From Aurantiochytrium sp. KH105 (lineage: Eukaryota > Sar > Bigyra > Thraustochytrida > Thraustochytriidae), in the NCBI GenBank assembly GCA_003116975.1, contig BGKB01000083.1:68603-132602 (forward strand): a stretch of 64,000 nt of DNA. Direction: 5' to 3'. Below are positions 1 to 64,000 of this stretch, piece after piece. A model generated the notes under the pieces. That model was not told the DNA's origin. It saw only the letters and a program-made list of their open reading frames with translations, and did no database searches. How positions within the stretch are numbered: the first letter of the stretch is position 1; each line of letters starts with the position of its first letter. A program made the position numbers and the translations under genes.

Positions 1-3000
1 GATGACCTTGTGCCTGTGTCGCGAGTAGTGTCAGCCAAACCAGGATGCTTCCGCTGGATCAGCAACGATGAGCGCGTAGTAAGCATTACCCCCGAGACCG
101 ACGCACGATGCGCGCAAAAGCTCACGAGCGGGTCGGCCAAAATCGTCAGCCGCCACGACACTAGCAACGCAACCTCCACGGTAGTGACGGCCATTCAGGA
201 GGACGCCACGACGGGGGAAGAGCTCGAACTCAATATCGAGGTCTACATTGCACCCATTCGTGGCGTTCGAATCCTCACCACCGTTCGCCGTCTCAATCTC
301 TACGAGGCCGAGACGCTCGAAGTCCAGGCCTTTGACGAGGAGGAAAACGTCTTTTCCAGTCTGATGGGCCTTGCATTCCAGTGGACAGGAGTCCATGCAA
401 CAATGGCAGACCGCGAGGTTCCCTTGGTTATTTCCAGGCTTGCCAACTCGGATGTTTCGGTCACGGATGAGCTCCTTCAGGAGTCTTATGGGCGCTTTGG
501 ACATAAAATTGAGGTGCGCGGTAAGAAGACTGGCCCGGCACGCGTCACCGCCGAGCTCAGCCATGTTGGGGCCGGCGGTATCGCCTCCCGAATTCTTGAC
601 GAGGTCGTCATTGACGTCGTCGAAGCCATGGGAGTCTGCCCACCGGCGCCCATTCTCATTCCAAAAGCCTCAATCAGAGCCGTGGCGGCGCGCAAGGTCA
701 ATCGCTCCGCTTGGGGTATCATTGATGGCACGGGGAACGGCCACTATCAGTGGCGCATTGAAGACACCGAAGCCGTACGCGTGGTCGACCCCGAGGGTTA
801 CCTCGAAGCGATCGAGCCCGGCATCGGCCGCCTTCGCTTTGAGGAAAAGTCGTATCCCACAAACGGCCTCTCGGTACCTCTCCGCGTCGTTGACCCTGAC
901 ACAATTACACTGTGGTTCGCTCCCCTCCCGAAACGTGGCGGGAACCTCGCCGGGATCTCAACCAAGTTGAACACACTGCCAAAGTCGAATCCCTGCACGT
1001 GGATGGCCGCGAGCCGCTTTCCACTCGATGCAAGGCTTCCCAAGGCCCGCGAGTGGCGTGGTAGCGCTGGTTCCGCGCGAGGCTCGTCGCGCTGGCTCAT
1101 GGTTGTGGGTCGTCGGTACTACGTCATGGCAACACTTGGTTCAGCCATGCTCGCCGAGGACCAGGTCATCTTTGTGACGCCAGAAATGGACTTTTTCTTT
1201 TCAAAGGCAAAGTCCGCAGACAAAGCCGCCGAGGGTGGCCTCTCTTTTCTTCCTGCAGAAGAAATGGAGCACGATTTTGCTGGCAATGTTCGCCTCGTGG
1301 AGGCGACGCGCGCTGGGTTCATCGATCTTTCCGCCTCTTTCGCGGAAGCGAGCCTTGGCGTCGTGCAGAATGCTGTGCAAATCGTCGATCCTGTGCAATT
1401 GGAAAAGTACATTATCCGTCTTCCCATCGACATTGTGGCGGGCGCCATGCACTCGTACCGGATTCGGGCTCGTGGCGGCACGACGCAGTACATTTTCTCC
1501 TCTGCAGATAGTAATCCTGTAGTGGATGTCGATCGACAACAGGGCTCGCTCCTTGTGCGCCAGCAGCGCCCCACGAATCAATCGGTTGTGGTCCAGGATA
1601 TGCACGATGAAACCAACTACGCTGAGGCCTTTGTCGTTGTCTCCGAGCCCAAGCTGCTTCGCTTCCAGAGCTCGGAGATCTATGTGACCATTGGCGACAT
1701 TTTCCCCGTGCAGGCTATTCTGCAGGATGCAGAGGGCGTTTCCTTTGACAACTGCACCGGTCTCGAGAAGTCGCTCAAATGGGAGGTTCACGGCGCGGCA
1801 GTCTCGCGCACCGCGGAGACGGATCAGGCCACCATTTTTGGCATCGATGGCTCCGTGAATGCCTCCGTTTGCAGCGAGCGCATGTACAAGGCTGGTGCCG
1901 CGGGAACGGCGACCATTACGGCCCGTTACGGGGACGCGACGCGTGCGACACTGCGCGTTATTGTCCTCAACAAGATCTCAATTGAGTCTCCCAAGCCGAA
2001 CCTCGCGCTCGACGCGAAAAACCGGCCCGTGGCGCTCATCATGGTGCACGCGAGTGTTGACATGCGCGTTCTGGGAGGTAAGCTTGTCGACAGTGAAATG
2101 CAGGTGTTTTCGATGGAGAAAGACGCTGGCGCGCAGCATGGGCGTCGACAGGTTGACATTTCCAACAGTGACCGTCGCGAGGAAGATCACATCGGCATCC
2201 GTGAGCGTCGCGTGAAGCCAGGGACCCGTGAGTTCATCTTGACGTGCCGACGCGAGGGAGACTTTGAGATCGTTCTTGAGCGCACCGCTACTATGGTCCT
2301 GCTGTGCCGTCCCGCCGCTGGGGCGGCCATTACACTTATGCCTGAGATGGCCTACGATGGCGCGACTTGCGGAACGGGGCCAAACGGTGCCAATGTCGTG
2401 ACCGGCGTGGCGCTGCCATTGCGCATTGATGCTTTTGACGCAGAGAACCGCCGCTTTACGCACCTTCAGGGCTTCAAGAACGAGTGGTCGTTGCCGAAAT
2501 TTTCGTCCGCGGCTCAGTTCGAGACGCTGGGCGGTCGAACCTCCAACGACCCCATGCGCAACGTGCGCGTCGACGCAGGTTTTACCGGAAATGCCACTGT
2601 CAAGGGCGTGCTTACTTTCGACGATGGCGAAGAATCGCATCACCTCACGCTTGAGGCTCTCTTTGCGCTTGGAGTCTACGAAGATCTTGCTCTTGACCCT
2701 CCCAATGTGTGGCCCATTATCCCGGACCCCGAGGTCGAGTACCGCATGCGCGTCACGCATGGTCCCCAGCACGGTAATCTGGAATGCTCCGCGACATCAT
2801 CAAATGCAGACCTTGTGGTCGTCTCTGTGACCGGTCGCGACGTCGCGGTCCGGTACGCTGCGCACCGCGAGCCGCGGGACGCGGACGCCACGCTTTTGTG
2901 TCAGCTCAACTGCCTCATTGGCGCCAAGGGACTCCATGCGCCTCTTCAATTCCGACGTGTAGCAAAGGTCGCCCTTTCGGGCCCCAACAAGCTGCGCGAA

Positions 3001-5331
3001 GGCGCCAAGGCGACGCTGGTGATGCAGGCCTTTAGTCGCGACAACGGCCCGTTCTCTGCCGAGATGCATCGTGCTTTGCTCCCTGTGTTGGAGCCCGTTC
3101 CTGCAGACACCTTGTCACTCCCCTCGGCGTTGGACCAGGCGGTCTGTGCTCAAGCAGGCTCCGACCCGCGATCTTGTGCCGGCGAGTGGCGTGTGGACAT
3201 CACCGCTGTGAAAGCGGGCGAGGTCCTTTTGCGCGGAAGTACGCTGAATGGAGCGGTATCGGCAGACCACAAAATCCGCATCTACCAAGGGATCGAAATT
3301 ACCCCAGGCCCCGAAAAGGCTGTGGAACCGGGTGTCAAGTTTCGCCTCCGGCGCCGCTACGGTCCCTTTTTGGATCCCAGCGAGTGCCATTTCGAGGTTG
3401 GATCCCAGGACGCGTCTGTGGCGGAGATCTTGGACGAACCCCACGGCATCTTTTATGCCCGTTCGCAAGGTCATGCCGAGGTCTGCGTCTTGTGCCGCGA
3501 AGACGGTCACGTGATTGACAAGGCATGCGTCAGTGTGCGTGTCATGATTCTCAGTCAGATGGAGATTCAGCCGGCGCTTGTTCATATGATCGAGGGGGAT
3601 GAAATGCGTCTTCGCGGAATCTTTCCAGAGGTCAAGGAAGTCCCCATTGACTATGGGGTCATCCCTCGTGCATACTCGTGGTCTGTGGAAAACGCCACCG
3701 TTGCCGCCATTCAGGGCCCGGCGTCTTCGAACGAGTACTCGGTGTGGGTTTCGGGTCTTCGTCCGGGCAAAACGCGCATTACCTTGCGATCTTCGTCTCG
3801 CAAGGGCCATGGTGGTCTCGAGACGTCCGTCATTGTGATTGTGGAGCAAAAATTGCGCTTACTGACACCTGCCCAGGTGATCATGCCGCGGCAAGGCGCT
3901 CTGGAGATTCGCACGAGCGTCGATACCCTTATTGCCAAGACGGGCGGAATTCTCTCGTTCTTTGTGGGTGGCCGCGCATGCCACAGTCTCGCTACAGAGA
4001 GTAGCAACATTATTGACGTGGATGTCGACGGCGTCATTCGCTCCAAGGAGCGTCTCGGGGAGGCGCCTGTCATTGTTGAGTACCGGAGTGTGGGCTCCGC
4101 TGATGAGGATATCGTTCAGTTCGCGACTGTGCACGTTCTCGTTCGCGAAATCGCCTCGATTGGCGTGCGCCAGCTCTGGCCTGACCTCATCGTCCCGCTC
4201 GGTATGCCCCGCGAGGTCCATGCCTCTGTCTTTGACAAACAGGGAAGCCTGTTTACAGCACCGTTCAACACCATCAGGGTGGAGGCAGTGGCGGTGAATG
4301 ATGATGTCTTGGCAATTTCGGACGTGCAGGTCCCGCGCGAACCCGTTTCCTTTCACCGTCTCTCCCTGGAGGGCCTGCAGACGGGAACGTCCTCCGTGTA
4401 CCTCACCATCAAGGCACCTTTGCAGGAGCCTGTTCGCGAGGATTACGTGCGTGTAATGGTTATCCCTGGCGTCGATGGCGTCCGCTTTGTGCTTGATGAG
4501 GTCGCTCCTCGCGGCGCGCTTCGTTCGCTGCTTCTCGTTCCTGGACAGCCTCTCTTGGTCCCGGTGCAGACAATGCACCATCTTAATGCTTCGCAGTTGC
4601 TCTCATGCGAGGCGCAAATTGGCGGCCAGACTCTCAAGACCTCGTTGAAGGTTTACAACGACTCGAGCGCAGCTTGCCAGATTTTGGGTCCAGCCGATGC
4701 TCATGACGACAGCCAGGACAGAATCGTCTTGACACTTTCGGTTGGGGACCAGGTCATTAGCTCGCAGACAGTTCCGCTTCGTTTTGGATTCCGCCTCGTT
4801 CCCGCTGATGGAAATTCTGCCTCATCGCGGCAAACGACCATTGGAAAGGGTTACATGCGCTGGGAAGAGGAAGATGCGGTTGAGGTCAAGCTTGTGGGCG
4901 ATCATCTGGATCAGGTCACTGTTTCCAGTGAACGTCCTTCGCTCCTCACGGCCCATCACCACCCCCATGAAGCAAACCGGGTGCGCCTTGAGCGCCAGCG
5001 GAATGATACATGCGGTCAATCTGTGCATGTTGTCTTTGAAAGCACCATGACAGGTCAAGTCACCTCGCTCGTGATCTTCTTTGCTTGCGAAACCACTGCT
5101 TGGTGGTGGCCGCTGCCCCATGTTCTCGACCTGCTGCAGTGGCAACCGATCGTTATTAGCACGCTCGTCTGCCTTGTAGTATCATGTCTTTTGTGCGGAA
5201 GCGCCTCAGGCCCGCTCGGTGGAAGCCGTCGTGGACATCCGATTCGTTTCGCCGATGCAGACCATCCCCGCGACATTCCACAGACAAGCCGTGACCATGG
5301 TCTCGGCGCGCCACATCACTACCGTCGCTAG
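1..5331 (+). CDS. NUP210: Nuclear pore membrane glycoprotein 210 (gp210), 5'-partial
   Basis: The frame is open at base 1, so the N-terminus (signal peptide and first Ig-like domains) lies outside the window; about 1,776 residues are visible. Known NUP210 proteins have about 1,900 residues: a long lumenal chain of Ig-like/BID_2 beta-sandwich domains, one transmembrane helix and a short tail facing the pore. The same layout is seen here: beta-rich repeats with recurring V-x-V and G-x-A-x-I/V strands, no internal hydrophobic helix, then one helix near the end (about codons 1715-1740, around 5140-5220) and a basic tail of about 35 residues. The family call rests on architecture and length rather than a catalytic motif. 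The role is anchoring the pore ring in the nuclear membrane. The next gene is on the same strand about 1.2 kb downstream. Confidence 0.8.
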   Translation, partial: DDLVPVSRVVSAKPGCFRWISNDERVVSITPETDARCAQKLTSGSAKIVSRHDTSNATSTVVTAIQEDATTGEELELNIEVYIAPIRGVRILTTVRRLNLYEAETLEVQAFDEEENVFSSLMGLAFQWTGVHATMADREVPLVISRLANSDVSVTDELLQESYGRFGHKIEVRGKKTGPARVTAELSHVGAGGIASRILDEVVIDVVEAMGVCPPAPILIPKASIRAVAARKVNRSAWGIIDGTGNGHYQWRIEDTEAVRVVDPEGYLEAIEPGIGRLRFEEKSYPTNGLSVPLRVVDPDTITLWFAPLPKRGGNLAGISTKLNTLPKSNPCTWMAASRFPLDARLPKAREWRGSAGSARGSSRWLMVVGRRYYVMATLGSAMLAEDQVIFVTPEMDFFFSKAKSADKAAEGGLSFLPAEEMEHDFAGNVRLVEATRAGFIDLSASFAEASLGVVQNAVQIVDPVQLEKYIIRLPIDIVAGAMHSYRIRARGGTTQYIFSSADSNPVVDVDRQQGSLLVRQQRPTNQSVVVQDMHDETNYAEAFVVVSEPKLLRFQSSEIYVTIGDIFPVQAILQDAEGVSFDNCTGLEKSLKWEVHGAAVSRTAETDQATIFGIDGSVNASVCSERMYKAGAAGTATITARYGDATRATLRVIVLNKISIESPKPNLALDAKNRPVALIMVHASVDMRVLGGKLVDSEMQVFSMEKDAGAQHGRRQVDISNSDRREEDHIGIRERRVKPGTREFILTCRREGDFEIVLERTATMVLLCRPAAGAAITLMPEMAYDGATCGTGPNGANVVTGVALPLRIDAFDAENRRFTHLQGFKNEWSLPKFSSAAQFETLGGRTSNDPMRNVRVDAGFTGNATVKGVLTFDDGEESHHLTLEALFALGVYEDLALDPPNVWPIIPDPEVEYRMRVTHGPQHGNLECSATSSNADLVVVSVTGRDVAVRYAAHREPRDADATLLCQLNCLIGAKGLHAPLQFRRVAKVALSGPNKLREGAKATLVMQAFSRDNGPFSAEMHRALLPVLEPVPADTLSLPSALDQAVCAQAGSDPRSCAGEWRVDITAVKAGEVLLRGSTLNGAVSADHKIRIYQGIEITPGPEKAVEPGVKFRLRRRYGPFLDPSECHFEVGSQDASVAEILDEPHGIFYARSQGHAEVCVLCREDGHVIDKACVSVRVMILSQMEIQPALVHMIEGDEMRLRGIFPEVKEVPIDYGVIPRAYSWSVENATVAAIQGPASSNEYSVWVSGLRPGKTRITLRSSSRKGHGGLETSVIVIVEQKLRLLTPAQVIMPRQGALEIRTSVDTLIAKTGGILSFFVGGRACHSLATESSNIIDVDVDGVIRSKERLGEAPVIVEYRSVGSADEDIVQFATVHVLVREIASIGVRQLWPDLIVPLGMPREVHASVFDKQGSLFTAPFNTIRVEAVAVNDDVLAISDVQVPREPVSFHRLSLEGLQTGTSSVYLTIKAPLQEPVREDYVRVMVIPGVDGVRFVLDEVAPRGALRSLLLVPGQPLLVPVQTMHHLNASQLLSCEAQIGGQTLKTSLKVYNDSSAACQILGPADAHDDSQDRIVLTLSVGDQVISSQTVPLRFGFRLVPADGNSASSRQTTIGKGYMRWEEEDAVEVKLVGDHLDQVTVSSERPSLLTAHHHPHEANRVRLERQRNDTCGQSVHVVFESTMTGQVTSLVIFFACETTAWWWPLPHVLDLLQWQPIVISTLVCLVVSCLLCGSASGPLGGSRRGHPIRFADADHPRDIPQTSRDHGLGAPHHYRR

Positions 5332-5799
5332 ATAGAAAGACAGCTATACCTACTACGTAAAAGCAGAAACAACCTTGAGGCTCCTTGGCTGCTCATCACA
5401 TGTCAGAACCTCCAAAGATGAGGTTATGCTAGCACCCAGCATCTGGCACTGCATGTTCAGAGTACTATACCTAGCAAGAAAAAGTCTCTATGTTGCAATG
5501 CACCACCCGTCATTCGAAGCTTAAGTTGCGATGATCGAGCAAGCAGATGGCTGCGTTCGACAAAGCATTTAGCATGGTGCTTGCTGTGCTCGGAGAGCAA
5601 TGTCTTGGGAAAACGCCTTTGTCTTCACAACGCACTCATCGCAAGGCCCTCTCGCGCGACCAACAAATGTCTGGCTATTGCAAGTAAAACAAACGCTCAA
5701 TCGCTCACAGACATTCTACGTATACAACTGGCAAGGACACACTTGCCTCCTGTGAAGGATCGACCAGATGCGATGAGACGTGGCATTGTACGTCCACGT

Positions 5800-6095
5800 G
5801 CTATTTGCCTTTTTTATCCAAAGCGGTTTTCCAAGGTGCCGTACGCATGGAGATCGAGACGGCGCTACAAGAGGAGAAGCCCATTCTGCTCGTACACGAA
5901 GGCGACTCAGCTCGCACGGCTTTGCCAACTTTTCCGCATACATTGAGGCTGCTCCGGCCTCGGCCAAGCACCTCTTTCTGGAGATTTAGTTCATGCCTTT
6001 TTAGCGTCGTCTGTATTCGGCCAAGGGGCTTTTACGAAGAGCTCATTTTGTGGATTAAGAATGCGCGGTCCGTACAATACCCAAAGAGGAAATGA
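5800..6095 (+). pseudogene. Possible remnant of a TIR-like domain gene
   Basis: A short stretch reads like the end of a signalling domain of TIR type: a helix rich in Glu and Arg (RMEIETALQEEKPILLVHEG), then a segment resembling ANFSAYIEAAPASAKHLF, then RPRGFYEELILWI. The order (helix, 'LVHE' strand, 'F-E-L-I' helix) is like proteins common in protists, but the pieces do not lie in one continuous frame. I read it as a decayed fragment. The family assignment is from memory of the pattern and could be wrong. Confidence 0.25.
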
Positions 6096-6468
6096 TGTTG
6101 AATTTTGTTGTTGTTTCTGCTGTGCTTGCTGATTTGCGTTTTGGTCTTCGAATCAAAAAATTATCAAGCAAGCTAGACGGCGATGGTCAACGGTGTGTAG
6201 AACTTGTTGTTCTCTTGTTTTGCTCAGTATGATGCGTTTACAAGAATCGGCAGCTCATCTTTGCAGCTGGCCACTCTCCGCGTTCCACTTACCACATCCA
6301 CGTATTGCTGCTCACGGCCCGCATGGTGTCGTGCCGACCTTTTCGTCCTGTGAAATTTTCCATCTTCCTCTCCCAAGTTGCGGGCCAAGACGAGTCGCTT
6401 TTATGACTGCAAAGAGCGAGAACTCCAACGCGGCAGTGTCGGCAGCACTTGTCGGCAATAAACATCGC

Positions 6469-6470
<2 letters not shown>

Positions 6471-6503
<33 letters not shown>
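6471..6503 (+). repeat. (CAG)11 microsatellite in sulfotransferase 5' leader
   Basis: Eleven perfect CAG units, with a second imperfect CAG/CGG cluster near 6531-6544. It lies 5' of the chosen ATG at 6572. It would encode poly-Ala only if translation began upstream, where no in-frame ATG is present (only a TTG). Confidence 0.9.
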
Positions 6504-6505
<2 letters not shown>

Positions 6506-6571
6506 GTCATCACTAGGTATCGCAGCAGCGGCGGCAGCAGCAGACCCGGTAGATACGTAGGTGTTTCAATC

Positions 6572-8095
6572 ATGTCAGCCTGGAGACTCCCTCTCCCACG
6601 GGCAAAGCACCTTGCGTGGCCAGAGGAGGACGCCGTCGGGCCAGACGAGACTGTGCTTGTGGCCGCTGCGCAAGAGGACCTCGATGAGGTTAAGTGTGCG
6701 CTGCAAAGGGCTGCACCAAAGACGCGCGCACATCGATTTCATGGATTCCTGGCCGAGGCTCCAGCCGGCGCAAGCTACATCGTGGTGCTTCGCGACATGA
6801 CGGCAGACAGCGCGAACGAAGAGCAAATGCGGAGACTTGTAGAGGCCTGGGCCGTGCGACATCACCCTGATGTTCTTGTTGTCGTCCATGGAGCGCACGA
6901 ACAGAGCGACCTCGAGGCACTCATCACATTGCATCTGAGTTCTCAGACCAGCTCCATCGGCAGCGAAGACAATGCTGCGCAAACCTCTTCTATACCAGAG
7001 CTTGAGCTACCCGCTTCGTCCGAGGCGAGTAAAGCTGATGCTAAGTCTGCCTTGCCTCACTCTGCTCTGTTTGCAGAGGTCGAATCCGTTGGCTTTGGTG
7101 GCGTTGCGACGGTCATCGCAGAAGCGAATCGGTGGAAACTCAAGCATGGACGATGCTGGAAATTGCCGATTGCACGCATCGACCCACCATTCATGGCTGC
7201 AACCATGTCACCTGAAAGTTGTGAGAGAGCTCGATGCTTTGTACCGCGGCCCTCGGATATCATAATTGCCACGGCTCCCAAGTCCGGGACGACCATGCTG
7301 CAATGGATTTGCCACCTTTTGCGCACTGATGGCGGCAGGACGTCCGGCGCACTGGAGTATGCTGACATCTACCAGCCCAGCCCCTGGATCGAACTCTCCT
7401 ACGATATGGGCCTTGACCCGTACGAGGCGCCGCATTTCCCGCGAAACTACAAATCACATGTGCGCCTCGGGTCCGTCCAGCCAGGATGCAAGTACATTGT
7501 CACCGTGCGCGACCCCGCTCGCATTGTCATTTCCTACTACAATTTTCTCTCGGAAAAGGGTGTTCCCGAGGTCTGCTCCCAGACTCTTTCAGAATTTCTG
7601 CGCTCGCCCGATATTGCAGATGGTCAGATGTTTGGCGCGTCCATCTGGGAGTATTATCAAGAGTACTATGCATGTCGAGACGATCCTTCGGTGCTCTGCC
7701 TCGTTTTTGAAGACTTTCTCACAGATCCAAAGATGCAAATTCAGGCAATTGCAGACTTTATGGAAATTGGCGATGCCTCCGAAGATCTTGTGGACCGCGT
7801 AGTCGCGGCCAGTACAAAGGAGGCCATGAAGGAACATGCGTCTAAATTTGACGAGAGCTGGGCCTCTGAAGAGATTAGACGACTCGGTCGCGCGCGCCAG
7901 GCCGTCCACTTTGAGGTTTCCTCTCGCGTCGTCACCAAGACGCACAGTGACACTTTTGAAGAGGCCGACTTGGCTCTTTTGCGTGAGAAGTGGGACTCAA
8001 TCATCGCCAAACCGCTCGGATTCGCAACGTACGAGCAATTTGCGCAGGAAATTAGGAAATCTGTGCACGCCAGGTTGTCGCGCACGTCTTCATGA
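6572..8095 (+). CDS. Cytosolic-type sulfotransferase family protein
   Basis: 507 residues from the first ATG. The C-terminal half is a Sulfotransfer_1 domain. A 5'-phosphosulfate loop, APKSGTTMLQW, lies at about residues 235-245 with the family Lys at 237. A 3'-phosphate segment follows (KYIVTVRDPARIVISYYNF), and the helix ASIWEYYQEYY is typical of sulfotransferases. Such enzymes move sulfate from PAPS to hydroxyl or amino groups. The first 190 residues are not part of the domain and I do not recognise them; they contain VVLRDMTADSA and VVVHGAHEQSD, which look like a small alpha/beta fold. No signal peptide or membrane helix is seen, so the protein is probably cytosolic. The acceptor cannot be predicted. 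Confidence 0.85.
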   Translation: MSAWRLPLPRAKHLAWPEEDAVGPDETVLVAAAQEDLDEVKCALQRAAPKTRAHRFHGFLAEAPAGASYIVVLRDMTADSANEEQMRRLVEAWAVRHHPDVLVVVHGAHEQSDLEALITLHLSSQTSSIGSEDNAAQTSSIPELELPASSEASKADAKSALPHSALFAEVESVGFGGVATVIAEANRWKLKHGRCWKLPIARIDPPFMAATMSPESCERARCFVPRPSDIIIATAPKSGTTMLQWICHLLRTDGGRTSGALEYADIYQPSPWIELSYDMGLDPYEAPHFPRNYKSHVRLGSVQPGCKYIVTVRDPARIVISYYNFLSEKGVPEVCSQTLSEFLRSPDIADGQMFGASIWEYYQEYYACRDDPSVLCLVFEDFLTDPKMQIQAIADFMEIGDASEDLVDRVVAASTKEAMKEHASKFDESWASEEIRRLGRARQAVHFEVSSRVVTKTHSDTFEEADLALLREKWDSIIAKPLGFATYEQFAQEIRKSVHARLSRTSS

Positions 8096-8409
8096 GCAAG
8101 TGTCTCGCTTACTAGGCTAGCTGCTGTTGCTGTTTGACATGTGGAGACTTGGGAGCGCGATGAGCTTGACCTCAAATGAAATGCGGAAGAATGCGGCGAG
8201 CTTCTCTTACGTCTTGTCGTCTAAAGAAAAATCTTCAAGAATAGGTCCTTCAAAAGAAAGAGAAGTAATCCTTACTACCTATTCGCTCTCGACTTCCTGG
8301 CAGACCATTGTCGAAAACGTAATCCTTCCCTTTTCACCTTCCCTTTTCTCATACAAGCGAGCCATGGTAATTTTTGGTGATAAAAGCGAGATCGCAAGGC
8401 AATTCTTAG
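8096..8409. other. Convergent 3' intergenic region
   Basis: These 314 bases separate the stops of two converging genes. The stretch is AT-richer than the coding DNA, and no gene or repeat is visible. Confidence 0.5.
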
Positions 8410-11400
8410 TTATTCTTGCTTTGCCTGTGCTAGCTGCGCCTCAAGAGAGCGTACGCGCTCCTCGAGACGCTTGATGCTCTCTACAAGTAGCGGGACCATA
8501 CGTGAATACTGTACAGCTAGAGTATCGTCGCCAATGACAACCTCTGGCACAACTTCAGCGACTTCCTGTGCCAAGAAACCGAGTTCGCGTCGCGAAGAAT
8601 GAGAGGCCTTGGCATGGTACGAGATTCCCCTCAGCTTCCGCACCTTTTTAAGCGCGAGATCCCCATCGATGCTTTGAATATCTTCCTTGAGACGCGCGTC
8701 CGAGGCCTCTGCGATGCCCCCTGAGACGTGCATGCCGCCCATGCCAACATGAAGCTCTGTAATTCCATGCAGGGCACCAACATCAATCGTGACATTCCTC
8801 AAGTGATGTCCATTCATGTCAATTGGACCGGACATATTCATGGCGCCGACGCACTGGGTCTGCACGCACGAGTTTGAAGCGTCATGCTCCGCGGGTACGA
8901 GCACCAGCGCCGAGGATGCAGCTAGCGTTCCATTCGGCGTTGCTACAGTCACGCGAAAAGGTGTCCCTGCGCTCGCGTCATTGTGGGCGCTATTCGTGCC
9001 CTTGTCAGACGAGGAAGCGTCCATGTACGCCAGATTTTCCGCACGGAAACTTCCTGCTGCAAACTCAATATCAGGACCGACATGAATGTCTGCTTCCGCC
9101 GTGAGCGACCGCACACCTGTGAGACTTGCTCCAGAGACAGCAGGAGCATTTGGAGTGGACCATTTCTCGCCATCGTGCACAAAGAGCGACATGACACCGG
9201 GAGCCAACGTAAATGTAACGGACGATGCCGTTTTTGCTTGTGCCGCGGCCTGCTCCGACACAACTTTCAAGTCGCCTTCATCAATGGCATTCTGCACCAA
9301 GAGCCACTCGCCGCTTTTTGCTTCAAGAGGTAAATGCATGACAGAGCCTTTTCCTTGGACGCGAACAAATGAGGAAAGCAAAGAATCCTGAGCTTCGGCG
9401 GTAGATGCCGCGTCAATTGTCTGGGCAGTCGTCACAAATTTGCCATCGAAAACGACATCTGAAAAAGCATGTACAGAGACGTTGAGAAACGCGTGACGAT
9501 CCGAAATCTTGATTGCGGACTCACCAATGTGCAAAGCGCCGTCGCGCTCATTTGCCCAAAGACCCAGCGAGCTATTGGCGAGACGAAGAGCGCGTAAGCC
9601 CCGAAGTTCGCTCTGCACGAGGCTGACGCCTTGTACAGGCCATTCTGCATGCGTTACATTTACAGTCGAAATGGTAATTTCTTGATCTGAATTCTCAACC
9701 TTGCTGCGCAAAGACATTGCGCCCGAGTCAAGAGAGAAGCGCGTGTGAGACTGACGATCTACAAGCTCCACATTTTTCTCGAGTCCAAGCTCTCCGGAAT
9801 GCGAACGGAACCGAAGCCCCTGATGCGAGTCGAAAACGGTCGTACCTGCGTCACTTGTCGGGTCTTCGCTGGGGTATATTGTGAGCAAGTCTCCAACTTG
9901 CAAAGCAGTTTCGTTCCACTCGACAGCATTTTCGCCAAGCATCATTCGGCCAGAGAGAATAGAAGCGGTGCCTGAAACATTGAGAGACCCCTCCATCTGG
10001 GCAGCGCCTTGCACCGTGGTCGAGCCTGCGACATGGAGGGTTTCGAGTGAAGCAAATGCGTCGACACTGAGGTTCCCGTGAACAAGAGCATCTTGGCCAA
10101 TAGAGATATTCCCATGAACTGTCATTTCGCCATGCGTATGCACGTCTCGTGCCACAGCAAGCGAAGCATTGGCACGAATATCGTGGAAAAATTCTGTTGC
10201 GCCATCGACATCGAGGCGCAGCAACTTATCCACATGCAGCCCACCATGGAGCTCGAGCTCGTCGAGCACGACGACCTTGCCTTGAATCTCGAGGCTTGTA
10301 CTTTCTTGGCTGTCATCCTCCGAAAGGATCACGGCATTGATGGCCGCTGTGCCATCCGTGCCAAAGACGATACCATCGCCGACAGAGATGGACCGCTCCA
10401 CGCCAAGTCCTCCCTGAAGCACCAGCGCGCCTGTTTCAGTGGAGGTAGACTCTGTGGGGCTGGTGATGACAACGTTGCCAGCCAGACTTACATCGGACCC
10501 CACGGCCATAGTGCCGGGGACATTGAGCGAAGAGGTCTTGCCCAGGACCACATCGCCCTCGATACCAACCATGTCTCCAAATATTGCAGCTCCTGAGACA
10601 GCCATGGAGCCCTGCACGGCTGCGGCTTGTTGCTTTGCATCGAAAGACACAAAGGCACTCCCATCTTGCGCGGCAATCTCGAGCGAGGAAGTGGCGCTAC
10701 CTTTCTTTGGGGAAATGCGCAAGCTGCCCTGCAGGGCAACACTGCCGGACTCTGCTGCAACATTGAGCGTATCTGCACCGAGTACGACATCACCGGCAAC
10801 GCGGAGACCGCCTTCGCCGGCCGAGACTGTGCCTTGAACATCAAGATCACCGCCCAGCGCAGCATTTCCCCCAACACTCAAACGGCCCAAGGTTTCAAGA
10901 GCCGTCGATGCTCGCAGAGTTCCGCGCGTGACGATATCCCCAGCTTCCAGACGAAGTCCACCTTGTTCAAGTGTCACTGAGCCCACGCCTCCCATTTTTA
11001 AGTTTCCAGAGGCGAGCACGACATCGCCATTGAGCACAGAAAGTCCTTGGTGCAGCTTTGCTTCTCCGAGGACTTCTTGCTTGCCGCTAATATGGACGGA
11101 CCCCCCTTTAGCAATGTCGATAGAGCCCCCATTCAGCTGAAGGTGCCCGTTTTGGCCGAGCGTAAGGTTGACATTGTCGGCAAGGTCCATTGCACTCTCG
11201 TGTAGTGTAAGTTTGGTGATGGCCTTGATACGAGCCTCGAGGCGCCCCGAGACCTGATTCGCCTGCACAGGGCCATGAACGAGGGCAGCGATTGACGCCA
11301 ATGTGGACCAGTTCGCTCCATCGTAGGCTTCAAAGGCCATTTCTCCAGCAGCATCATCCTTGAGAGCGATTTGTGGAACGTGAGGTGAGGTACCGCGCGC

Positions 11401-12102
11401 GCGACGCAGCTGAAGTCGCGGGAAAGAAACTGTCGCCGCACCGACCTGCGTGAGCGATAGACGACCGCCTTCGTCGATGCGCATGCTTTGTGGAGACGCA
11501 CGCGAGCTTACCTGCAGGACAGCGCTTCCGTCAGCCGCGTCAATCGCTTTGGTGCTCTGTGAGAAGGACAGTCCCCAAAAGAGACCTTGTGCATTGAAAT
11601 AGAGATTGGCGCACTGATGAGAGGTAGCATCGCCGAGTCTGACGGCAGCACTTGCAAGCGAACTTTCTCCTGCCCCTTTACCCTGCTGCTGCACGCGTCC
11701 CTCGAGGCGAAGCGCAGAGGTGCCCTCGGTGTTGGTTGCGTCGATTTGATGCTTGGGATCCTTGGAGCCAATGGCAAGGAACCCTTCGTTTGTCAAGTGC
11801 ATGCGCGTCTCCAGCTGTTTGTCTTTACCCTTTGCCACCCCATCTGCACGAGGCAGAGACACGCGAAGGTCATGCTTTTCTGGGACATGCTCAATCGCCG
11901 CGGAGCGTTTGTCTTGCGCGTCCCAGAACTGGACACTACGCGGCTCATTGTCTGCTGCCTTGGATCTTATGTTGAACGTGCACGCACCCTTTTCATCATC
12001 CGTACACCATCCGTATGCGCTTGTGCAGACTGCCGCGAGCGCCACCGCCGCCAGCAGGTAGCGCGTACTCCGCCGTGGGACGCGCGTCCCAACCGTTGAC
12101 AT
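8410..12102 (-). CDS. Secreted repetitive protein with C-terminal S74 intramolecular chaperone
   Basis: 1,230 residues from the ATG at 12102 (a GTG lies one codon upstream). A signal peptide covers about residues 1-32: basic start, then YLLAAVALAAVCTSAYG. The body (about 40-1080) is Gly/Val/Leu-rich with short repeated strands of the form G-x-L-x-V-x-G-x-V/A, like a beta-helix or bacteriophage fibre. The last 97 residues are a Peptidase_S74 / endosialidase chaperone domain. They contain SDARLKEDI with Ser1134 and Lys1139 (Ser to Lys +5, the spacing of the self-cleaving dyad), then GFLAQEVAEVVPEVV, and end in a coiled coil. In phage tailspikes and in MYRF this domain trimerises the chain and then cuts itself off. 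A secreted trimeric fibre or adhesin is the natural reading. No membrane helix follows the signal peptide. Confidence 0.85.
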   Translation of the reverse strand: MSTVGTRVPRRSTRYLLAAVALAAVCTSAYGWCTDDEKGACTFNIRSKAADNEPRSVQFWDAQDKRSAAIEHVPEKHDLRVSLPRADGVAKGKDKQLETRMHLTNEGFLAIGSKDPKHQIDATNTEGTSALRLEGRVQQQGKGAGESSLASAAVRLGDATSHQCANLYFNAQGLFWGLSFSQSTKAIDAADGSAVLQVSSRASPQSMRIDEGGRLSLTQVGAATVSFPRLQLRRARGTSPHVPQIALKDDAAGEMAFEAYDGANWSTLASIAALVHGPVQANQVSGRLEARIKAITKLTLHESAMDLADNVNLTLGQNGHLQLNGGSIDIAKGGSVHISGKQEVLGEAKLHQGLSVLNGDVVLASGNLKMGGVGSVTLEQGGLRLEAGDIVTRGTLRASTALETLGRLSVGGNAALGGDLDVQGTVSAGEGGLRVAGDVVLGADTLNVAAESGSVALQGSLRISPKKGSATSSLEIAAQDGSAFVSFDAKQQAAAVQGSMAVSGAAIFGDMVGIEGDVVLGKTSSLNVPGTMAVGSDVSLAGNVVITSPTESTSTETGALVLQGGLGVERSISVGDGIVFGTDGTAAINAVILSEDDSQESTSLEIQGKVVVLDELELHGGLHVDKLLRLDVDGATEFFHDIRANASLAVARDVHTHGEMTVHGNISIGQDALVHGNLSVDAFASLETLHVAGSTTVQGAAQMEGSLNVSGTASILSGRMMLGENAVEWNETALQVGDLLTIYPSEDPTSDAGTTVFDSHQGLRFRSHSGELGLEKNVELVDRQSHTRFSLDSGAMSLRSKVENSDQEITISTVNVTHAEWPVQGVSLVQSELRGLRALRLANSSLGLWANERDGALHIGESAIKISDRHAFLNVSVHAFSDVVFDGKFVTTAQTIDAASTAEAQDSLLSSFVRVQGKGSVMHLPLEAKSGEWLLVQNAIDEGDLKVVSEQAAAQAKTASSVTFTLAPGVMSLFVHDGEKWSTPNAPAVSGASLTGVRSLTAEADIHVGPDIEFAAGSFRAENLAYMDASSSDKGTNSAHNDASAGTPFRVTVATPNGTLAASSALVLVPAEHDASNSCVQTQCVGAMNMSGPIDMNGHHLRNVTIDVGALHGITELHVGMGGMHVSGGIAEASDARLKEDIQSIDGDLALKKVRKLRGISYHAKASHSSRRELGFLAQEVAEVVPEVVIGDDTLAVQYSRMVPLLVESIKRLEERVRSLEAQLAQAKQE

Positions 12103-13196
12103 CACCTTCTGTTCGAAGTGCTAGCCACTGCAGAGGCAGCAGACGGCAGCGCGCTCGCTGAAGCCAAAGTAGACGAAATAGGCGGCTGAGCAGGACCGAC
12201 GGCCACACAAGCTCGCGCCTGCTCGCAACGCTTGCTCCTCGCTTGTGCTTTTCGCGAGCGAGCTCAACGTCTGGAGCAGAAATTCTGCATTGCTTTGCTT
12301 TTGCTTCCATTGCGCAACCCTTTTCCTGTTCTTTCTCGCTTTTGCGCAACCCCTTTTGCGCAATCGGATGATGATGAACGCTGATCAGTGCCGACATGAG
12401 AGTGGCAACCTTCATCTTCAGCCTGCAGCCTGCAGAAGCAACTGCGGCCTGCAGAAGCAGCATATAGCTGCAGCAGAGGAGAGAAGGCATCTTTCGAAGG
12501 ACTCGAGAACTTACCAACAGCTGCGGCCAGCTTGGAGGCGGCTGGCCTTGAGATTAGCGTCTTCTCGGTGATGTTGAATCAATGAATGAATGGTCAGGTC
12601 CAAGCATTTTGCCCGTCTCAAGCTGCAGCTGCTGCTGGCAAGACCTCCTGAGTTTCGACAGCGGTAGCGATTGTTCCTTAACCTTGGCACCAATCCCGCA
12701 AACACGCTCGCACGCAAACACGCGCGCTAAGCAGATGCATGCGCAACATTCAGTGTTTTCGTGGGCAGAAAAATCGAGGATCACAAACAACAACAACAAG
12801 TTCAACATTCACGACAACCTGCCGCTCCACGCTCGAAGAGGCGAACAAGCTCGTAGAGACAAACAAGCAATCGACATCGCTTCACCGCGACCCTCGAGCA
12901 GAGCATACAGCTTGCTTGCTTGTACTTAGACCTGCGAAGAAGAAATCGTGTAGAAAGCGCAAGAAAGATAGAAAGAAACATCATCGCCGGACCGACCGAC
13001 CAGAGGCAGATCAGATACTCGCGACGAGTTCATCTCTGTCGCGCGCAGAGCAAACGAGCAGAGACGCTCGCAGCTGGGGAGGCGGTGCTCGCGTGAGTGC
13101 GTGAACGCGTGCGTGCGTGCGTGCGTGTGTGACTTCTATAGGGCTTGTTGAACGAACGTCAGTCAGTCGAGAGACGAACGCGGCAAGACGCCAGCC
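12103..13196. other. Divergent promoter region (S74 protein / prolidase)
   Basis: 1.1 kb between two head-to-head genes. No convincing coding potential is seen on either strand. It has short direct repeats of a CTGCAG-containing unit (12417-12475) and a (TGCG)n stretch near 13106-13130, just 5' of the prolidase leader. Confidence 0.5.
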
Positions 13197-14729
13197 ATGA
13201 GCAACGGAAGCGAGTTCCGAGGCGCACCGCCGCCCGTGGCGGGCAATGGGGCGAACGGGAAGTGGGCCGATGCCCTCGACCTGTACGAGGTGGACCTCGA
13301 CATGTACAAGGAAAACCGCGAAAAGCTGGTGTCCAAACTCAAGGCCCGCGACGACGTTATCTGCAAGGATAATAGCATCGCCCTCTTTCAGGGTGGACCC
13401 GCGCCCACGAGATACGATTCTGACCACGAACCCATTTTTCGCCAAGAGTCCAACTTTTCGTACCTCTTTGGCGTGAAGGAGCCCGACGTGTATGGCGTTA
13501 TTGAACTTGAGAGTGGTCGGACCACACTCTTTTTCCCGAAGCTTCCCGAGTCGTACGCCATCGTCATGGGCGAGATTCGGTCCGCCGAGAGCTTTAAAAA
13601 GGAGTACGCGGTGGATGATGTGCGCTTCGAACCCGAACTACGCTCCTTTATCGAAGATCTCGATCCCAAAGTCATTTACACCACGCGGGGACTCAACAAG
13701 GACAGTGGCATTTACGCCAAGGAAGCCCACTACGAAGGCGTCGAAAACCACCGCGTGGACAATGGCACTCTTTACGACGTAATTGTAGAGTGCCGCGTGA
13801 TCAAATCGGCGCGTGAAATCGCTCTGATGCGTCACATCAACAAGATTAGCAGCCAAGCGCACTGCTGGATCATGACCCAGGCGCAGCCTGGCATGCGCGA
13901 GTTCCAGCTCGAGAGTCTTTTCGAGCATTGGGGCTACTTTCGCGGAGGCTGCCGGCACCGCAGCTACACGAGCATCTGCGGCTGCGGCGGCAATGGTTCG
14001 ATCTTGCACTACGGTCACGCTGGTGCACCCAATGACGGCATCATCGAGCCGGATGATATGTGCTTGCTCGATATGGGCGCTGAGTACAAGTGCTACACGA
14101 GCGACATTACCTGCACGTTTCCCGTGAGTGGCAAATTCTCGGATGACCAACGTGCCATTTACGAGGCTGTCCTCGACGCGCAATGGACTGTCATGCGGGC
14201 CATGAAGCCGGGAGTTTCGTATGTTGACATGCACACGCTGGCGTACCGCGTCATCCTTACACATTTGTCGAAGCTTGGTGTCGTCAAGGGCGACATTGAC
14301 GAGATGCTGGCTGCCGACCTTGGAGCTGTCTTTATGCCACATGGGCTCGGCCACTTTATGGGCCTTGACACGCATGACGTTGGCGGGCGCGCCAAGGGTC
14401 TTCCTGTGCAGACACGTCCTGGTTACACGAGTTTGCGTTGCTGTGCAACGCTTGAGCCTGGCATGGTGCTCACCGTCGAACCGGGCGTTTACTTTAACGA
14501 TTATTCGCTCGACAAGGCGCTTGCCGACGACAAACAGGCGCACTTTATTGACGCCGACGCTCTCAAACGTTTCCGAAACACGGGAGGAATTCGTCTTGAG
14601 GACGACGTTCTCGTCACGGAAACCGGGGTCGAGAACATGACGCAGTGCCCGCGTGCCGTTGACGATGTTGAGGCCGTCCTTGCTGGCAAGCTGGACTACA
14701 CCTCCACCTTTAAATCTTTTTCGTCTTAG
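13197..14729 (+). CDS. PEPD: Xaa-Pro dipeptidase (prolidase), M24B family
   Basis: 510 residues, close to human PEPD (493). The N-terminal AMP_N-like domain (about 20-170) includes NFSYLFGVKEPDVYGVIE. The C-terminal pita-bread domain carries all five metal ligands with the spacing of human PEPD: Asp292 and Asp303 (LLDMGAEYKCYTSD), His386 (PHGLGHFMGLDTHDVGG), Glu428 (LTVEPGVYF) and Glu468 (GGIRLEDDV). It cleaves X-Pro dipeptides in the cytosol with two manganese ions. There is no targeting peptide. The start is the first ATG, in a purine-rich context. Confidence 0.95.
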   Translation: MSNGSEFRGAPPPVAGNGANGKWADALDLYEVDLDMYKENREKLVSKLKARDDVICKDNSIALFQGGPAPTRYDSDHEPIFRQESNFSYLFGVKEPDVYGVIELESGRTTLFFPKLPESYAIVMGEIRSAESFKKEYAVDDVRFEPELRSFIEDLDPKVIYTTRGLNKDSGIYAKEAHYEGVENHRVDNGTLYDVIVECRVIKSAREIALMRHINKISSQAHCWIMTQAQPGMREFQLESLFEHWGYFRGGCRHRSYTSICGCGGNGSILHYGHAGAPNDGIIEPDDMCLLDMGAEYKCYTSDITCTFPVSGKFSDDQRAIYEAVLDAQWTVMRAMKPGVSYVDMHTLAYRVILTHLSKLGVVKGDIDEMLAADLGAVFMPHGLGHFMGLDTHDVGGRAKGLPVQTRPGYTSLRCCATLEPGMVLTVEPGVYFNDYSLDKALADDKQAHFIDADALKRFRNTGGIRLEDDVLVTETGVENMTQCPRAVDDVEAVLAGKLDYTSTFKSFSS

Positions 14730-15067
14730 GCCGTGATCCCAAACAAGAATGAATAAACAGTAAATGCCTCAATTTTAGCCGTATTCGATGTTGAGGCGGG
14801 CCGTTCCGGCTGGCAGGCTGGACATGGACCTACACACCGACCATTTATGTCAAACCTTTTCGTCATGGTGTCTTCTAATCCCAGAGTAGCCCTTTACTCC
14901 TCCAGTTTGAGCCCAACAAGGCCGCAGTTGCACTTTGCATCTTCGCACGCGAGCGACATCCGACGCGGCATAGGCCGGCAAGGCGACAGCGCGGCGTCGG
15001 GACCCCGCGCGGTCAGCCTGACGCTAGCGCGCCGACGCGGCGCGGGCCGCCGCTTCATGAGGACGCC
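14730..15067. other. Intergenic spacer between prolidase and coiled-coil gene
   Basis: 338 bases on the way to the next plus-strand ATG. The last 130 bases become very GC-rich. No separate gene is seen. Confidence 0.5.
14752..14757 (+). terminator. AATAAA polyadenylation-signal-like hexamer after prolidase
   Basis: A perfect AATAAA lies about 22 bases after the prolidase stop codon. Only position and sequence support it. Confidence 0.4.
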
Positions 15068-16462
15068 ATGGTCACCATCAACAGCAAGAATAGCAGAAGC
15101 AACAGCAGCAGCAGCAGCAGCAGCAGTAGCAATAGCAGCAGCAGCAGCAGCGAAGGCGGCGGCGGCGTTGGCGGCAGCGAGGATATCACGGGACCTCGGA
15201 CGTCGCCACGATCGTCACCGCCAGGCTCGCCACGCGCGAACGGCGTGCAGCCGACGCTGACGGTTGTAATTCCTGCTCGGCCAGAGGATTTCGACCGCTT
15301 CCAACGCAAGCGCGAAGTGGGCTTGACAGCGCGACCACCAGGTCTCGAGCCTGTACAGTCACCACGCGAGAATGACTCCGTCAAAGAGGCCCAGCAGCTT
15401 CCGCCTCAGCACCGTGCAGGGTCCAATGCACGACGCATGCCAGGTGCGTCGCTGTCAAATTGGTCCCAAACATCGTCCGACGCCGCCTCGGAGAGGAGCA
15501 CCGAGCAGACTCTTGCAAACTTTCGCCAGGTGCGCGACTCCGAACAAAGTGATCCTCACGAGCGTGAAACTTTGGTTCGTTCCAACCATGTAGCGCTCTG
15601 CAAGCTCGAGGAGGAGCAGCATCTCTTGTATCTGGAACTTGAGGATCAGGAAGAGCTCCTCGAGAAGCTCGAGCACGAGCTCCAGGAAGATCTTGACGTC
15701 ATCGAGACCTGTCTCGACAAACAACTTATTCCCATGTTTGAGCGCGTAGAGTCGATGCACAACGATATCGTAAGTCGTGCGGATGAACTCGTCTTTTTGC
15801 AAAAGGAGGTCGAACTTATCGTGCCCGGCGTTGTTGCCGAGCGCATCGAAAAACTCATGGATCGAGTCAATAGCGCCGGTGAAAGCACTGCGTCCGAAGT
15901 GGAACTGGCACTACGAAACGTTCAAGAAAAGAAGGAAAAGGCGCTCGCCATGCGCTATCTTCCGCGCTGGGTGTCGTCCCGTTTCTTTAGTCAAGGAGAG
16001 CGCGATGTGCTCGATGACAATGAGGAAGACAGTCCCAAGAGCGACGCGGATTGGCCTGATGAGCACCTCAAAAGGAAGCATGACAAAAATGCGAACGGCA
16101 ACCGCACCCGGAGTGCAAGAGATCGCGATCGGAACAGGCATCAGTCTCAAGAGAAGGAGGGCGAACTTGGCGGCAAAGAAGATGAAAGTATAATAAAGAA
16201 GGCCGCCATTGCTAACACAGGCGACGCGAAGGCCTCGGCCCTTCCAGATCCATTTTATGATGCTGAAGACAATAGCGAATTTAGCAAGGCGCCAAGTGAC
16301 ACAATCGCTCGTAGCGGGCCGCTCAAGACGATACAGCGTCTCGCACGTCTACTCTATTCTCTCTTCGCAACCACGGTAAAGTTGGGCGTCGTGGTTGCGG
16401 TCGCCGCTTTTCTGTTGTCGACTGTTCTACTCGCGCAGGAAAGTGACCCCGAGCACGCATGA
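15068..16462 (+). CDS. Coiled-coil, tail-anchored membrane protein of unknown function
   Basis: 464 residues. The order is: a Ser/Asn-rich head coded by an AGC-type repeat (residues about 8-30, DNA 15098-15152) followed by Gly; a disordered Pro/Ser region to about 150; a Leu/Glu-rich coiled coil (about 170-300, e.g. LEEEQHLLYLELEDQEELLE); a charged Lys/Arg/Asp linker; and one hydrophobic helix near the end (LGVVVAVAAFLLSTVLLA, about 435-455) with only nine residues after it. This is the layout of a C-tail-anchored protein facing the cytosol, with possible tethering roles. I do not recognise a family. An Arg-Asp-Arg cluster precedes the helix. Confidence 0.7.
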   Translation: MVTINSKNSRSNSSSSSSSSSNSSSSSSEGGGGVGGSEDITGPRTSPRSSPPGSPRANGVQPTLTVVIPARPEDFDRFQRKREVGLTARPPGLEPVQSPRENDSVKEAQQLPPQHRAGSNARRMPGASLSNWSQTSSDAASERSTEQTLANFRQVRDSEQSDPHERETLVRSNHVALCKLEEEQHLLYLELEDQEELLEKLEHELQEDLDVIETCLDKQLIPMFERVESMHNDIVSRADELVFLQKEVELIVPGVVAERIEKLMDRVNSAGESTASEVELALRNVQEKKEKALAMRYLPRWVSSRFFSQGERDVLDDNEEDSPKSDADWPDEHLKRKHDKNANGNRTRSARDRDRNRHQSQEKEGELGGKEDESIIKKAAIANTGDAKASALPDPFYDAEDNSEFSKAPSDTIARSGPLKTIQRLARLLYSLFATTVKLGVVVAVAAFLLSTVLLAQESDPEHA

Positions 16463-16645
16463 CCATCAAGGAAAGGCGAAAAACGTCGATCAAAACAGAC
16501 CAATTTTCACTTTGCCGGCCACATGCTCTCTGTTTTAATTCCACCACCCTCCGCAATCATCACACTACGTTCACATACATACACGACGGTAGCCAGCTGG
16601 CAAGCGAAATGAGATGCGTCTGAATGCACAGGAAAATGTTTGACA

Positions 16646-16651
16646 AATAAA
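16646..16651 (+). terminator. AATAAA hexamer after the coiled-coil gene
   Basis: AATAAA lies about 185 bases after the stop, in the AT-rich spacer between converging genes. Confidence 0.3.
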
Positions 16652-16706
16652 GTTACGAATACCGAACGTTGAGGGGAAGAAAATGGGAAAGAATTGTTTT
16701 CCCCTA

Positions 16707-18674
16707 CTACACGGCGCCAAATTCGGCACAAGCATTGTAAACGTCGCCTCGCTGGAACTCCTCAGCCTCGTTGAAGACCATCTCCCAGCCCCCGTAGGCA
16801 TACTCGGAGGCAACTGTCAGGTCCGGGCCGAGCGATGATGGCTCGCGGTGCACCGCGGTGATGAGCTCTGTCATTTCATTCCAAATGGTAGGACCCAAAT
16901 TCGTGCCAGGATAATCAGAAATGGTGGGATTTCCGTTGGCTTCAAGAAAGTGGATGTTTTGATCGGCGTCAATCATCCAGTCGAGCCCAAAGAGCATAAA
17001 GGCTCCCGGACGCCGCTTCAGACGCATGCGCGCAGCCTGAAAGACAAAATTTGTCGCACGCTTCACGTAATGCCGAAAGTGATCATCCATAAAGTTGGCC
17101 GGAAAGTGAGCTTCCTGCGTCAGGTAGTCACCGAGCTGCGCAAAACTCCAGAAATGGCCCTCGGTGTTGTCCTGGACCTTGTGGTTCGTAATGTGTCCTG
17201 CGCGCGAAAAGCTTGAGCCCGAGTACGCTTTCGACGATCGTCGAATAAACCCCTTGTGGTAAAAGACGATAAACGGCTTGGTTGAAGCAATGAGCAAATA
17301 CGTGCGCAAATCAAACTTTCGGCCCTCAATGAGCTGTGGATTGGCAATGTAATCCATCATGATGTACCCGGCGCTGCCCTTTTTGTCCTTGGTGCACCGT
17401 CCGTACCGCTTCTTGATATCGTACTTTAGACCCTTGTAAATTTTGATATTCTTGCCGTGGTAAGACCCGCCGTCCTTGCCGATCCACAGCTTTTCCGCGT
17501 TTTCAGAGGCCATGGCAACTTTAAAGAAGCGCTCGCAGTCAACTTTCTCCCTTAAATTGTATTGCGGGGGGGAAAGCTTTAGCGCCGAGTACTCGCAGCC
17601 ATGTTTGTTTGCAAGAGCAACTTTGCAGCGAAGTTGCGCGCCCTTGGTACCGCCAATGCATGAGCTCTTAGAAATTTGGCTAATCATTTTGCCTGTCGAA
17701 CCCGGCACCTTAGAGATCGGCTTGGTCACGTAGAGCGCTACAGGTGCCGTAGGATCATATCGATGTCTCCAGCCGGCGTGTTCCCAGGCGTGGAAAAGAC
17801 TGATAAACTTAGTGTTTACGACGCGAAAGGTCTTGTGCAGTTTGTTTGAAACCTGAGGCAAGAGCTCGAATTTGCCATTCTCCAGCACCGAGAAGCCGAG
17901 CTCACTCGGCCGCACAAGCACAGGCTCGTCTTCCTCATCATCTTCGTCCTCGCCATCTTCAGCCTCTACAAGCGGCTCGGACTCCCCGCGCTCTTCTTCG
18001 CTACGATCGACAACAAGACCAGCAAGGGCACCAGCATCTTCGCCCACAATTTCATCAGAGCTCGAATCATCCTCTGTTTGCTCTGAAACCTCCTCAAGCA
18101 CGTTCTCTACATCGAGATCGGCGACGCCATCGACGTTCGCCCGGCTCACGGGCGCGCTGTCACGGTCACGGTGATAGTCGCTGTCCTTGTTGTTGTTGTT
18201 GTTGTTGGTGGTGCCAACTGGGTTCTCTTCGTAGCCGTCAAGAGTCAGAGACACCTCGTCAGTCTCTTCGGGAGCCTCCAGATCAGACGGGCTATCCGCT
18301 AGAGGCTGCGACTCTTGTGGCTCTTCATGACGGAGAGAGGCGCGTTGCTTCTGGAGCGCGACCTGCTTGATCTGCTCCACGGTTTCGTCGAGTTCGAGGT
18401 CTGGCTGTTTGTTGAGGCGCGCGTTTTCGCGCTGCAGGGCTTCTACGCGGCTCTGCAGGTCGGCGACGGCCTGATGCAGGCGTCCGAGCTCGCGATCATG
18501 CTCGGCTTGCCGCTCTTGGGCAGCGTCGTCGGCCTCTACCGCCGCAAAGAGCGCGCTCGGCTCGAACCGCTGCAGCGGGCCATTCTCACACGCCACCCGC
18601 CCGTCCAGGGCCAGCAGCGCCACTGCGCACAGGCAGACCAGCGACACCACGTCGCGGAACCGCACGAGGCCCAT
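16707..18674 (-). CDS. Tubulin-tyrosine-ligase family protein with N-terminal signal peptide or anchor
   Basis: 655 residues when started at the ATG at 18674, chosen because a hydrophobic segment follows directly (VVSLVCLCAVALLALDG). An upstream in-frame stretch has no convincing start. After it come a coiled coil rich in Gln/Glu/Arg (about 45-110), a long acidic Ser/Glu/Asp region (about 110-265), and then the TTL ATP-grasp-like domain (about 300-640). Visible family signatures are IEGRKFDLRTYLLI, GHITNHKVQ, FMLFGLDWMID and HFLEANGNPTISDYPGTN. TTL-family enzymes ligate Tyr, Glu or Gly to tubulin or other proteins. The hydrophobic start would place the catalytic domain in the secretory lumen or on a membrane, which is unusual. 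The amino acid used cannot be told from sequence. Confidence 0.8.
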   Translation of the reverse strand: MGLVRFRDVVSLVCLCAVALLALDGRVACENGPLQRFEPSALFAAVEADDAAQERQAEHDRELGRLHQAVADLQSRVEALQRENARLNKQPDLELDETVEQIKQVALQKQRASLRHEEPQESQPLADSPSDLEAPEETDEVSLTLDGYEENPVGTTNNNNNNKDSDYHRDRDSAPVSRANVDGVADLDVENVLEEVSEQTEDDSSSDEIVGEDAGALAGLVVDRSEEERGESEPLVEAEDGEDEDDEEDEPVLVRPSELGFSVLENGKFELLPQVSNKLHKTFRVVNTKFISLFHAWEHAGWRHRYDPTAPVALYVTKPISKVPGSTGKMISQISKSSCIGGTKGAQLRCKVALANKHGCEYSALKLSPPQYNLREKVDCERFFKVAMASENAEKLWIGKDGGSYHGKNIKIYKGLKYDIKKRYGRCTKDKKGSAGYIMMDYIANPQLIEGRKFDLRTYLLIASTKPFIVFYHKGFIRRSSKAYSGSSFSRAGHITNHKVQDNTEGHFWSFAQLGDYLTQEAHFPANFMDDHFRHYVKRATNFVFQAARMRLKRRPGAFMLFGLDWMIDADQNIHFLEANGNPTISDYPGTNLGPTIWNEMTELITAVHREPSSLGPDLTVASEYAYGGWEMVFNEAEEFQRGDVYNACAEFGAV

Positions 18675-19529
18675 GCTCGCGCCTCCTGCGTCTCTCCGCG
18701 CGCGCGCAGACCCGCTCGAGCCCGACTGGCTTTGTGACTTTGCCCAGTGGACTCCTGTCACTTGGGTGCCCTCACGCTCACCGGCTATCGCATTGCGGCC
18801 ATTTATTATGATCCCACTGGCAAAGCAGAAAAGGCTGTCGTAGGCCTAGCCTAGTGCTACGACGAGGGGCAAGCGCTGCTTGCGAGACTGACGCCCATTC
18901 GGGGTCGCCCTCGCGCAATAATTCGATCTTGAACTCGATCGTAGTCGTATGCAGCAGGAAGGATTCACGCGTGCGCCGAGAGTCGAGACCTGGCGAGCCG
19001 AGCAACGGCGCATGAGGGAAATGTGCCTTTGCTGCTAGTGATCGTCAAGCACCTACCTATCTCAACATGAAAAGAACCTGATGAAGAGAAATGACTTTTC
19101 GAAGCGTGACTCCTTGCTTGAGCTGAGGATTCGAGTAGCCTCTCCTACATTCACATCAGGTAAAGCAAACTTTCTCCAGCTCGGATGGACATTGGAATTT
19201 GACTAAAACTGCAATTTGCAAAAAAAAATTGAGCAGCCTACTTGCTTGCTTGCTTGCTTGTCTGCCTCTGCAAAAGAAAGAATGAGCACTTCTTCGATCA
19301 GCGCCAGCCCGTTCCCGGTTCGAGAGTACGTGTTTTTGTCATGGCCGGCAGCAGCCGGCTGCGGCATGATTCCATTCCATGTCAATGTCGAGCAGAGCTT
19401 CAGTCTGTTAAGACCAAAGTGGGGGTGTGGGGTGTGCATTACAGCCCGAAAGATCAGTGGCAGCGCTGCAGCACGTGCCGTCCGTCACGCCTCCAATGTG
19501 TAAATTAAAAAGGCCAAAGGGAGGTGACG
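18675..19529. other. Divergent promoter region (TTL protein / repeat kinase)
   Basis: 855 bases between head-to-head genes. It carries a (CTTG)n run at about 19241-19262. No gene is seen. Confidence 0.5.
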
Positions 19530-22500
19530 ATGGACGCCACCTCCGGCATCGCGCTCGTGCTGCAGCTTGCGCGAGACGGCGTCTCCCTTCTGGAGAGCGC
19601 CGTAGCATGCAAGCGACAGGCAGCGCGCCTCCAGCGCGCGCTCTCGCAGTTTGCCCCCCGTCTTGAGCAGCTGCGCGAGACGGACCTTAACGTAGCTCAG
19701 CTCGAAGCGGAGCTGCGCAGCCTTCTCGACCTTCTGAAGCCGTACTTCGGCGATACTGCTCGCAGCGGCCTTGCCGCTAAAACGCTCTTGCTCTTCCAGG
19801 TGAAAGCCATCCGGCAAGCACTTGCAAAGGCGGAGCAACATCTTCAAACATGCCTTCAACTCTGTCAGCTAGATCGGCAACCTGGGCAGCTTCGGGGACT
19901 CTGGCAGAGTCGAACTGCTGCAAGGCTCGCTGAAGAGGCCAAGGACGACGAAGATGCGCGGAATGAACTGCAACGCCTACTTGAAACTTTGCAAAGGCGT
20001 GGCCTCCTCAATAGTGCTTCAGAAGAAATCCTCTCGCTTCTTCAAGAAAATCCCGACATGGACGCCGGAGCTCTCTTTGAAGGACGTCTCGGGACTCGCC
20101 GTCAGCGCCGAGCTCTGGGGCGTCTCACAACCAGTCTTACTCGGGCCGAAGAGGTCGAGGCTGCTTCGCTTGGAAGAGATCAAGTCTTCATTAAGTCTCC
20201 GTTGCAGGTTCTTGGTGAAGGCCAATTCGGCCAGGTCGTTCTCGGCGTACTTCGACGCGATGATGGATCGGAAGTCGAGACTGCAATCAAGCGCGTCAAC
20301 CCTGACGGCCGCGGCATGCAGTTCTGGGAGCAGCAAGCTCTTATGCGCGAAGCCGCGAGCTTGAATGGTCTCAAGCATGCCAATATTGTCTGTCTCCTCG
20401 GAACGTGCATTCTCCAGAACCGCTTTCATCTTGTCATGGACAAGTGCGACATGTCGCTGTACGATCTCTTGTACCAAGGGGAGGCCGACGCGATGTCAGC
20501 ACTGACTCTTGACGATAAAGAAGCCATCCTGCGTGGGATCGCTCGCGGTCTAGATTACCTTCATGGCAAATCGGTGCTGCACCGTGACCTTAAGCCAGCC
20601 AATATCCTGCTCAACCACAACCTTGGTCTCGTCAAGCTGGCGGACTTTGGGCTCGCCACGCAGCTCGAGGCCAACAGTAGTGTCGCCAACACCGTCTCAT
20701 TTGCTGGGACACCTGTTTATATGGCACCTGAAGTTCTGCAGGTGCCTGCCCGATGGACAACGCGCGCGGATGTCTATGCTTTCGGTATAGTCATGTGGGA
20801 GGTCTACCATGGCAGATCGCCTTTTGCACGGGTGCGCTCGATCATGGATCTACAGACCCGAGTGTTGAACGGAGAGCGACCCATCATTTCTGACGAGATT
20901 GTAGTGCGTCCGTGGGTCGTGCCTCTGATACAGCGGTGCTGGGAGCATGACCCGGAAAACCGCCCACTTGCATCTGAGCTCCTAAAAATCTTTGAAGGTC
21001 GCAAGAATGTACGTCGATCGGCACGTCTCATTCGTGGTATGGTGTCAGTGTTTTCGCGACGCCGCAACGGCCAGAATGTCGCAGAAAGCACAAGCACCGA
21101 ACTTGTGCAGAGTCTCGCACGCGAGGTGTCACAGAAGTCAGATCGGCTTTCGCAAGCGCTCGACGCACTTCGCGAGATCCTCGAGCAGGAGTACCATGCC
21201 GGCGATGGTGACGTGGTGCGTGCAGATGTCCGGTCGCGCGGAATCATTCTAAGCATGAAACGACTTCTTGAACACGACACGGATGTAAACATCCTAACAA
21301 AAGCTCTGTGGGTGCTTCGCTTCGCACTGTCTGGCGCTACGGGCAGACCGTTTCGCATGGCCGCCGTTCACTCGCATGGACTCGACAAGATTGTGGTCAA
21401 CATGTTTCAAGCTTTTCGCGAGCACGAAGATCTTCAAGGAGCAGCTTGCGGGTTTGTCATGGTTGTTGCGAATGCCAGTGACGCCAACGGGGTGAGCCTT
21501 GTACAAGAAATGAAGATTGGCGATGAGATTGTCGCGGCCATGCGCGCGCATTGCACAAGCGAGACCGTGCAAACAGAGGCTTGCGGAGCACTTTGGCATC
21601 TCGCAGAGAACCTTGCTCGCAATATGGAGATTCTCGGGCAAGAGCTCAGGGTTGGCAGAGATATCGCTGAGGCGATGCGCTCGCATCCAGGGAGCCGGAC
21701 CGTGCAAACGAATGCATGCGGAGCTCTTTGGGTACTCGCGATCAATAGCCGCAACCGTATCATTCTTGGTCAAAGACTCAGGGTCGGCAGCTACATTGTC
21801 AGAGCCATGCGAGCTCACCGCACGAGTGTAAAGGTGCAGCAAAATGCGTGTAAAGCTCTTTGGAAGCTTGCAGGTAATACCAACAATCGCGTGATTCTTG
21901 GGCAAGAGCTAAATGCTGGTCAGGCGATCGTCGCGGCCATGCGCAGACATCCAATGAACGAAGGCGTGCAGAACTTTGCTTGCTCTGCTCTTTCTGACCT
22001 CGCAGGCAATGCCCGCAACCGTGTAATTTTGGGCCAAAAACTGAATGCCGGCGAGGTGATTATGGCTGCAATGTGCGCGCATTCCAGGAGTGCGATTGTT
22101 CGGGAGAAAGCCTGTGCAGCTCTTTCGGCTCTCGCAATCGATGGCCGCAACAAAGTAATTCTTGGGCAAGAGCTCAAGGTTGGCAAGGAGATCGCCAAGG
22201 CCATGCGCGAACATCGCACGCGCGAGGGCGTGCAGAAGAATGCATGCCGGGCTATTGGAGCCCTTGCTTGGGATAGTCACAATCGCGAAATACTTGCTCA
22301 AGAGGTCAAGGTCGGCGAGGAGATTGTTGTGGCCATGCGCTCCCATGCTGCGAAAAAGGTCGTGCAGACGCATGCATGCGAGGCGATTTGCAGCCTTGCT
22401 TTGAGCGAGCGGAACAAGGTCATCTTGGGCCAAGAGCTCAACGTTGGCAAGTACATCGCCGAGGCCATGCGCGCGCATCGTAGGTGCGAAAGGGTTCAAC

Positions 22501-22928
22501 AGGAAGCATGTCGTGCTCTCCAGATCCTTGCATTGAATGACCGCAACGAGACCATCCTTGCGCAAGAGTTCAAGGTCGGCAAGGAGATTGCGGCGGCCAT
22601 GCGTGCAAATTATGGGAATGCGAGCGTTCAAGAAAACGCATGTGGAGCTCTTTGGACTCTCTCCTTCAAGAGTCGTAACAAGACCATCCTCGGGCAAGAA
22701 GTCATGGTCGGCAAGGAGATCGTTATGGCCATGCGCACGCACCCTTGGAGCGAAGGCTTGCAAAAGAAAGCGTGCGGCGCTCTTAATAATCTTGCATTCG
22801 ACTCAACCGTGCGATCAGTTCTTCGAAGGCAAGGCGCTGTGCAAGCAGTCCAGCGCACCTGCCAGCGCTTCCCATCGCTTCAAACTGCCAAGGAAGCGAG
22901 AGCGAGACTGAGTCGTGGCAACGTCTGA
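19530..22928 (+). CDS. Protein kinase with C-terminal armadillo-like 44-residue repeats
   Basis: 1,132 residues from the first ATG (an in-frame GTG lies two codons upstream). An alpha-helical N-terminal domain (about 1-120), Leu-rich and amphipathic, resembles the helical adaptors before kinases such as MLKL. The kinase domain (about 225-490) has GEGQFGQV, AIKR, HRDLKPANILL, ADFGLA and GTPVYMAPEV, so it should be active, of tyrosine-kinase-like Ser/Thr type. From about residue 625 an ARM/HEAT-like array follows. One degenerate unit is followed by ten units of about 44 residues with the core AMRxHxxSxxVQxxACxALxxLAxxxRNxxILGQEL, ending about 1,110. Such arrays bind protein partners; the substrate is unknown. 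Confidence 0.85.
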   Translation: MDATSGIALVLQLARDGVSLLESAVACKRQAARLQRALSQFAPRLEQLRETDLNVAQLEAELRSLLDLLKPYFGDTARSGLAAKTLLLFQVKAIRQALAKAEQHLQTCLQLCQLDRQPGQLRGLWQSRTAARLAEEAKDDEDARNELQRLLETLQRRGLLNSASEEILSLLQENPDMDAGALFEGRLGTRRQRRALGRLTTSLTRAEEVEAASLGRDQVFIKSPLQVLGEGQFGQVVLGVLRRDDGSEVETAIKRVNPDGRGMQFWEQQALMREAASLNGLKHANIVCLLGTCILQNRFHLVMDKCDMSLYDLLYQGEADAMSALTLDDKEAILRGIARGLDYLHGKSVLHRDLKPANILLNHNLGLVKLADFGLATQLEANSSVANTVSFAGTPVYMAPEVLQVPARWTTRADVYAFGIVMWEVYHGRSPFARVRSIMDLQTRVLNGERPIISDEIVVRPWVVPLIQRCWEHDPENRPLASELLKIFEGRKNVRRSARLIRGMVSVFSRRRNGQNVAESTSTELVQSLAREVSQKSDRLSQALDALREILEQEYHAGDGDVVRADVRSRGIILSMKRLLEHDTDVNILTKALWVLRFALSGATGRPFRMAAVHSHGLDKIVVNMFQAFREHEDLQGAACGFVMVVANASDANGVSLVQEMKIGDEIVAAMRAHCTSETVQTEACGALWHLAENLARNMEILGQELRVGRDIAEAMRSHPGSRTVQTNACGALWVLAINSRNRIILGQRLRVGSYIVRAMRAHRTSVKVQQNACKALWKLAGNTNNRVILGQELNAGQAIVAAMRRHPMNEGVQNFACSALSDLAGNARNRVILGQKLNAGEVIMAAMCAHSRSAIVREKACAALSALAIDGRNKVILGQELKVGKEIAKAMREHRTREGVQKNACRAIGALAWDSHNREILAQEVKVGEEIVVAMRSHAAKKVVQTHACEAICSLALSERNKVILGQELNVGKYIAEAMRAHRRCERVQQEACRALQILALNDRNETILAQEFKVGKEIAAAMRANYGNASVQENACGALWTLSFKSRNKTILGQEVMVGKEIVMAMRTHPWSEGLQKKACGALNNLAFDSTVRSVLRRQGAVQAVQRTCQRFPSLQTAKEARARLSRGNV
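21528..22830 (+). repeat. Ten in-frame tandem repeats of about 132 bp inside the kinase gene
   Basis: Ten consecutive units of about 132-135 bases code the 44-residue repeats. Runs such as GCCATGCGC, GCATGCGGAGCTCTTTGG and CTTGGGCAAGAGCTCAAGGT recur between units, so the expansion is recognisable in DNA as well as protein. The last unit is the most diverged at its 3' end. Confidence 0.85.
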
Positions 22929-23043
22929 AAAGTTGGAGAATCTCAGATCGTTGCAAGCATAGTCGTCTCTGATCCATTGTCCAAAAACATGCGTCATCTT
23001 TTACACAAAGATGAGACGAATTCTTTAAAAATTAGTTTTGCAG

Positions 23044-23049
23044 AATAAA
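23044..23049 (+). terminator. AATAAA hexamer after the repeat kinase
   Basis: AATAAA lies about 115 bases after the kinase stop, within the 332-base AT-rich spacer (22929-23260) that separates two converging genes. The spacer holds nothing else recognisable. Confidence 0.4.
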
Positions 23050-23260
23050 TGCATTTGTTGAATTTTGTTCGTTCATCTCGATCACCGTTTTGACAACAAC
23101 GCATCATCGAATGACAGAGGACTTTATGGCGTACAGCGGCCGCCTATTTTCACAATAAACACCAGCAAGAAAGTCCATCCTGGTCGTAAAGAAAATTTCC
23201 CGACTTCCCTTCCAACGCGTTAAGCGTGGGGACGAAAACTTTTGCAACGAAGTTGTGGAT

Positions 23261-24457
23261 CTAAACTGCGGACATGGTTTGTTTTCTGGGCTCCGAGCCA
23301 GAGCTGTCTGAGTCCGACGAATGTCCTCGAAAACTATCCGGGGGCGACTTCGCTTCCTCCATTGTAGCGTCGGCACGTTGCTTTCGACGCCGGTAGCGCC
23401 TGGAAACAGCCAAGATCAAAATCAATCCTACGACGACACTCACGATCGATGCTATGACGATAGTTGTGTGAGAAACGGAGGGCATGGTGCCAGATTCTTT
23501 TGCTCCTGAACCAGCAGTACCATGCGTCGTCGGCGCAAAGCTTGGGGCGAGTGTGAAGTTCTGGAGATCGGTTGATTCGATGGGCTGATGGCTAGGTGCA
23601 AGCGTATGCACACTTGGCCAAGTAGTTGGCGTGAGCGTTGGAGCAGTGGTCTGGACAACATCTGGCTGTAAATCCGTCACGTTCGAGATCCATCGCGAGA
23701 GTTTGGAAATACTTGTGTAAATTCCAACGCTACCCAGCTGATTACAGTTGCCTCCCCAAGATGTAATACCGACCTGACGCAAAATACCCGACGAGTCTGT
23801 ACCATACAAGGGTCCTCCACTATCACCTACACAAGTGTTTCGTAACAGAGTGGCGTTTCCTGCGCAAACATTTGTGTCGAACACACGACCACTGTACGTT
23901 TCGTTGCAAGCGGAGAGTTCCACGACGGGAACTGTCGTTTCACGTAGCTCATTCACAAACGAGGTTCCTGCGTCTTCTTCAAAGGTAGCTCCCCAGCCAG
24001 CAACATAGAGAAGACGCCCAGAAGACTCTAACCGCGATATGCTGTTGTTCCAGTTGAGGCGGACGGGTTCGACGTCGGTGACTTCGTCCTCAAGCTCCAA
24101 AACAACAAGGTCATCGCGTACATCCGAGCGTCCGCTCCCAACGGGGGGATACGTATAGTTTGGTGGAAAGTGAGTAGCCTTAACCCTGGCAATAACCGCA
24201 TTACCATCGTCGTCCTCGAGGTTCGTTGTATTGAAGACCAAGCGCTCAGGTATGTAGATGCTTTCCAGACAGTGTCCCGCGGAGAGAGCAAACCTTGGCG
24301 CGATTAGACTTGCGCCGCAAAAATGATCGTTGCCCAATGCGAAAGAGTCTTGCATGGAACCTATCCATGCTAGCGAGTTTTGCGGTACGAGGCTGCCGCC
24401 AATGATGCGCGCTTGCGTCTCCCTCCGCGGTCTTTTCTTGGACCCTTCCTCGCGCAT
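23261..24457 (-). CDS. Trypsin-like (S1) serine protease with C-terminal membrane anchor
   Basis: 398 residues. A basic propeptide ends at Arg17, followed by IIGG, the usual activated N-terminus. The catalytic triad is His62 (LSAGHC), Asp116 (DDLVVLEL) and Ser213 (GDSGGP). The residue six before the Ser, Asp189 in trypsin, is Asn207, so classic Arg/Lys specificity is doubtful. A Thr/Pro-rich stalk follows, then one membrane helix (about 340-362) and a basic cytosolic tail. The enzyme is expected to face outward, yet no signal peptide is visible, and an in-frame TGA lies two codons before this ATG. An upstream exon may be missing, or this start may be wrong. Confidence 0.85.
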   Translation of the reverse strand: MREEGSKKRPRRETQARIIGGSLVPQNSLAWIGSMQDSFALGNDHFCGASLIAPRFALSAGHCLESIYIPERLVFNTTNLEDDDGNAVIARVKATHFPPNYTYPPVGSGRSDVRDDLVVLELEDEVTDVEPVRLNWNNSISRLESSGRLLYVAGWGATFEEDAGTSFVNELRETTVPVVELSACNETYSGRVFDTNVCAGNATLLRNTCVGDSGGPLYGTDSSGILRQVGITSWGGNCNQLGSVGIYTSISKLSRWISNVTDLQPDVVQTTAPTLTPTTWPSVHTLAPSHQPIESTDLQNFTLAPSFAPTTHGTAGSGAKESGTMPSVSHTTIVIASIVSVVVGLILILAVSRRYRRRKQRADATMEEAKSPPDSFRGHSSDSDSSGSEPRKQTMSAV

Positions 24458-25657
24458 TCTGCTTCACTCGTCCTATTGCGCGCTCGTCCCGAACGCTCGA
24501 GCAGGCGAACGCGTGACAGAAGGGCGAGCAAGAGTGCGCCTCTCTCTCTCTCTCTCTCCCTCTCGATCGTTTGGCGTCTCGCAAGGTCTGGCGGTCTTAC
24601 GCCCGCTCTGCGCAGCGCACAAGCAGCCTGCTCGTCTGCCGCCACAAGACTGCCTCACTAACAGAATAAAAAGTACTCTCTGTCAGTCGGTCGCTGAGGC
24701 ATCACTCGCGGCGAAAAGGACTCCCTCTCAGATCAGCCTGAGAAGGAAGGCTCTTTGGCTGAAGGCTCGAATGCTGATGCAGCCTGAACCGGCCGTGTCC
24801 CTCGGCCGGACGGGGATCATGAGAAGGGGTCATTGGAGCGGGGGGAAAGCTTGAATGGCCAGCGGTATGGTGGGTAGTGTTAGTAGTATATACGGAGACT
24901 TGACAGACTCGAAAGTCCGCACTTGCATTTTACAGACCGTGGCGAGGACGCCTCGCTTCGGATCGGTCTGAAACGTGCGAATCCGGGCTTTTCCAGCCGC
25001 ACAACTTCGAAGACGAAAATTTATCGCTTGTACGGGCCGCACGGGGTAGTGGCAATAGGCGCTAATAACATTTTGTTGGAAAGGCGACAGGTTCGCGACT
25101 TCCATGGCTGTGCTCTAGTATCACTTCTCCTATGCATATTATGTCGTGAGGTACGCGTAATACCTGAGTGAAGGTGGATTTTAAACTTTAAGGAATGCAC
25201 GCTTGCGGCACACGTGCAGATTTGGCCGCATTAAGGTCACACTACCTTTCAACTTCAGTTCCCGCCCTTTTTCCTGAAAAAATGCGCCTCACTCCGTCAC
25301 GCACAAAAGTCATATATACGTAGACTCTACAGCTTGCAGCCCGTCTGTGCGAGATGCAAATGACGAGGTGTCTCTTGGTCTGCTCGGGTACTACAACGAG
25401 CACCAAATTGTCAACGACGAAGAAGAAAGAAAGTAAAAGATATCGTAGTTGAGGGATGTTCAGTAACTTTCCGTTTTTATTCCGAGGCAAAAGGATGGCA
25501 ATGCTCTCTAAAGCTTCCTTTTCCAGGATAGTGGCACAAGCACTGTTCGTGATCTGTTTGGATGTTCAAAAAGAAAGAAAAGTATACCACTCACAGTCAG
25601 CGAGGCGCGCAAGATCCGAAGGAGTTTTCCGCTTTTCAGCCCAATCAGAAAAGAACC
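24458..25657. other. Intergenic region between the protease and the SND3-ankyrin gene
   Basis: 1.2 kb. The protease-proximal part has a (CT)n tract at 24541-24562 and may hold an unrecognised upstream exon. The rest is AT-richer with short scattered frames that I do not believe. A TTTATT (minus-strand AATAAA) lies at 25476-25481, downstream of the SND3-ankyrin stop. Confidence 0.5.
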
Positions 25658-26981
25658 TTAGTTAGAAATGGACTCTAGCAACTTTACGAGGGCCTCCGCA
25701 TTCTTCGTCTCCGCTTCAATTTCCACCTTGGCAATGTCGAGCGCTGTAGAGCCGTCAATCGTTTTCGCCTCGAGCAAACGCTTATCGCGACCTTCATCCG
25801 CGCTCGCGTCGTGCTCAAGAAGCGAACGGGCGGCGTCGAGGTTCACGTAGAAGCTGGCCCAATGCAGCGCATTCCAGCCATCAATGTCAGCTTTCAAAGG
25901 GTCTGCACCGGCTTGAAGTAAGTCCTTGATGAGCGGGACGACCTCTTCATAGCAATGACGCGAAAGAGCCATGAGGAGCGTGGTTTGTGTCTCCTTGTGC
26001 TGCACATTTGCCAAATCGGCTTCGATGGCATTTTTCACAGTTTCCTGGAAAAATTTGATCAGGGCATCCGTCTTGAGACCGGACTTGGCAATTTTGTAGG
26101 CGTCGTTGCCCAATTTCGTTTCAAGCGCCTGCGCGGCAGCCTGAACTCCATACTTGACCTCGAGACGGTCTTGCTCGGGCAGAGTCTCCAGTACTTTGTC
26201 CTGGACCTGCTCCTTACTCGCCTTTGCCTTTGCTTTTGCCTTTGCCTCGGGGGCCTTCTGTTGTACCACCTCTTCAGACACCGCGTTCCATGGATTCTCT
26301 GGCCTAAAGCCCATAATGTAGATGAGAAAGAGTTTGCTGCGCAAGAAGCTCACGGGAATAATGATGGACTGCAGCAAGATGGGCTGGTTAAAGCCAAGAA
26401 ACCTGGGGACCGCAAGTGCTACAATGGCACTGATAAAGAGCGATTTCTGCGCTTCCCAGACTTCGTTCTTTTCAAACTCGACCTCAGAAACCTCGACAAA
26501 AGGATCCTCCTTCTTATCCTCGGGAGTCTTTTTGTACTGCTGAGGTCTGATCCAAATCGTTTTGTCGGCTCTGCGATTCTTGTCGATGCAAGATCTGGAA
26601 GCGCACGCGAGATGAAGCGAAGCAATCAATCGTCAGAATTCCTGTGAGCTCCGCGTCGGAATCAACAAGAGGCAAGACTTACTCGATGTAAATGAGGGCG
26701 CCAAGACACGCGAGTGCCTCCGTCATGACGATGATTTGCCCAAAGTTGACGGACTCTGGGGTCCACTCAAAGTTGCGCATGAGGAGCGCGAAAGGCATGG
26801 CAAAGAAGGCCGAGGGAATCTTCTCCAAGAAGTTGCCCTCCTCGGTCTCTCCCGCTGGCACCGCTGCAGCTGCAGACTTCGCCTCGTCGCCTTTCGCTTC
26901 GACGGTCTCCTGCGACACGTCCTTCTCCGCGGCATCGGGCCCCTCGCGCGGCGCGGCGCCGTCTCCCGGTCCCGCCGTCAT
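25658..26981 (-). CDS. SND3/PHO88-like ER membrane protein fused to ankyrin repeats (two exons)
   Basis: Two exons: 26683-26981 and 25658-26594. The 88-nt intron starts GTAAGT and ends CCAG, is in phase (GA|A) and joins ...LIYIE to SCIDKNRR. The product has 411 residues. Residues about 1-60 are an Ala/Glu-rich disordered head. About 60-215 match SND3/PHO88: a first helix (FGQIIVMTEALACLGALIYI), a charged loop, a Glu-rich helix (EVSEVEFEKNEVWEAQKSLF), then FNQPILLQSIIIPVSFLRSK, the counterpart of the yeast NPLFMQSISPVKSAL segment. After a Lys/Ala linker, about three ankyrin repeats occupy 290-411 (DGWNALHWASF, DGSTALDIA). Yeast Snd3 acts in SRP-independent targeting to the ER. A C-terminal ankyrin domain is not part of yeast Pho88 and may bind clients or a targeting factor. 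Confidence 0.75.
26595..26682 (-). other. Spliceosomal intron in the SND3-ankyrin gene
   Basis: 88 bases. The donor is GA|GTAAGT and the acceptor TTCCAG|A. Without splicing, the first exon meets a stop (TAA) overlapping the donor and the second exon has no ATG near its beginning. Removing the intron makes one frame linking both halves of the PHO88 homology. It is the only intron I can place with confidence. Confidence 0.8.
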
Positions 26982-27774
26982 GACGCGTGTGGCGAGCGCT
27001 CTTGCTCGTGCGCGCTCTTGCTCGTGCGCGCTCTTGCTCGTGCGCGCTCGCGCGCTCGCGCGCGCCTCTCCCAAGCCTCGCCCCGAGAACCCGCGCCTCG
27101 CTCGCTCTCCGCGCGCCGGGACGCCGCGCAGGCAGCCGCCGGGGTCTGCTCGCTGGCGGGCGGCTCTGCGCGAGGGCGGCCGCGTCCGCCAGACTCTCCT
27201 GCGCGCGTCGCCTCGATTCCTGAATTGGACGCGGGTCAGCGGCGAATCTGCCTCCCTGGCGCTCTTGGAAGCGCGATGCTTGGGTGCGCCGGCAGGCCCA
27301 GGGCTGAATCTGGGGCTTTCTGTAGGACGACTGCACGCGCGCATGCGCCAGGCCGTCGACGGGGCGGGAATGCCGCCCTGCGGCTGACATCGTGACAGCC
27401 GCGAGATTCTTGGTCCGCGCCTCCGTCGTGGCTCATCAGAGCGCCGCCGCGCATGGCCGGCCAGCTGGACTCGCTCGGCAAGCTGGGGATGAAGGGATTA
27501 TTTGATGGCTGGTGCAGCGGCTGCGGCGACCGCTTGGGCCAAGAGATGGTGCGCAGAGCAGGACCGATGCCGTCTGCAGCTGAGGGCGTCATTTGCATTT
27601 TAGTCAACCTCAGACTCCGGCGCGCTGGTGAAGTGAAGTGAAGTGAAGTGAAGTGAAGTCCAGCGGGCTTGTGGTTGGTCCATTGTCTTTGCAGTTAGTA
27701 GCAAGTTCCTCGGGTGTATCAAGGATAGGAAATCTGAGAAAGTGATCATTTGCATTTCAGAGTGTGTGTGGATT
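26982..27774. other. Upstream region of the SND3-ankyrin gene
   Basis: 793 very GC-rich bases upstream of a minus-strand ATG. Just upstream of the ATG lies a 16-bp unit (GCTCTTGCTCGTGCGC) repeated three times (about 26998-27046). (GTGAA)6 is at 27628-27657. Long open frames occur on both strands, but they are a by-product of high GC. Confidence 0.5.
27628..27657 (+). repeat. (GTGAA)6 pentanucleotide microsatellite
   Basis: Six perfect units, located about 120 bases 3' of the stop of the minus-strand Ser-rich gene. Confidence 0.9.
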
Positions 27775-30141
27775 TTAGCTCTCACGCGCAGGCTCTGGCG
27801 TGTCAGTGAGCTCCTGCTCAATGTCTTTGTCAAGTCCCTCGTAAAATGACCCGAGCCGGTCAGCGGAGCTCTCAACCTGCGAAGACGGAAAACCATCGTT
27901 CTCCATGTTGAAGCTCAGTCCCAAAGACGACAAAGAATTCTGCGAAAGATTGAACTGCGAAATGTTGAGCATCTCTTGTGAGATATTGAAAATTTGCGAT
28001 GTGCCAGAGAATGACCCCATCGAATCCTGCGAGAAGACAGCGTCCGGGAACTCATTGCGTGTCGATGAAGCGGCACGCGGACTAGGCAAGGCAGAGAGAG
28101 CGGCCGGCGCTTCGTTCTCCGACACAACGTCGTCCTCTCGCGCAGACCCATTGCGAGACATGTTTTCCTTGAGTTGGCTTCCACTGATTGCTTGATGCTT
28201 TGGTGACTCCTTGGACTGGGAACCGGGCAACAACGACGGACCGTCATCCTTTTGCACATCGATTGAGAGCTCCGATTTGCGCTGCGTGCCCGGAACTTCG
28301 CTCTGTCGACTCGAAATAGCACCATCCTGCGACTCATTTCCCATCGCAAGGTCTTCCGGAGTGAGCACCTTGATGGGATTTCCAGTGACTTTCGAGTAGT
28401 ACGCGCAGTAGCGCGTCATAAATTCTTCTACACAAGATATTTGGTACTTGAGCATTTGACTCGGGGTCGGCAGAGGCGGTTCCGACTCCAGCGCTTTCGG
28501 TTCTTTGTCACTGAGAACACGTTCCGTTACGAGCGCTGCATTCGCAGGATGACCTTGCGCCGTCTTCGGAACGGGCAAGGGGTGCTGAAGATATGAGAGC
28601 TGGGCTCGTGAATTTGAGCTAGATGGTGATTTGGCGTCCGCCGCGACTGCACTCTCCTTTCTAGCCTTGCTGACTTGCCGAGGTGGCTGGAAAGCCCTGG
28701 GACGGGGCACCCTTTTCGGGACGCGTTCCGAAGCTTGGGAGTTTGCCAATGAGGACGCCGGCGCCGGCGATGGTGATGGTGATGGGGACGGCGAGGGCGA
28801 TGACACGACAGATCCCTGACTGTTTTGAATGACGTACTTTTTGTACGTTTTCCTCGAGCATAACGGAGCCGAGCCCAGCGCGTGCTCCTCCTGCGAACCC
28901 ATACTGGACCTCCTCGATGGCGATAGCGACAAAGAGTTGGCGAGGGGCGAGGCGGCGCCTTTGAAGCCGCCAGATGATGGCTGCGTTTGCAATTGCGATT
29001 GCCTTTGCGTCTGCGATCGTGTCCGCTCCTTAGACCGTGACGTCGTTTCGAGCTGGTGTCTACTTCGCGCAGAAGGGCCCGCATCCGCTGAAGTTGCGGT
29101 CGTCTGCACGTTTCTTTCACCGTGGGGCGTGGCTGCCGTTGCCAAAGACGAAGAGGAACTGCAAAGCTTTTCAATCCAAATCCGCAATTCTTCTGCATCA
29201 CGCGGCTTCCTTCGCTGCGCAAATTGACGAATGTGGTGCACAAAGTTTTCTGACCAACGATAGTACGCCTTCGTTTTTGCGGTTGCTTCAAGGTGTATCT
29301 CCACATACCCGAGCTCAACGAAAAAGGCGATCATCTCATCGAGATTTGATTCGCGCAGAGGTGCAACGAGAAGGTTAGTATATTTGCTCAGCAGCTCATG
29401 GGCGCACCACGGATTGAAGGGCCCAGGCGTCATGATTTCGTTGAAACCAACAACCGTGAGTCTACGTGCCAAATGAACCAAGGTTGCTTTCGAACTGCTG
29501 ACAACCGCATCTTGCACCACGCCAGAGATTCCTCGAAAGGCACGACCCATACCATTCCAAACGAGCTCGTTGGTAATCTCGTCGCGCGACACGACCTCGA
29601 ATGCCCCGAGGATGCGAATGCAGGTTCGAAGTGGGTCGTTGTTGAAGCCAAAGTCCGAGACGAGCTCCTGCACGTCAAAGTGAGTCACTGTGGCCCCATA
29701 AAGAGTGGACAGCCCCCGAAGTGCTTCCGTTGGGGATTTATTGTCGCCCAGCAGTCGAAACTCGCGGTTCTCCTCTTGGAGCTGATGGGCTTGTTGCTGC
29801 ATGCGCTCCTGGTGCACTTTGGCGGCTTCTTTAAAAGTTTGCGTCTTTCGATGCGGTCTTTGTCGAATCTTGGGCTTTGCTGCTTGTTGCTGCGGCGATT
29901 TTTGGCCGTCGGGGGCCCAGGCGCCTTCTTTTGACGACGACGACGACGACGCCTTCGTTTCGAGGTCGCCCGCTGCGACCGCTTGCTGCGCTTCCGAACC
30001 ATGTGTCGCCGCCTTCGAAGGGCTTTGCGCGTGCTCAGACGTTCTCGCAACCTTTTTCGGTGGCGTATCCCCGGTCCGCGCCGCGTCTGTCTTTGCGGCC
30101 TCGCGCGCTGCGTACGGAGAACCCCGCGGTCGCTGCGCCAT
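27775..30141 (-). CDS. Large Ser-rich protein, possible winged-helix DNA-binding region
   Basis: 788 residues from the ATG at 30141 (an in-frame TTG upstream was not used). A basic, disordered head (about 1-110) precedes a folded region (about 115-320) rich in short helices and aromatics, e.g. LSTLYGATVTHFDVQELV, PLRTCIRILGAFEVVSRD and TNELVWNGM. The last two recall the RRIYDxxNVLExxxxV...W pattern of winged helices such as E2F, but the match is weak and I would not name the family. The rest is low complexity: Ser, Gln, Pro-Ser dipeptides (28750-28800) and a tail with NISQ, NLSQ and NSLSSLG repeats. Many SQ/TQ and SP sites suggest phosphorylation. Probably nuclear. Confidence 0.65.
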   Translation of the reverse strand: MAQRPRGSPYAAREAAKTDAARTGDTPPKKVARTSEHAQSPSKAATHGSEAQQAVAAGDLETKASSSSSSKEGAWAPDGQKSPQQQAAKPKIRQRPHRKTQTFKEAAKVHQERMQQQAHQLQEENREFRLLGDNKSPTEALRGLSTLYGATVTHFDVQELVSDFGFNNDPLRTCIRILGAFEVVSRDEITNELVWNGMGRAFRGISGVVQDAVVSSSKATLVHLARRLTVVGFNEIMTPGPFNPWCAHELLSKYTNLLVAPLRESNLDEMIAFFVELGYVEIHLEATAKTKAYYRWSENFVHHIRQFAQRRKPRDAEELRIWIEKLCSSSSSLATAATPHGERNVQTTATSADAGPSARSRHQLETTSRSKERTRSQTQRQSQLQTQPSSGGFKGAASPLANSLSLSPSRRSSMGSQEEHALGSAPLCSRKTYKKYVIQNSQGSVVSSPSPSPSPSPSPAPASSLANSQASERVPKRVPRPRAFQPPRQVSKARKESAVAADAKSPSSSNSRAQLSYLQHPLPVPKTAQGHPANAALVTERVLSDKEPKALESEPPLPTPSQMLKYQISCVEEFMTRYCAYYSKVTGNPIKVLTPEDLAMGNESQDGAISSRQSEVPGTQRKSELSIDVQKDDGPSLLPGSQSKESPKHQAISGSQLKENMSRNGSAREDDVVSENEAPAALSALPSPRAASSTRNEFPDAVFSQDSMGSFSGTSQIFNISQEMLNISQFNLSQNSLSSLGLSFNMENDGFPSSQVESSADRLGSFYEGLDKDIEQELTDTPEPARES

Positions 30142-31135
30142 GGTTAGTGAGCGGCTTCGTCCCCCGGATTTCAAAGCGTGGGCGCCCGCGCAGAGCCGGC
30201 GAGAGAGGAACAGACAGACAGACCAAGATCGAGATCGAGATCGAGATCGGAAGCGAGGCCCAGTCTCTCCGCTCTACGCCGCGCGGCCCCGCGCCGGCGC
30301 GCTCGGCGCCCGGGCTCCGGCGCGAGTCTGTCTGTCTCCCCGTCTGCGCAAGGTGGTTCTACCTTGCCGCTTGGCCGCGCCGGGGAATCGGGGAAATATC
30401 TATCTCCGCGGATGATCTTCTGCTTCGCTGGGTTTTCCCCGGCCTCACGCGCCCCCCCCCCCCTGCTCCACGTGCGCAGCGCCGCCCGGGACGGTCTTGC
30501 GCGGGCTGAGCGCGGCAAGGGGGCGCGAGAAGGAGCGCATCGGGAGCGACAAGACGAGCGCTGCAAGATGCGCGAGTTTTTCTCTCTTGAAGGCGAGCAG
30601 GTGAAGATGTAGAGGCGGAACGGGCCGGCGGCCGGAGACGAGCAGGGGGAGGCGTAACAGCTGGCTGGCGCTGTTTTTCCAGCCGCTGACAAACACAACA
30701 AACAAACAAACAAACAAACACTCAATCCATCAATCAATCCTCGAGCCTGACGCTAACAGGCAGGCAGGCAGGCAGCGGGCAGGCGGGCGGACGGGCAGGC
30801 GGACGGGCGCGAGAGAGCTCCGACACGCCGCTCGCGGGACGTGCGCAGGTCGCGCACGCATCTTCCTCGCCCGACTCCCTCTCTCGTTGTTCTCGCTGGC
30901 GAAGGGGCCGAGGCGCCAGAGCAAGACGTCCTTGCTTGGCCTCACGCGCAGTCAGTGCAGGGCGGCCACGGCTCCAACGACAGGCCAAGGCCGGCCTGCT
31001 TCGTGTCTCGACGGCTACGGCGGTCAAGCCTCCGAGCGCAAAGAAGAGGTTGGCGAGGCGGCGTGCCAATCGTCTTTTGATTGAGATCCTAACTGTTGTC
31101 ATCGTAGTCTACGATTTTGGCAAAGCAGTGATACG
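30142..31135. promoter_or_regulatory. Divergent promoter region (Ser-rich protein / HDAC relative)
   Basis: 994 bases between head-to-head genes, thick with simple repeats: (GATCGA)n at 30227-30249, a C9 run near 30453-30461, (CAAA)n at 30699-30720 and (CAGG)n at about 30757-30776. There is no TATA-like element where I would expect one, and no gene. Confidence 0.4.
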
Positions 31136-32611
31136 ATGGACGCAACGGCGAATGCCACGATAACGAAACCTTCGGTATCATCGACGACAGCGAGCACAGC
31201 CGCCATGTCGGGTGCATCATCAGGGACAACGACACCTCCAGGAGGCGCGAAGCGCAAACGGTCCGAACCCGGGTCCGGATCCAGCAGCAAAGAGGCCAAG
31301 GGCGGCAAAGGCGGAAAAAAAAGTAGCTCAAACGGTGTGGCGGGTGGCAAGCATGGCAGCAAAACAGCGAATGGAACCGCGGCGGGGAGCAGCGAGGCCA
31401 ACCCGAAACGAATCGCATACTTTCATGATCTCGAGCTGTCGACCTACGAGCACGGACGCGCGCACAAGTTTCGACCATTTCGCGCAAAGCTCGCACATCA
31501 ACTCATTAATGGCTACGGCGCTTACAAGGACCTGATGGAGGTCCTGCGCCCGCGGCTCGTCACGCGCACAGACATGGGCCAGTACCACTCGGATGCTTTC
31601 CTCGAAATCCTTGCAACGGCCCAAGCCACGGCGAATAAGCGCTTTGGCTGGGCCCAGACCGATGTCGCGGAGTCCGAGGATCCCTTGGTGCGACGCAAGA
31701 TCGAGGAGGTCTTTGAGCGCTTCAACGTTGAGCTCGACCCACAAAAGTCAGGAAACGCCATCTTTCCTGGCGTTCTCGACTACTGCAGACTGTACACGAC
31801 AGGCTCGCTCGGGTGCGCGGCACGTCTTTGTGCTGGGACTGCCGATGTCGCCATCAACTGGTACGGCGGCATGTGCCACGCCCGGGGTTCTCGCGCGGCC
31901 GCCGGGTGCTATGTGAACGATGTTGTTCTGGCGACGCTCGAGCTCTTGAAAAGGTTCAAACGGGTTCTATACATCAACTTGAGCGGGGTCCACGCCGACG
32001 CCGTAGAGGAGGCCTTTTACACGACGAGCCGGGTCATGACTCTTTCGTTTCATTTGAATGCGGAGCAGAATCCTCGCGAATGGCCGGGCACCGGGCACGT
32101 CGACGATGTCGGCGTGGATGACGGTGAAGGTTTCGCCATAAATGTTCCCGTGGACCCAGGTATCGACGACCCAATGCTTGTGTCCACATTTACAGAGATT
32201 GTCAAGAAGGCCGCTGCTGTCTACCTCCCAGAGGCGATTGTCATGCAGTGTGGTGGTGGTTTTCTCTCGACGGAGCGCGGCGGTTGCTTCAATGTAACGG
32301 AGCAGGCTTATGCAGATTGCGTGCGCGTTGTGCGCGACCTTGACGTTCCGCTGCTCATGCTTGGAGGCAACGGCTCCAACATGGCGCGCACGGCGCGCAT
32401 GTGGGCTTTCGCCACGATGGTCCTGCTGCGCAAGGAGTCTCTTCTCAAAGACAATCTTATTCCAGACGTGGTGCCTTGCAGGTACTATTTCGAGCCAAAC
32501 TACGAAATCGTGGGACCCACGGCAAAGATGCCCAACCTCAACACGGAAGAGGAGAACCTCAAGTTACGGCGTCGGGTGCTTGGTAACTTGAACCAACTCA
32601 TGACCAAGTAG
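31136..32611 (+). CDS. Class I histone-deacetylase-like pseudoenzyme
   Basis: 491 residues. A disordered Thr/Ser/Lys head (1-90) is followed by a full-length RPD3/HDAC1-type domain (about 95-455): YHSDAFLEIL, GVLDYCRLYTTGS, CYVNDVVLATLELLK, RVLYI, EEAFYTTSRVMTLSFH and GCFNVTEQAY. Against human HDAC1 the active site is destroyed. His140 becomes Cys247 while His141 is kept (His248). Asp174 becomes Asn281. Zinc ligands Asp176, His178 and Asp264 become Ser283, Val285 and Gly375. The catalytic Tyr303 becomes Ser414. The frame, scaffold motifs and length are intact, so this looks like a maintained non-catalytic paralogue, perhaps a scaffold or acetyl-lysine reader in a corepressor complex, rather than a pseudogene. 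Confidence 0.88.
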   Translation: MDATANATITKPSVSSTTASTAAMSGASSGTTTPPGGAKRKRSEPGSGSSSKEAKGGKGGKKSSSNGVAGGKHGSKTANGTAAGSSEANPKRIAYFHDLELSTYEHGRAHKFRPFRAKLAHQLINGYGAYKDLMEVLRPRLVTRTDMGQYHSDAFLEILATAQATANKRFGWAQTDVAESEDPLVRRKIEEVFERFNVELDPQKSGNAIFPGVLDYCRLYTTGSLGCAARLCAGTADVAINWYGGMCHARGSRAAAGCYVNDVVLATLELLKRFKRVLYINLSGVHADAVEEAFYTTSRVMTLSFHLNAEQNPREWPGTGHVDDVGVDDGEGFAINVPVDPGIDDPMLVSTFTEIVKKAAAVYLPEAIVMQCGGGFLSTERGGCFNVTEQAYADCVRVVRDLDVPLLMLGGNGSNMARTARMWAFATMVLLRKESLLKDNLIPDVVPCRYYFEPNYEIVGPTAKMPNLNTEEENLKLRRRVLGNLNQLMTK

Positions 32612-33018
32612 GCCGGATGCGCACGCGCTCTTCTGAGAGTGTGTGTATGTATGCGTGTTTTTGTTACTCCATTGCATGTGCAGATCACGAATAGATTTTT
32701 TTCATCCTTTACTCTCTGATCATATGTTTTTCTCGATACCCTACGTCGTATCGTATTGCGTTGCGTCGCATTGCGTTGCATCGTGTTACATTCCATCGTT
32801 TGCATTCACCGTCAAGCCCTGGGCCCAACTTGAAGGCTTTGGCGACAAATGGGCAAGAACTTGCTTGGGACGATTCTACAGAGCCGCCTGAGACGAGTCT
32901 GTCTAACATTCTGACTGACTGTTCTGGCTTTAATTAAAAAAAGAAATGATCGTTGCTGCATGCCATCGTTGCAATTCATCTGAGCCGGATGGATGGTAGA
33001 AATTGCTATTCATCGTAT
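32612..33018. other. Convergent 3' intergenic region
   Basis: 407 bases between converging genes. An imperfect CGTTG/CATTG-type pentamer stretch lies at about 32748-32790. No gene is seen. Confidence 0.5.
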
Positions 33019-33249
33019 TCATCGCACGAATCTGACAAAGTACATGTAGTACGCGACGACGACGACCTGGAAAAACACGACCGCAGGCACGACGAGCGCA
33101 GCCACATGCAGCTCCTGATTCTGCATCACAAAAAGCACGAGCAGAAGCAGCACAAAGAACAGCTTGAAGGCCAGGCGCTGCCCGGGTGAGCCGGGCGCGC
33201 TCTTCGGTCCACACGCGGCGGCCTGACCCTGCGGTCTCTGGCGGTTCAT
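33019..33249 (-). CDS. Small protein with two predicted membrane helices
   Basis: 76 residues. A polar, Gln/Pro/Gly-containing head of about 26 residues is followed by LAFKLFFVLLLLVLFVMQNQ, a short turn, and a second hydrophobic run (VAALVVPAVVFFQVVVVAYYMYF) ending FVRFVR. The helical hairpin and basic tail look designed rather than random, and the frame closes normally. It starts 103 bases beyond the SET-protein stop, on the same strand. I do not recognise a family. Similar small hairpins exist among ER and Golgi assembly factors, but no motif fixes that. Confidence 0.5.
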   Translation of the reverse strand: MNRQRPQGQAAACGPKSAPGSPGQRLAFKLFFVLLLLVLFVMQNQELHVAALVVPAVVFFQVVVVAYYMYFVRFVR

Positions 33250-33352
33250 CGTTGCGTCCGCGAGGCTTGTGCGCCGCGAGACAAGGCGGCCGACAAGCGA
33301 GCCAGCAGCGCGCAAGCAAGCAAGCAAGCGCGCAAGCAAGCACGCGGGGCGC

Positions 33353-34933
33353 TCACGGGCTGGCCGCCTCGAGCCAATCCGCGCGCTCGCGCACAAGTCG
33401 AATCTGGTCGAGCAGAATCTCCTTGCGCGCGGCCCGGTACAGCAGCGCGGCGCGGAGGCGCGGCGCCGGGCCAGCGGCGAGCGCGGCGCGGTCCTCGTCG
33501 AGCGTCGTCGGCTGCCGCGCGAGCTCGGCCTCCAGGGCGGCGGCGACGGCGGCGAGCGCGGCCGTTTCGGCTTCTGCTGGGACCGCCGCGGCCTCCAGCG
33601 CGGCGCGGAAGCCGCTCGGGAGCAGCCGGTGGCGCGCGGCCACGGCGGCGATGTCCGCGCTCGCCAAGAGCGCGCGCACGCCGCCCGTGTCGAGGACCGA
33701 GAGCCGCATGAAGGCCAGGAGGTCCTCCTGCAGCTTGCCACGAACCAGACGGAAAGACTTGAACCGGGTCAGTCCCAGGTCCCTGAGCAAGGCGCACTTG
33801 GCCTCGTACTCGACCACCTCCGGGTCGAGGCGCACCGTGAGCTTGTAGCTGTCCCACTCGTTGTTCTCGAGGCAAAACCCGTACTCAAGCAGCAGAAAGC
33901 TGTTCGAGCGACGCCCGTAGCTGTTAAAGGCCTCATCGCCCTTCGCGTAGCGGTTTTTTCCCGTCGGGAAGAGCTGGAACTTGCCCTCGAGCACCTGCTC
34001 CGTATCCTCGTTGGCATTCACAACATCCTCGTGCTCTTCCTCCTCTTCGTTTTCGTTTTCGTTTCCTTTGCCTCCTTGCACGACACCGCGACTTGTGTCA
34101 ATGTGGCGAGGAATAGCTTGGACCTTTTCCAGACCGACGGCATCATCGACTTTGCGTTCGACAGTGACACAGAGATCGCCGTTGCTCTTGAGACTAATCT
34201 TGCGTTCTTCCACGTTCAACTCGTTTCTTCCTCCGTGCATTGCGAGAGCATACTTGACTTGAACGTTGTTGTGGTTCAAACAGTCCGCAAACGGCACCAT
34301 GGCTGTCCAGGGCAGGCGACGGCCGAATGCGCGCGACTGAATCACCATCCACGCCCACTTAAAGAGCTCGAAAGAATACTGCGCTGGGTAGAGACCCGAT
34401 AATTCGATGGCTTCTTGCACCTGAGAGTAGAGGCGTTTAAGAGCTCCCGGCCTACGACGAGCCTCGGCAACGAGGTCTCTGTCCTGCAGCTCAAGTTGCT
34501 CTTCATGGGACCATTCACCGATACCACCTGGAGTGGGAAGAACTTCGAGATATGGAAACCAGAACGAGTCCTTGCCCTGCAGTCGCTCATGCATGAGGAA
34601 GACGGCAATGATGAGGTCGTCGTCTGATTGAAAAAATCTCCACCTGGCATGGTATACAGGCTGCAGCGCCTCGCATGCCAAGCAGACGGCAGGATAGATG
34701 ATCAATTTTTGTGGAATCTCTAGCATTGGTTCGCCAGACTCGATGTCCTGAAGCGCCACGGTTCCGCGCACTCCAGAGGTCGTCGCCCGAGAAGGCCATT
34801 CGAGCTTGTCGATCATGGCCCCATTCTCTCTGAGCCATTGCAGAAAGGCAAACTCTCGCTCTTCCGTGACGACCTCGGTGCCATCATCGTACTGTTCCCT
34901 CTCTTGCGCCACCGACATTGCCAAGGCTGCCAT
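33353..34933 (-). CDS. SET-domain protein-lysine (or His) methyltransferase, SETD3/SETD4/LSMT-like
   Basis: 526 residues. The split SET domain begins near residue 35 (GVRGTVALQDIESGEPMLEIP). It has the cofactor motif FADCLNHNN (about 208-216) and the closing motif AFNSYGRRSNSFLLLEYGF (about 335-353). An acidic Glu/Asn insert (about 275-305, GNENENEEEEEHEDV) sits between these two motifs, longer than I expect in the family. A C-terminal Ala-rich helical domain corresponds to the Rubisco-LSMT substrate-binding region. The family methylates Lys or His on cytosolic proteins (SETD3 acts on actin His73). The substrate cannot be told here. Confidence 0.85.
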   Translation of the reverse strand: MAALAMSVAQEREQYDDGTEVVTEEREFAFLQWLRENGAMIDKLEWPSRATTSGVRGTVALQDIESGEPMLEIPQKLIIYPAVCLACEALQPVYHARWRFFQSDDDLIIAVFLMHERLQGKDSFWFPYLEVLPTPGGIGEWSHEEQLELQDRDLVAEARRRPGALKRLYSQVQEAIELSGLYPAQYSFELFKWAWMVIQSRAFGRRLPWTAMVPFADCLNHNNVQVKYALAMHGGRNELNVEERKISLKSNGDLCVTVERKVDDAVGLEKVQAIPRHIDTSRGVVQGGKGNENENEEEEEHEDVVNANEDTEQVLEGKFQLFPTGKNRYAKGDEAFNSYGRRSNSFLLLEYGFCLENNEWDSYKLTVRLDPEVVEYEAKCALLRDLGLTRFKSFRLVRGKLQEDLLAFMRLSVLDTGGVRALLASADIAAVAARHRLLPSGFRAALEAAAVPAEAETAALAAVAAALEAELARQPTTLDEDRAALAAGPAPRLRAALLYRAARKEILLDQIRLVRERADWLEAASP

Positions 34934-35211
34934 TTTCTCTATCGCCGGGCGCGAGGCTCGTCAGCTCTTTGTTCTGGTGTTTGTCTCCTCGTCCTTAGTC
35001 GTCGGTCGTCACCGCCATGCACAGCGGAGCACAACTCCTCCTCTTCAACCAAGACACCACGGCGATCTTCTCCGCGCGCTGCCCTTGGCTTCAGCGTAGT
35101 CTGCGCGGCCAGCGCGGCTCGCGTGCGCGATCGCAACGATTCTACCCCGCGCGTCCGCGCCTGTGCAAAAGGAAACAAGTTCTGTGCGGTCTCGTGCAAG
35201 GAGTTCTTGAC

Positions 35212-35213
<2 letters not shown>

Positions 35214-35244
<31 letters not shown>
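35214..35244 (+). repeat. (GA)n dinucleotide microsatellite
   Basis: About 15 GA units in the SET-protein upstream region. Confidence 0.9.
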
Positions 35245-35246
<2 letters not shown>

Positions 35247-35659
35247 CAACTCGCTCGAAAAAGCAGCGCCGTACACACCTCGAAACCGTCATCTTGCCAC
35301 CTGAGACGCTCGACAAGAGCCAAGATCAAGTTGGGAGGCAAGCGCGGGGCCAAGGTGGAATTGGGACAGACGGCAGGATTACTTAAATTTAATCTCACAT
35401 CGCTCTTTACATGACTTCGCAAAATCAAGTCGCCTTCTGCAAGCTCGAGTTACAATATACTCTGGCGTGGTGCTCTTGCACGCATCTGTCGCTGAGATGG
35501 ATTCAGCTCATTAAAATCTGCCGTTGCGAGCAGCATCGTAATTTTCCACAAGAAATCTTTTCGCGCTGCTGCAGGCACGTGACGGCGATACCGGTTCTCT
35601 CAGCGCCATGCTCACGGGCCCACACCTCGTTTCATCTCATCACCAAGAGTATAGCCAAT

Positions 35660-36310
35660 TAGGAACTCGGTAGGGCAATGGACTTTTTAATAATGACGCC
35701 ATCTTGAAGTGCGCGAATCGCGCCCTCGTAGGGACGGACTTCTGCCATCGATCCTGTTCAGCACAGCTTTGGCTTGTTCGTCATCGACAAATGTGACGAA
35801 GCCGCTGCCGTTCGCATACCCGCGTCAGGATCAATCAAATGTAAGAGCCGATTTTGTAAAGCAGTCATTGTTGTTGATGGGACGCCGGTTATTGATGGGA
35901 CATGGATATATTCCGCGCGGCTTTTTCGGCCTCGAGAGCATCCGCATGAGCTCGTTCACTGACCACGAGAGCTGGTTCACCAGCTCGTGCTCGTTCCAAA
36001 GTGTATGAATTACGCTTTGCGTTCCGTGCCCGGCCGCCAGTCGGCGTTGGTCTCGGACTAAAATTTCACAACTCCCTCCAAAGTTTTGTAAAAGTCTCCT
36101 GGGATCCAGTCGTTCTTGATGAACGCTTGCTTCGGTGACGGACGGCTCCTTCTTTTGCCCTTCTGTATTTCACAAATCATCAGTCGCGCTGTGCGCGTTG
36201 CCGCCTGAGCGCACATCTCTAATCAGCGACAACGCGCATCGCATCTCTTTCCGCACGTCCTACATCCTAGAGAGCAATTCGAGCTCGGAGTCTTCTGCAT
36301 TCTCTTCTCG
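35660..36310 (-). pseudogene. Likely remnant (or multi-exon copy) of an RNA-recognition-motif gene
   Basis: Reading the minus strand, the block at 35745-35821 encodes GYANGSGFVTFVDDEQAKAV followed by LNRIDG, which is the RNP-1 strand and second helix of an RRM. Just downstream another frame reads AIRALQDGVIIKKSIALPSS and stops near 35660. Upstream, from about 36310, one frame carries coding-like stretches (ENAEDSELELLSRM; NEHELVNQLSWSVNELMRML) broken by three stops. The blocks could be exons with unplaced introns, but I see no clean splice sites, so decay is the simpler reading. Confidence 0.35.
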
Positions 36311-36714
36311 CATAAAGCCTCCTCTCAAGATGCACTCTGATAGACCGCGAGGAAACCTGGAAGCTGGCTGAGAGCCTGCCCCGCGAGTTGCCATTCTGCT
36401 GGTGTGGCAGCAATGGCGCCCGTGATCGTGACGACGAGGAGATGAACGCAAAGTGAACAAGGATGACGTTGGAGAGAACGAACGAACGCGATTGATCGAT
36501 CGATCGATCGCTCGATCAAGCAAGCAAGCGAACGTGAATCGAGCAATCAATCGACCTTTGGCGGGCACTGCACGCAGATAGGCCGGCACCCGGACTCGCG
36601 CGCAGAGCGCTGCTCGCTTGCACTCCGCCCGCCCCCTCTGCTCCTCGCCCGAGCGCGCGCGCGCGCGCACGTCCGCGCGCAGAGCGCAGCGTCCCGCTCG
36701 GCCCGGCGAACGTC

Positions 36715-39700
36715 ATGGACAAGGCGCGCCAGGATGCCGCGGGCGAGGCCGACTCCAGGCGCGAGATCGACGCCTGGTGGGCCCCGAACACGGTGCAGGG
36801 ACCGCGCGGCGTGCGCAGGCGCAACTCGAGCGCTGCCGCCTCGGTCGCCGACCTCCCCGCAAGAAGCTTGAACGAGGACGACGACACGGCGAGCCAACAG
36901 ACGAGCAGAACACGAGCTCTGACGGGCGACGAGACCGCCGAAGACGAAGATTACTACGACGAAGACGATGATGGCGGCGTAGACATGCCGAGCCGGACCG
37001 TCTTAGGGTCCAATGCAACGCTCGCAAACAGCTTCGCGGCCCGAAATGACGCCACGCAGTGGTCCAGTGACAGATGCTGGGAACAAGTCAAGGTGAACCA
37101 GTATGACGGCGAAATCCCATCGCAGCGCTCGCTGCACATCGCCGTCGGATATCATCAAAGCATGTACATTTTTGGCGGCTACACTGGCCGCGAACGAGTC
37201 AACATGCTGCACAGATTTGATTTTCTCAGCGCAACATGGCACGCAATGGACAGAGCTGGAGGCGAACCTCCGTCGCCACGCGATCGCCACACAGGCGTTG
37301 TTGTCGAGGACGCCCTACTCATCTTCGGCGGCTACGACGGAATGGTGCGCTGCAACGACATCCACGCCTTCGACCTTCGGCATAATTCCTGGGTCCCCGT
37401 CGAACTTACCAGCAAGGTCGTGCCTTCGGCGCGGCACAGCCACGCAGCATGCTCTCTTGGCGACAAAATGTACGTCACTTGTGGCTACGACGGATCATAC
37501 AGAAACGACCTCTACGAGTTCACACTCGCGAGCATGAGCGATGAAGGCGAGAACACGATGCTGCGCAGACGAACCGGAGAGAGCGACCTCGAAGACGAGA
37601 CCGAAGAGAACAACACAGCTTTGGCTCCCTACGGCTCTGCCGCATCCACTGTAGCGGCCAATGAGCCCTGCGTGCGCGGTCAGTGGCGCAAGATCATGGC
37701 CAAAGGCCGATTCCCCCAGGCGCGATACCGAGCGACCTGCTGCGTCCATGCAGACGCCCAGAGTTCGCCCAAGATTGTGCTCTTTGGCGGCCATAATGGC
37801 CTCGTGCATCTACAGTGCACTCACGTGTTTGACATTGTGTCCGAGACTTGGTCCACTGTGCGCACATCCGGAGCGGTGCCCTTGCCGCGCGACTCCCACT
37901 GTGCAGTCATGTACGAAGACAATATGCTCGTTTTTGGCGGCTCGTGTGGACAACCTCTCAATGACTTTTCGTGTCTCTCCATGGAGACGCTAGTGTGGAA
38001 ACCCGTGGGCGGGGACTCATGGACCCCTTCGGCGCGTTTCTGCGCCTCGGCAGTGTTGCACGACCGCAGCTTTTATATCTTTGGCGGCTACGACTCCACC
38101 GAGCGTCTTCGCGACATTCACCGCTTCAAATTTGCAGCCAGCGTCTGCTCGGTAGAACGCAGTACGATTCTCGAGGATTTTTCCGGAAGCGTCGGCGACG
38201 ACTTTCTTAGCGATATGGTCTTTGTGCTGGGTGGCACGTACATTCCTGCTCATCGCATCTTTTGCACGCGATGCACCAACATCCTCGCGTCGACACCAGC
38301 CGAGAGCGCCGTTGAAGAGGCGGGTTCAGAGTCCAGCCCAATGGAGTACTGGCAAGACGGCGCAAATGGTGAATTCCAGGCCAAGGCCTCAAGTGCGCCT
38401 GAGCGCGACGGCAGCGGCCGTTACGTCATTCGCGTGCGCGAAAATGTCAAGCTTGATATTTTCAGGAGCTTCTTGCGCTACCTGTACACGGACAAGGTTC
38501 AGCTTGTGGACGCGGAGATGGCGCTCGAAATGTACACGATTGCCGAGGAGTACCGGGTGAAACGGCTCCAAAGGATCTGCCTCAATTTCATTTCCACCAC
38601 GCTTACCGTGCAAAACGCTGCAAATGTCTTTCAAGCGTCGGACTTGCACAAAATCACAAAACTGCGCGATCGCACGCTCAAATTCATCTTGCACAACTTT
38701 GATGCCGTCTCCAAGACAAAGGCATTTGAAGAGATGGGCCGCATCAATGTGGAGCTTGTCTTTGAGGTGCTGCGAAACCGTGGCGACGAGGGCCGGGAAA
38801 CCACGCCAGAGGACGCGTTTAGCGAAGATTTCATTGGCATGTCGATCGCAGATCAGCTGTCGTTCGTGAGCGGCAGCGCCGTCAGCAGTCCGCGCGACAG
38901 TACCATGGGTGGAGGTGTCGGCGGGACTAGTACTGTGGGACGCGAAGATGGCAGCTTTGCAGTTCACTCTGCCGCTGTGGAAGGACAAGCAAATCATGGA
39001 GCGGCTGAGCCACTCGCGGCGTCTTACTACGAGCGAGCGCGCCAATGGATCCCCGTCTCCGTGATTGACGACGGCGTCTCGCCGGGCAAGCGGTCGCTGC
39101 ATGCAATGACTGTCTACAAAGATACAATACTCTTGTTTGGAGGCTACGATGGGCGCGTGCGCGTGAACGACTTTTACCAGTTTTCGCTCAAGACTCACAA
39201 GTGGGAGATCGTGCCCGTGTTACAAGGATCTTCGCCGCCGCCGAGTCCGCGCGACCGTCATACAATCATGCAACTGGGCCATTGCCTCTGGGTATTTGGC
39301 GGTTACGACGGACAGGTTCGCGTCAATGAGCTGCACTCGTTCGATTTCCAGAGGAAACAGTGGTCGATCATTCCCCCAGATCTTTCCACGCCGACGGCAC
39401 GTCACTCTCACAGTGGTTGCGCTGTGCCCTCGCGCAAGTGTCTCTACATTTTTGGCGGATACGACGGAAGCTACTTGAACGACCTGCACGAGTTCGACGT
39501 CATGGACCTTACCTGGCGCTGCGTAAAGACGAATGGAAAGCCGCCCACGCCGCGGTACCGCGCAACGCTCGTGTGCATGGGCCACCATCTCGTCTGCGCC
39601 ATGGGCCACGATGGCTACCGCCACCTGAACGACTTGTACTCGTTTAATCTCCGTACCAACACATGGGCCATGCTCCGACTCTCGGGACCTGCGCCGGCCC

Positions 39701-40512
39701 CGCGCGATTCGCATACTGCATGCACGCTCGGCTCCAATCACATGATCATCTTTGGCGGCTCTAGTGGGAGCTCACTCAATTGCATGCACAGGCTGCGCTT
39801 CTCCAAGGACGAGGGCGTGTGGAGCCGCGTCACCTGCAGTGGAATGTTGCCCTCGCCGCGATTCTGTCACAGTTCTGTGCTTATTGGCAAGACCATGTAC
39901 ACGTACGGCGGCTACGACGGCTCGAACCGTCTCGAGGACTGGATCGAGTTTTCTTTCGGGGAGAATCGCGTATCGCAAGTTCCACGAAGCACAATCGTCA
40001 GTGATCTAGCTTCGCTCGTGGACAATCCCAAGTGCTCGGATGTCAGCTTTCTTGTCGAGGGCAGGCGCATCGCGGCGCATCGCATCGTATGCGTTCGCTG
40101 CGACTACTTCAAGGCTATGTTCGCTCGCGAGGGTGGTTTCCGTGAGTCGCGCCAGCAAGAAATTACCATTCTGGATGTGCGCTACGACACCTTTTACACT
40201 CTTTTACGCTATCTTTACACGGACCGTCAGGACGTTCCGCTCGAGATGGCCATGGATCTTTTCATCGCTGCAGATCGTTTCGGCATTGAGCGTCTGAAGA
40301 ACATGTGCGAGAATCGAATGTTATCCTCGCTTGATATGGAGAATGTTTCCGAGCTTTTTGCTGCGGCCGATCTGCATCATGCCGAGGGGCTTCATTCCGA
40401 GTGTCTTCGCTTCATTGTACAAAACTTTGACATTGTGTCCAAAACTCGAGGTTTCGAGGAGATGGGCCGTTCCAACATTGACCTCATCTTTGCCATTCTC
40501 AAGAACCGCTAG
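36715..40512 (+). CDS. Double Kelch-BTB-BACK protein (LZTR1-like layout)
   Basis: 1,265 residues. After an acidic head (1-110), module one has six Kelch blades (about 120-485: GGYTG, GGYDG, CGYDG, GGHNG, GGSCG, GGYDS), a BTB domain (about 495-640, with an inserted loop) and a BACK-like helical tail ending FEEMGRINVELVFEVLRNR (about 690). A linker (690-775) leads to module two with the same order: six blades (GGYDG, GGYDG, GGYDG, MGHDG, GGSSG, GGYDG; about 790-1095), BTB (about 1103-1200) and a tail ending FEEMGRSNIDLIFAILKNR. Such proteins are usually Cullin-3 substrate adaptors. LZTR1 also has Kelch repeats and two BTB domains, but only one propeller. The gene starts at the first ATG. Confidence 0.9.
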   Translation: MDKARQDAAGEADSRREIDAWWAPNTVQGPRGVRRRNSSAAASVADLPARSLNEDDDTASQQTSRTRALTGDETAEDEDYYDEDDDGGVDMPSRTVLGSNATLANSFAARNDATQWSSDRCWEQVKVNQYDGEIPSQRSLHIAVGYHQSMYIFGGYTGRERVNMLHRFDFLSATWHAMDRAGGEPPSPRDRHTGVVVEDALLIFGGYDGMVRCNDIHAFDLRHNSWVPVELTSKVVPSARHSHAACSLGDKMYVTCGYDGSYRNDLYEFTLASMSDEGENTMLRRRTGESDLEDETEENNTALAPYGSAASTVAANEPCVRGQWRKIMAKGRFPQARYRATCCVHADAQSSPKIVLFGGHNGLVHLQCTHVFDIVSETWSTVRTSGAVPLPRDSHCAVMYEDNMLVFGGSCGQPLNDFSCLSMETLVWKPVGGDSWTPSARFCASAVLHDRSFYIFGGYDSTERLRDIHRFKFAASVCSVERSTILEDFSGSVGDDFLSDMVFVLGGTYIPAHRIFCTRCTNILASTPAESAVEEAGSESSPMEYWQDGANGEFQAKASSAPERDGSGRYVIRVRENVKLDIFRSFLRYLYTDKVQLVDAEMALEMYTIAEEYRVKRLQRICLNFISTTLTVQNAANVFQASDLHKITKLRDRTLKFILHNFDAVSKTKAFEEMGRINVELVFEVLRNRGDEGRETTPEDAFSEDFIGMSIADQLSFVSGSAVSSPRDSTMGGGVGGTSTVGREDGSFAVHSAAVEGQANHGAAEPLAASYYERARQWIPVSVIDDGVSPGKRSLHAMTVYKDTILLFGGYDGRVRVNDFYQFSLKTHKWEIVPVLQGSSPPPSPRDRHTIMQLGHCLWVFGGYDGQVRVNELHSFDFQRKQWSIIPPDLSTPTARHSHSGCAVPSRKCLYIFGGYDGSYLNDLHEFDVMDLTWRCVKTNGKPPTPRYRATLVCMGHHLVCAMGHDGYRHLNDLYSFNLRTNTWAMLRLSGPAPAPRDSHTACTLGSNHMIIFGGSSGSSLNCMHRLRFSKDEGVWSRVTCSGMLPSPRFCHSSVLIGKTMYTYGGYDGSNRLEDWIEFSFGENRVSQVPRSTIVSDLASLVDNPKCSDVSFLVEGRRIAAHRIVCVRCDYFKAMFAREGGFRESRQQEITILDVRYDTFYTLLRYLYTDRQDVPLEMAMDLFIAADRFGIERLKNMCENRMLSSLDMENVSELFAAADLHHAEGLHSECLRFIVQNFDIVSKTRGFEEMGRSNIDLIFAILKNR

Positions 40513-42000
40513 TTTGGGCACAACCAAAACGACAACAACAACAACAATATCAATAACAACGAAAATCTTACTACTATTTCTACAGCTTCCCAATTAGTAC
40601 TCTTTCTCTTTTCGAACTCGTTGGGCCATTGTGATCATTGTGATTGCAAGCTTCAACTCTTTTCCATTGTGTTCTTGTCGAGTCGTTTGTTATATTTTGC
40701 AGTGTGTCAGTGTTCAACCGACCGGAGGCGGTTTGCTCCCTCCCCTTCTAGAGTCATTGATGAAGCGAAGGCTCGCTCCAGGCTACGCCAGGCTTTTTCC
40801 TTCATTTGACCCACCGCCACCTTGTCTTCTCTGCTAAGCCTTACTCTGGAAAGAAAAAGATGGTATTCACCCGTCAAATGATGAAAGTATACCAATTGAA
40901 ATACCTGATGTGCGCATCATCAGGCAGAATAACAACATCAACGGCAGTTCCGCGCAATTTCTCCTCCTTTGCGTCCACATTCGAGAATGGACGCGGCGAG
41001 AGAGGGAATCCATCTCAACGCTGGGGGTTACTTAACAACTTATTTCACCGCCACATTGCGAATGTCCCTCGACTTATTCAACGGGTACACATCTTTTTGA
41101 GACCAAATAACTTATAGACTACACCCTGCTTCCTTTCCGAAACGAAACGGCTCATACTATTGGACCGCAGCCAGCTGTGGCGCTCCAACACTGACCGCAC
41201 GCTACGCTCGGTGAACATTTTCTGGCGGTCGCTGCCGCCGCTGGCCACCTTGATCGCTTGCCGCTTTATTGCTCGGGATGCGGAAACTTACCAGCCTTTG
41301 TCAAAAAACGGAAATCTCTCCTCGAATAACTACTGCAAACAAATGATCAGCCCCCTTGTCCTCCTCACAAAGACCGTCTGCGTGCGGTGGCTTGACTTGG
41401 CTGGCTGGCTGGCTGGTGACGTGCGTTACTTCTTCCTCTGTGCAGTGGCGGGAGATATTCTCGCCCCTAGCGCCCCTAGCTAAACTTATAGGCCTACTAC
41501 TTGTGATTTGCATGCCCGACTTTTTGGCAGCTATAACATTGCAGGGCTGGCTTGCCCCAAGTAGGCTTTAGGAAGGAATCACGATAGCCCGTGGAAAAAC
41601 CCTCCGCGTCCATTTATCCGGCGCTCGCGAAGGAAGCCGGGTCGGAGACCTTTGGGCGGGACTTTTTGCGAGGCACGAACGAAACGACGCGTGGACGGCG
41701 ATTTGACCGCGGAGGAAGCCCTCGCCATTCGGGATTTTGGCGAGGCAAGCTTCCGAACTCGCGCGCTCTTGGCAAACAAACGCAAATCCACTGGCGTCCA
41801 ACGCATCCAGGCTGCTGCGACTGCTGCTGCTGCTGTTGCTGCTGCTGGCTGCTGGCTACCGCTGCTGCCGGAAAGTGGAATCACCACGCTGGGGCCGGCC
41901 CTGCAGAGCTGTCGACAGCGACTCCATTTTTCCTAGCGGTTGCTCCATTTTTGCCCTCTTCCTTTAAGGTAAAAGCACGCGAGGGAGCGAACGTGGCACA
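40513..42000. other. Intergenic region upstream of the YeeE/YedE gene
   Basis: 1.5 kb, mostly AT-richer than the genes. It has (ACAACA)n at 40530-40560, (GGCT)n at 41399-41416 and a CTG-rich run at 41814-41870. No frame here convinces me. Confidence 0.5.
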
Positions 42001-43431
42001 ATGCTCGAGGCAGGAGTCGAAGCCGTGCAAGTAGATGGGCAGCAAAACCGTGGCACATCAGCTACGGCAGGGGCCGCTGACGCGATGCCTTCAAAGAACG
42101 AGGATGTGGCGGTCTACGTCGAAAGCAATCGTCAGGCGGCGCGTAGCATCGAGGATGACACGGCCTCGACAGCCTTTGACGCGACCATGGAGGATGGCGA
42201 CCTTGTTGTGACGCCTCGCGTCAATAGCCTCAAGGTGGACCCGGAGGAGGCGAAATCAAGGCTCTCCATCTCAGTCGAAGAGCCGACTTTGGTGGACTGG
42301 TTCGCAGTGCTTGCGATGAGCATCGTCATGGGCTTCATTTTTGGTTTCGCATTTGCCAAATCGCGCGTCTTTGAGCCCATGGTGATCCGAGGGCAGTTTC
42401 TCTTTCAAAACAACATTATGATGAAGATGTTTCTTGCCGCAGTGGCCACTTCGCAAATTATCTTTATCATCATTAATCGCACCCCGTACAAGCGGCGATT
42501 CGAGCGCGCGAGGCGGAAGCGCGAGACAGGACGAGGAATTCGCACGACGATGCTTGGCGCTTTCATTCTCGGCATGGGGCTTGCCGTTTCTGCTGCGTGT
42601 CCGGGCATGGTGCTTGCTCAGGTCGGCGCAGGTGTCGAGAACAGTGGCTACACCTTGCTCGGCGGCGTTCTCGGAGCACTTCTTTTCCAGCTTACTGATC
42701 CGCTCATCAAGCCCATTACGGATCGCTTTGGTGGTCAGAAGCTGACCATTGAGTACGTCGATGACTACTTGGGGCTTTCGTACACCAAGACGGCAGGACT
42801 TTTTGCATTTCTCATTACCCTGACAGTTATTCTCCTTGAGGTCTTCATTCCCTGGAAGCAGGATATCTACTACCAGCTGAGCCCGGATTGCTCTGCCACA
42901 GCCTTTTGGAATTGCTACGCATGGCCGCCTTTTATTGGCGGTGTCTTCGTGGGTCTTTTGCAGCTCCCGGTGTTTTTTGTCATGGGAAGTGTCCTTGGCT
43001 CTTCGACAAGCTATGTTGTTGCCTGCGCGGGCTGGCTCCATCTTTTGCCTGAGGACTTTCGCCATCCCTTTACCTATGCCAAGCGGTTCATGTACCCGAA
43101 GCTTGACACTCACTGGCAGCTCATGTTTGTCATGTTCTCGATCCTCGGTGCCTACCTCACCGAGCTGCGCTCTGGCATGGTAGGAACTGCGCAGGGGCTC
43201 AGCATTGGCTACTCGCTCGTGGGTGGTTTACTTTTGGTTTTTGGCGCTCGGATGGCTGGAGGCTGCACGAGCGGACATGGCGTCTCGGGCATGGCGCTAC
43301 TCTCCATTCATAGCATGGCGGCTGTCGCGGCCATGTTTGCGGGTGCCATTGGCACTGGCCTCGTGCTTGAATTTTTTGTCAGCACTGATAGCAACCCTTA
43401 CTACATTGCACCGAATCCCACGCTCAACTGA
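42001..43431 (+). CDS. YeeE/YedE-family sulfur-compound transporter
   Basis: 476 residues. A polar head of about 95 residues is followed by about ten membrane helices forming two YeeE/YedE half-domains. The hallmark motifs are both present: AACPGMVLAQVGAG (about 198-211) and GARMAGGCTSGHGVSG (about 416-431), with the Cys residues that relay thiosulfate in characterised bacterial proteins. Bacterial members import thiosulfate or selenium compounds. Eukaryotic members are uncommon, and I infer an old bacterial origin. The gene shares strand with the LarA-like gene 730 bases downstream. Confidence 0.85.
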   Translation: MLEAGVEAVQVDGQQNRGTSATAGAADAMPSKNEDVAVYVESNRQAARSIEDDTASTAFDATMEDGDLVVTPRVNSLKVDPEEAKSRLSISVEEPTLVDWFAVLAMSIVMGFIFGFAFAKSRVFEPMVIRGQFLFQNNIMMKMFLAAVATSQIIFIIINRTPYKRRFERARRKRETGRGIRTTMLGAFILGMGLAVSAACPGMVLAQVGAGVENSGYTLLGGVLGALLFQLTDPLIKPITDRFGGQKLTIEYVDDYLGLSYTKTAGLFAFLITLTVILLEVFIPWKQDIYYQLSPDCSATAFWNCYAWPPFIGGVFVGLLQLPVFFVMGSVLGSSTSYVVACAGWLHLLPEDFRHPFTYAKRFMYPKLDTHWQLMFVMFSILGAYLTELRSGMVGTAQGLSIGYSLVGGLLLVFGARMAGGCTSGHGVSGMALLSIHSMAAVAAMFAGAIGTGLVLEFFVSTDSNPYYIAPNPTLN

Positions 43432-43470
43432 TGTAAAAAGAGGTTCTGCATGGTTATCGCAACAACCAAG

Positions 43471-43573
43471 GGAAAAGGGGTTTGGGATTGCCGAGCAACA
43501 ACCAGGAAAAGAGGGTTAGGGATTGCCGAGCAAAAAATAGAAAAGGGGGTCAGGAGTGCCGAGCAAAGAAATA
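43471..43573 (+). repeat. Three-copy minisatellite of about 34 bp
   Basis: Three imperfect units with the core GGAAAAGGGGTTTGGGATTG followed by CCGAGCAA, starting about 40 bases after the YeeE/YedE stop. An AATAAA at 43570-43575 closes the third unit. The remaining sequence to 44160 holds no gene. Confidence 0.8.
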
Positions 43574-43575
43574 AA
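43570..43575 (+). terminator. AATAAA hexamer after the YeeE/YedE gene
   Basis: It lies about 140 bases past the stop, at the end of the minisatellite. Confidence 0.35.
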
Positions 43576-44160
43576 TGCCGCGGGTCCCACCACCATCCCT
43601 TTCCCCCCCAAGAAAAGAAAAAAGGAGGCGAAAGGAAGCGAATGTCATTTGGGGAGCTCTTGTAACATTACCTCACGTGCGCGAAGCAAGGTTTGGAGCC
43701 TACCAATGATTTACTACTCACAGTATACAGACTAACTCATGTTCTGGCTGATGTCGTCTTTGAATGCGTGTCAACAACCTGAACTCCAATACGTACAGCT
43801 CCTCAGGCTTGACTGTGAGCGGGTCACCTTCGATTCTTGTTTTTTTTGTCTTGGCCCCACTGCGCTCGATTCACGCAAACGCGATCGAGAGGCAGCGCGA
43901 GTGCGAGTGCCGCTCGCGCACGTTTCTGTCGGGTTGTAGCTGCAGCTGGCTGCTCGCGAAGAAACATAGGCTTTCACAGAAAGTGGGCTTCCAGCAAGGA
44001 ACTCGTCTGACGCACGCGCACGCGGCGGCAGTATCTTATCTTTCCCGGCGATCGTTTCCCGACGTCGAGACGAGAGCATCAGCGGCACGAGACGACGGAC
44101 GGGGTGAGGAAGAAGAAGGAGAACAACACACCAAGGTCACCACCACCACCAAGAGCAAGG

Positions 44161-45789
44161 ATGCTGGCAGAAGCAGGCAGCGAGACCGCAGAGCTGAGCT
44201 CCGCCGAGCTGCGCGCGCTTGTCTGCGACGCGTTGGGAAAGCTGGAAAAGGTCAAGGAGCGGAAAAAAGTCCTCATCCTGCCCCCAGATCATACGCGGCT
44301 CCACTCACGCGCCGGCGAGCTGACCCGCATGGTGTACGAGTACTATGGAAGCTACGTAGCAGACATCATGCCGGCGCTTGGCACGCACAAGCCCATGACA
44401 GATGAACAGCTTTCGGGCATGTTTGGCACCTACATTCCAAAGTCGCTCTTTCGCGTTCACGATTGGCGAAATGACGTTGTCCAAGTGGGCGAGGTCCCTC
44501 AGAGCCTTGTAGAGTCCGCGAGCGAAGGAAAGGTCAAGGAGCCGTGGCCTGCCCAGCTCAATAAACTTGTCTGGGAGGGTGGCCACGACCTTGTCATTTC
44601 AATCGGCCAGGTTGTTCCGCACGAGGTTATGGGAATGGCCAATTACAACAAGAACCTCTTTGTCGGCGTGGGAGGGCCAGAAGCCATTCACTTGAGCCAC
44701 TTTGTCGGTGCTGTTTACGGCATGGAGCGAATGATGGGGCGCGCAGACAACCCGCTGCGCAAGATCCTGGACTACGCCACGGAGCACTTTCTCAAGGGCA
44801 AGCTTCCCGTGGTGTATATGCACACTGTGATTGCCAACCAGGGCGGCGAGCTCGTCACGCGCGGTCTCTACATCAGTGAAGAGAGAGACTGCTTTGAAAA
44901 GGCGGCGGCGCTTTCCCTGCGAGTCAACTTTCAACTTCTCGATGAGCCCATCGCCAAGGTCGTCGCCTATTTGGACCCCGACGAGTTTACGTCAACGTGG
45001 CTGGGAAACAAGTCAATTTACAGGACGCGCATGGCCATTGCAGACGGCGGCGAGCTCATTGTACTAGCGCCTGCTGTCGAAAAATTTGGTGAGGATGCGG
45101 AAATCGATGCTGTTATTCGTGAGCATGGGTATCGCTCGACGCCAGAGATTATGCGATTTCTGGAAAATAGCAGGAGTCTGATGCGGAACTTGAGTGCCGC
45201 GGCGCACCTGATTCACGGTACCTCTGAAGGCCGCTTCAAAATTACGTATTGCCCAGGCAAGCTCTCCAAGGAAGAAGTTGAGTCAGTGGGTTACTCGTAT
45301 GGCGATCTTGACGTTATGATGAAAAAGTACGACCCGACCCAACTCAAGGATGGTTTCAACATGGTCGATGGCGAAAAGATCTTTTTTGTTTCCAAACCAG
45401 CGCTTGGTCTTTGGGGCTACAAGGGTCGCTTTGACCATGGCGATGATGGCGCCGCCGCGGAAGGCACAGCAACAGCAAAAGGGGCAGCAGCAAAAGGAGT
45501 ATCGAAAGCTGCTGAAGGTGAAGGCGCAGCGGCAGTTGCAACCAAGACTACAGAAACAGCATCCGAGGGCACGGCGGCCGGCGCCAAGGCCATCGAAGCA
45601 GCTGCGACACGATTCTCGTCATCCATGGACGCAAGCAAGCCGTCAGCAGATGCTGGTATTGGCGGTGGACCTTTTCAACACAGCTCAGGGCTTGAAGATG
45701 AAAGCGAAAAGGAGAGGCAAGAAGACGCCAAAGATGCTGCTGAGCCAGCTGTCAAGAAACAAAAGATTGAGACTAGCGAACATGACTAA
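44161..45789 (+). CDS. LarA-like (lactate racemase family) nickel-pincer-nucleotide protein
   Basis: 542 residues from the first ATG. The LarA domain occupies about 20-430: ILPPDHTRLHSRAGELT, MPALGTHKPMTDEQL, GQVVPHEVMGMANYNKNLFV, GGPEAIHLSHFVGAVYGMER. All metal and cofactor residues of Lactobacillus LarA align: His108 is His76, His174 is His154, Lys184 (the covalent link) is Lys164 (+10) and His200 is His180 (+16). The fold uses a nickel-pincer nucleotide to racemise or epimerise 2-hydroxy acids. The substrate may not be lactate. A C-terminal Ala/Lys/Glu low-complexity tail of about 110 residues ends in AVKKQKIET, possibly a nuclear localisation signal. LarB, LarC and LarE are not in this window. 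Confidence 0.88.
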   Translation: MLAEAGSETAELSSAELRALVCDALGKLEKVKERKKVLILPPDHTRLHSRAGELTRMVYEYYGSYVADIMPALGTHKPMTDEQLSGMFGTYIPKSLFRVHDWRNDVVQVGEVPQSLVESASEGKVKEPWPAQLNKLVWEGGHDLVISIGQVVPHEVMGMANYNKNLFVGVGGPEAIHLSHFVGAVYGMERMMGRADNPLRKILDYATEHFLKGKLPVVYMHTVIANQGGELVTRGLYISEERDCFEKAAALSLRVNFQLLDEPIAKVVAYLDPDEFTSTWLGNKSIYRTRMAIADGGELIVLAPAVEKFGEDAEIDAVIREHGYRSTPEIMRFLENSRSLMRNLSAAAHLIHGTSEGRFKITYCPGKLSKEEVESVGYSYGDLDVMMKKYDPTQLKDGFNMVDGEKIFFVSKPALGLWGYKGRFDHGDDGAAAEGTATAKGAAAKGVSKAAEGEGAAAVATKTTETASEGTAAGAKAIEAAATRFSSSMDASKPSADAGIGGGPFQHSSGLEDESEKERQEDAKDAAEPAVKKQKIETSEHD

Positions 45790-46122
45790 GTTTGTTTGGA
45801 TAATGGTGACTGACACCTCGAGAGCAAATGCGAGTTCGGTCCAGCGATTTGGGTTCTACCACAAAGGCCAGAAGCGGTCTTCGTCGATGCAACCTCGCTT
45901 TCCGAAAAAGATCATTACAAGCATGCTCGGACGGGCTTTTCGCTCTTGTAAAGACCAAAAAGAATCTTTGTTGTAAAGATTCGAGCCCTCTTTTGCGTTC
46001 ATCCTCTTTTCTGTCCATGTGAAAGGAAGATGTGCCACCATGACATACATTAAAGTGCAGAGACTTTTCAACGCAGCGTACGTCACAGTGAAGAGAGTGC
46101 ATTGGCGGATCATACCCTCTTC
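45790..46122. other. Convergent 3' intergenic region
   Basis: 333 bases between the LarA-like and LIPT2 stops. No gene or repeat is visible. Confidence 0.5.
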
Positions 46123-46872
46123 CTACCTAATGGTCTTTATTTCGGACTCGACCGGCGCAGCGTGCGACTTTGTGAGCCGCAGACGATCGTATGTGAAAAT
46201 GCGCATAAACTCCTTGACCAGGCGCTCCTGTACTTCCATGCGCGATGGCGCAGCCACGCTGCTGCCGAGAAGAGCCTCGATGCTGGTCACGGAGAGCGCG
46301 GGATCGTCAATTCCACACGGCACAATTCGACTAAAGGCTTCGAGGTCGGTGGTGACGTTGAGCGCGAATCCGTGCGAAGTGATCCAGCGACTCGCGTTGA
46401 GGCCAATTGCACAGACTTTGGCGTCGTCGACCCAAACGCCCGTGTACTCTTCCTTGCGCGAGCCCTCGAGCCCATAGGTGGCCAGCGTGGCGATAATGAC
46501 CTCCTCCACTTGCCGCATGTACCAGTGAAGGTCCTTGGTATGCGCGCGCAGGTCGAGGACAGGGTAGCCTACGATCTGCCCGGGTCCGTGAAAGGTGACC
46601 TCCCCGCCGCGGTCGACTCGCACCAGGTCAAAGCCGCCATCAGCGACGCCAGAGAGCACGTTCGCCACGTCGGCGGACCTCCCGAGCGTGTACACGGGTT
46701 CGTGCTCGAGCAGGAAGAGGCGGTCTCTGGGCATCTCGTGGCCCTCGCGCAGCGCCGCCAGCTTTGCGTTCATGGCCGCGCGCTGCAGGCCGAGGCCCTC
46801 TGCGTACGAGCAGCGTCCCGCCACGTGCACCAGCTCCAGGGCGCGCTGTGCGCCCCGCGTCGCGCCCGCCAT
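46123..46872 (-). CDS. LIPT2: Lipoyl(octanoyl) transferase
   Basis: 249 residues, normal for LipB/LIPT2. The motifs are EHEPVYTLGRS, RGGEVTFHGPGQIVGYPVLDL, the Lys in DDAKVCAIGLNASRWITSHG, GFALNV, and the catalytic Cys in IVPCGI. The enzyme moves octanoyl groups from acyl-carrier protein to lipoate-dependent enzymes such as pyruvate dehydrogenase E2, normally in mitochondria. The N-terminus (residues 1-30, Ala/Arg/Gly-rich) could serve as a short mitochondrial presequence. It is head to head with COMMD6. Confidence 0.92.
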   Translation of the reverse strand: MAGATRGAQRALELVHVAGRCSYAEGLGLQRAAMNAKLAALREGHEMPRDRLFLLEHEPVYTLGRSADVANVLSGVADGGFDLVRVDRGGEVTFHGPGQIVGYPVLDLRAHTKDLHWYMRQVEEVIIATLATYGLEGSRKEEYTGVWVDDAKVCAIGLNASRWITSHGFALNVTTDLEAFSRIVPCGIDDPALSVTSIEALLGSSVAAPSRMEVQERLVKEFMRIFTYDRLRLTKSHAAPVESEIKTIR

Positions 46873-47276
46873 CGCTCCGAGCGCCGGGCTGCCGCGCGCT
46901 GTTCAGGTCTTGCTTGCCTTGCCTTGCCTTGCCTTGCCTTGCCTTGCCTTGCTTTCTTATGCTCTTCGTCGAGGCGATGTCGTGCTAGGCCTATCTATCG
47001 CGTGCTATGCGCTCCGTGAACACCAAGTGCCAAACACGCAACCAGCCTCGTTGGCGCGACGCGGACGGTCCTGCCCGCGCGCGGTGCTCGGACCTCGCGA
47101 CGCGCGCAGGCAGCAGGCAGCAGGCAGGCGAGTCGGTCGCGCGCGCGAGCGAGAGCAGACTCGGAGGCCGCGCTGAGAGCCCTGCGCATGGCGGCTGGGT
47201 TTCTATCTTCGGGCACGAGATACACGACTTTGGCCAGCGCAGAGCGCCCGCCGCCAGCGTCGCGTGCACGGGCACG
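46873..47276. promoter_or_regulatory. Short divergent promoter (LIPT2 / COMMD6)
   Basis: 404 bases between two ATGs on opposite strands. A (TTGCC)n run of about seven units lies at 46914-46953, close to the LIPT2 start. No other gene fits, so both promoters must lie here. Confidence 0.5.
46914..46953 (+). repeat. (TTGCC)n pentanucleotide microsatellite
   Basis: About seven near-perfect units in the LIPT2/COMMD6 spacer. Confidence 0.9.
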
Positions 47277-47522
47277 ATGGCGAGCGAGAGCGCGCTGATT
47301 TTGCGTGACTTTGATTGGTCGGTGCGGATCGTGCAGGCCAGCGACACGCTTGCGAATGTCGCGCAGCCGCTCGTCTCTCTTACGCTCTTTCTGCGCGACG
47401 GCGCGAGCGGTGAAGAAAGCAAGCGGATGCTCGAGATGGATGTCGAAGAGGCCAAGACTCTTCTTGCTGATCTGCAAAAGTTCGACGCCGAGCTTCGCAG
47501 GCAGGCCATCTCCGCGCCATGA
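47277..47522 (+). CDS. COMMD6: COMM-domain protein, COMMD6-like
   Basis: 81 residues, almost entirely one COMM domain, as in human COMMD6 (85 residues). It aligns directly: LRDFDWSVRIVQASDTLANV matches the LVDFQWKLGMAVSSDTCRSL part of the human protein. The shared pattern is Asp-Phe-x-Trp, Ser-Asp-Thr, Pro-x-Val, then a helix with Leu at the end. COMMD proteins assemble as a ten-member ring in the Commander endosomal recycling complex. The ATG at 47277 was chosen because it gives the natural COMMD6 length. An in-frame GC-rich extension from 47007 lacks similarity. Confidence 0.8.
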   Translation: MASESALILRDFDWSVRIVQASDTLANVAQPLVSLTLFLRDGASGEESKRMLEMDVEEAKTLLADLQKFDAELRRQAISAP

Positions 47523-49023
47523 CCACGGTGTGTGTTTGTAGTATAGTGGTATGAACAATAACTTGAGCCAGCTTCGTTGGAGCTTTTGACTTGCTCTTGC
47601 TACTCGGCGAAGATCATGCTCTTGCACGCACAGCCGGTTCCATTGCCACTTCGATGGTGAAAGCAGCGATCCATGTGCAGGATGTGCTGGCTTCTGGCCT
47701 TTGGTATCTTTTGGTCTTTGGAAGATAGGCCTGAAGGGCGGGCAACCTCAACGAACTTTCGCGACCACATCAAGCCTTTGTTTGCCGCCTCTTTCTCGCG
47801 CGATAGATCTAGCGATCCCGTGTCTCGTCGGCCACCGACACTGACGATGGCGCCTCGTTCTCCCCTTCCTTCCCTTCCTCCCTCCTCCATTCCTCCCTCC
47901 CTCCCTCCATTCCTCCCTCTTGCTTGCTCGACGCATTGGTCTCCCACGTATTTCCCGGGCCTGGCCAGCAACCATGGCAACAGCAACGTGTCATGTCCTT
48001 CCTCCCGAGTGTCATGCCCCATCACCATGCCCTCGCTCGCGACTTCGATGACGCGTAAAGGCGCAAAAGCGCAGCCACCCAGCTCCCCAGCTCCCGCTGC
48101 TCCGTAATCCTACTCCGTATTCCTGGCCCGATCGCCCACTTCCACAGCGAGCAACTTGCTTTCTTGAAATATCCAATGACATCGTCGAAAAGTCGTCGAT
48201 CGCCATCGCGGCCACCTGGACCTTGAACTTGTACGAGGAGGGAGTGATGAGCAAACCCCATCCTCGAAAACCCGTCAACCGCACCCCCCCTGCACCTCTT
48301 CACCTCCCCCGACGAGTGCGCACCACCATCGTCATCACAGTCGTCAATCGCCGTCGCCGCCTGCTCCCCAAACCTGCCCGAGTACGGCACGGCATCCCCG
48401 TCGTCCGTCGTCGAGTCGCCCATGGCCGCCTCCTCCAGCTCGTACACGAGGCCGCCGTCGCCATGGCGCCGCGAGGCGGCCGTAGCAGGTCCTAGGCGCC
48501 GCCTACGCCCCGCCGGGGAGGGAGTGTGCGCCGCGCGAGGCGGAAACCCCTCGCGCCCGGCCTGCAATCCCGAACCTCCCAAGGCGCCTCGCTCCGGGAG
48601 GGAACGTACGCGCCGGACGCCGCCGGCCCGCGCGCGTAGCGCGCGCAGCGCGCGCAGCGGGCGAGAGGCAGGCCGGCAGCCAGCCAGCGGGCGAGGGCAG
48701 GCGGGCAGACCGCGGGGCGCGCGACCGGAACGCGCGCGGCCGCGCATTGATCACCGCGCTGCCGCATCAGCTCGAGCTGCACGCGCGCACGGAGCGCAGC
48801 CGAGCCCGCCCGCAAGCCCGCCCGCAAGCCCGCCCGCGCCCAGCACGCCTTGCCTGCGAGACGCCGCAGACACGCTCGCTCCTCGCCTCGCCGCGGGCCC
48901 CGCGCACGTGCGCTTCGAGATCGCGCCCGAGGTCAAGGAAGGCCGAGGTCGCGCACGTGCACGTGCACGTGCTCGAGGTCGAGGTCGAGGTCGAGGTCGA
49001 GGTCGAGGTCGAGGTCGGCAGCC
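47523..49023. other. GC-rich intergenic region with doubtful minus-strand frames
   Basis: 1.5 kb. Two minus-strand frames deserve mention. One at 47600-48028 ends HMDRCFHHRSGNGTGCACKS. The other, at 48022-48423 from an ATG, has 133 residues beginning MGDSTTDDGDAVPYSGRFGE. Neither resembles a family, and the second overlaps other open frames, so I do not call them genes. (CCCT)n runs lie at 47870-47925, and a hexamer repeat abuts the next start codon. Confidence 0.4.
48975..49016 (+). repeat. (GAGGTC)7 hexanucleotide repeat just upstream of a start codon
   Basis: Seven perfect units end seven bases before the ATG at 49024. They are preceded by an alternating CACGTG-type stretch (about 48950-48972). 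Confidence 0.9.
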
Positions 49024-50748
49024 ATGGGAAGCGATTCGCGGCGCGCGTCGCGGCGCGTGTCCCGGCGCGCGAGCTCGAGCAAGAGCACGAGCAAGGGCAA
49101 GGGCAAGGGCGACGAGGAGGCGAGCAGCTTCACGGTGGAGGGCCTCTTCGACTACATTAACGAGTCCGCGGCCTCGCTGGCACGCGTGATCTCGCTGGAG
49201 CGCAAGGAAGACAACAAGCAGCATGACGAGGATGGCGACAACCCCGGCGGCTGGGAGGCCGAGGACCTACGGCCGCGCACCATGTCGGTCCACGCGAGCA
49301 TCAAGAATCGCAAGTCCGGACAGCGCGTACGCTTCCACACCGAGGTTGAGGTCTTCCCGCTGCCCTCGGAAGAGGGCCAGGACGCCTGGCTCAGCCGGCG
49401 CGGCCATTGGGGCGCAGCGCCCGAGGAAGACAGATACTGGAGCAAGTCCACGAATAGCTTCAAGCCCAGCAAAGACCCCGTCGCCCACCCGTGCGAGGAG
49501 AGCAGCAGCGACGAGGAAGGCCCTGTCCTTGATCACTCGCGGGACCACCGGGATTCGGTCTTGGGGAGTTTCTGGGAGACCATCAAACCTCTGTTCCAGC
49601 TCCCCGACAGGTCAGCGACGTCGTCCACGAATGGATCGAGCGACGATCTTGACCTCGAGGTAGAAATTGAGCTCGTGGAAGGTGATGGCCTCGACACGCA
49701 GAATGACGACGAAGACCGAGACGAAGACAGCGTAGGTGACACCGATCTTGACGACGACTGTGTTGACGAGGACGACGTGCGAGATCGGCGACGTCGCGAG
49801 CAAGAGAGCGCGGCACACGCGTCCAAGCTGCCGTGGTCAAAGTCACTCAGCAAACGCAGCAGCGTCGAGAGAAAAGCAAACGCGGGCGCGAGCCAGGCCG
49901 CTGCTATGTCCGGTGTCGACCACGTGTATCCGCCCACTCGCAAACGGTTTGCATACAAGATTCCGAGCGAAGAGCGCCGTGCCAGAGCGGCTGACGAGGT
50001 CCTCAAGTCCCACGTGCTTGGGGGAAAGCTTTCGGGCTCTCAGGCTTCCGCGGCCGCATCCGCAGGCAAGGTGTTGGTCTTGCGAGGCCCTGACGGCGTA
50101 GCTTTTGGTGCTGCAGTCAAGCGCAAAGTACAGCTCAAGACGGGTAAAAAGTCCAAAACAAAACATTCGCGACCGAAAGCCCCAGAGGGGCTGTATCAGC
50201 GACGTCGTCGCCGTCGCGGCGAAACGCTTGCTCGCGGTCGCCGCGGTAAATCCGCAAAGAAACGCCCAAGCCTTCGTAGCCCAGGCATTGGCTTCAGTAT
50301 GCGGCCTCGCTACATTTTCATCTTCTTTGTACTGCCTCTCATTCTCATTGGCGTGGACGACATGGCTCCCTTTTTTGAGGACACGTGGTACTTCTTGACG
50401 CACTCCAATGAGGACTACAAGGTGCGCATGTCTCAGCCAGAGTCGATTCCTATTTGGCTGCGTATCTTTTATCCGACCTTGCGGCCCGAGTCGCAAGTTC
50501 TGAAAAATACATTGCGCATGGGCTCCTTTGTCATTGAATTCGGGGGTCTGCTCGTGCTGCTTCAGTTCGTGTACCAGTTGGTAAACTTATTCCGTGTTGG
50601 CCAGTCCGTCATTGAAGTACACGTTTCGGATGCCGAGGACTCGGATGAAGATTCCGATTACGATTACGACGACTCGGACGAGAGTGCCAGCAATCAAGGC
50701 CAAGATTACTCTTATCTGTTCAAGTGGCAACCGCCCCACCACGCGTAG
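49024..50748 (+). CDS. Unknown membrane protein, two C-terminal helices
   Basis: 574 residues from ATG 49024, chosen because the region 5' of it is repeat. The order is: a basic Ser/Arg/Lys head; a region with aromatic motifs (VEGLFDYINE; RVRFHTEVEVFPLPSE); an acidic stretch (about 200-260, DDDCVDEDDVRDRRRREQES); a basic region (GLYQRRRRRRGETLARGRRG); a first membrane helix (YIFIFFVLPLILIGVDD, about 424-440); a 60-residue loop; a second helix (FVIEFGGLLVLLQFVYQLV, about 500-518); and an acidic Asp/Tyr/Ser tail. No family is recognised. Confidence 0.6.
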   Translation: MGSDSRRASRRVSRRASSSKSTSKGKGKGDEEASSFTVEGLFDYINESAASLARVISLERKEDNKQHDEDGDNPGGWEAEDLRPRTMSVHASIKNRKSGQRVRFHTEVEVFPLPSEEGQDAWLSRRGHWGAAPEEDRYWSKSTNSFKPSKDPVAHPCEESSSDEEGPVLDHSRDHRDSVLGSFWETIKPLFQLPDRSATSSTNGSSDDLDLEVEIELVEGDGLDTQNDDEDRDEDSVGDTDLDDDCVDEDDVRDRRRREQESAAHASKLPWSKSLSKRSSVERKANAGASQAAAMSGVDHVYPPTRKRFAYKIPSEERRARAADEVLKSHVLGGKLSGSQASAAASAGKVLVLRGPDGVAFGAAVKRKVQLKTGKKSKTKHSRPKAPEGLYQRRRRRRGETLARGRRGKSAKKRPSLRSPGIGFSMRPRYIFIFFVLPLILIGVDDMAPFFEDTWYFLTHSNEDYKVRMSQPESIPIWLRIFYPTLRPESQVLKNTLRMGSFVIEFGGLLVLLQFVYQLVNLFRVGQSVIEVHVSDAEDSDEDSDYDYDDSDESASNQGQDYSYLFKWQPPHHA

Positions 50749-50827
50749 CCGCGGCGGGCGGGCGCTCTACACGGCACGGATTTTCTCTCGTTTCTGATCT
50801 GACTGAACATTTATAGAACCTTTAACC

Positions 50828-50869
50828 CAACGCAACGCAACGCAACGCAACGCAACGCAAAGCAACGCA
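50828..50869 (+). repeat. (CAACG)n pentanucleotide microsatellite
   Basis: About eight units, one imperfect, in the 258-base spacer between converging genes. Confidence 0.9.
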
Positions 50870-51006
50870 AATCAAATATGGTATTGTATTTCAGTCTGCT
50901 TCTACAAAACAAATCAGTCGTCTTACTGCTCAAAAGAAGACGTCTCAAACAAAGCGCTCCAGGCCGAGCCGTGACCGAAATGGCATAACTCTGGCCGTGT
51001 GCACCA

Positions 51007-54000
51007 TCAAGCATGTTCTAAAAGGGAAGAAGCGTGATCGACACCGTCGTCGTCAAACGCCTCGTCACCATTATCTTTCTCTTCCGACTGCATTTGCGAG
51101 TCTTCGTCCTGCATCTGGGTCTCGGATGAGGAACCATGTTGTGAGCCCTCGCCCCACGGCAACGAAAACGAAGACGAGGATTTGCGCAAAAGCGTCGAGG
51201 GCCTGAACGATCTGCAGAGGGAATGTGCGTACGCCAGATAAGAGAGATCAGTCTGGCCAGTCTGCGAGTCGTCCGACGACCTTGCGAGCTCAGGATCAAA
51301 GAGGAATTTGGCCCGGCGCCGCAGCTGCTTCTCAGTAACAAAGGGCTGGTCTGCAAAGCCAGCGCCTACAATCATACCTTCGTCATTGTACTTGTCCACC
51401 ATGAAGACATAAAGAGCATCTGAGGCAGTGTAGATAAACAGCGCAAAAAGAAGCAAAAGCTGCACGGGCGTTCCGCGAATGACCTGCGTTCCGGGCACGG
51501 CCACCGAGCCGTCCGCATCAGATACCACGGTGCAGCCGCGCGGATGCTGACCCGCAGCCATGGGCAGGATCTCGTTGCTCACGCACACGTACGAGGCAAA
51601 GTAGCCAATTGTACCAATCTGGTAAAGCAAGAGAGGAATGGGTAGATAGCGGACAGCAGCGCGTCCAATGCGACAGCGCGGTACGGAATGGCTCTTGTCG
51701 CGCCCATAGACGTGGTTAAGTTGATACTCATCGACACAAATCTTGACGAAAAAGTACACCACACCAAACGGCAAGATGATAGGTACCGAAGTAGAAAAGA
51801 CCACAACCAGGACCAGCACAGAAAGAAAGGTGGCGTACTCGCTACCGAACTCAAAGGTCGATACTCGATCCAAATGCGGACGTTCCGATTCATGGCTTTG
51901 CCACGGGCACCGCAGCCGACCATTCAACATGCAATGCGACATGATCGACGAAAGGTCAATAAGCTGGAAGGCGGCGCCGACGAGTGTCTGCGTGATAATG
52001 TACGTAAGCGTAAAGGCTCCAGACGTGACCACAAAGACCTGACCCAATAGTGCAAATGGGCTGGCGTCCTTGGACACGAGCGAGCCCACAAAGCTTTCGA
52101 GCGACTTGAAGGCCAACGCAGGAATAAAGAGAGTGTTAAGGAGTAGGAACCAAAAGGTTTTGCGCAGCGACGATTTTTCCTGCTGCGAGTACGTGTAATG
52201 CGGTTCCCACTTGCCCAGCACCGAGACGACGAACATGAGCATGTTGTTGACTGTCACAATAAAAAGCTGGGGCACAAAAACAAAGATAAAGGCTGCCAGA
52301 CCCGGATGATGCTCGTTCAGGCTGTCCATCTTGGCCAGCCACCACGATTCCACGTCTGGGTCTTCCTCTGAACCCGTGGACTTGCCCATGTGCGACAAAA
52401 GACCAAGGACGGACGCGGGCATAGAGAGCGCGACGAGGACAATGAAGATGAGCACGTTGACGAGGATCATGCGCATCATATAGACACGGCTGTCCAAATG
52501 CAGAGACTCCCAAATGAGGTCATGTGGGTCTGGAGATGGTACCGCTTCCCAGTCGTACATGTGAGCACGCTCAATTTCGGCGTGCAGAGACTCGACTTGC
52601 GCGAGCAGCTTGATTGAAGAGAGCCTTCGAATCGGCATCGGCGGGAATGACCGCGTCTCTTCGGGCTCAGCCAGCTCACCCTTGCCGTCGTCGTTGTTGT
52701 CGTCGTTGTCATTGTCGATGTTGTCAAGACGCTGATGTGCCGCGCGCTCCAAAGCCACCTTGGCGGCGCCTTGTTCGAATTTTACCTTTGACTCGATGGC
52801 AAGCCGAATGGACTTGCGTCGTTCAATCGGATCTGCAAATGCTGCGGCCAGATCGGCGCTCGCAAACGTAATGATGCACTTTCCGGAGTGCCGTGCTTGC
52901 AAGGTTGCCTCAAGGCGCCGCAGATCTCGGAGCTCCTGCTCCATGACTGACACGAGGTCCCAGCCGCGCGAACTCGGTGTTGACTCCAAAAGGCTTGCAC
53001 GCGCACTTGCGTCCTCGTCCTCATCTTCCTCGTCTTCCTCGTCGTCTTCATCCTCGAGGCGGTCGCCATTCGTCACGGAACTTCCAAGCGAGGAAAGATC
53101 TGCTTCGGGATCCTGGTGCAAGCTAGCGGCCGCTTGAGGGGGCAAAGAAGCTTCCGGTTCGCTCCCAGTTACAAAGGTCTCCGCGTCAACGCTGGAGGTA
53201 GAAGCTTCAATGTCGTCCTCAACTTTAGTCTCGCTGTCTTCAGCAGGGCGGCCGACGCGTCGTCGCCGACGACCTCTCTCAAGGTCCCCGATCTCAAAAT
53301 GGAGCCATTCTGGGCTTCGGACACTGCGATTGGTCTTAGCATTTTCGAGACCTTCCTCATCTTCTCGCTTGGCCCTTGCATAGTCTCCTGTGAGAGGACT
53401 GGTGCCCTTGTGCAGCGCGCGGGCTTCTCGTTTGGTGAGCTTCGCGGAGCGCACTGTGGCTACGGCCTTGTCGAATGCGGCAGCAGCTTGCGGGTGCCGA
53501 AAGCTCGTCTTGGCAGCGAATTGCCGCAAGGTGCGCAAGTCTTGCTCAATTTGCTGGACGCGGCGCTCCACACGCGACGCCTCAGTATTGTCCATAATCA
53601 CAATGACGTTGCTCACCTGCCCAGGGTACAGAATACCGAGAAGTCGCTTTGTTTCCTTTTCGCCAAGGTCCTCGGGAAATTTGGACTTGATAAAGACAGA
53701 GGCATCCCACATGTCCAACGAGCGTGCGCCAATCACGCCGTGTTTCCAGGACCATTGCACGTGCTGGCGGCAACGACTGACATACCGAAAGTATAAGAAT
53801 GAAAACACAAAGAGACTCGCCGTATGGACCCACAAAAGGGGCGAGTGTTTGCGCAAGTGCTGAATGGTCGAACGCGTAAAGTCCAGCGTGACCGTTTCGT
53901 CGCCGGCCGAAAGATGCAACGGAAGAAGCACAGAGCATCCCACCACTGTCATCATGGCGACGAGAACTGCCGTCTCGCGATGGATGGAGAGGTACAACGC

Positions 54001-55146
54001 CCCCTCGCTGCCCAAGTTCTCGAGGTCCTCACCACGACAGTGCCGTAAGCGCACCATGTTATAAAATGCTGCGCGAAGCTGCGACCACGCCAAGGAGAAG
54101 CCCTTGTGAAGCTTTCCGTATGTTGTGCTTTCGTCTCGCACAGCGTGTGTGTAAAAAGCAATGGCCGTAGTCGCTGCAACAGGCAAAAAGACCACCAAGC
54201 CGAACAAGCAGACCACGCCGATGGAGTCCCATCCCTGAGGCGGTTCAAACGCGTGTGAGTGCTGCAGATTTGATGTGATCGCGTCGATGGCCAGCGTCTG
54301 CGTGGTCTGCCCGCCCCCGGTGCTATTCGAGATGACATAGACACCTTCACCGATCGCATTTCCGGCGGTGGGCGCCAAAGTTGCAGCGATGGTCTGGGTT
54401 GCCTCCTGGACGGCTTGCGCAATCGTTGGAGCTAGCGCAATCGTTGGAGCGATGGCAAGATCTGCCCCACCGCTTGCGATGGAAGGGGGAAACGTTGGCA
54501 CAGCATTCGCATCTGGAAAGATCTCGGCACTCGTTGTTGGCGGGCTGGACTCTTGCGGCGTTTCAGGCTCGCTTGAAATGATCGGAGGATTCGTCGGCAC
54601 AGATTGCGAGGGCGGTGATGTCGTCTTTGTTGTTGATGTCGTCGTCGTATCTGCTGGGGTGCTTGTCGTCGCATCTGTAGGCGACGCAGGGGCAGTCTCC
54701 GCGATGGTCGGCGGTGGTGAAGCACCATTCGTCTCTGGTGGAGCAGAGTCTCCTCCGAGTGTCGGCGGGGCTGTCGCGACTCCCGTCGTTGGCGGGGCGG
54801 ACTTGGGCTCTTTGGTTGAACTTCCAATCTTCACGCTTGACACGAACTCCTGCACCTTTTGCTTGGGCGCCGGCACCGGCGCCGCCGCCGGTACCGCTGC
54901 TGGAGCTGGAGCTGGAGCTGGAGCTGCTGCTGGCTCTGCAGACGTTTCCGGCGCTGCAGCTGTTGCTGCTGCAACCTGCGGGACCTGCGTCTGCGCGTCC
55001 TGGCCCGCCGTGCGCTCGCTCGCGGCCACCTGGACGAGCCTTTGCGTGGCATTCCCCTCTCCCGCGTCCTCCTCGAGCGTCGCGCTGTCTTCGCCCGGCC
55101 GCATGGCGCCTCCCTCCTCCTCCTCCTCCTCCCCCTCGGGCGCCAT
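51007..55146 (-). CDS. CSC1/OSCA/TMEM63-family mechanosensitive cation channel
   Basis: 1,379 residues from the ATG at 55146. A Thr/Pro/Ala/Ser-rich head of about 300 residues is followed by a first helix (IGVVCLFGLVVFLPVAATTA), two more helices, a cytosolic domain with the PHM7-like segment SNVIVIMDNTEASRVERRVQ, a long acidic insert (EDEDDEEDEEDEDEDASARA), and the RSN1_7TM core. The core begins near DLIWESLHLDSRVYMMRMIL, followed by about eight further helices. OSCA/TMEM63 proteins are osmosensitive or stretch-gated cation channels. The acidic loop and long head are extra to fungal and plant members I know. The stop lies within 260 bases of a converging gene. Confidence 0.85.
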   Translation of the reverse strand: MAPEGEEEEEEGGAMRPGEDSATLEEDAGEGNATQRLVQVAASERTAGQDAQTQVPQVAAATAAAPETSAEPAAAPAPAPAPAAVPAAAPVPAPKQKVQEFVSSVKIGSSTKEPKSAPPTTGVATAPPTLGGDSAPPETNGASPPPTIAETAPASPTDATTSTPADTTTTSTTKTTSPPSQSVPTNPPIISSEPETPQESSPPTTSAEIFPDANAVPTFPPSIASGGADLAIAPTIALAPTIAQAVQEATQTIAATLAPTAGNAIGEGVYVISNSTGGGQTTQTLAIDAITSNLQHSHAFEPPQGWDSIGVVCLFGLVVFLPVAATTAIAFYTHAVRDESTTYGKLHKGFSLAWSQLRAAFYNMVRLRHCRGEDLENLGSEGALYLSIHRETAVLVAMMTVVGCSVLLPLHLSAGDETVTLDFTRSTIQHLRKHSPLLWVHTASLFVFSFLYFRYVSRCRQHVQWSWKHGVIGARSLDMWDASVFIKSKFPEDLGEKETKRLLGILYPGQVSNVIVIMDNTEASRVERRVQQIEQDLRTLRQFAAKTSFRHPQAAAAFDKAVATVRSAKLTKREARALHKGTSPLTGDYARAKREDEEGLENAKTNRSVRSPEWLHFEIGDLERGRRRRRVGRPAEDSETKVEDDIEASTSSVDAETFVTGSEPEASLPPQAAASLHQDPEADLSSLGSSVTNGDRLEDEDDEEDEEDEDEDASARASLLESTPSSRGWDLVSVMEQELRDLRRLEATLQARHSGKCIITFASADLAAAFADPIERRKSIRLAIESKVKFEQGAAKVALERAAHQRLDNIDNDNDDNNDDGKGELAEPEETRSFPPMPIRRLSSIKLLAQVESLHAEIERAHMYDWEAVPSPDPHDLIWESLHLDSRVYMMRMILVNVLIFIVLVALSMPASVLGLLSHMGKSTGSEEDPDVESWWLAKMDSLNEHHPGLAAFIFVFVPQLFIVTVNNMLMFVVSVLGKWEPHYTYSQQEKSSLRKTFWFLLLNTLFIPALAFKSLESFVGSLVSKDASPFALLGQVFVVTSGAFTLTYIITQTLVGAAFQLIDLSSIMSHCMLNGRLRCPWQSHESERPHLDRVSTFEFGSEYATFLSVLVLVVVFSTSVPIILPFGVVYFFVKICVDEYQLNHVYGRDKSHSVPRCRIGRAAVRYLPIPLLLYQIGTIGYFASYVCVSNEILPMAAGQHPRGCTVVSDADGSVAVPGTQVIRGTPVQLLLLFALFIYTASDALYVFMVDKYNDEGMIVGAGFADQPFVTEKQLRRRAKFLFDPELARSSDDSQTGQTDLSYLAYAHSLCRSFRPSTLLRKSSSSFSLPWGEGSQHGSSSETQMQDEDSQMQSEEKDNGDEAFDDDGVDHASSLLEHA

Positions 55147-56015
55147 CAACGGCCTCGCGCGCAGACCCGACCCGCGCGCGCGCGCCTCGCGACTCGCCCG
55201 GGCGAAGATTGCGGCTTTGCTCGGCGTTGCTTTGCGTTTTTGCCCGCGCTCAACGCGACCGTCTCGAAGCGGGTCTCGGGCTCTTTCTTTCTTTCTTTCT
55301 TTCTCTCTCTTGTCGCTCTTCTCTTCTTCTCCTCCTTTTCCTCGCACAGCCCGCCCCGGATTTCCGGGCCCCCCCTGCGCTTTTTCCGCCTCTTCGCCCT
55401 GGCCCCGCCGGCTCTTGCGGCGGCAAGCAAGGCCGGCCGGGCGCAAGTGCGCTATGGCTGCGCATGAATGTGCTATCGCGCCGATATGCACTTGCGCCGC
55501 GCGCGATTCCCGACTTGCGCCGGCGCGCCCAGCTCGCGGTCGCGCCCAGGCAGCCAGGCATGCATGCACAGGCGGCCAGTCGCCTGCGCCGCCTCGACTC
55601 GACTCGACCGTCGCGCCCAGCCCGCTGCTCCTGCCGCGTCTCCGTGCCTTGCCGTGCCGTGCCGGGTCCCGCCCGAGGAGATGTGCTGCGAGGTGACGAT
55701 GTGATGGACCATGCAGGCATGACGCACCTGCGCCGTGCTCTAACGTGCAGCAAAACCTGGACGAGCGCGACGCGTCGAAGCAGACGAGCGCGACCTGGAC
55801 CGCGGCCGCCGTCGCCAGCCCGCGGCGAGCTCGGAGCGGCAGCAACGGCGGGAAGAGGAGGAGGGAAGTACTCTCGCTGCTGGCCGCTGGATTGCGCAGC
55901 GTCTGCCAGGAGGAGGGAAGGAGGGAGGGAGGGAGCGAGCGCGGCCCAGTCCAGGTTCGGTCGCTGCCACCTCGACGCCACGCCGAGGGAGAGACAGACG
56001 CCGACGGGGAGCGAG
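55147..56015. promoter_or_regulatory. Divergent promoter region (channel / hydrolase)
   Basis: 869 very GC-rich bases between head-to-head genes, with (TTTC)n at about 55284-55306 and short GACTC and CCGTG runs (55598-55668). Long frames on both strands are GC artefacts. Confidence 0.45.
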
Positions 56016-57551
56016 ATGGCGCCCAAGGCGGCCCAGCGGCCCAGCAGCAAGGCCTCCGCAGCCGCTGCTGCCCCTGCTGCTCAGGTGGCGCGCGTCAAAG
56101 ACGGGTCCGAGGCCGGGGAACTCCAGGGAGACGAGGTCATGCGCGCCTTGCAAGGGAACGCGCTGCTTGCCAAGACTGTCATGGCTCTGTGCAAGAGCGT
56201 CGCTCCCGTGAGCGCCGCGGCGCTCTTCTTCAAGCTAGTCTCATACCTTTCAGGCCACCACAAACACTTTCTTGTGCACCCGGTATCGCGAATGACCACC
56301 CTCATGAACTTGTACATGGTCGCCGAGACTGCCTTTGGCGTATACTGCGCACACGCTCGGGCGCAGGGACAAGCACTGGCGCAGAGCTCGACGCTCACGA
56401 AAGAGGAGCGCATCGCGCTCTTTGAAAAGTGCCTTGCCACTGTCGACGACCACGAGGCCTTTGCCACCTCGTGGCTTCGTGACGCCGACGCCTCGAAAGT
56501 CAGACGAGGCAACATTGAGAACTGGCTCGCCTGGAGCTTTTTCAACATGCGCTACCAGCATCTATCCCAGGACGAACGGGACGAAGTAGAGGAATACTGC
56601 AAAATTTACGAGCGCGTCACGGGCTCGCCGCTCAAAGGCGGCCACAATGGCTTGATTCGGGCCTACAGATTCTCCATCGAACCTGTCCAGTCCGCGCACC
56701 GCCCGCTCGCGTATTACTTGATTGTTCATGGTCTTTTGCAGCGCGTTCTCGCCCCAATTGGATATGCTGCGCTCGGATTCAGTGGACTAAGGTCTCAGGG
56801 TTCCTTCAAATACTACATTCGCCGCGCAAGAATTGCATCGACGGAACCGCCCATCGTCCTTTTGCACGGCATCGGCATCGGGCCACTACCGTACTTGCGC
56901 TTCGCAAAAGGTGTTCTTGCACAAGTGGGCGACTCGCGGGATGTGGTGGTGCTCGAGCTGGGCGCCATCTCGCAACAAGTGGCGCCGGCCCCGCTTCTCC
57001 CCGAGCGTTTTGTCGAAGACTTGCGAGCCATGTGCACTCGCGAGGCCCTCGCGCCAGCGCGCTTTGTGGGCCATAGCTATGGGACAATGGTCATGGCATG
57101 GATTGTCAAGAGTGCCCCGGAGCTCGCCGAGAGCTACGCGTTCTTGGATCCTGGCTGTTTCTTGCTCCATTACACCAAAGCACTCAAGGCAATCATCTAC
57201 AAGCATGCCGTCTCGGATGGCGAGAAGATTTTTGAATACTTTTTGCGCTCTGAGCTCTTTTTCAGCAACCACATGCGTCGTCATTTCTTTTGGTTCAAGA
57301 ACGTGCTGTTTTTTGAAGACATTCCTCAGCATCAAAAGGCGCTCATCATTCTAAGTGACCGGGACGACATCATGCCCGTGAAAGAGGTCGTGCGAGCATT
57401 CGACGAGCACCCGCGCCGCGGCGAGGCGCTACAGCATATTCGTATCCTGCGCCTGCCTAATCTCACGCATGGGTCTTTTCTTTTTGCCGAGGAATGCCAG
57501 CAGGTCATCGACTCTGTTGTCTCCTTTGATCGTGTGCCTTCGCACGTGTGA
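56016..57551 (+). CDS. Alpha/beta-hydrolase fold protein
   Basis: 511 residues. An Ala-rich head is followed by a helical region (about 30-280) with a possible membrane segment (about 62-100), then the hydrolase core (about 285-511). The core has the oxyanion-loop motif PPIVLLHGIGIGPLPYLRF, the nucleophile Ser354 in GHSYGT, the probable acid Asp450 in RDDIMP, and His485 in LTHGSFL. A complete triad suggests an active esterase, lipase or acyltransferase; the substrate is unknown. The ATG at 56016 follows a purine-rich leader. In-frame sequence upstream overlaps the neighbouring promoter and is not similar to anything. Confidence 0.85.
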   Translation: MAPKAAQRPSSKASAAAAAPAAQVARVKDGSEAGELQGDEVMRALQGNALLAKTVMALCKSVAPVSAAALFFKLVSYLSGHHKHFLVHPVSRMTTLMNLYMVAETAFGVYCAHARAQGQALAQSSTLTKEERIALFEKCLATVDDHEAFATSWLRDADASKVRRGNIENWLAWSFFNMRYQHLSQDERDEVEEYCKIYERVTGSPLKGGHNGLIRAYRFSIEPVQSAHRPLAYYLIVHGLLQRVLAPIGYAALGFSGLRSQGSFKYYIRRARIASTEPPIVLLHGIGIGPLPYLRFAKGVLAQVGDSRDVVVLELGAISQQVAPAPLLPERFVEDLRAMCTREALAPARFVGHSYGTMVMAWIVKSAPELAESYAFLDPGCFLLHYTKALKAIIYKHAVSDGEKIFEYFLRSELFFSNHMRRHFFWFKNVLFFEDIPQHQKALIILSDRDDIMPVKEVVRAFDEHPRRGEALQHIRILRLPNLTHGSFLFAEECQQVIDSVVSFDRVPSHV

Positions 57552-58055
57552 TTGATGCTCGCGTGCACAGCAAGAGAAAGAGAAAGACAGAAAACCCAAA
57601 AGTAGTTTGGACAGAAAGCGGTCTAGCTCATTCCTCCAACATTAATTGTATATGATAACGCTATCGATTTTGAAAGCAGTTCGTTTCCAGCATGTGCGGA
57701 GCTGTAGTTGCATTGACTACATTTCACTCATCTATTTGTTGCTCGCCTCAAGAGCGTGGGTACTTTGCTGGCCCTACCTTCTCGTTCTTTCCCCTAACAA
57801 CAAGGGAAAAAAGCAAACGTTGGTATACTTTCTATTGCACAACGATTTCCTCGAGATAACGCTGCGCAGATTTTGTTGCTTGATATATTGCGTTTCGCGA
57901 GAACGAGGCACGACCAGATGATCGATACAAATAAGATCTGTGCACATTCCATCGGCTCACGTTTGAGGCGATGCAACTTTATTTGTCCCTACCTTTTTTT
58001 TTAGAAAGCTCGCAAAAGCCTTCATGGACTGGCACTCTCTTGGCCATTTCCATTT
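57552..58055. other. Convergent 3' intergenic region
   Basis: 504 AT-rich bases. A TTTATT at 57978-57983 is a possible poly(A) signal for the minus-strand transporter. No gene is seen. Confidence 0.5.
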
Positions 58056-59819
58056 TCACGTCTGTCGTGGCGGACCGCCTGAGCGCATAATCTCGATTTT
58101 CAGATCGCTTTCCGCACGTTGTATCACAGCCTTCCCAAAGTAAAAACAACCTCCCACGGTGCAAGTGAGACCAATGAATTGCCACACCGTGTAGGAGTCG
58201 CGAGGCAGGCCAAGACGACTATAAAGTGGTGACGCGGAAGCGACACTGACAACAGGAATGATGACCCCGTTGGCCACGAAAAAGAGAACAGCAGAACCTT
58301 CGTCAATCACGATCAGCATGAGCAAATTGAAGGCACAGACGGTGATGATGTAGGTCCAAGTCGAAATGGCCGCACTCGAGCAGTTCTCTTTGCCATAAGC
58401 TGGGTGCCCCGTCACCGGGTCGTACGTGTTGAGTCCAAGGAAACCGCATCGAAAACCATCGATAAAGTTGGCCATGATTTCGCCGCGCTCAATCTGGTTA
58501 AGGTCATCCATGTCTCGATTCTGAATCCAGACACCCAGGGGGACGAGAAAGAGACCAATGACGAATTGGAAAATTGCTACCCAGGCATTGAGTTGGTGCG
58601 CATCGCAGCGGAAGCGTGGCTGGGTCAGGACCCACTCTTTGAGGCAGCCACCCAGGGCCAGAGGGAAGCACGATATTGCAAAGACGACAGTCCACATGGC
58701 ATCAGATTGTCCCGGGCCGCCCTTGATGACGTTCACCAGACAGAGAACAACGCCAAGTAGGACCATGATGGCGCCAATCACGTGACGCCGCGAAAAGCTG
58801 CGCCCAAGCATAAAGGCCGAGAGACCCATGGACATTGGAATGGAGAGCTGCTGGAGAATTAGACGCAAGGCACCTCCAAGGCCATGGCTCGCGAGAAGAT
58901 TAATGTACAGAGCGATGGTATCGCACAGAGCCATGACGCCGACAAGCCAGAAAAATTGGTGGCGCGCAAAGACCGCCCTCGCGCGTTCGATCATGCTGCG
59001 CCGCAGCCCTTGGGGCGTAGTGTGACGTCCATGCAAATAAGACTCGGCACGTTCGTCGAAATCGTCAAAGAAATTTCGACTGCTGTGGTTTCGCCCATGA
59101 CCTCCACCTGGACCAAAGCGGCCGTCGACATCTTCGTCATAGACCCCCTCGCTACCGCCAAAATTGTAGTCGTCTTCTTCAGAAATGTATGACGTGCTCG
59201 TGGCGCGGGATTCACGCCCGGAACCAGGAGTGAGCCAACGGCGCGTCTTGGCGCGACGGCGCCGAGCTTCTTCGAGACCATACAGTGTGGAAAAGAAAAT
59301 GATGCACGTCAGCACGACGGCCTGGTCGAGGAAGCACCTGTACGGGGCCATGAGCACCTTGCCATTGACGGTGTAGCTGATTGTCTCTGCGCTGCCGCAA
59401 AGAATGAGGAGCGCGAGAATGGCGAGAAGCTTGGCCTGTTTACGCCATCCCCATTGGGCCATGGTGGCAGCCTCTTGCTCATCGACATCGTTCTCCGCGA
59501 GAAGAGGTCTGCTCATGTTGTCTGCAAGTCTGGGCCCGCGTGGACTGTTCCCAAGGCTTGCGTTGCTCGCATTACTCGCGAGCGAGAGGCTGTTCTGGCT
59601 CGTAACGGCGCGGAAGAGGTCGTCGGCGCTGGTGCCCTGGACAGTAGTATCCTCAAAGCTTCCGGAGCCCCAGCTCCCGCTGCGAAGACCCGAGTTCGAG
59701 CGGAGACCTCCGAGTCGCATCGAGACCGGCGGTCTCTCTCCCAAGCGCGCGGAGAGCTCGTCTTCCTCGTCGGTGTCGGCGTCGCCCCCGCGGGCTCGCG
59801 CCGTCTGCGCCAGCGCCAT
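58056..59819 (-). CDS. CRT-like (chloroquine-resistance-transporter family) drug/metabolite transporter
   Basis: 587 residues from the ATG at 59819. The cytosolic head of about 150 residues is Ser/Arg-rich. About ten membrane helices follow, starting LLAILALLILCGSAETISYT. An acidic and Gly-rich loop lies between helices 2 and 3. The CRT/CLT-like helix hairpin LILQQLSIPMSMGLSAFMLG is followed by FSRRHVIGAIMVLLGVVLCL. A lumenal loop with Cys residues (FRCGFLGLN; ENCSS) precedes the last helices. PfCRT and plant CLTs move glutathione, peptides or amino acids across vacuolar or plastid membranes. The assignment within the drug/metabolite-transporter superfamily is good; the substrate is open. Confidence 0.8.
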   Translation of the reverse strand: MALAQTARARGGDADTDEEDELSARLGERPPVSMRLGGLRSNSGLRSGSWGSGSFEDTTVQGTSADDLFRAVTSQNSLSLASNASNASLGNSPRGPRLADNMSRPLLAENDVDEQEAATMAQWGWRKQAKLLAILALLILCGSAETISYTVNGKVLMAPYRCFLDQAVVLTCIIFFSTLYGLEEARRRRAKTRRWLTPGSGRESRATSTSYISEEDDYNFGGSEGVYDEDVDGRFGPGGGHGRNHSSRNFFDDFDERAESYLHGRHTTPQGLRRSMIERARAVFARHQFFWLVGVMALCDTIALYINLLASHGLGGALRLILQQLSIPMSMGLSAFMLGRSFSRRHVIGAIMVLLGVVLCLVNVIKGGPGQSDAMWTVVFAISCFPLALGGCLKEWVLTQPRFRCDAHQLNAWVAIFQFVIGLFLVPLGVWIQNRDMDDLNQIERGEIMANFIDGFRCGFLGLNTYDPVTGHPAYGKENCSSAAISTWTYIITVCAFNLLMLIVIDEGSAVLFFVANGVIIPVVSVASASPLYSRLGLPRDSYTVWQFIGLTCTVGGCFYFGKAVIQRAESDLKIEIMRSGGPPRQT

Positions 59820-60481
59820 CTCGGCCAGCCGCCACCGGCCAGAGCCAGCCAGCCCTTCTTCCCGCACGCGAAGCGACTCGACTCGACGCGACTCGACTCG
59901 ACTCGACTTGCCGTGGCCCGAGCCTCGCCGCCGTCCTCGCGCTCCACGGCAGCAGGCACGCCGGGCTGGGCGCGGCCAGCAGAGCCCGCCCGCGAGCCAG
60001 CGCGCGCGGACTTTGGATTCTGCGCACGGGGTCCGCGGAGGAAAAAGTCGACGAGACGCGTCGCGGATGTAGTAGTACGGTCGAACACGCCAGCCATCTT
60101 TCTGCTTCTTGGCAGCGAGGGCGGGGGAGGGTCAGCGGTGACCTGCTGGAGTCGATCCAGTCAAAACTCGGCTCACCGATGTCAGCGGCAAGACGAGGCG
60201 ATGGGGCACAGCGACGGACGACAGATCAGAACAGGAAACTCATCACAGCGTCGAAACAGCACGCCTCGCGCCGCTCGCGAGGCTTTTACCGCAACGACGA
60301 AGACAACAACAAGATCAATCAGGAGGTCGATTTTTGTTTCACAATTTTCGGCCAGCTGCATCTGGCTGCAGCCAGCGACGTAAAGTGGGTGCATTCACTA
60401 GTACGGCGAAGATAGATGGCATCCCTTTTCCCACAAAGGCGTTAACGCCGGATACCAAAATTGGATAATGTTACTGTATAC
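59820..60481. other. Intergenic region upstream of the CRT-like gene
   Basis: 662 bases. A (CGACT)n run at 59874-59910 lies just upstream of the transporter ATG. A minus-strand ATG at 60097 begins a short plausible peptide (MAGVFDRTTTSATRLVDFF) that is not in frame with the transporter and could be an upstream exon or 5' leader. No other gene is seen. Confidence 0.4.
59874..59910 (+). repeat. (CGACT)n pentanucleotide microsatellite
   Basis: About seven units, one with a CGACG variant, located just 5' of the CRT-like start codon. Confidence 0.9.
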
Positions 60482-61750
60482 CTAGGCCTGCACGGATTCT
60501 GAAGGCGTTTGCATGAAGCGAGTGGTGATGACGGACACCAGGACACTGACAGCCGCGACAATGGAGACTTTGAAAAAGGCAAAGCCATTGCTGGATTCCT
60601 GTCCAGGGGCCACGCCGTTAAAATCGCCCCAAGTCTTGGAGACAAAGAGGTCTTTGCTCTTCGCCAGGGTGGTCACAAAAGGTCCAAGCACGCCTGTGAA
60701 TCCAGTATACATGACCCCACTGCGCGGGCCGAGTGGAACCACCATGACCAGATCGCTCGGCGATTGGTGAAGCGAATACTTTGCCGACGGCGTTTTGCCC
60801 TTGACGATGGCCGATATGTTTTTTACTGCAATGCTAACCATTTGGTTCGCAAAATAGGCCATCTTGTTTTCTGCTAGTGCGCAGACGTCACCCACGGCAA
60901 AAACGCCAGGAATTACCTCGCCTTGCGCATTCAGCACACGCATTTGCAAATCTACATGCACGTGCTTGCTCGTGTCAAGCCACTCGCTCGGGAAAGTTTC
61001 CGTGTTTGGCGTGGCACCAACACAAAGAAAGGTGAGATCCGCTGTTATTTCTTGGCCGTCCGAAAGAGGAATCGTTCGCTTCCCCACAATGCTGGGCTCG
61101 CTGCCAAAGTCCGCAAGGTCCATCTTGGCTTTCGCATTCAGAAAGACACGGATCCCGAGCGCTTCGAGTTGCGCGTTGAGAGCCTTGTGGAACTTGGGGG
61201 GCAAGGACGGTTGCGAGTGGCTGATGAGCGTCGGGCCCGCTTGCACAATGCTGACAGCCTTGTCCGGGTAGAACGACTTGATTTCGCCAGCGAGCTCGAC
61301 GCCCACGACGCCACCGCCTACAATCGCAATGGACTCGGCTCCCTTGACTTGTGCAACGCATTTGGAGAAATAGTCACGCAGGTCCGTTTCGCTCGTAATG
61401 CCGGCTGAGGGTTCGCCGGGGGACCTGTTGACGGCTCCGGTGGCAAGCACGCAGTAGTCAAAGGGGATCGATTCGCCCGAGTCCAGCTTCACCGCTTCCG
61501 GTGTCACTTCTGTGACGACGCCAACGATGATTTTGCCGTGCTTGAGAAGCTTGTCGCGCGGAATCAGCACCTTTTCATCCCAGCCTTCGATGATTGCAGC
61601 GCGCAAGGCGCCAATTTTATGCACAAAGTGCTCACGACGGTCGACGAGTGTCACCTCAACCTTATCTGTCTCTGCGAGCGCGTCCAGCTGCTTGGCCACG
61701 GCACTGCCGGCGTAGCCGCTGCCTACCACCACGACCTTGACCGTCGCCAT
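60482..61750 (-). CDS. FSP1/AIFM2-like NAD(P)H oxidoreductase with C-terminal membrane anchor
   Basis: 422 residues from the ATG at 61750. The FAD-binding motif VVVGSGYAGSAVAKQL is at the start. The second dinucleotide site, AIVGGGVVGVELAGEI, is at about 147-162. The flavin motif GVFAVGDVCAL precedes a segment with NQMVSIAVKNI. This order matches AIFM2/FSP1, AMID and related type-II NADH dehydrogenase-like proteins that reduce ubiquinone or vitamin K. A C-terminal helix (VSIVAAVSVLVSVITTRFM, about 395-415) would anchor it. There is no N-terminal Gly for myristoylation, in contrast to human FSP1. Confidence 0.88.
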   Translation of the reverse strand: MATVKVVVVGSGYAGSAVAKQLDALAETDKVEVTLVDRREHFVHKIGALRAAIIEGWDEKVLIPRDKLLKHGKIIVGVVTEVTPEAVKLDSGESIPFDYCVLATGAVNRSPGEPSAGITSETDLRDYFSKCVAQVKGAESIAIVGGGVVGVELAGEIKSFYPDKAVSIVQAGPTLISHSQPSLPPKFHKALNAQLEALGIRVFLNAKAKMDLADFGSEPSIVGKRTIPLSDGQEITADLTFLCVGATPNTETFPSEWLDTSKHVHVDLQMRVLNAQGEVIPGVFAVGDVCALAENKMAYFANQMVSIAVKNISAIVKGKTPSAKYSLHQSPSDLVMVVPLGPRSGVMYTGFTGVLGPFVTTLAKSKDLFVSKTWGDFNGVAPGQESSNGFAFFKVSIVAAVSVLVSVITTRFMQTPSESVQA

Positions 61751-62973
61751 GGCTTTGTTTCCTCGCTGTACTCCCCCGTGTCCTCCCTCCGCTTTTCTGT
61801 TCTCTCCAATTCGAGTTTGCCGGCGCTCGCCCGTGTGCGCGTCCACATCCTCGATCGCTCACTGGATGGATTCCCTGTTCCTGGCCTCGGAGTGCGGCTG
61901 TCTGGGCCCGAGACAAGACGCTGCTACTTTCTTATTTTAGCGGTATACTACGTGGAATGGGTGCGCTCTCGGGATGCTGACAGGTCCGTCACCGTGGCAG
62001 CCTTCAAGTTGTTTGTGGTGGCGTTTGCGTATCGACACGAGACAGGAGCATCGGCCGCCAAGGACCTCGGCTGTGCGTTCCGAGGTGCGGGCGGCCACTG
62101 CTTGGACTGGGGACGGCGTCATGAGGTTTGTATGAATCTTTTGATGATTTGCAGAGTGAGAGGGGGGATTGTGTATAGGACGAGCGGGGATGAAACGCGG
62201 GAAAGGACCGAGGCCGACCGAGGCCATAAAATGAAGACCGCAGGGGCACGAAAAGAATGCTTGCTCATCATCATCTTGATGGAATGCGAGAAGGTGCTTT
62301 CCTAAGGAATATGCCACGTGAAGTGTAGGCGTAACAAAAGTCATCAGGCAAAGGAAGGTTGTACAATAAATGATGGATGGTGGACCAAAGAAGTCACCCA
62401 CCCCTTTGTTTCGCATTGCAACGTGGCATAGACGTCAAGCAGAAAAAAAGCAAAGCGAATGTGCGCGTGAACAGTAAATCAGTTTTTAACATCAATGCGA
62501 ACATGGTTTGCGTCACGTATGTGAGCTGCGCTTGGACAAAGGGACTTTCGGTGTTATAGTGAAAGATCATACCCGGGCTTGAGAACATGAAGCGGTGAGC
62601 TGAAGTCAAAAGTGCAAAAGATCTTACCCATTTTCTAAAAGTGAACTCGAATACATCGCGTTTACTTGAAGACATCAAATTCAAACCAGGTAACCTGTAG
62701 GAATAACTTCTAACCAAGGAAGATCGCGACAAAACCCGCTCGCAATACCAACCCGGCTTGGTTGTCCGGGATTTTCTCCAAAGTTCGATCAATTTATCAT
62801 TCAAACACTGACGAAGGCATTCGTAGATCCATCGTCCGTCATCAAAAGTAGGAGGAAGCAATCTGTTGCTCTTACACGAAGTCGAAAAGAGGGTATCTAC
62901 AAGCGGCAAAAATATTTCTCAGTTGCTTTCACGAAGGCTTCGTCTGCTAAGAGGGTCGATGAACAGGTTTTCT
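61751..62973. other. Intergenic region, one doubtful minus-strand frame
   Basis: 1.2 kb, AT-rich in its second half. A minus-strand frame of 171 codons (62394-62909) lacks an ATG near its beginning and resembles no family. It reads DGRWIYECLRQCLND and SPGMIFHYNTESPF. I list it only as a possible exon or chance frame. Confidence 0.35.
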
Positions 62974-63288
62974 TCATGCAGTGGATGCTTGCGGAAGAAC
63001 GAGCGTGGCAAGGGCCTTTTGCAGGTCGCCACCGGCTTCCCTAAGCGCGCGAAGCGCCTGTGTCTTTTCCATCTCGAACTCCTTGACGACGAGGTCGACG
63101 TCGGCGTCCTTGACCTCGACCTTGGCCAGCTCCTTTTCACGCGCAAGTTCTTCCTCTTTGGCTTTCGTCTCTGCGACAGCAAGTTCTTGAAGTGCCTCCT
63201 GGATCGTCTGCCCGGACGCGTTGGCGCCCGACGCGGCGGCCTCCTCGCCCTCGTTCATGCGCTCCATGGCGGAGCTATCCTTGGCCAT
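62974..63288 (-). CDS. HYPK: HYPK-like UBA-domain protein (NatA-associated)
   Basis: 104 residues. A polar, Ala/Glu-rich head is followed by a long charged helix (about 30-62, EELAREKELAKVEVKDADVD) and a C-terminal UBA-like domain (LVVKEFEMEKTQALRALREA plus GGDLQKALATLV). Human HYPK has the same layout and the matching segment begins VKKEDLELIMTEMEI. HYPK binds and inhibits the N-terminal acetyltransferase NatA on ribosomes. The ATG at 63288 gives the typical length, slightly shorter than human (121 to 129). Confidence 0.82.
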   Translation of the reverse strand: MAKDSSAMERMNEGEEAAASGANASGQTIQEALQELAVAETKAKEEELAREKELAKVEVKDADVDLVVKEFEMEKTQALRALREAGGDLQKALATLVLPQASTA

Positions 63289-63722
63289 CTTGTCTACTCT
63301 TTGTCACGCGTTCGTCCGAAGCGCAGGCAGAGCAAACGGCGTGGACTCCGCGAGACGTCGAGGGAAGACCTCCCACGAGGAACTCTCTTTCCTTTTGCGC
63401 TGACCGGCCCGCACGCAACCCCCTTCGGTCGCTTGGCGATGGTCAATCAATCAGTCAATCGATCGTTCATCTTTATCGCGAGCACCCAACTTGAAGGCAA
63501 GTGAGCTAAACGGCAATCACAAAGGGTGATAAAGACCATTTACAACTGCAACAAAAAAATTTCTGCAACACGCCTATTCTTGACACCACACATCTCCTGG
63601 CCGCACATTGTTTGGCGCAGGCATTCGAAGACCTACAGCTATACTAGTATAACAACTCGGGCTCGCAAGAACAGATTCATCCGTCTTTTGTCGTTGAGAC
63701 CGCCTACCAGTCCCCTCCCTCC
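63289..63722. promoter_or_regulatory. Divergent promoter region (HYPK / right-edge gene)
   Basis: 434 bases, with (TCAA)n at about 63446-63462. No gene is seen. Confidence 0.4.
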
Positions 63723-63959
63723 ATGGGAACCCTGCAGCAGCAGCAGCACCTGCCATGGCTGCTGCTACTGATTGCAGTGGCCGCTTGCAGGGGCCGCGCC
63801 TCTCCGGCCCCTCGGGGTTATCTAGTCCCTTCCCTCCTTAGTCTCCCTCTCCACCCCATTCTCCCCCTTTCCCAGGAGCACTGCAGACCCGCACGTCTTT
63901 CAACTCCGTCTTCCGAGTTACCCCCCTCCGCCCCCTCCGCCCCCCTCTCTCCCACGTAA
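63723..63959 (+). CDS. Possible first exon of a secreted protein at the right edge
   Basis: 78 residues from an ATG. It opens like a signal peptide (LPWLLLLIAVAACRGRASP) and becomes Pro/Ser/Leu-rich. The stop TAA overlaps CAC|GTAACC, a possible splice donor, so the gene may continue past the window. The tail is low complexity and gives no family. Confidence 0.3.
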   Translation: MGTLQQQQHLPWLLLLIAVAACRGRASPAPRGYLVPSLLSLPLHPILPLSQEHCRPARLSTPSSELPPSAPSAPLSPT

Positions 63960-64000
63960 CCCCGCCCACCCAGCTACGCCCCCAATCGATGGTGTGGCTG

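Follow-up and report, generated by a model that had tools for sequence, protein, structure and literature searches.

The open reading frame P0001 (positions 31136 to 32611, plus strand, stop codon included) lies in the window, the whole 64,000-nucleotide stretch of Aurantiochytrium sp. KH105 DNA that was analysed, and runs uninterrupted from ATG to stop over 491 codons; it is predicted to encode a class I-type HDAC pseudoenzyme of 491 amino acids. We cautiously favour the view that P0001 is a class I-type HDAC paralogue which has lost zinc-dependent deacetylation and has been selected as a non-catalytic protein, perhaps in a Sin3-type complex. P0001 is held by purifying selection as tightly as the intact HDAC1-type paralogues of the same genome, and its most likely role is one for which enzyme activity is dispensable.

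The sole Pfam match of P0001 was to PF00850 (Hist_deacetyl) at residues 110-427 (31463 to 32416, plus strand; also covered by the AlphaFold model and Foldseek), scoring 160.7 bits (cut-off 27.9). When residues 87-488 were compared with the PDB using phmmer, the best matches were HDAC2 (E 1e-82), Rpd3 and HDAC1, with E-values of about 1e-82 to 1e-78, and the best 60 of 131 matches were all HDACs. An AlphaFold2 model, for which the input was P0001 from residue 85 on together with 46 of 81 fetched relatives, had a mean pLDDT of 84.5 and a pTM of 0.88. The top match of this model in the PDB (Foldseek) was HDAC2 (E 1.4e-35, TM-score 0.88 by target length), a TM-score by target length of 0.90 was obtained against the Rpd3S and SIN3S/SIN3L Clr6 chains, and the best 50 of 445 matches with E <= 0.001 were again all HDACs. 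P0001 was identical to HDAC1 at 144 of 349 aligned positions. The RPD3/HDAC1-type fold claimed in an earlier, sequence-only reading of this DNA was thus borne out, and P0001 is predicted to have the HDAC (arginase-deacetylase) fold across the whole domain.

Beyond the Pfam domain limits lies an N-terminal tail (residues 1-88; 31136 to 31399, plus strand), which is rich in Ser, Gly and Lys and has no counterpart in the intact paralogues A, B and C of the same genome; insertions near residues 164-182 and 307-315 are also missing from these paralogues. The tail contains KRKR at residues 39-42, which by motif we take to be a candidate nuclear localisation signal and which suggests a nuclear place for the protein.

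Residues were mapped on a MAFFT alignment of P0001, HDAC1, the in-genome HDACs A, B, C and D8 and the 81 fetched relatives. Residues 247-258 of P0001, CHARGSRAAAGC (31874 to 31909, plus strand), align with HHAKKSEASGFC of HDAC1; here His140 is replaced by Cys247, Gly149 by Ala256 and Phe150 by Gly257, while His141 and Cys151 are retained as His248 and Cys258. In NLSGVHADA (residues 281-289; 31976 to 32002, plus strand), which aligns with DIDIHHGDG, two of the three zinc ligands are changed (Asp176 to Ser283 and His178 to Val285) along with Asp174 (to Asn281), and His179 and Asp181 are retained as His286 and Asp288. The third zinc ligand, Asp264, is Gly375 in CGGGFLSTERG (residues 372-382; 32249 to 32281, plus strand; CGSDSLSGDRL in HDAC1), where Asp269 is also changed to Glu380 and the tunnel residue Leu271 to Gly382. 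The catalytic Tyr303 is Ser414 in GNGSNMA (residues 411-417; 32366 to 32386, plus strand; GGGYTIR in HDAC1), with Gly301 changed to Asn412 and Arg306 of the inositol-phosphate pocket to Ala417. Asp99 and Phe205 are replaced by Gly206 and Trp316, respectively, and the counterparts of Ser197 and His199 are retained. All six substitutions named in the sequence-only reading (at HDAC1 positions 176, 178, 264, 303, 140 and 174) proved exact on this alignment. A misalignment hiding the zinc triad was ruled out: the motifs VEEAFYTTxRVMT and GCFN flank the changes, and the Asp-His-Asp triad was restored neither in three alignments, which agree, nor in a second copy of the gene on contig C85.

The zinc triad, the Tyr and the His-Asp residues are required by the established class I deacetylase mechanism. 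In HDAC1, Asp99 contacts the peptide backbone and its Ala mutant was reported to be without activity (PMC4848466). As P0001 has neither the zinc ligands nor the catalytic Tyr nor Asp99, zinc-dependent deacetylation is therefore very unlikely under the class I mechanism. Judged by these residues, P0001 would almost certainly have no zinc deacetylase activity.

The 81 relatives comprised the best 80 of 336 bacterial and archaeal loci and one viral-contig locus (L024), and were fetched via two short motifs which include only His178 among the six positions, with either His or Val permitted. The standard residue was present at all six positions in 81 of 81 relatives and in four of four comparators (A, B, C and D8). 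No P0001-like relative without the standard residues was found among the best 80 of the 336 bacterial and archaeal loci, and two scans of viral contigs gave one HDAC locus (L024, with standard residues) and none, respectively. Over the 86 other alignment rows, 38 columns were defined as near-invariant; P0001 has lost the residue at 13 of these and retains 25, compared to losses of 0/38 for A, 0/38 for B, 1/38 for C and 4/39 for the HDAC8-like D8. The losses in P0001 fell more often in the catalytic pocket (10 of 16 positions) than elsewhere (3 of 22; Fisher P =0.0045), a P value which is only indicative because the pocket list was drawn up after the losses were known.

The second copy of P0001 on contig C85 (L009:3158-4633) is open over 491 codons, aligns with no gap between the copies and has the identical residue at all changed and retained pocket sites. 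Between the copies there were 28 synonymous and 4 non-synonymous changes (dS 0.083, dN 0.0036, dN/dS 0.043), and the amino acid differences were confined to residues 86, 155, 194 and 277, none of which is in the pocket. The neutral expectation is that about 24 of these 32 changes would be non-synonymous (P =6.6e-14 for four or fewer). By the same method, dN/dS between the copies of the intact paralogues was 0.052 for A, 0.026 for B and 0 for C, and the three pooled (62 synonymous and 6 non-synonymous changes) were not different from P0001 (P =0.72). Among 40 open reading frames of at least 200 amino acids in the window, each compared to contig C85, the pN/pS of P0001 (0.046) was the second lowest defined, the lowest (0.012) belonging to an aminopeptidase-P-like gene; 22 of the 40 were listed individually, the remainder having a ratio of at least 0.4 or none defined. 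The ratio of non-synonymous to synonymous changes in P0001 was also below that of 19 pooled neighbouring frames (P =0.007); this pool was drawn from the 21 other listed frames, omits 54389-55696 and 55464-57551, which are interrupted by gaps and stops on C85, and includes 60482-61750, for which C85 has a single stop. Each HDAC gene occurs twice, and in alignment the window region is 93-96% identical to contig C85, a pattern that two assembled haplotypes of a presumably diploid organism would produce. The same pocket in both copies and a dN/dS of 0.043 rule out a sequencing error or a pseudogene, and P0001 is therefore neither error nor decay, in line with the earlier claim that the protein is selected. 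We are all but certain that P0001 has a selected function.

A normal HDAC1 was sought in the same genome (an assembly of 76 Mb in 367 contigs). There were 26 matches to PF00850, which were read as twelve genes in two copies each, with one gene matched in two pieces; every HDAC gene was found twice, on different contigs. Three HDAC1/RPD3-like genes with standard residues were identified (A, L003/L004; B, L005/L006; C, L007/L008), along with a single HDAC8-like gene (D8, L016), and the six catalytic and zinc residues were retained in L003, L005, L007 and L016. The remaining PF00850 genes were read, on their sequences, as probable class II or other HDAC-like proteins. The HDAC genes of this genome lie mostly in single open frames, and the G+C content was 52-67%. 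With intact HDACs present, the enzymatic need of the cell can be covered without P0001. In paralogue A (L003:1486-3021) the usual HDAC N-terminus is absent from the open frame, the first Met lying just before HPMKPHR, so this gene may have an upstream exon.

The closest in-genome relative of P0001 was paralogue B (41% identity). P0001 grouped with HDAC1, HDAC2, A, B and C with a support of 91/86 in an 18-row tree and 87/89 in a 14-row tree, values which are moderate and below the starred level; the prokaryotic rows in these trees, 10 or 7 in number, were chosen by hand. A position outside A, B, C, HDAC1, HDAC2 and HDAC8 was not rejected (AU p =0.08), while a pairing with B, prompted by the 41% identity, was neither supported nor rejected (AU p =0.21). 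The branch leading to P0001 was long (1.35-1.39 changes per column, compared to 0.32 for paralogue B), which together with the low dN/dS indicates much past change followed by present constraint.

The residues Tyr48, Glu63, Lys126, Lys144, Leu161, Tyr166 and Tyr333/Tyr336 of HDAC1 have been mutated to map corepressor docking, and the Y333A/Y336A double mutation was reported to abolish all HDAC1 partnerships, Sin3 included (PMC12448893). The sequence-only reading had held that the surface motifs are kept in P0001, and this stood in part: Tyr48 and Leu161 are retained, Glu63 is conservatively changed to Asp and a 3-residue deletion leaves one of Tyr333/Tyr336 (which one is alignment-dependent), but Lys126, Lys144, Tyr166 and Arg306 are lost. 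Lys126 is also absent from intact paralogue B, which retains six of the eight mapped docking residues. In the inositol-phosphate pocket Arg270 is retained beside the changed Arg306, and the HDAC1 blocks 152-163 and 188-199 are each identical in P0001 at 10 of 12 positions. From these residues, canonical corepressor docking is probably altered in P0001.

Candidate partners were found in the genome in the form of a Sin3 HDAC-interaction domain (PF08295, contigs C104 and C113, E 8.3e-32) and an Sds3-like protein (PF08598). ELM2 gave one match, on one contig, of 27.0 bits (cut-off 21.7) that covers only 19 of 53 positions. There was no match to Rxt2_N in the genome, but the controls were equally matchless, so this result does not argue that the domain is missing. 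Sin3 itself supplies an acidic triad in place of inositol phosphate in the SIN3B complex (PMC10156912), so the partial loss of the pocket may count less against Sin3 than against SANT partners.

P0001 would then be nuclear and act via the exterior of the HDAC fold, filling the place of a structural HDAC copy without catalysis in a Sin3-type corepressor; alternatively, it might compete with the active paralogues for a place in this corepressor. Whether as HDAC subunit or as competitor, its silence would be permanent and fixed in the gene. Such a corepressor-scaffold role is possible, and that P0001 acts inside a class I HDAC-type complex at all is, in our view, slightly less likely than not. 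The counterparts of His141, His179 and Asp181 speak against a scaffold, as pure scaffolding does not require their retention.

The loss of several corepressor-contact residues also fits a non-catalytic HDAC-fold protein that has departed from HDAC complexes and serves an unrelated partner, which we consider the less probable course, though one to be taken seriously. With Lys144, Tyr166, Arg306 and one of Tyr333/Tyr336 gone, Sin3 and ELM2-SANT proteins may both drop out as partners, and both the long branch, yet with constraint now, and the 88-residue tail and two insertions absent from A, B and C would suit a new association. Against this, the counterparts of Tyr48, Leu161 and Arg270 are retained, as are the two blocks with 10 of 12 identical residues.

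It is unlikely that the pocket of P0001 has been rebuilt for other chemistry or another ligand, whether as a Cys-His-Asp arrangement, with a different metal or in small-molecule sensing. His248 and Asp288 are presumably the counterpart of the His141-Asp181 pair in the HDAC mechanism; together with His286 and Cys258 they are retained amid changed neighbours, with the new Cys247 beside His248, and no amino acid difference between the two copies falls in the pocket. These retained residues may nevertheless be structural, as 25 of the 38 near-invariant positions are retained anyway, and the PDB matches are HDACs throughout (among the best 60 of 131 by phmmer and the best 50 of 445 by Foldseek). 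That His248, Asp288 and Cys247 would form a different catalytic or ligand-binding site without the canonical zinc, and so confer a new activity, seems from the sequence unlikelier still. Slightly less likely again is the suggestion, made in the sequence-only reading, that P0001 still binds acetyl-lysine without cleaving it, as a reader. The overall fold and the His141 and His179 counterparts are retained, but the peptide-gripping Asp99, of which the Ala mutant is described as inactive (PMC4848466), is Gly206, all three tunnel-wall residues that were checked (Phe150, Phe205 and Leu271) are replaced by Gly257, Trp316 and Gly382, and no ligand remains for a zinc ion to position the acetyl oxygen; with Asp99 and these tunnel residues gone, acetyl-lysine binding is therefore unlikely and the suggestion is weakened. 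That P0001 is a duplicate in decay, or the product of faulty sequencing or alignment, has in its favour the lost catalytic residues themselves and nothing further that was found, and can be dismissed as highly improbable given two open, gap-free copies with a dN/dS of 0.043 (P =6.6e-14 against neutrality) and the unambiguous VEEAFYTTxRVMT and GCFN context of the changes.

The surroundings of the gene were also inspected. Ten neighbouring open reading frames were screened against Pfam and included kinase, trypsin, ankyrin, kelch/BTB, transporter and other matches, with one frame matchless and no evident tie to HDACs. Upstream of P0001 on the opposite strand is a frame of 788 amino acids (27775-30141, minus strand) with a pN/pS of 0.279 and no Pfam match at 1e-4. 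The frame at 16707-18674 (minus strand) had a pS of 0.0045 between the copies, compared to about 0.03-0.09 in the other listed frames, and this near-identity suggests a local loss-of-heterozygosity or gene-conversion block. In the frame at 19530-22928 (plus strand) a protein kinase domain precedes armadillo repeats of the LRRK2 type, and the frame is internally repeated, as 21.5-22.8 kb aligns out of register at 63-65% identity. A single chain of 1265 amino acids (36715-40512, plus strand) combines numerous kelch repeats with two stretches of BTB. A Sulf_transp match (42001-43431, plus strand) adjoins a match to the lactate racemase N-terminal domain (44161-45789, plus strand); both families are mainly bacterial, and these two genes were possibly acquired from bacteria. 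Elsewhere in the genome, the PfaA-like PUFA-synthase genes L022 and L023 (G000 C72 and C155) showed a KS-AT-type match as well as the LGIDSIKRVEIL motif in an ACP. Along with the mostly single-frame HDAC genes and the G+C content, these genes point to a probable thraustochytrid.

Class I HDACs are enzymes and also structural parts of their complexes, and the non-enzymatic share of their work is an open question. A class I HDAC without its zinc site that is yet strongly constrained would be a natural separation-of-function case, which makes the question of non-enzymatic roles directly testable. Should the pocket instead have been rebuilt, P0001 would be no inert scaffold but a protein in which the class I HDAC fold carries a new activity. 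As the PF00850 score of P0001 exceeds the cut-off (160.7 versus 27.9 bits), deacetylase activity should not be annotated from a domain match alone.

Searches of the open-licence full-text literature, which is only part of all literature, turned up no class I HDAC pseudoenzyme that lacks the zinc triad, and among the papers listed for thraustochytrid HDACs there was none on the P0001 gene. HDAC-fold pseudoenzymes are already known, namely the second domain of HDAC10 and, in milder form, class IIa. Class IIa HDACs retain the catalytic zinc site. In these proteins (HDAC4/5/7/9) the Tyr is replaced and activity is described as doubtful (PMC12383505), and their domain has been termed a pseudo-HDAC domain and an SMRT-recruiting module (PMC4498904); beside the distal Rpd3L/SIN3L copy described below, it sets a further precedent for HDAC domains that work without activity of their own, here in recruitment. 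The class IIa change is from Tyr to His, whereas in P0001 the zinc ligands are gone too and the best matches are to class I. The second domain of HDAC10 (class IIb) was named a pseudo-deacetylase (PMC5454378) and has been called catalytically inactive (PMC11532494). It likewise has an HDAC fold, but forms the C-terminal half of a protein with two domains and is described as lacking helices of the fold (PMC5454378); unlike it, P0001 is free-standing, with one full domain, a single PF00850 match and best matches to class I. Two further candidates were set aside: trypanosome DAC2 as a divergent precedent, as the zinc residues and Tyr are reportedly conserved in four of four T. cruzi HDACs (PMC8569148) and passages of a T. 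brucei paper make no mention of lost residues in DAC2 (PMC2941730), and class IV HDAC clade A as a parallel, which is described as inactive on the tested peptides but with conserved catalytic residues (PMC13325672).

To the class I HDACs themselves (human HDAC1 and HDAC2, yeast Rpd3 and fission yeast Clr6), P0001 is related by whole-domain homology and the same fold, and it differs from them in having no zinc ligands, catalytic Tyr or Asp99, in its replaced tunnel residues, in its 88-residue N-terminal tail, in having no C-terminal tail and in the 3-residue deletion near Tyr333/Tyr336. The nearest working analogue is the distal HDAC copy of yeast Rpd3L/SIN3L. One of the two Rpd3/Clr6 copies in this complex, in the distal lobe, has its active site plugged by Rxt2 and is described as possibly structural (PMC10115800, PMC13183676), and the significance of this blocked copy in fungal SIN3L/Rpd3L was called unclear by those who described it (PMC10224958, PMC10115800). 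Like the role proposed for P0001, the distal copy is a class I HDAC subunit with a silent site that may be structural (PMC10115800, PMC13183676); it is, by these accounts, an intact enzyme whose site Rxt2 plugs and a second nucleosome can unlock, whereas in P0001 the site has been lost in the gene itself.
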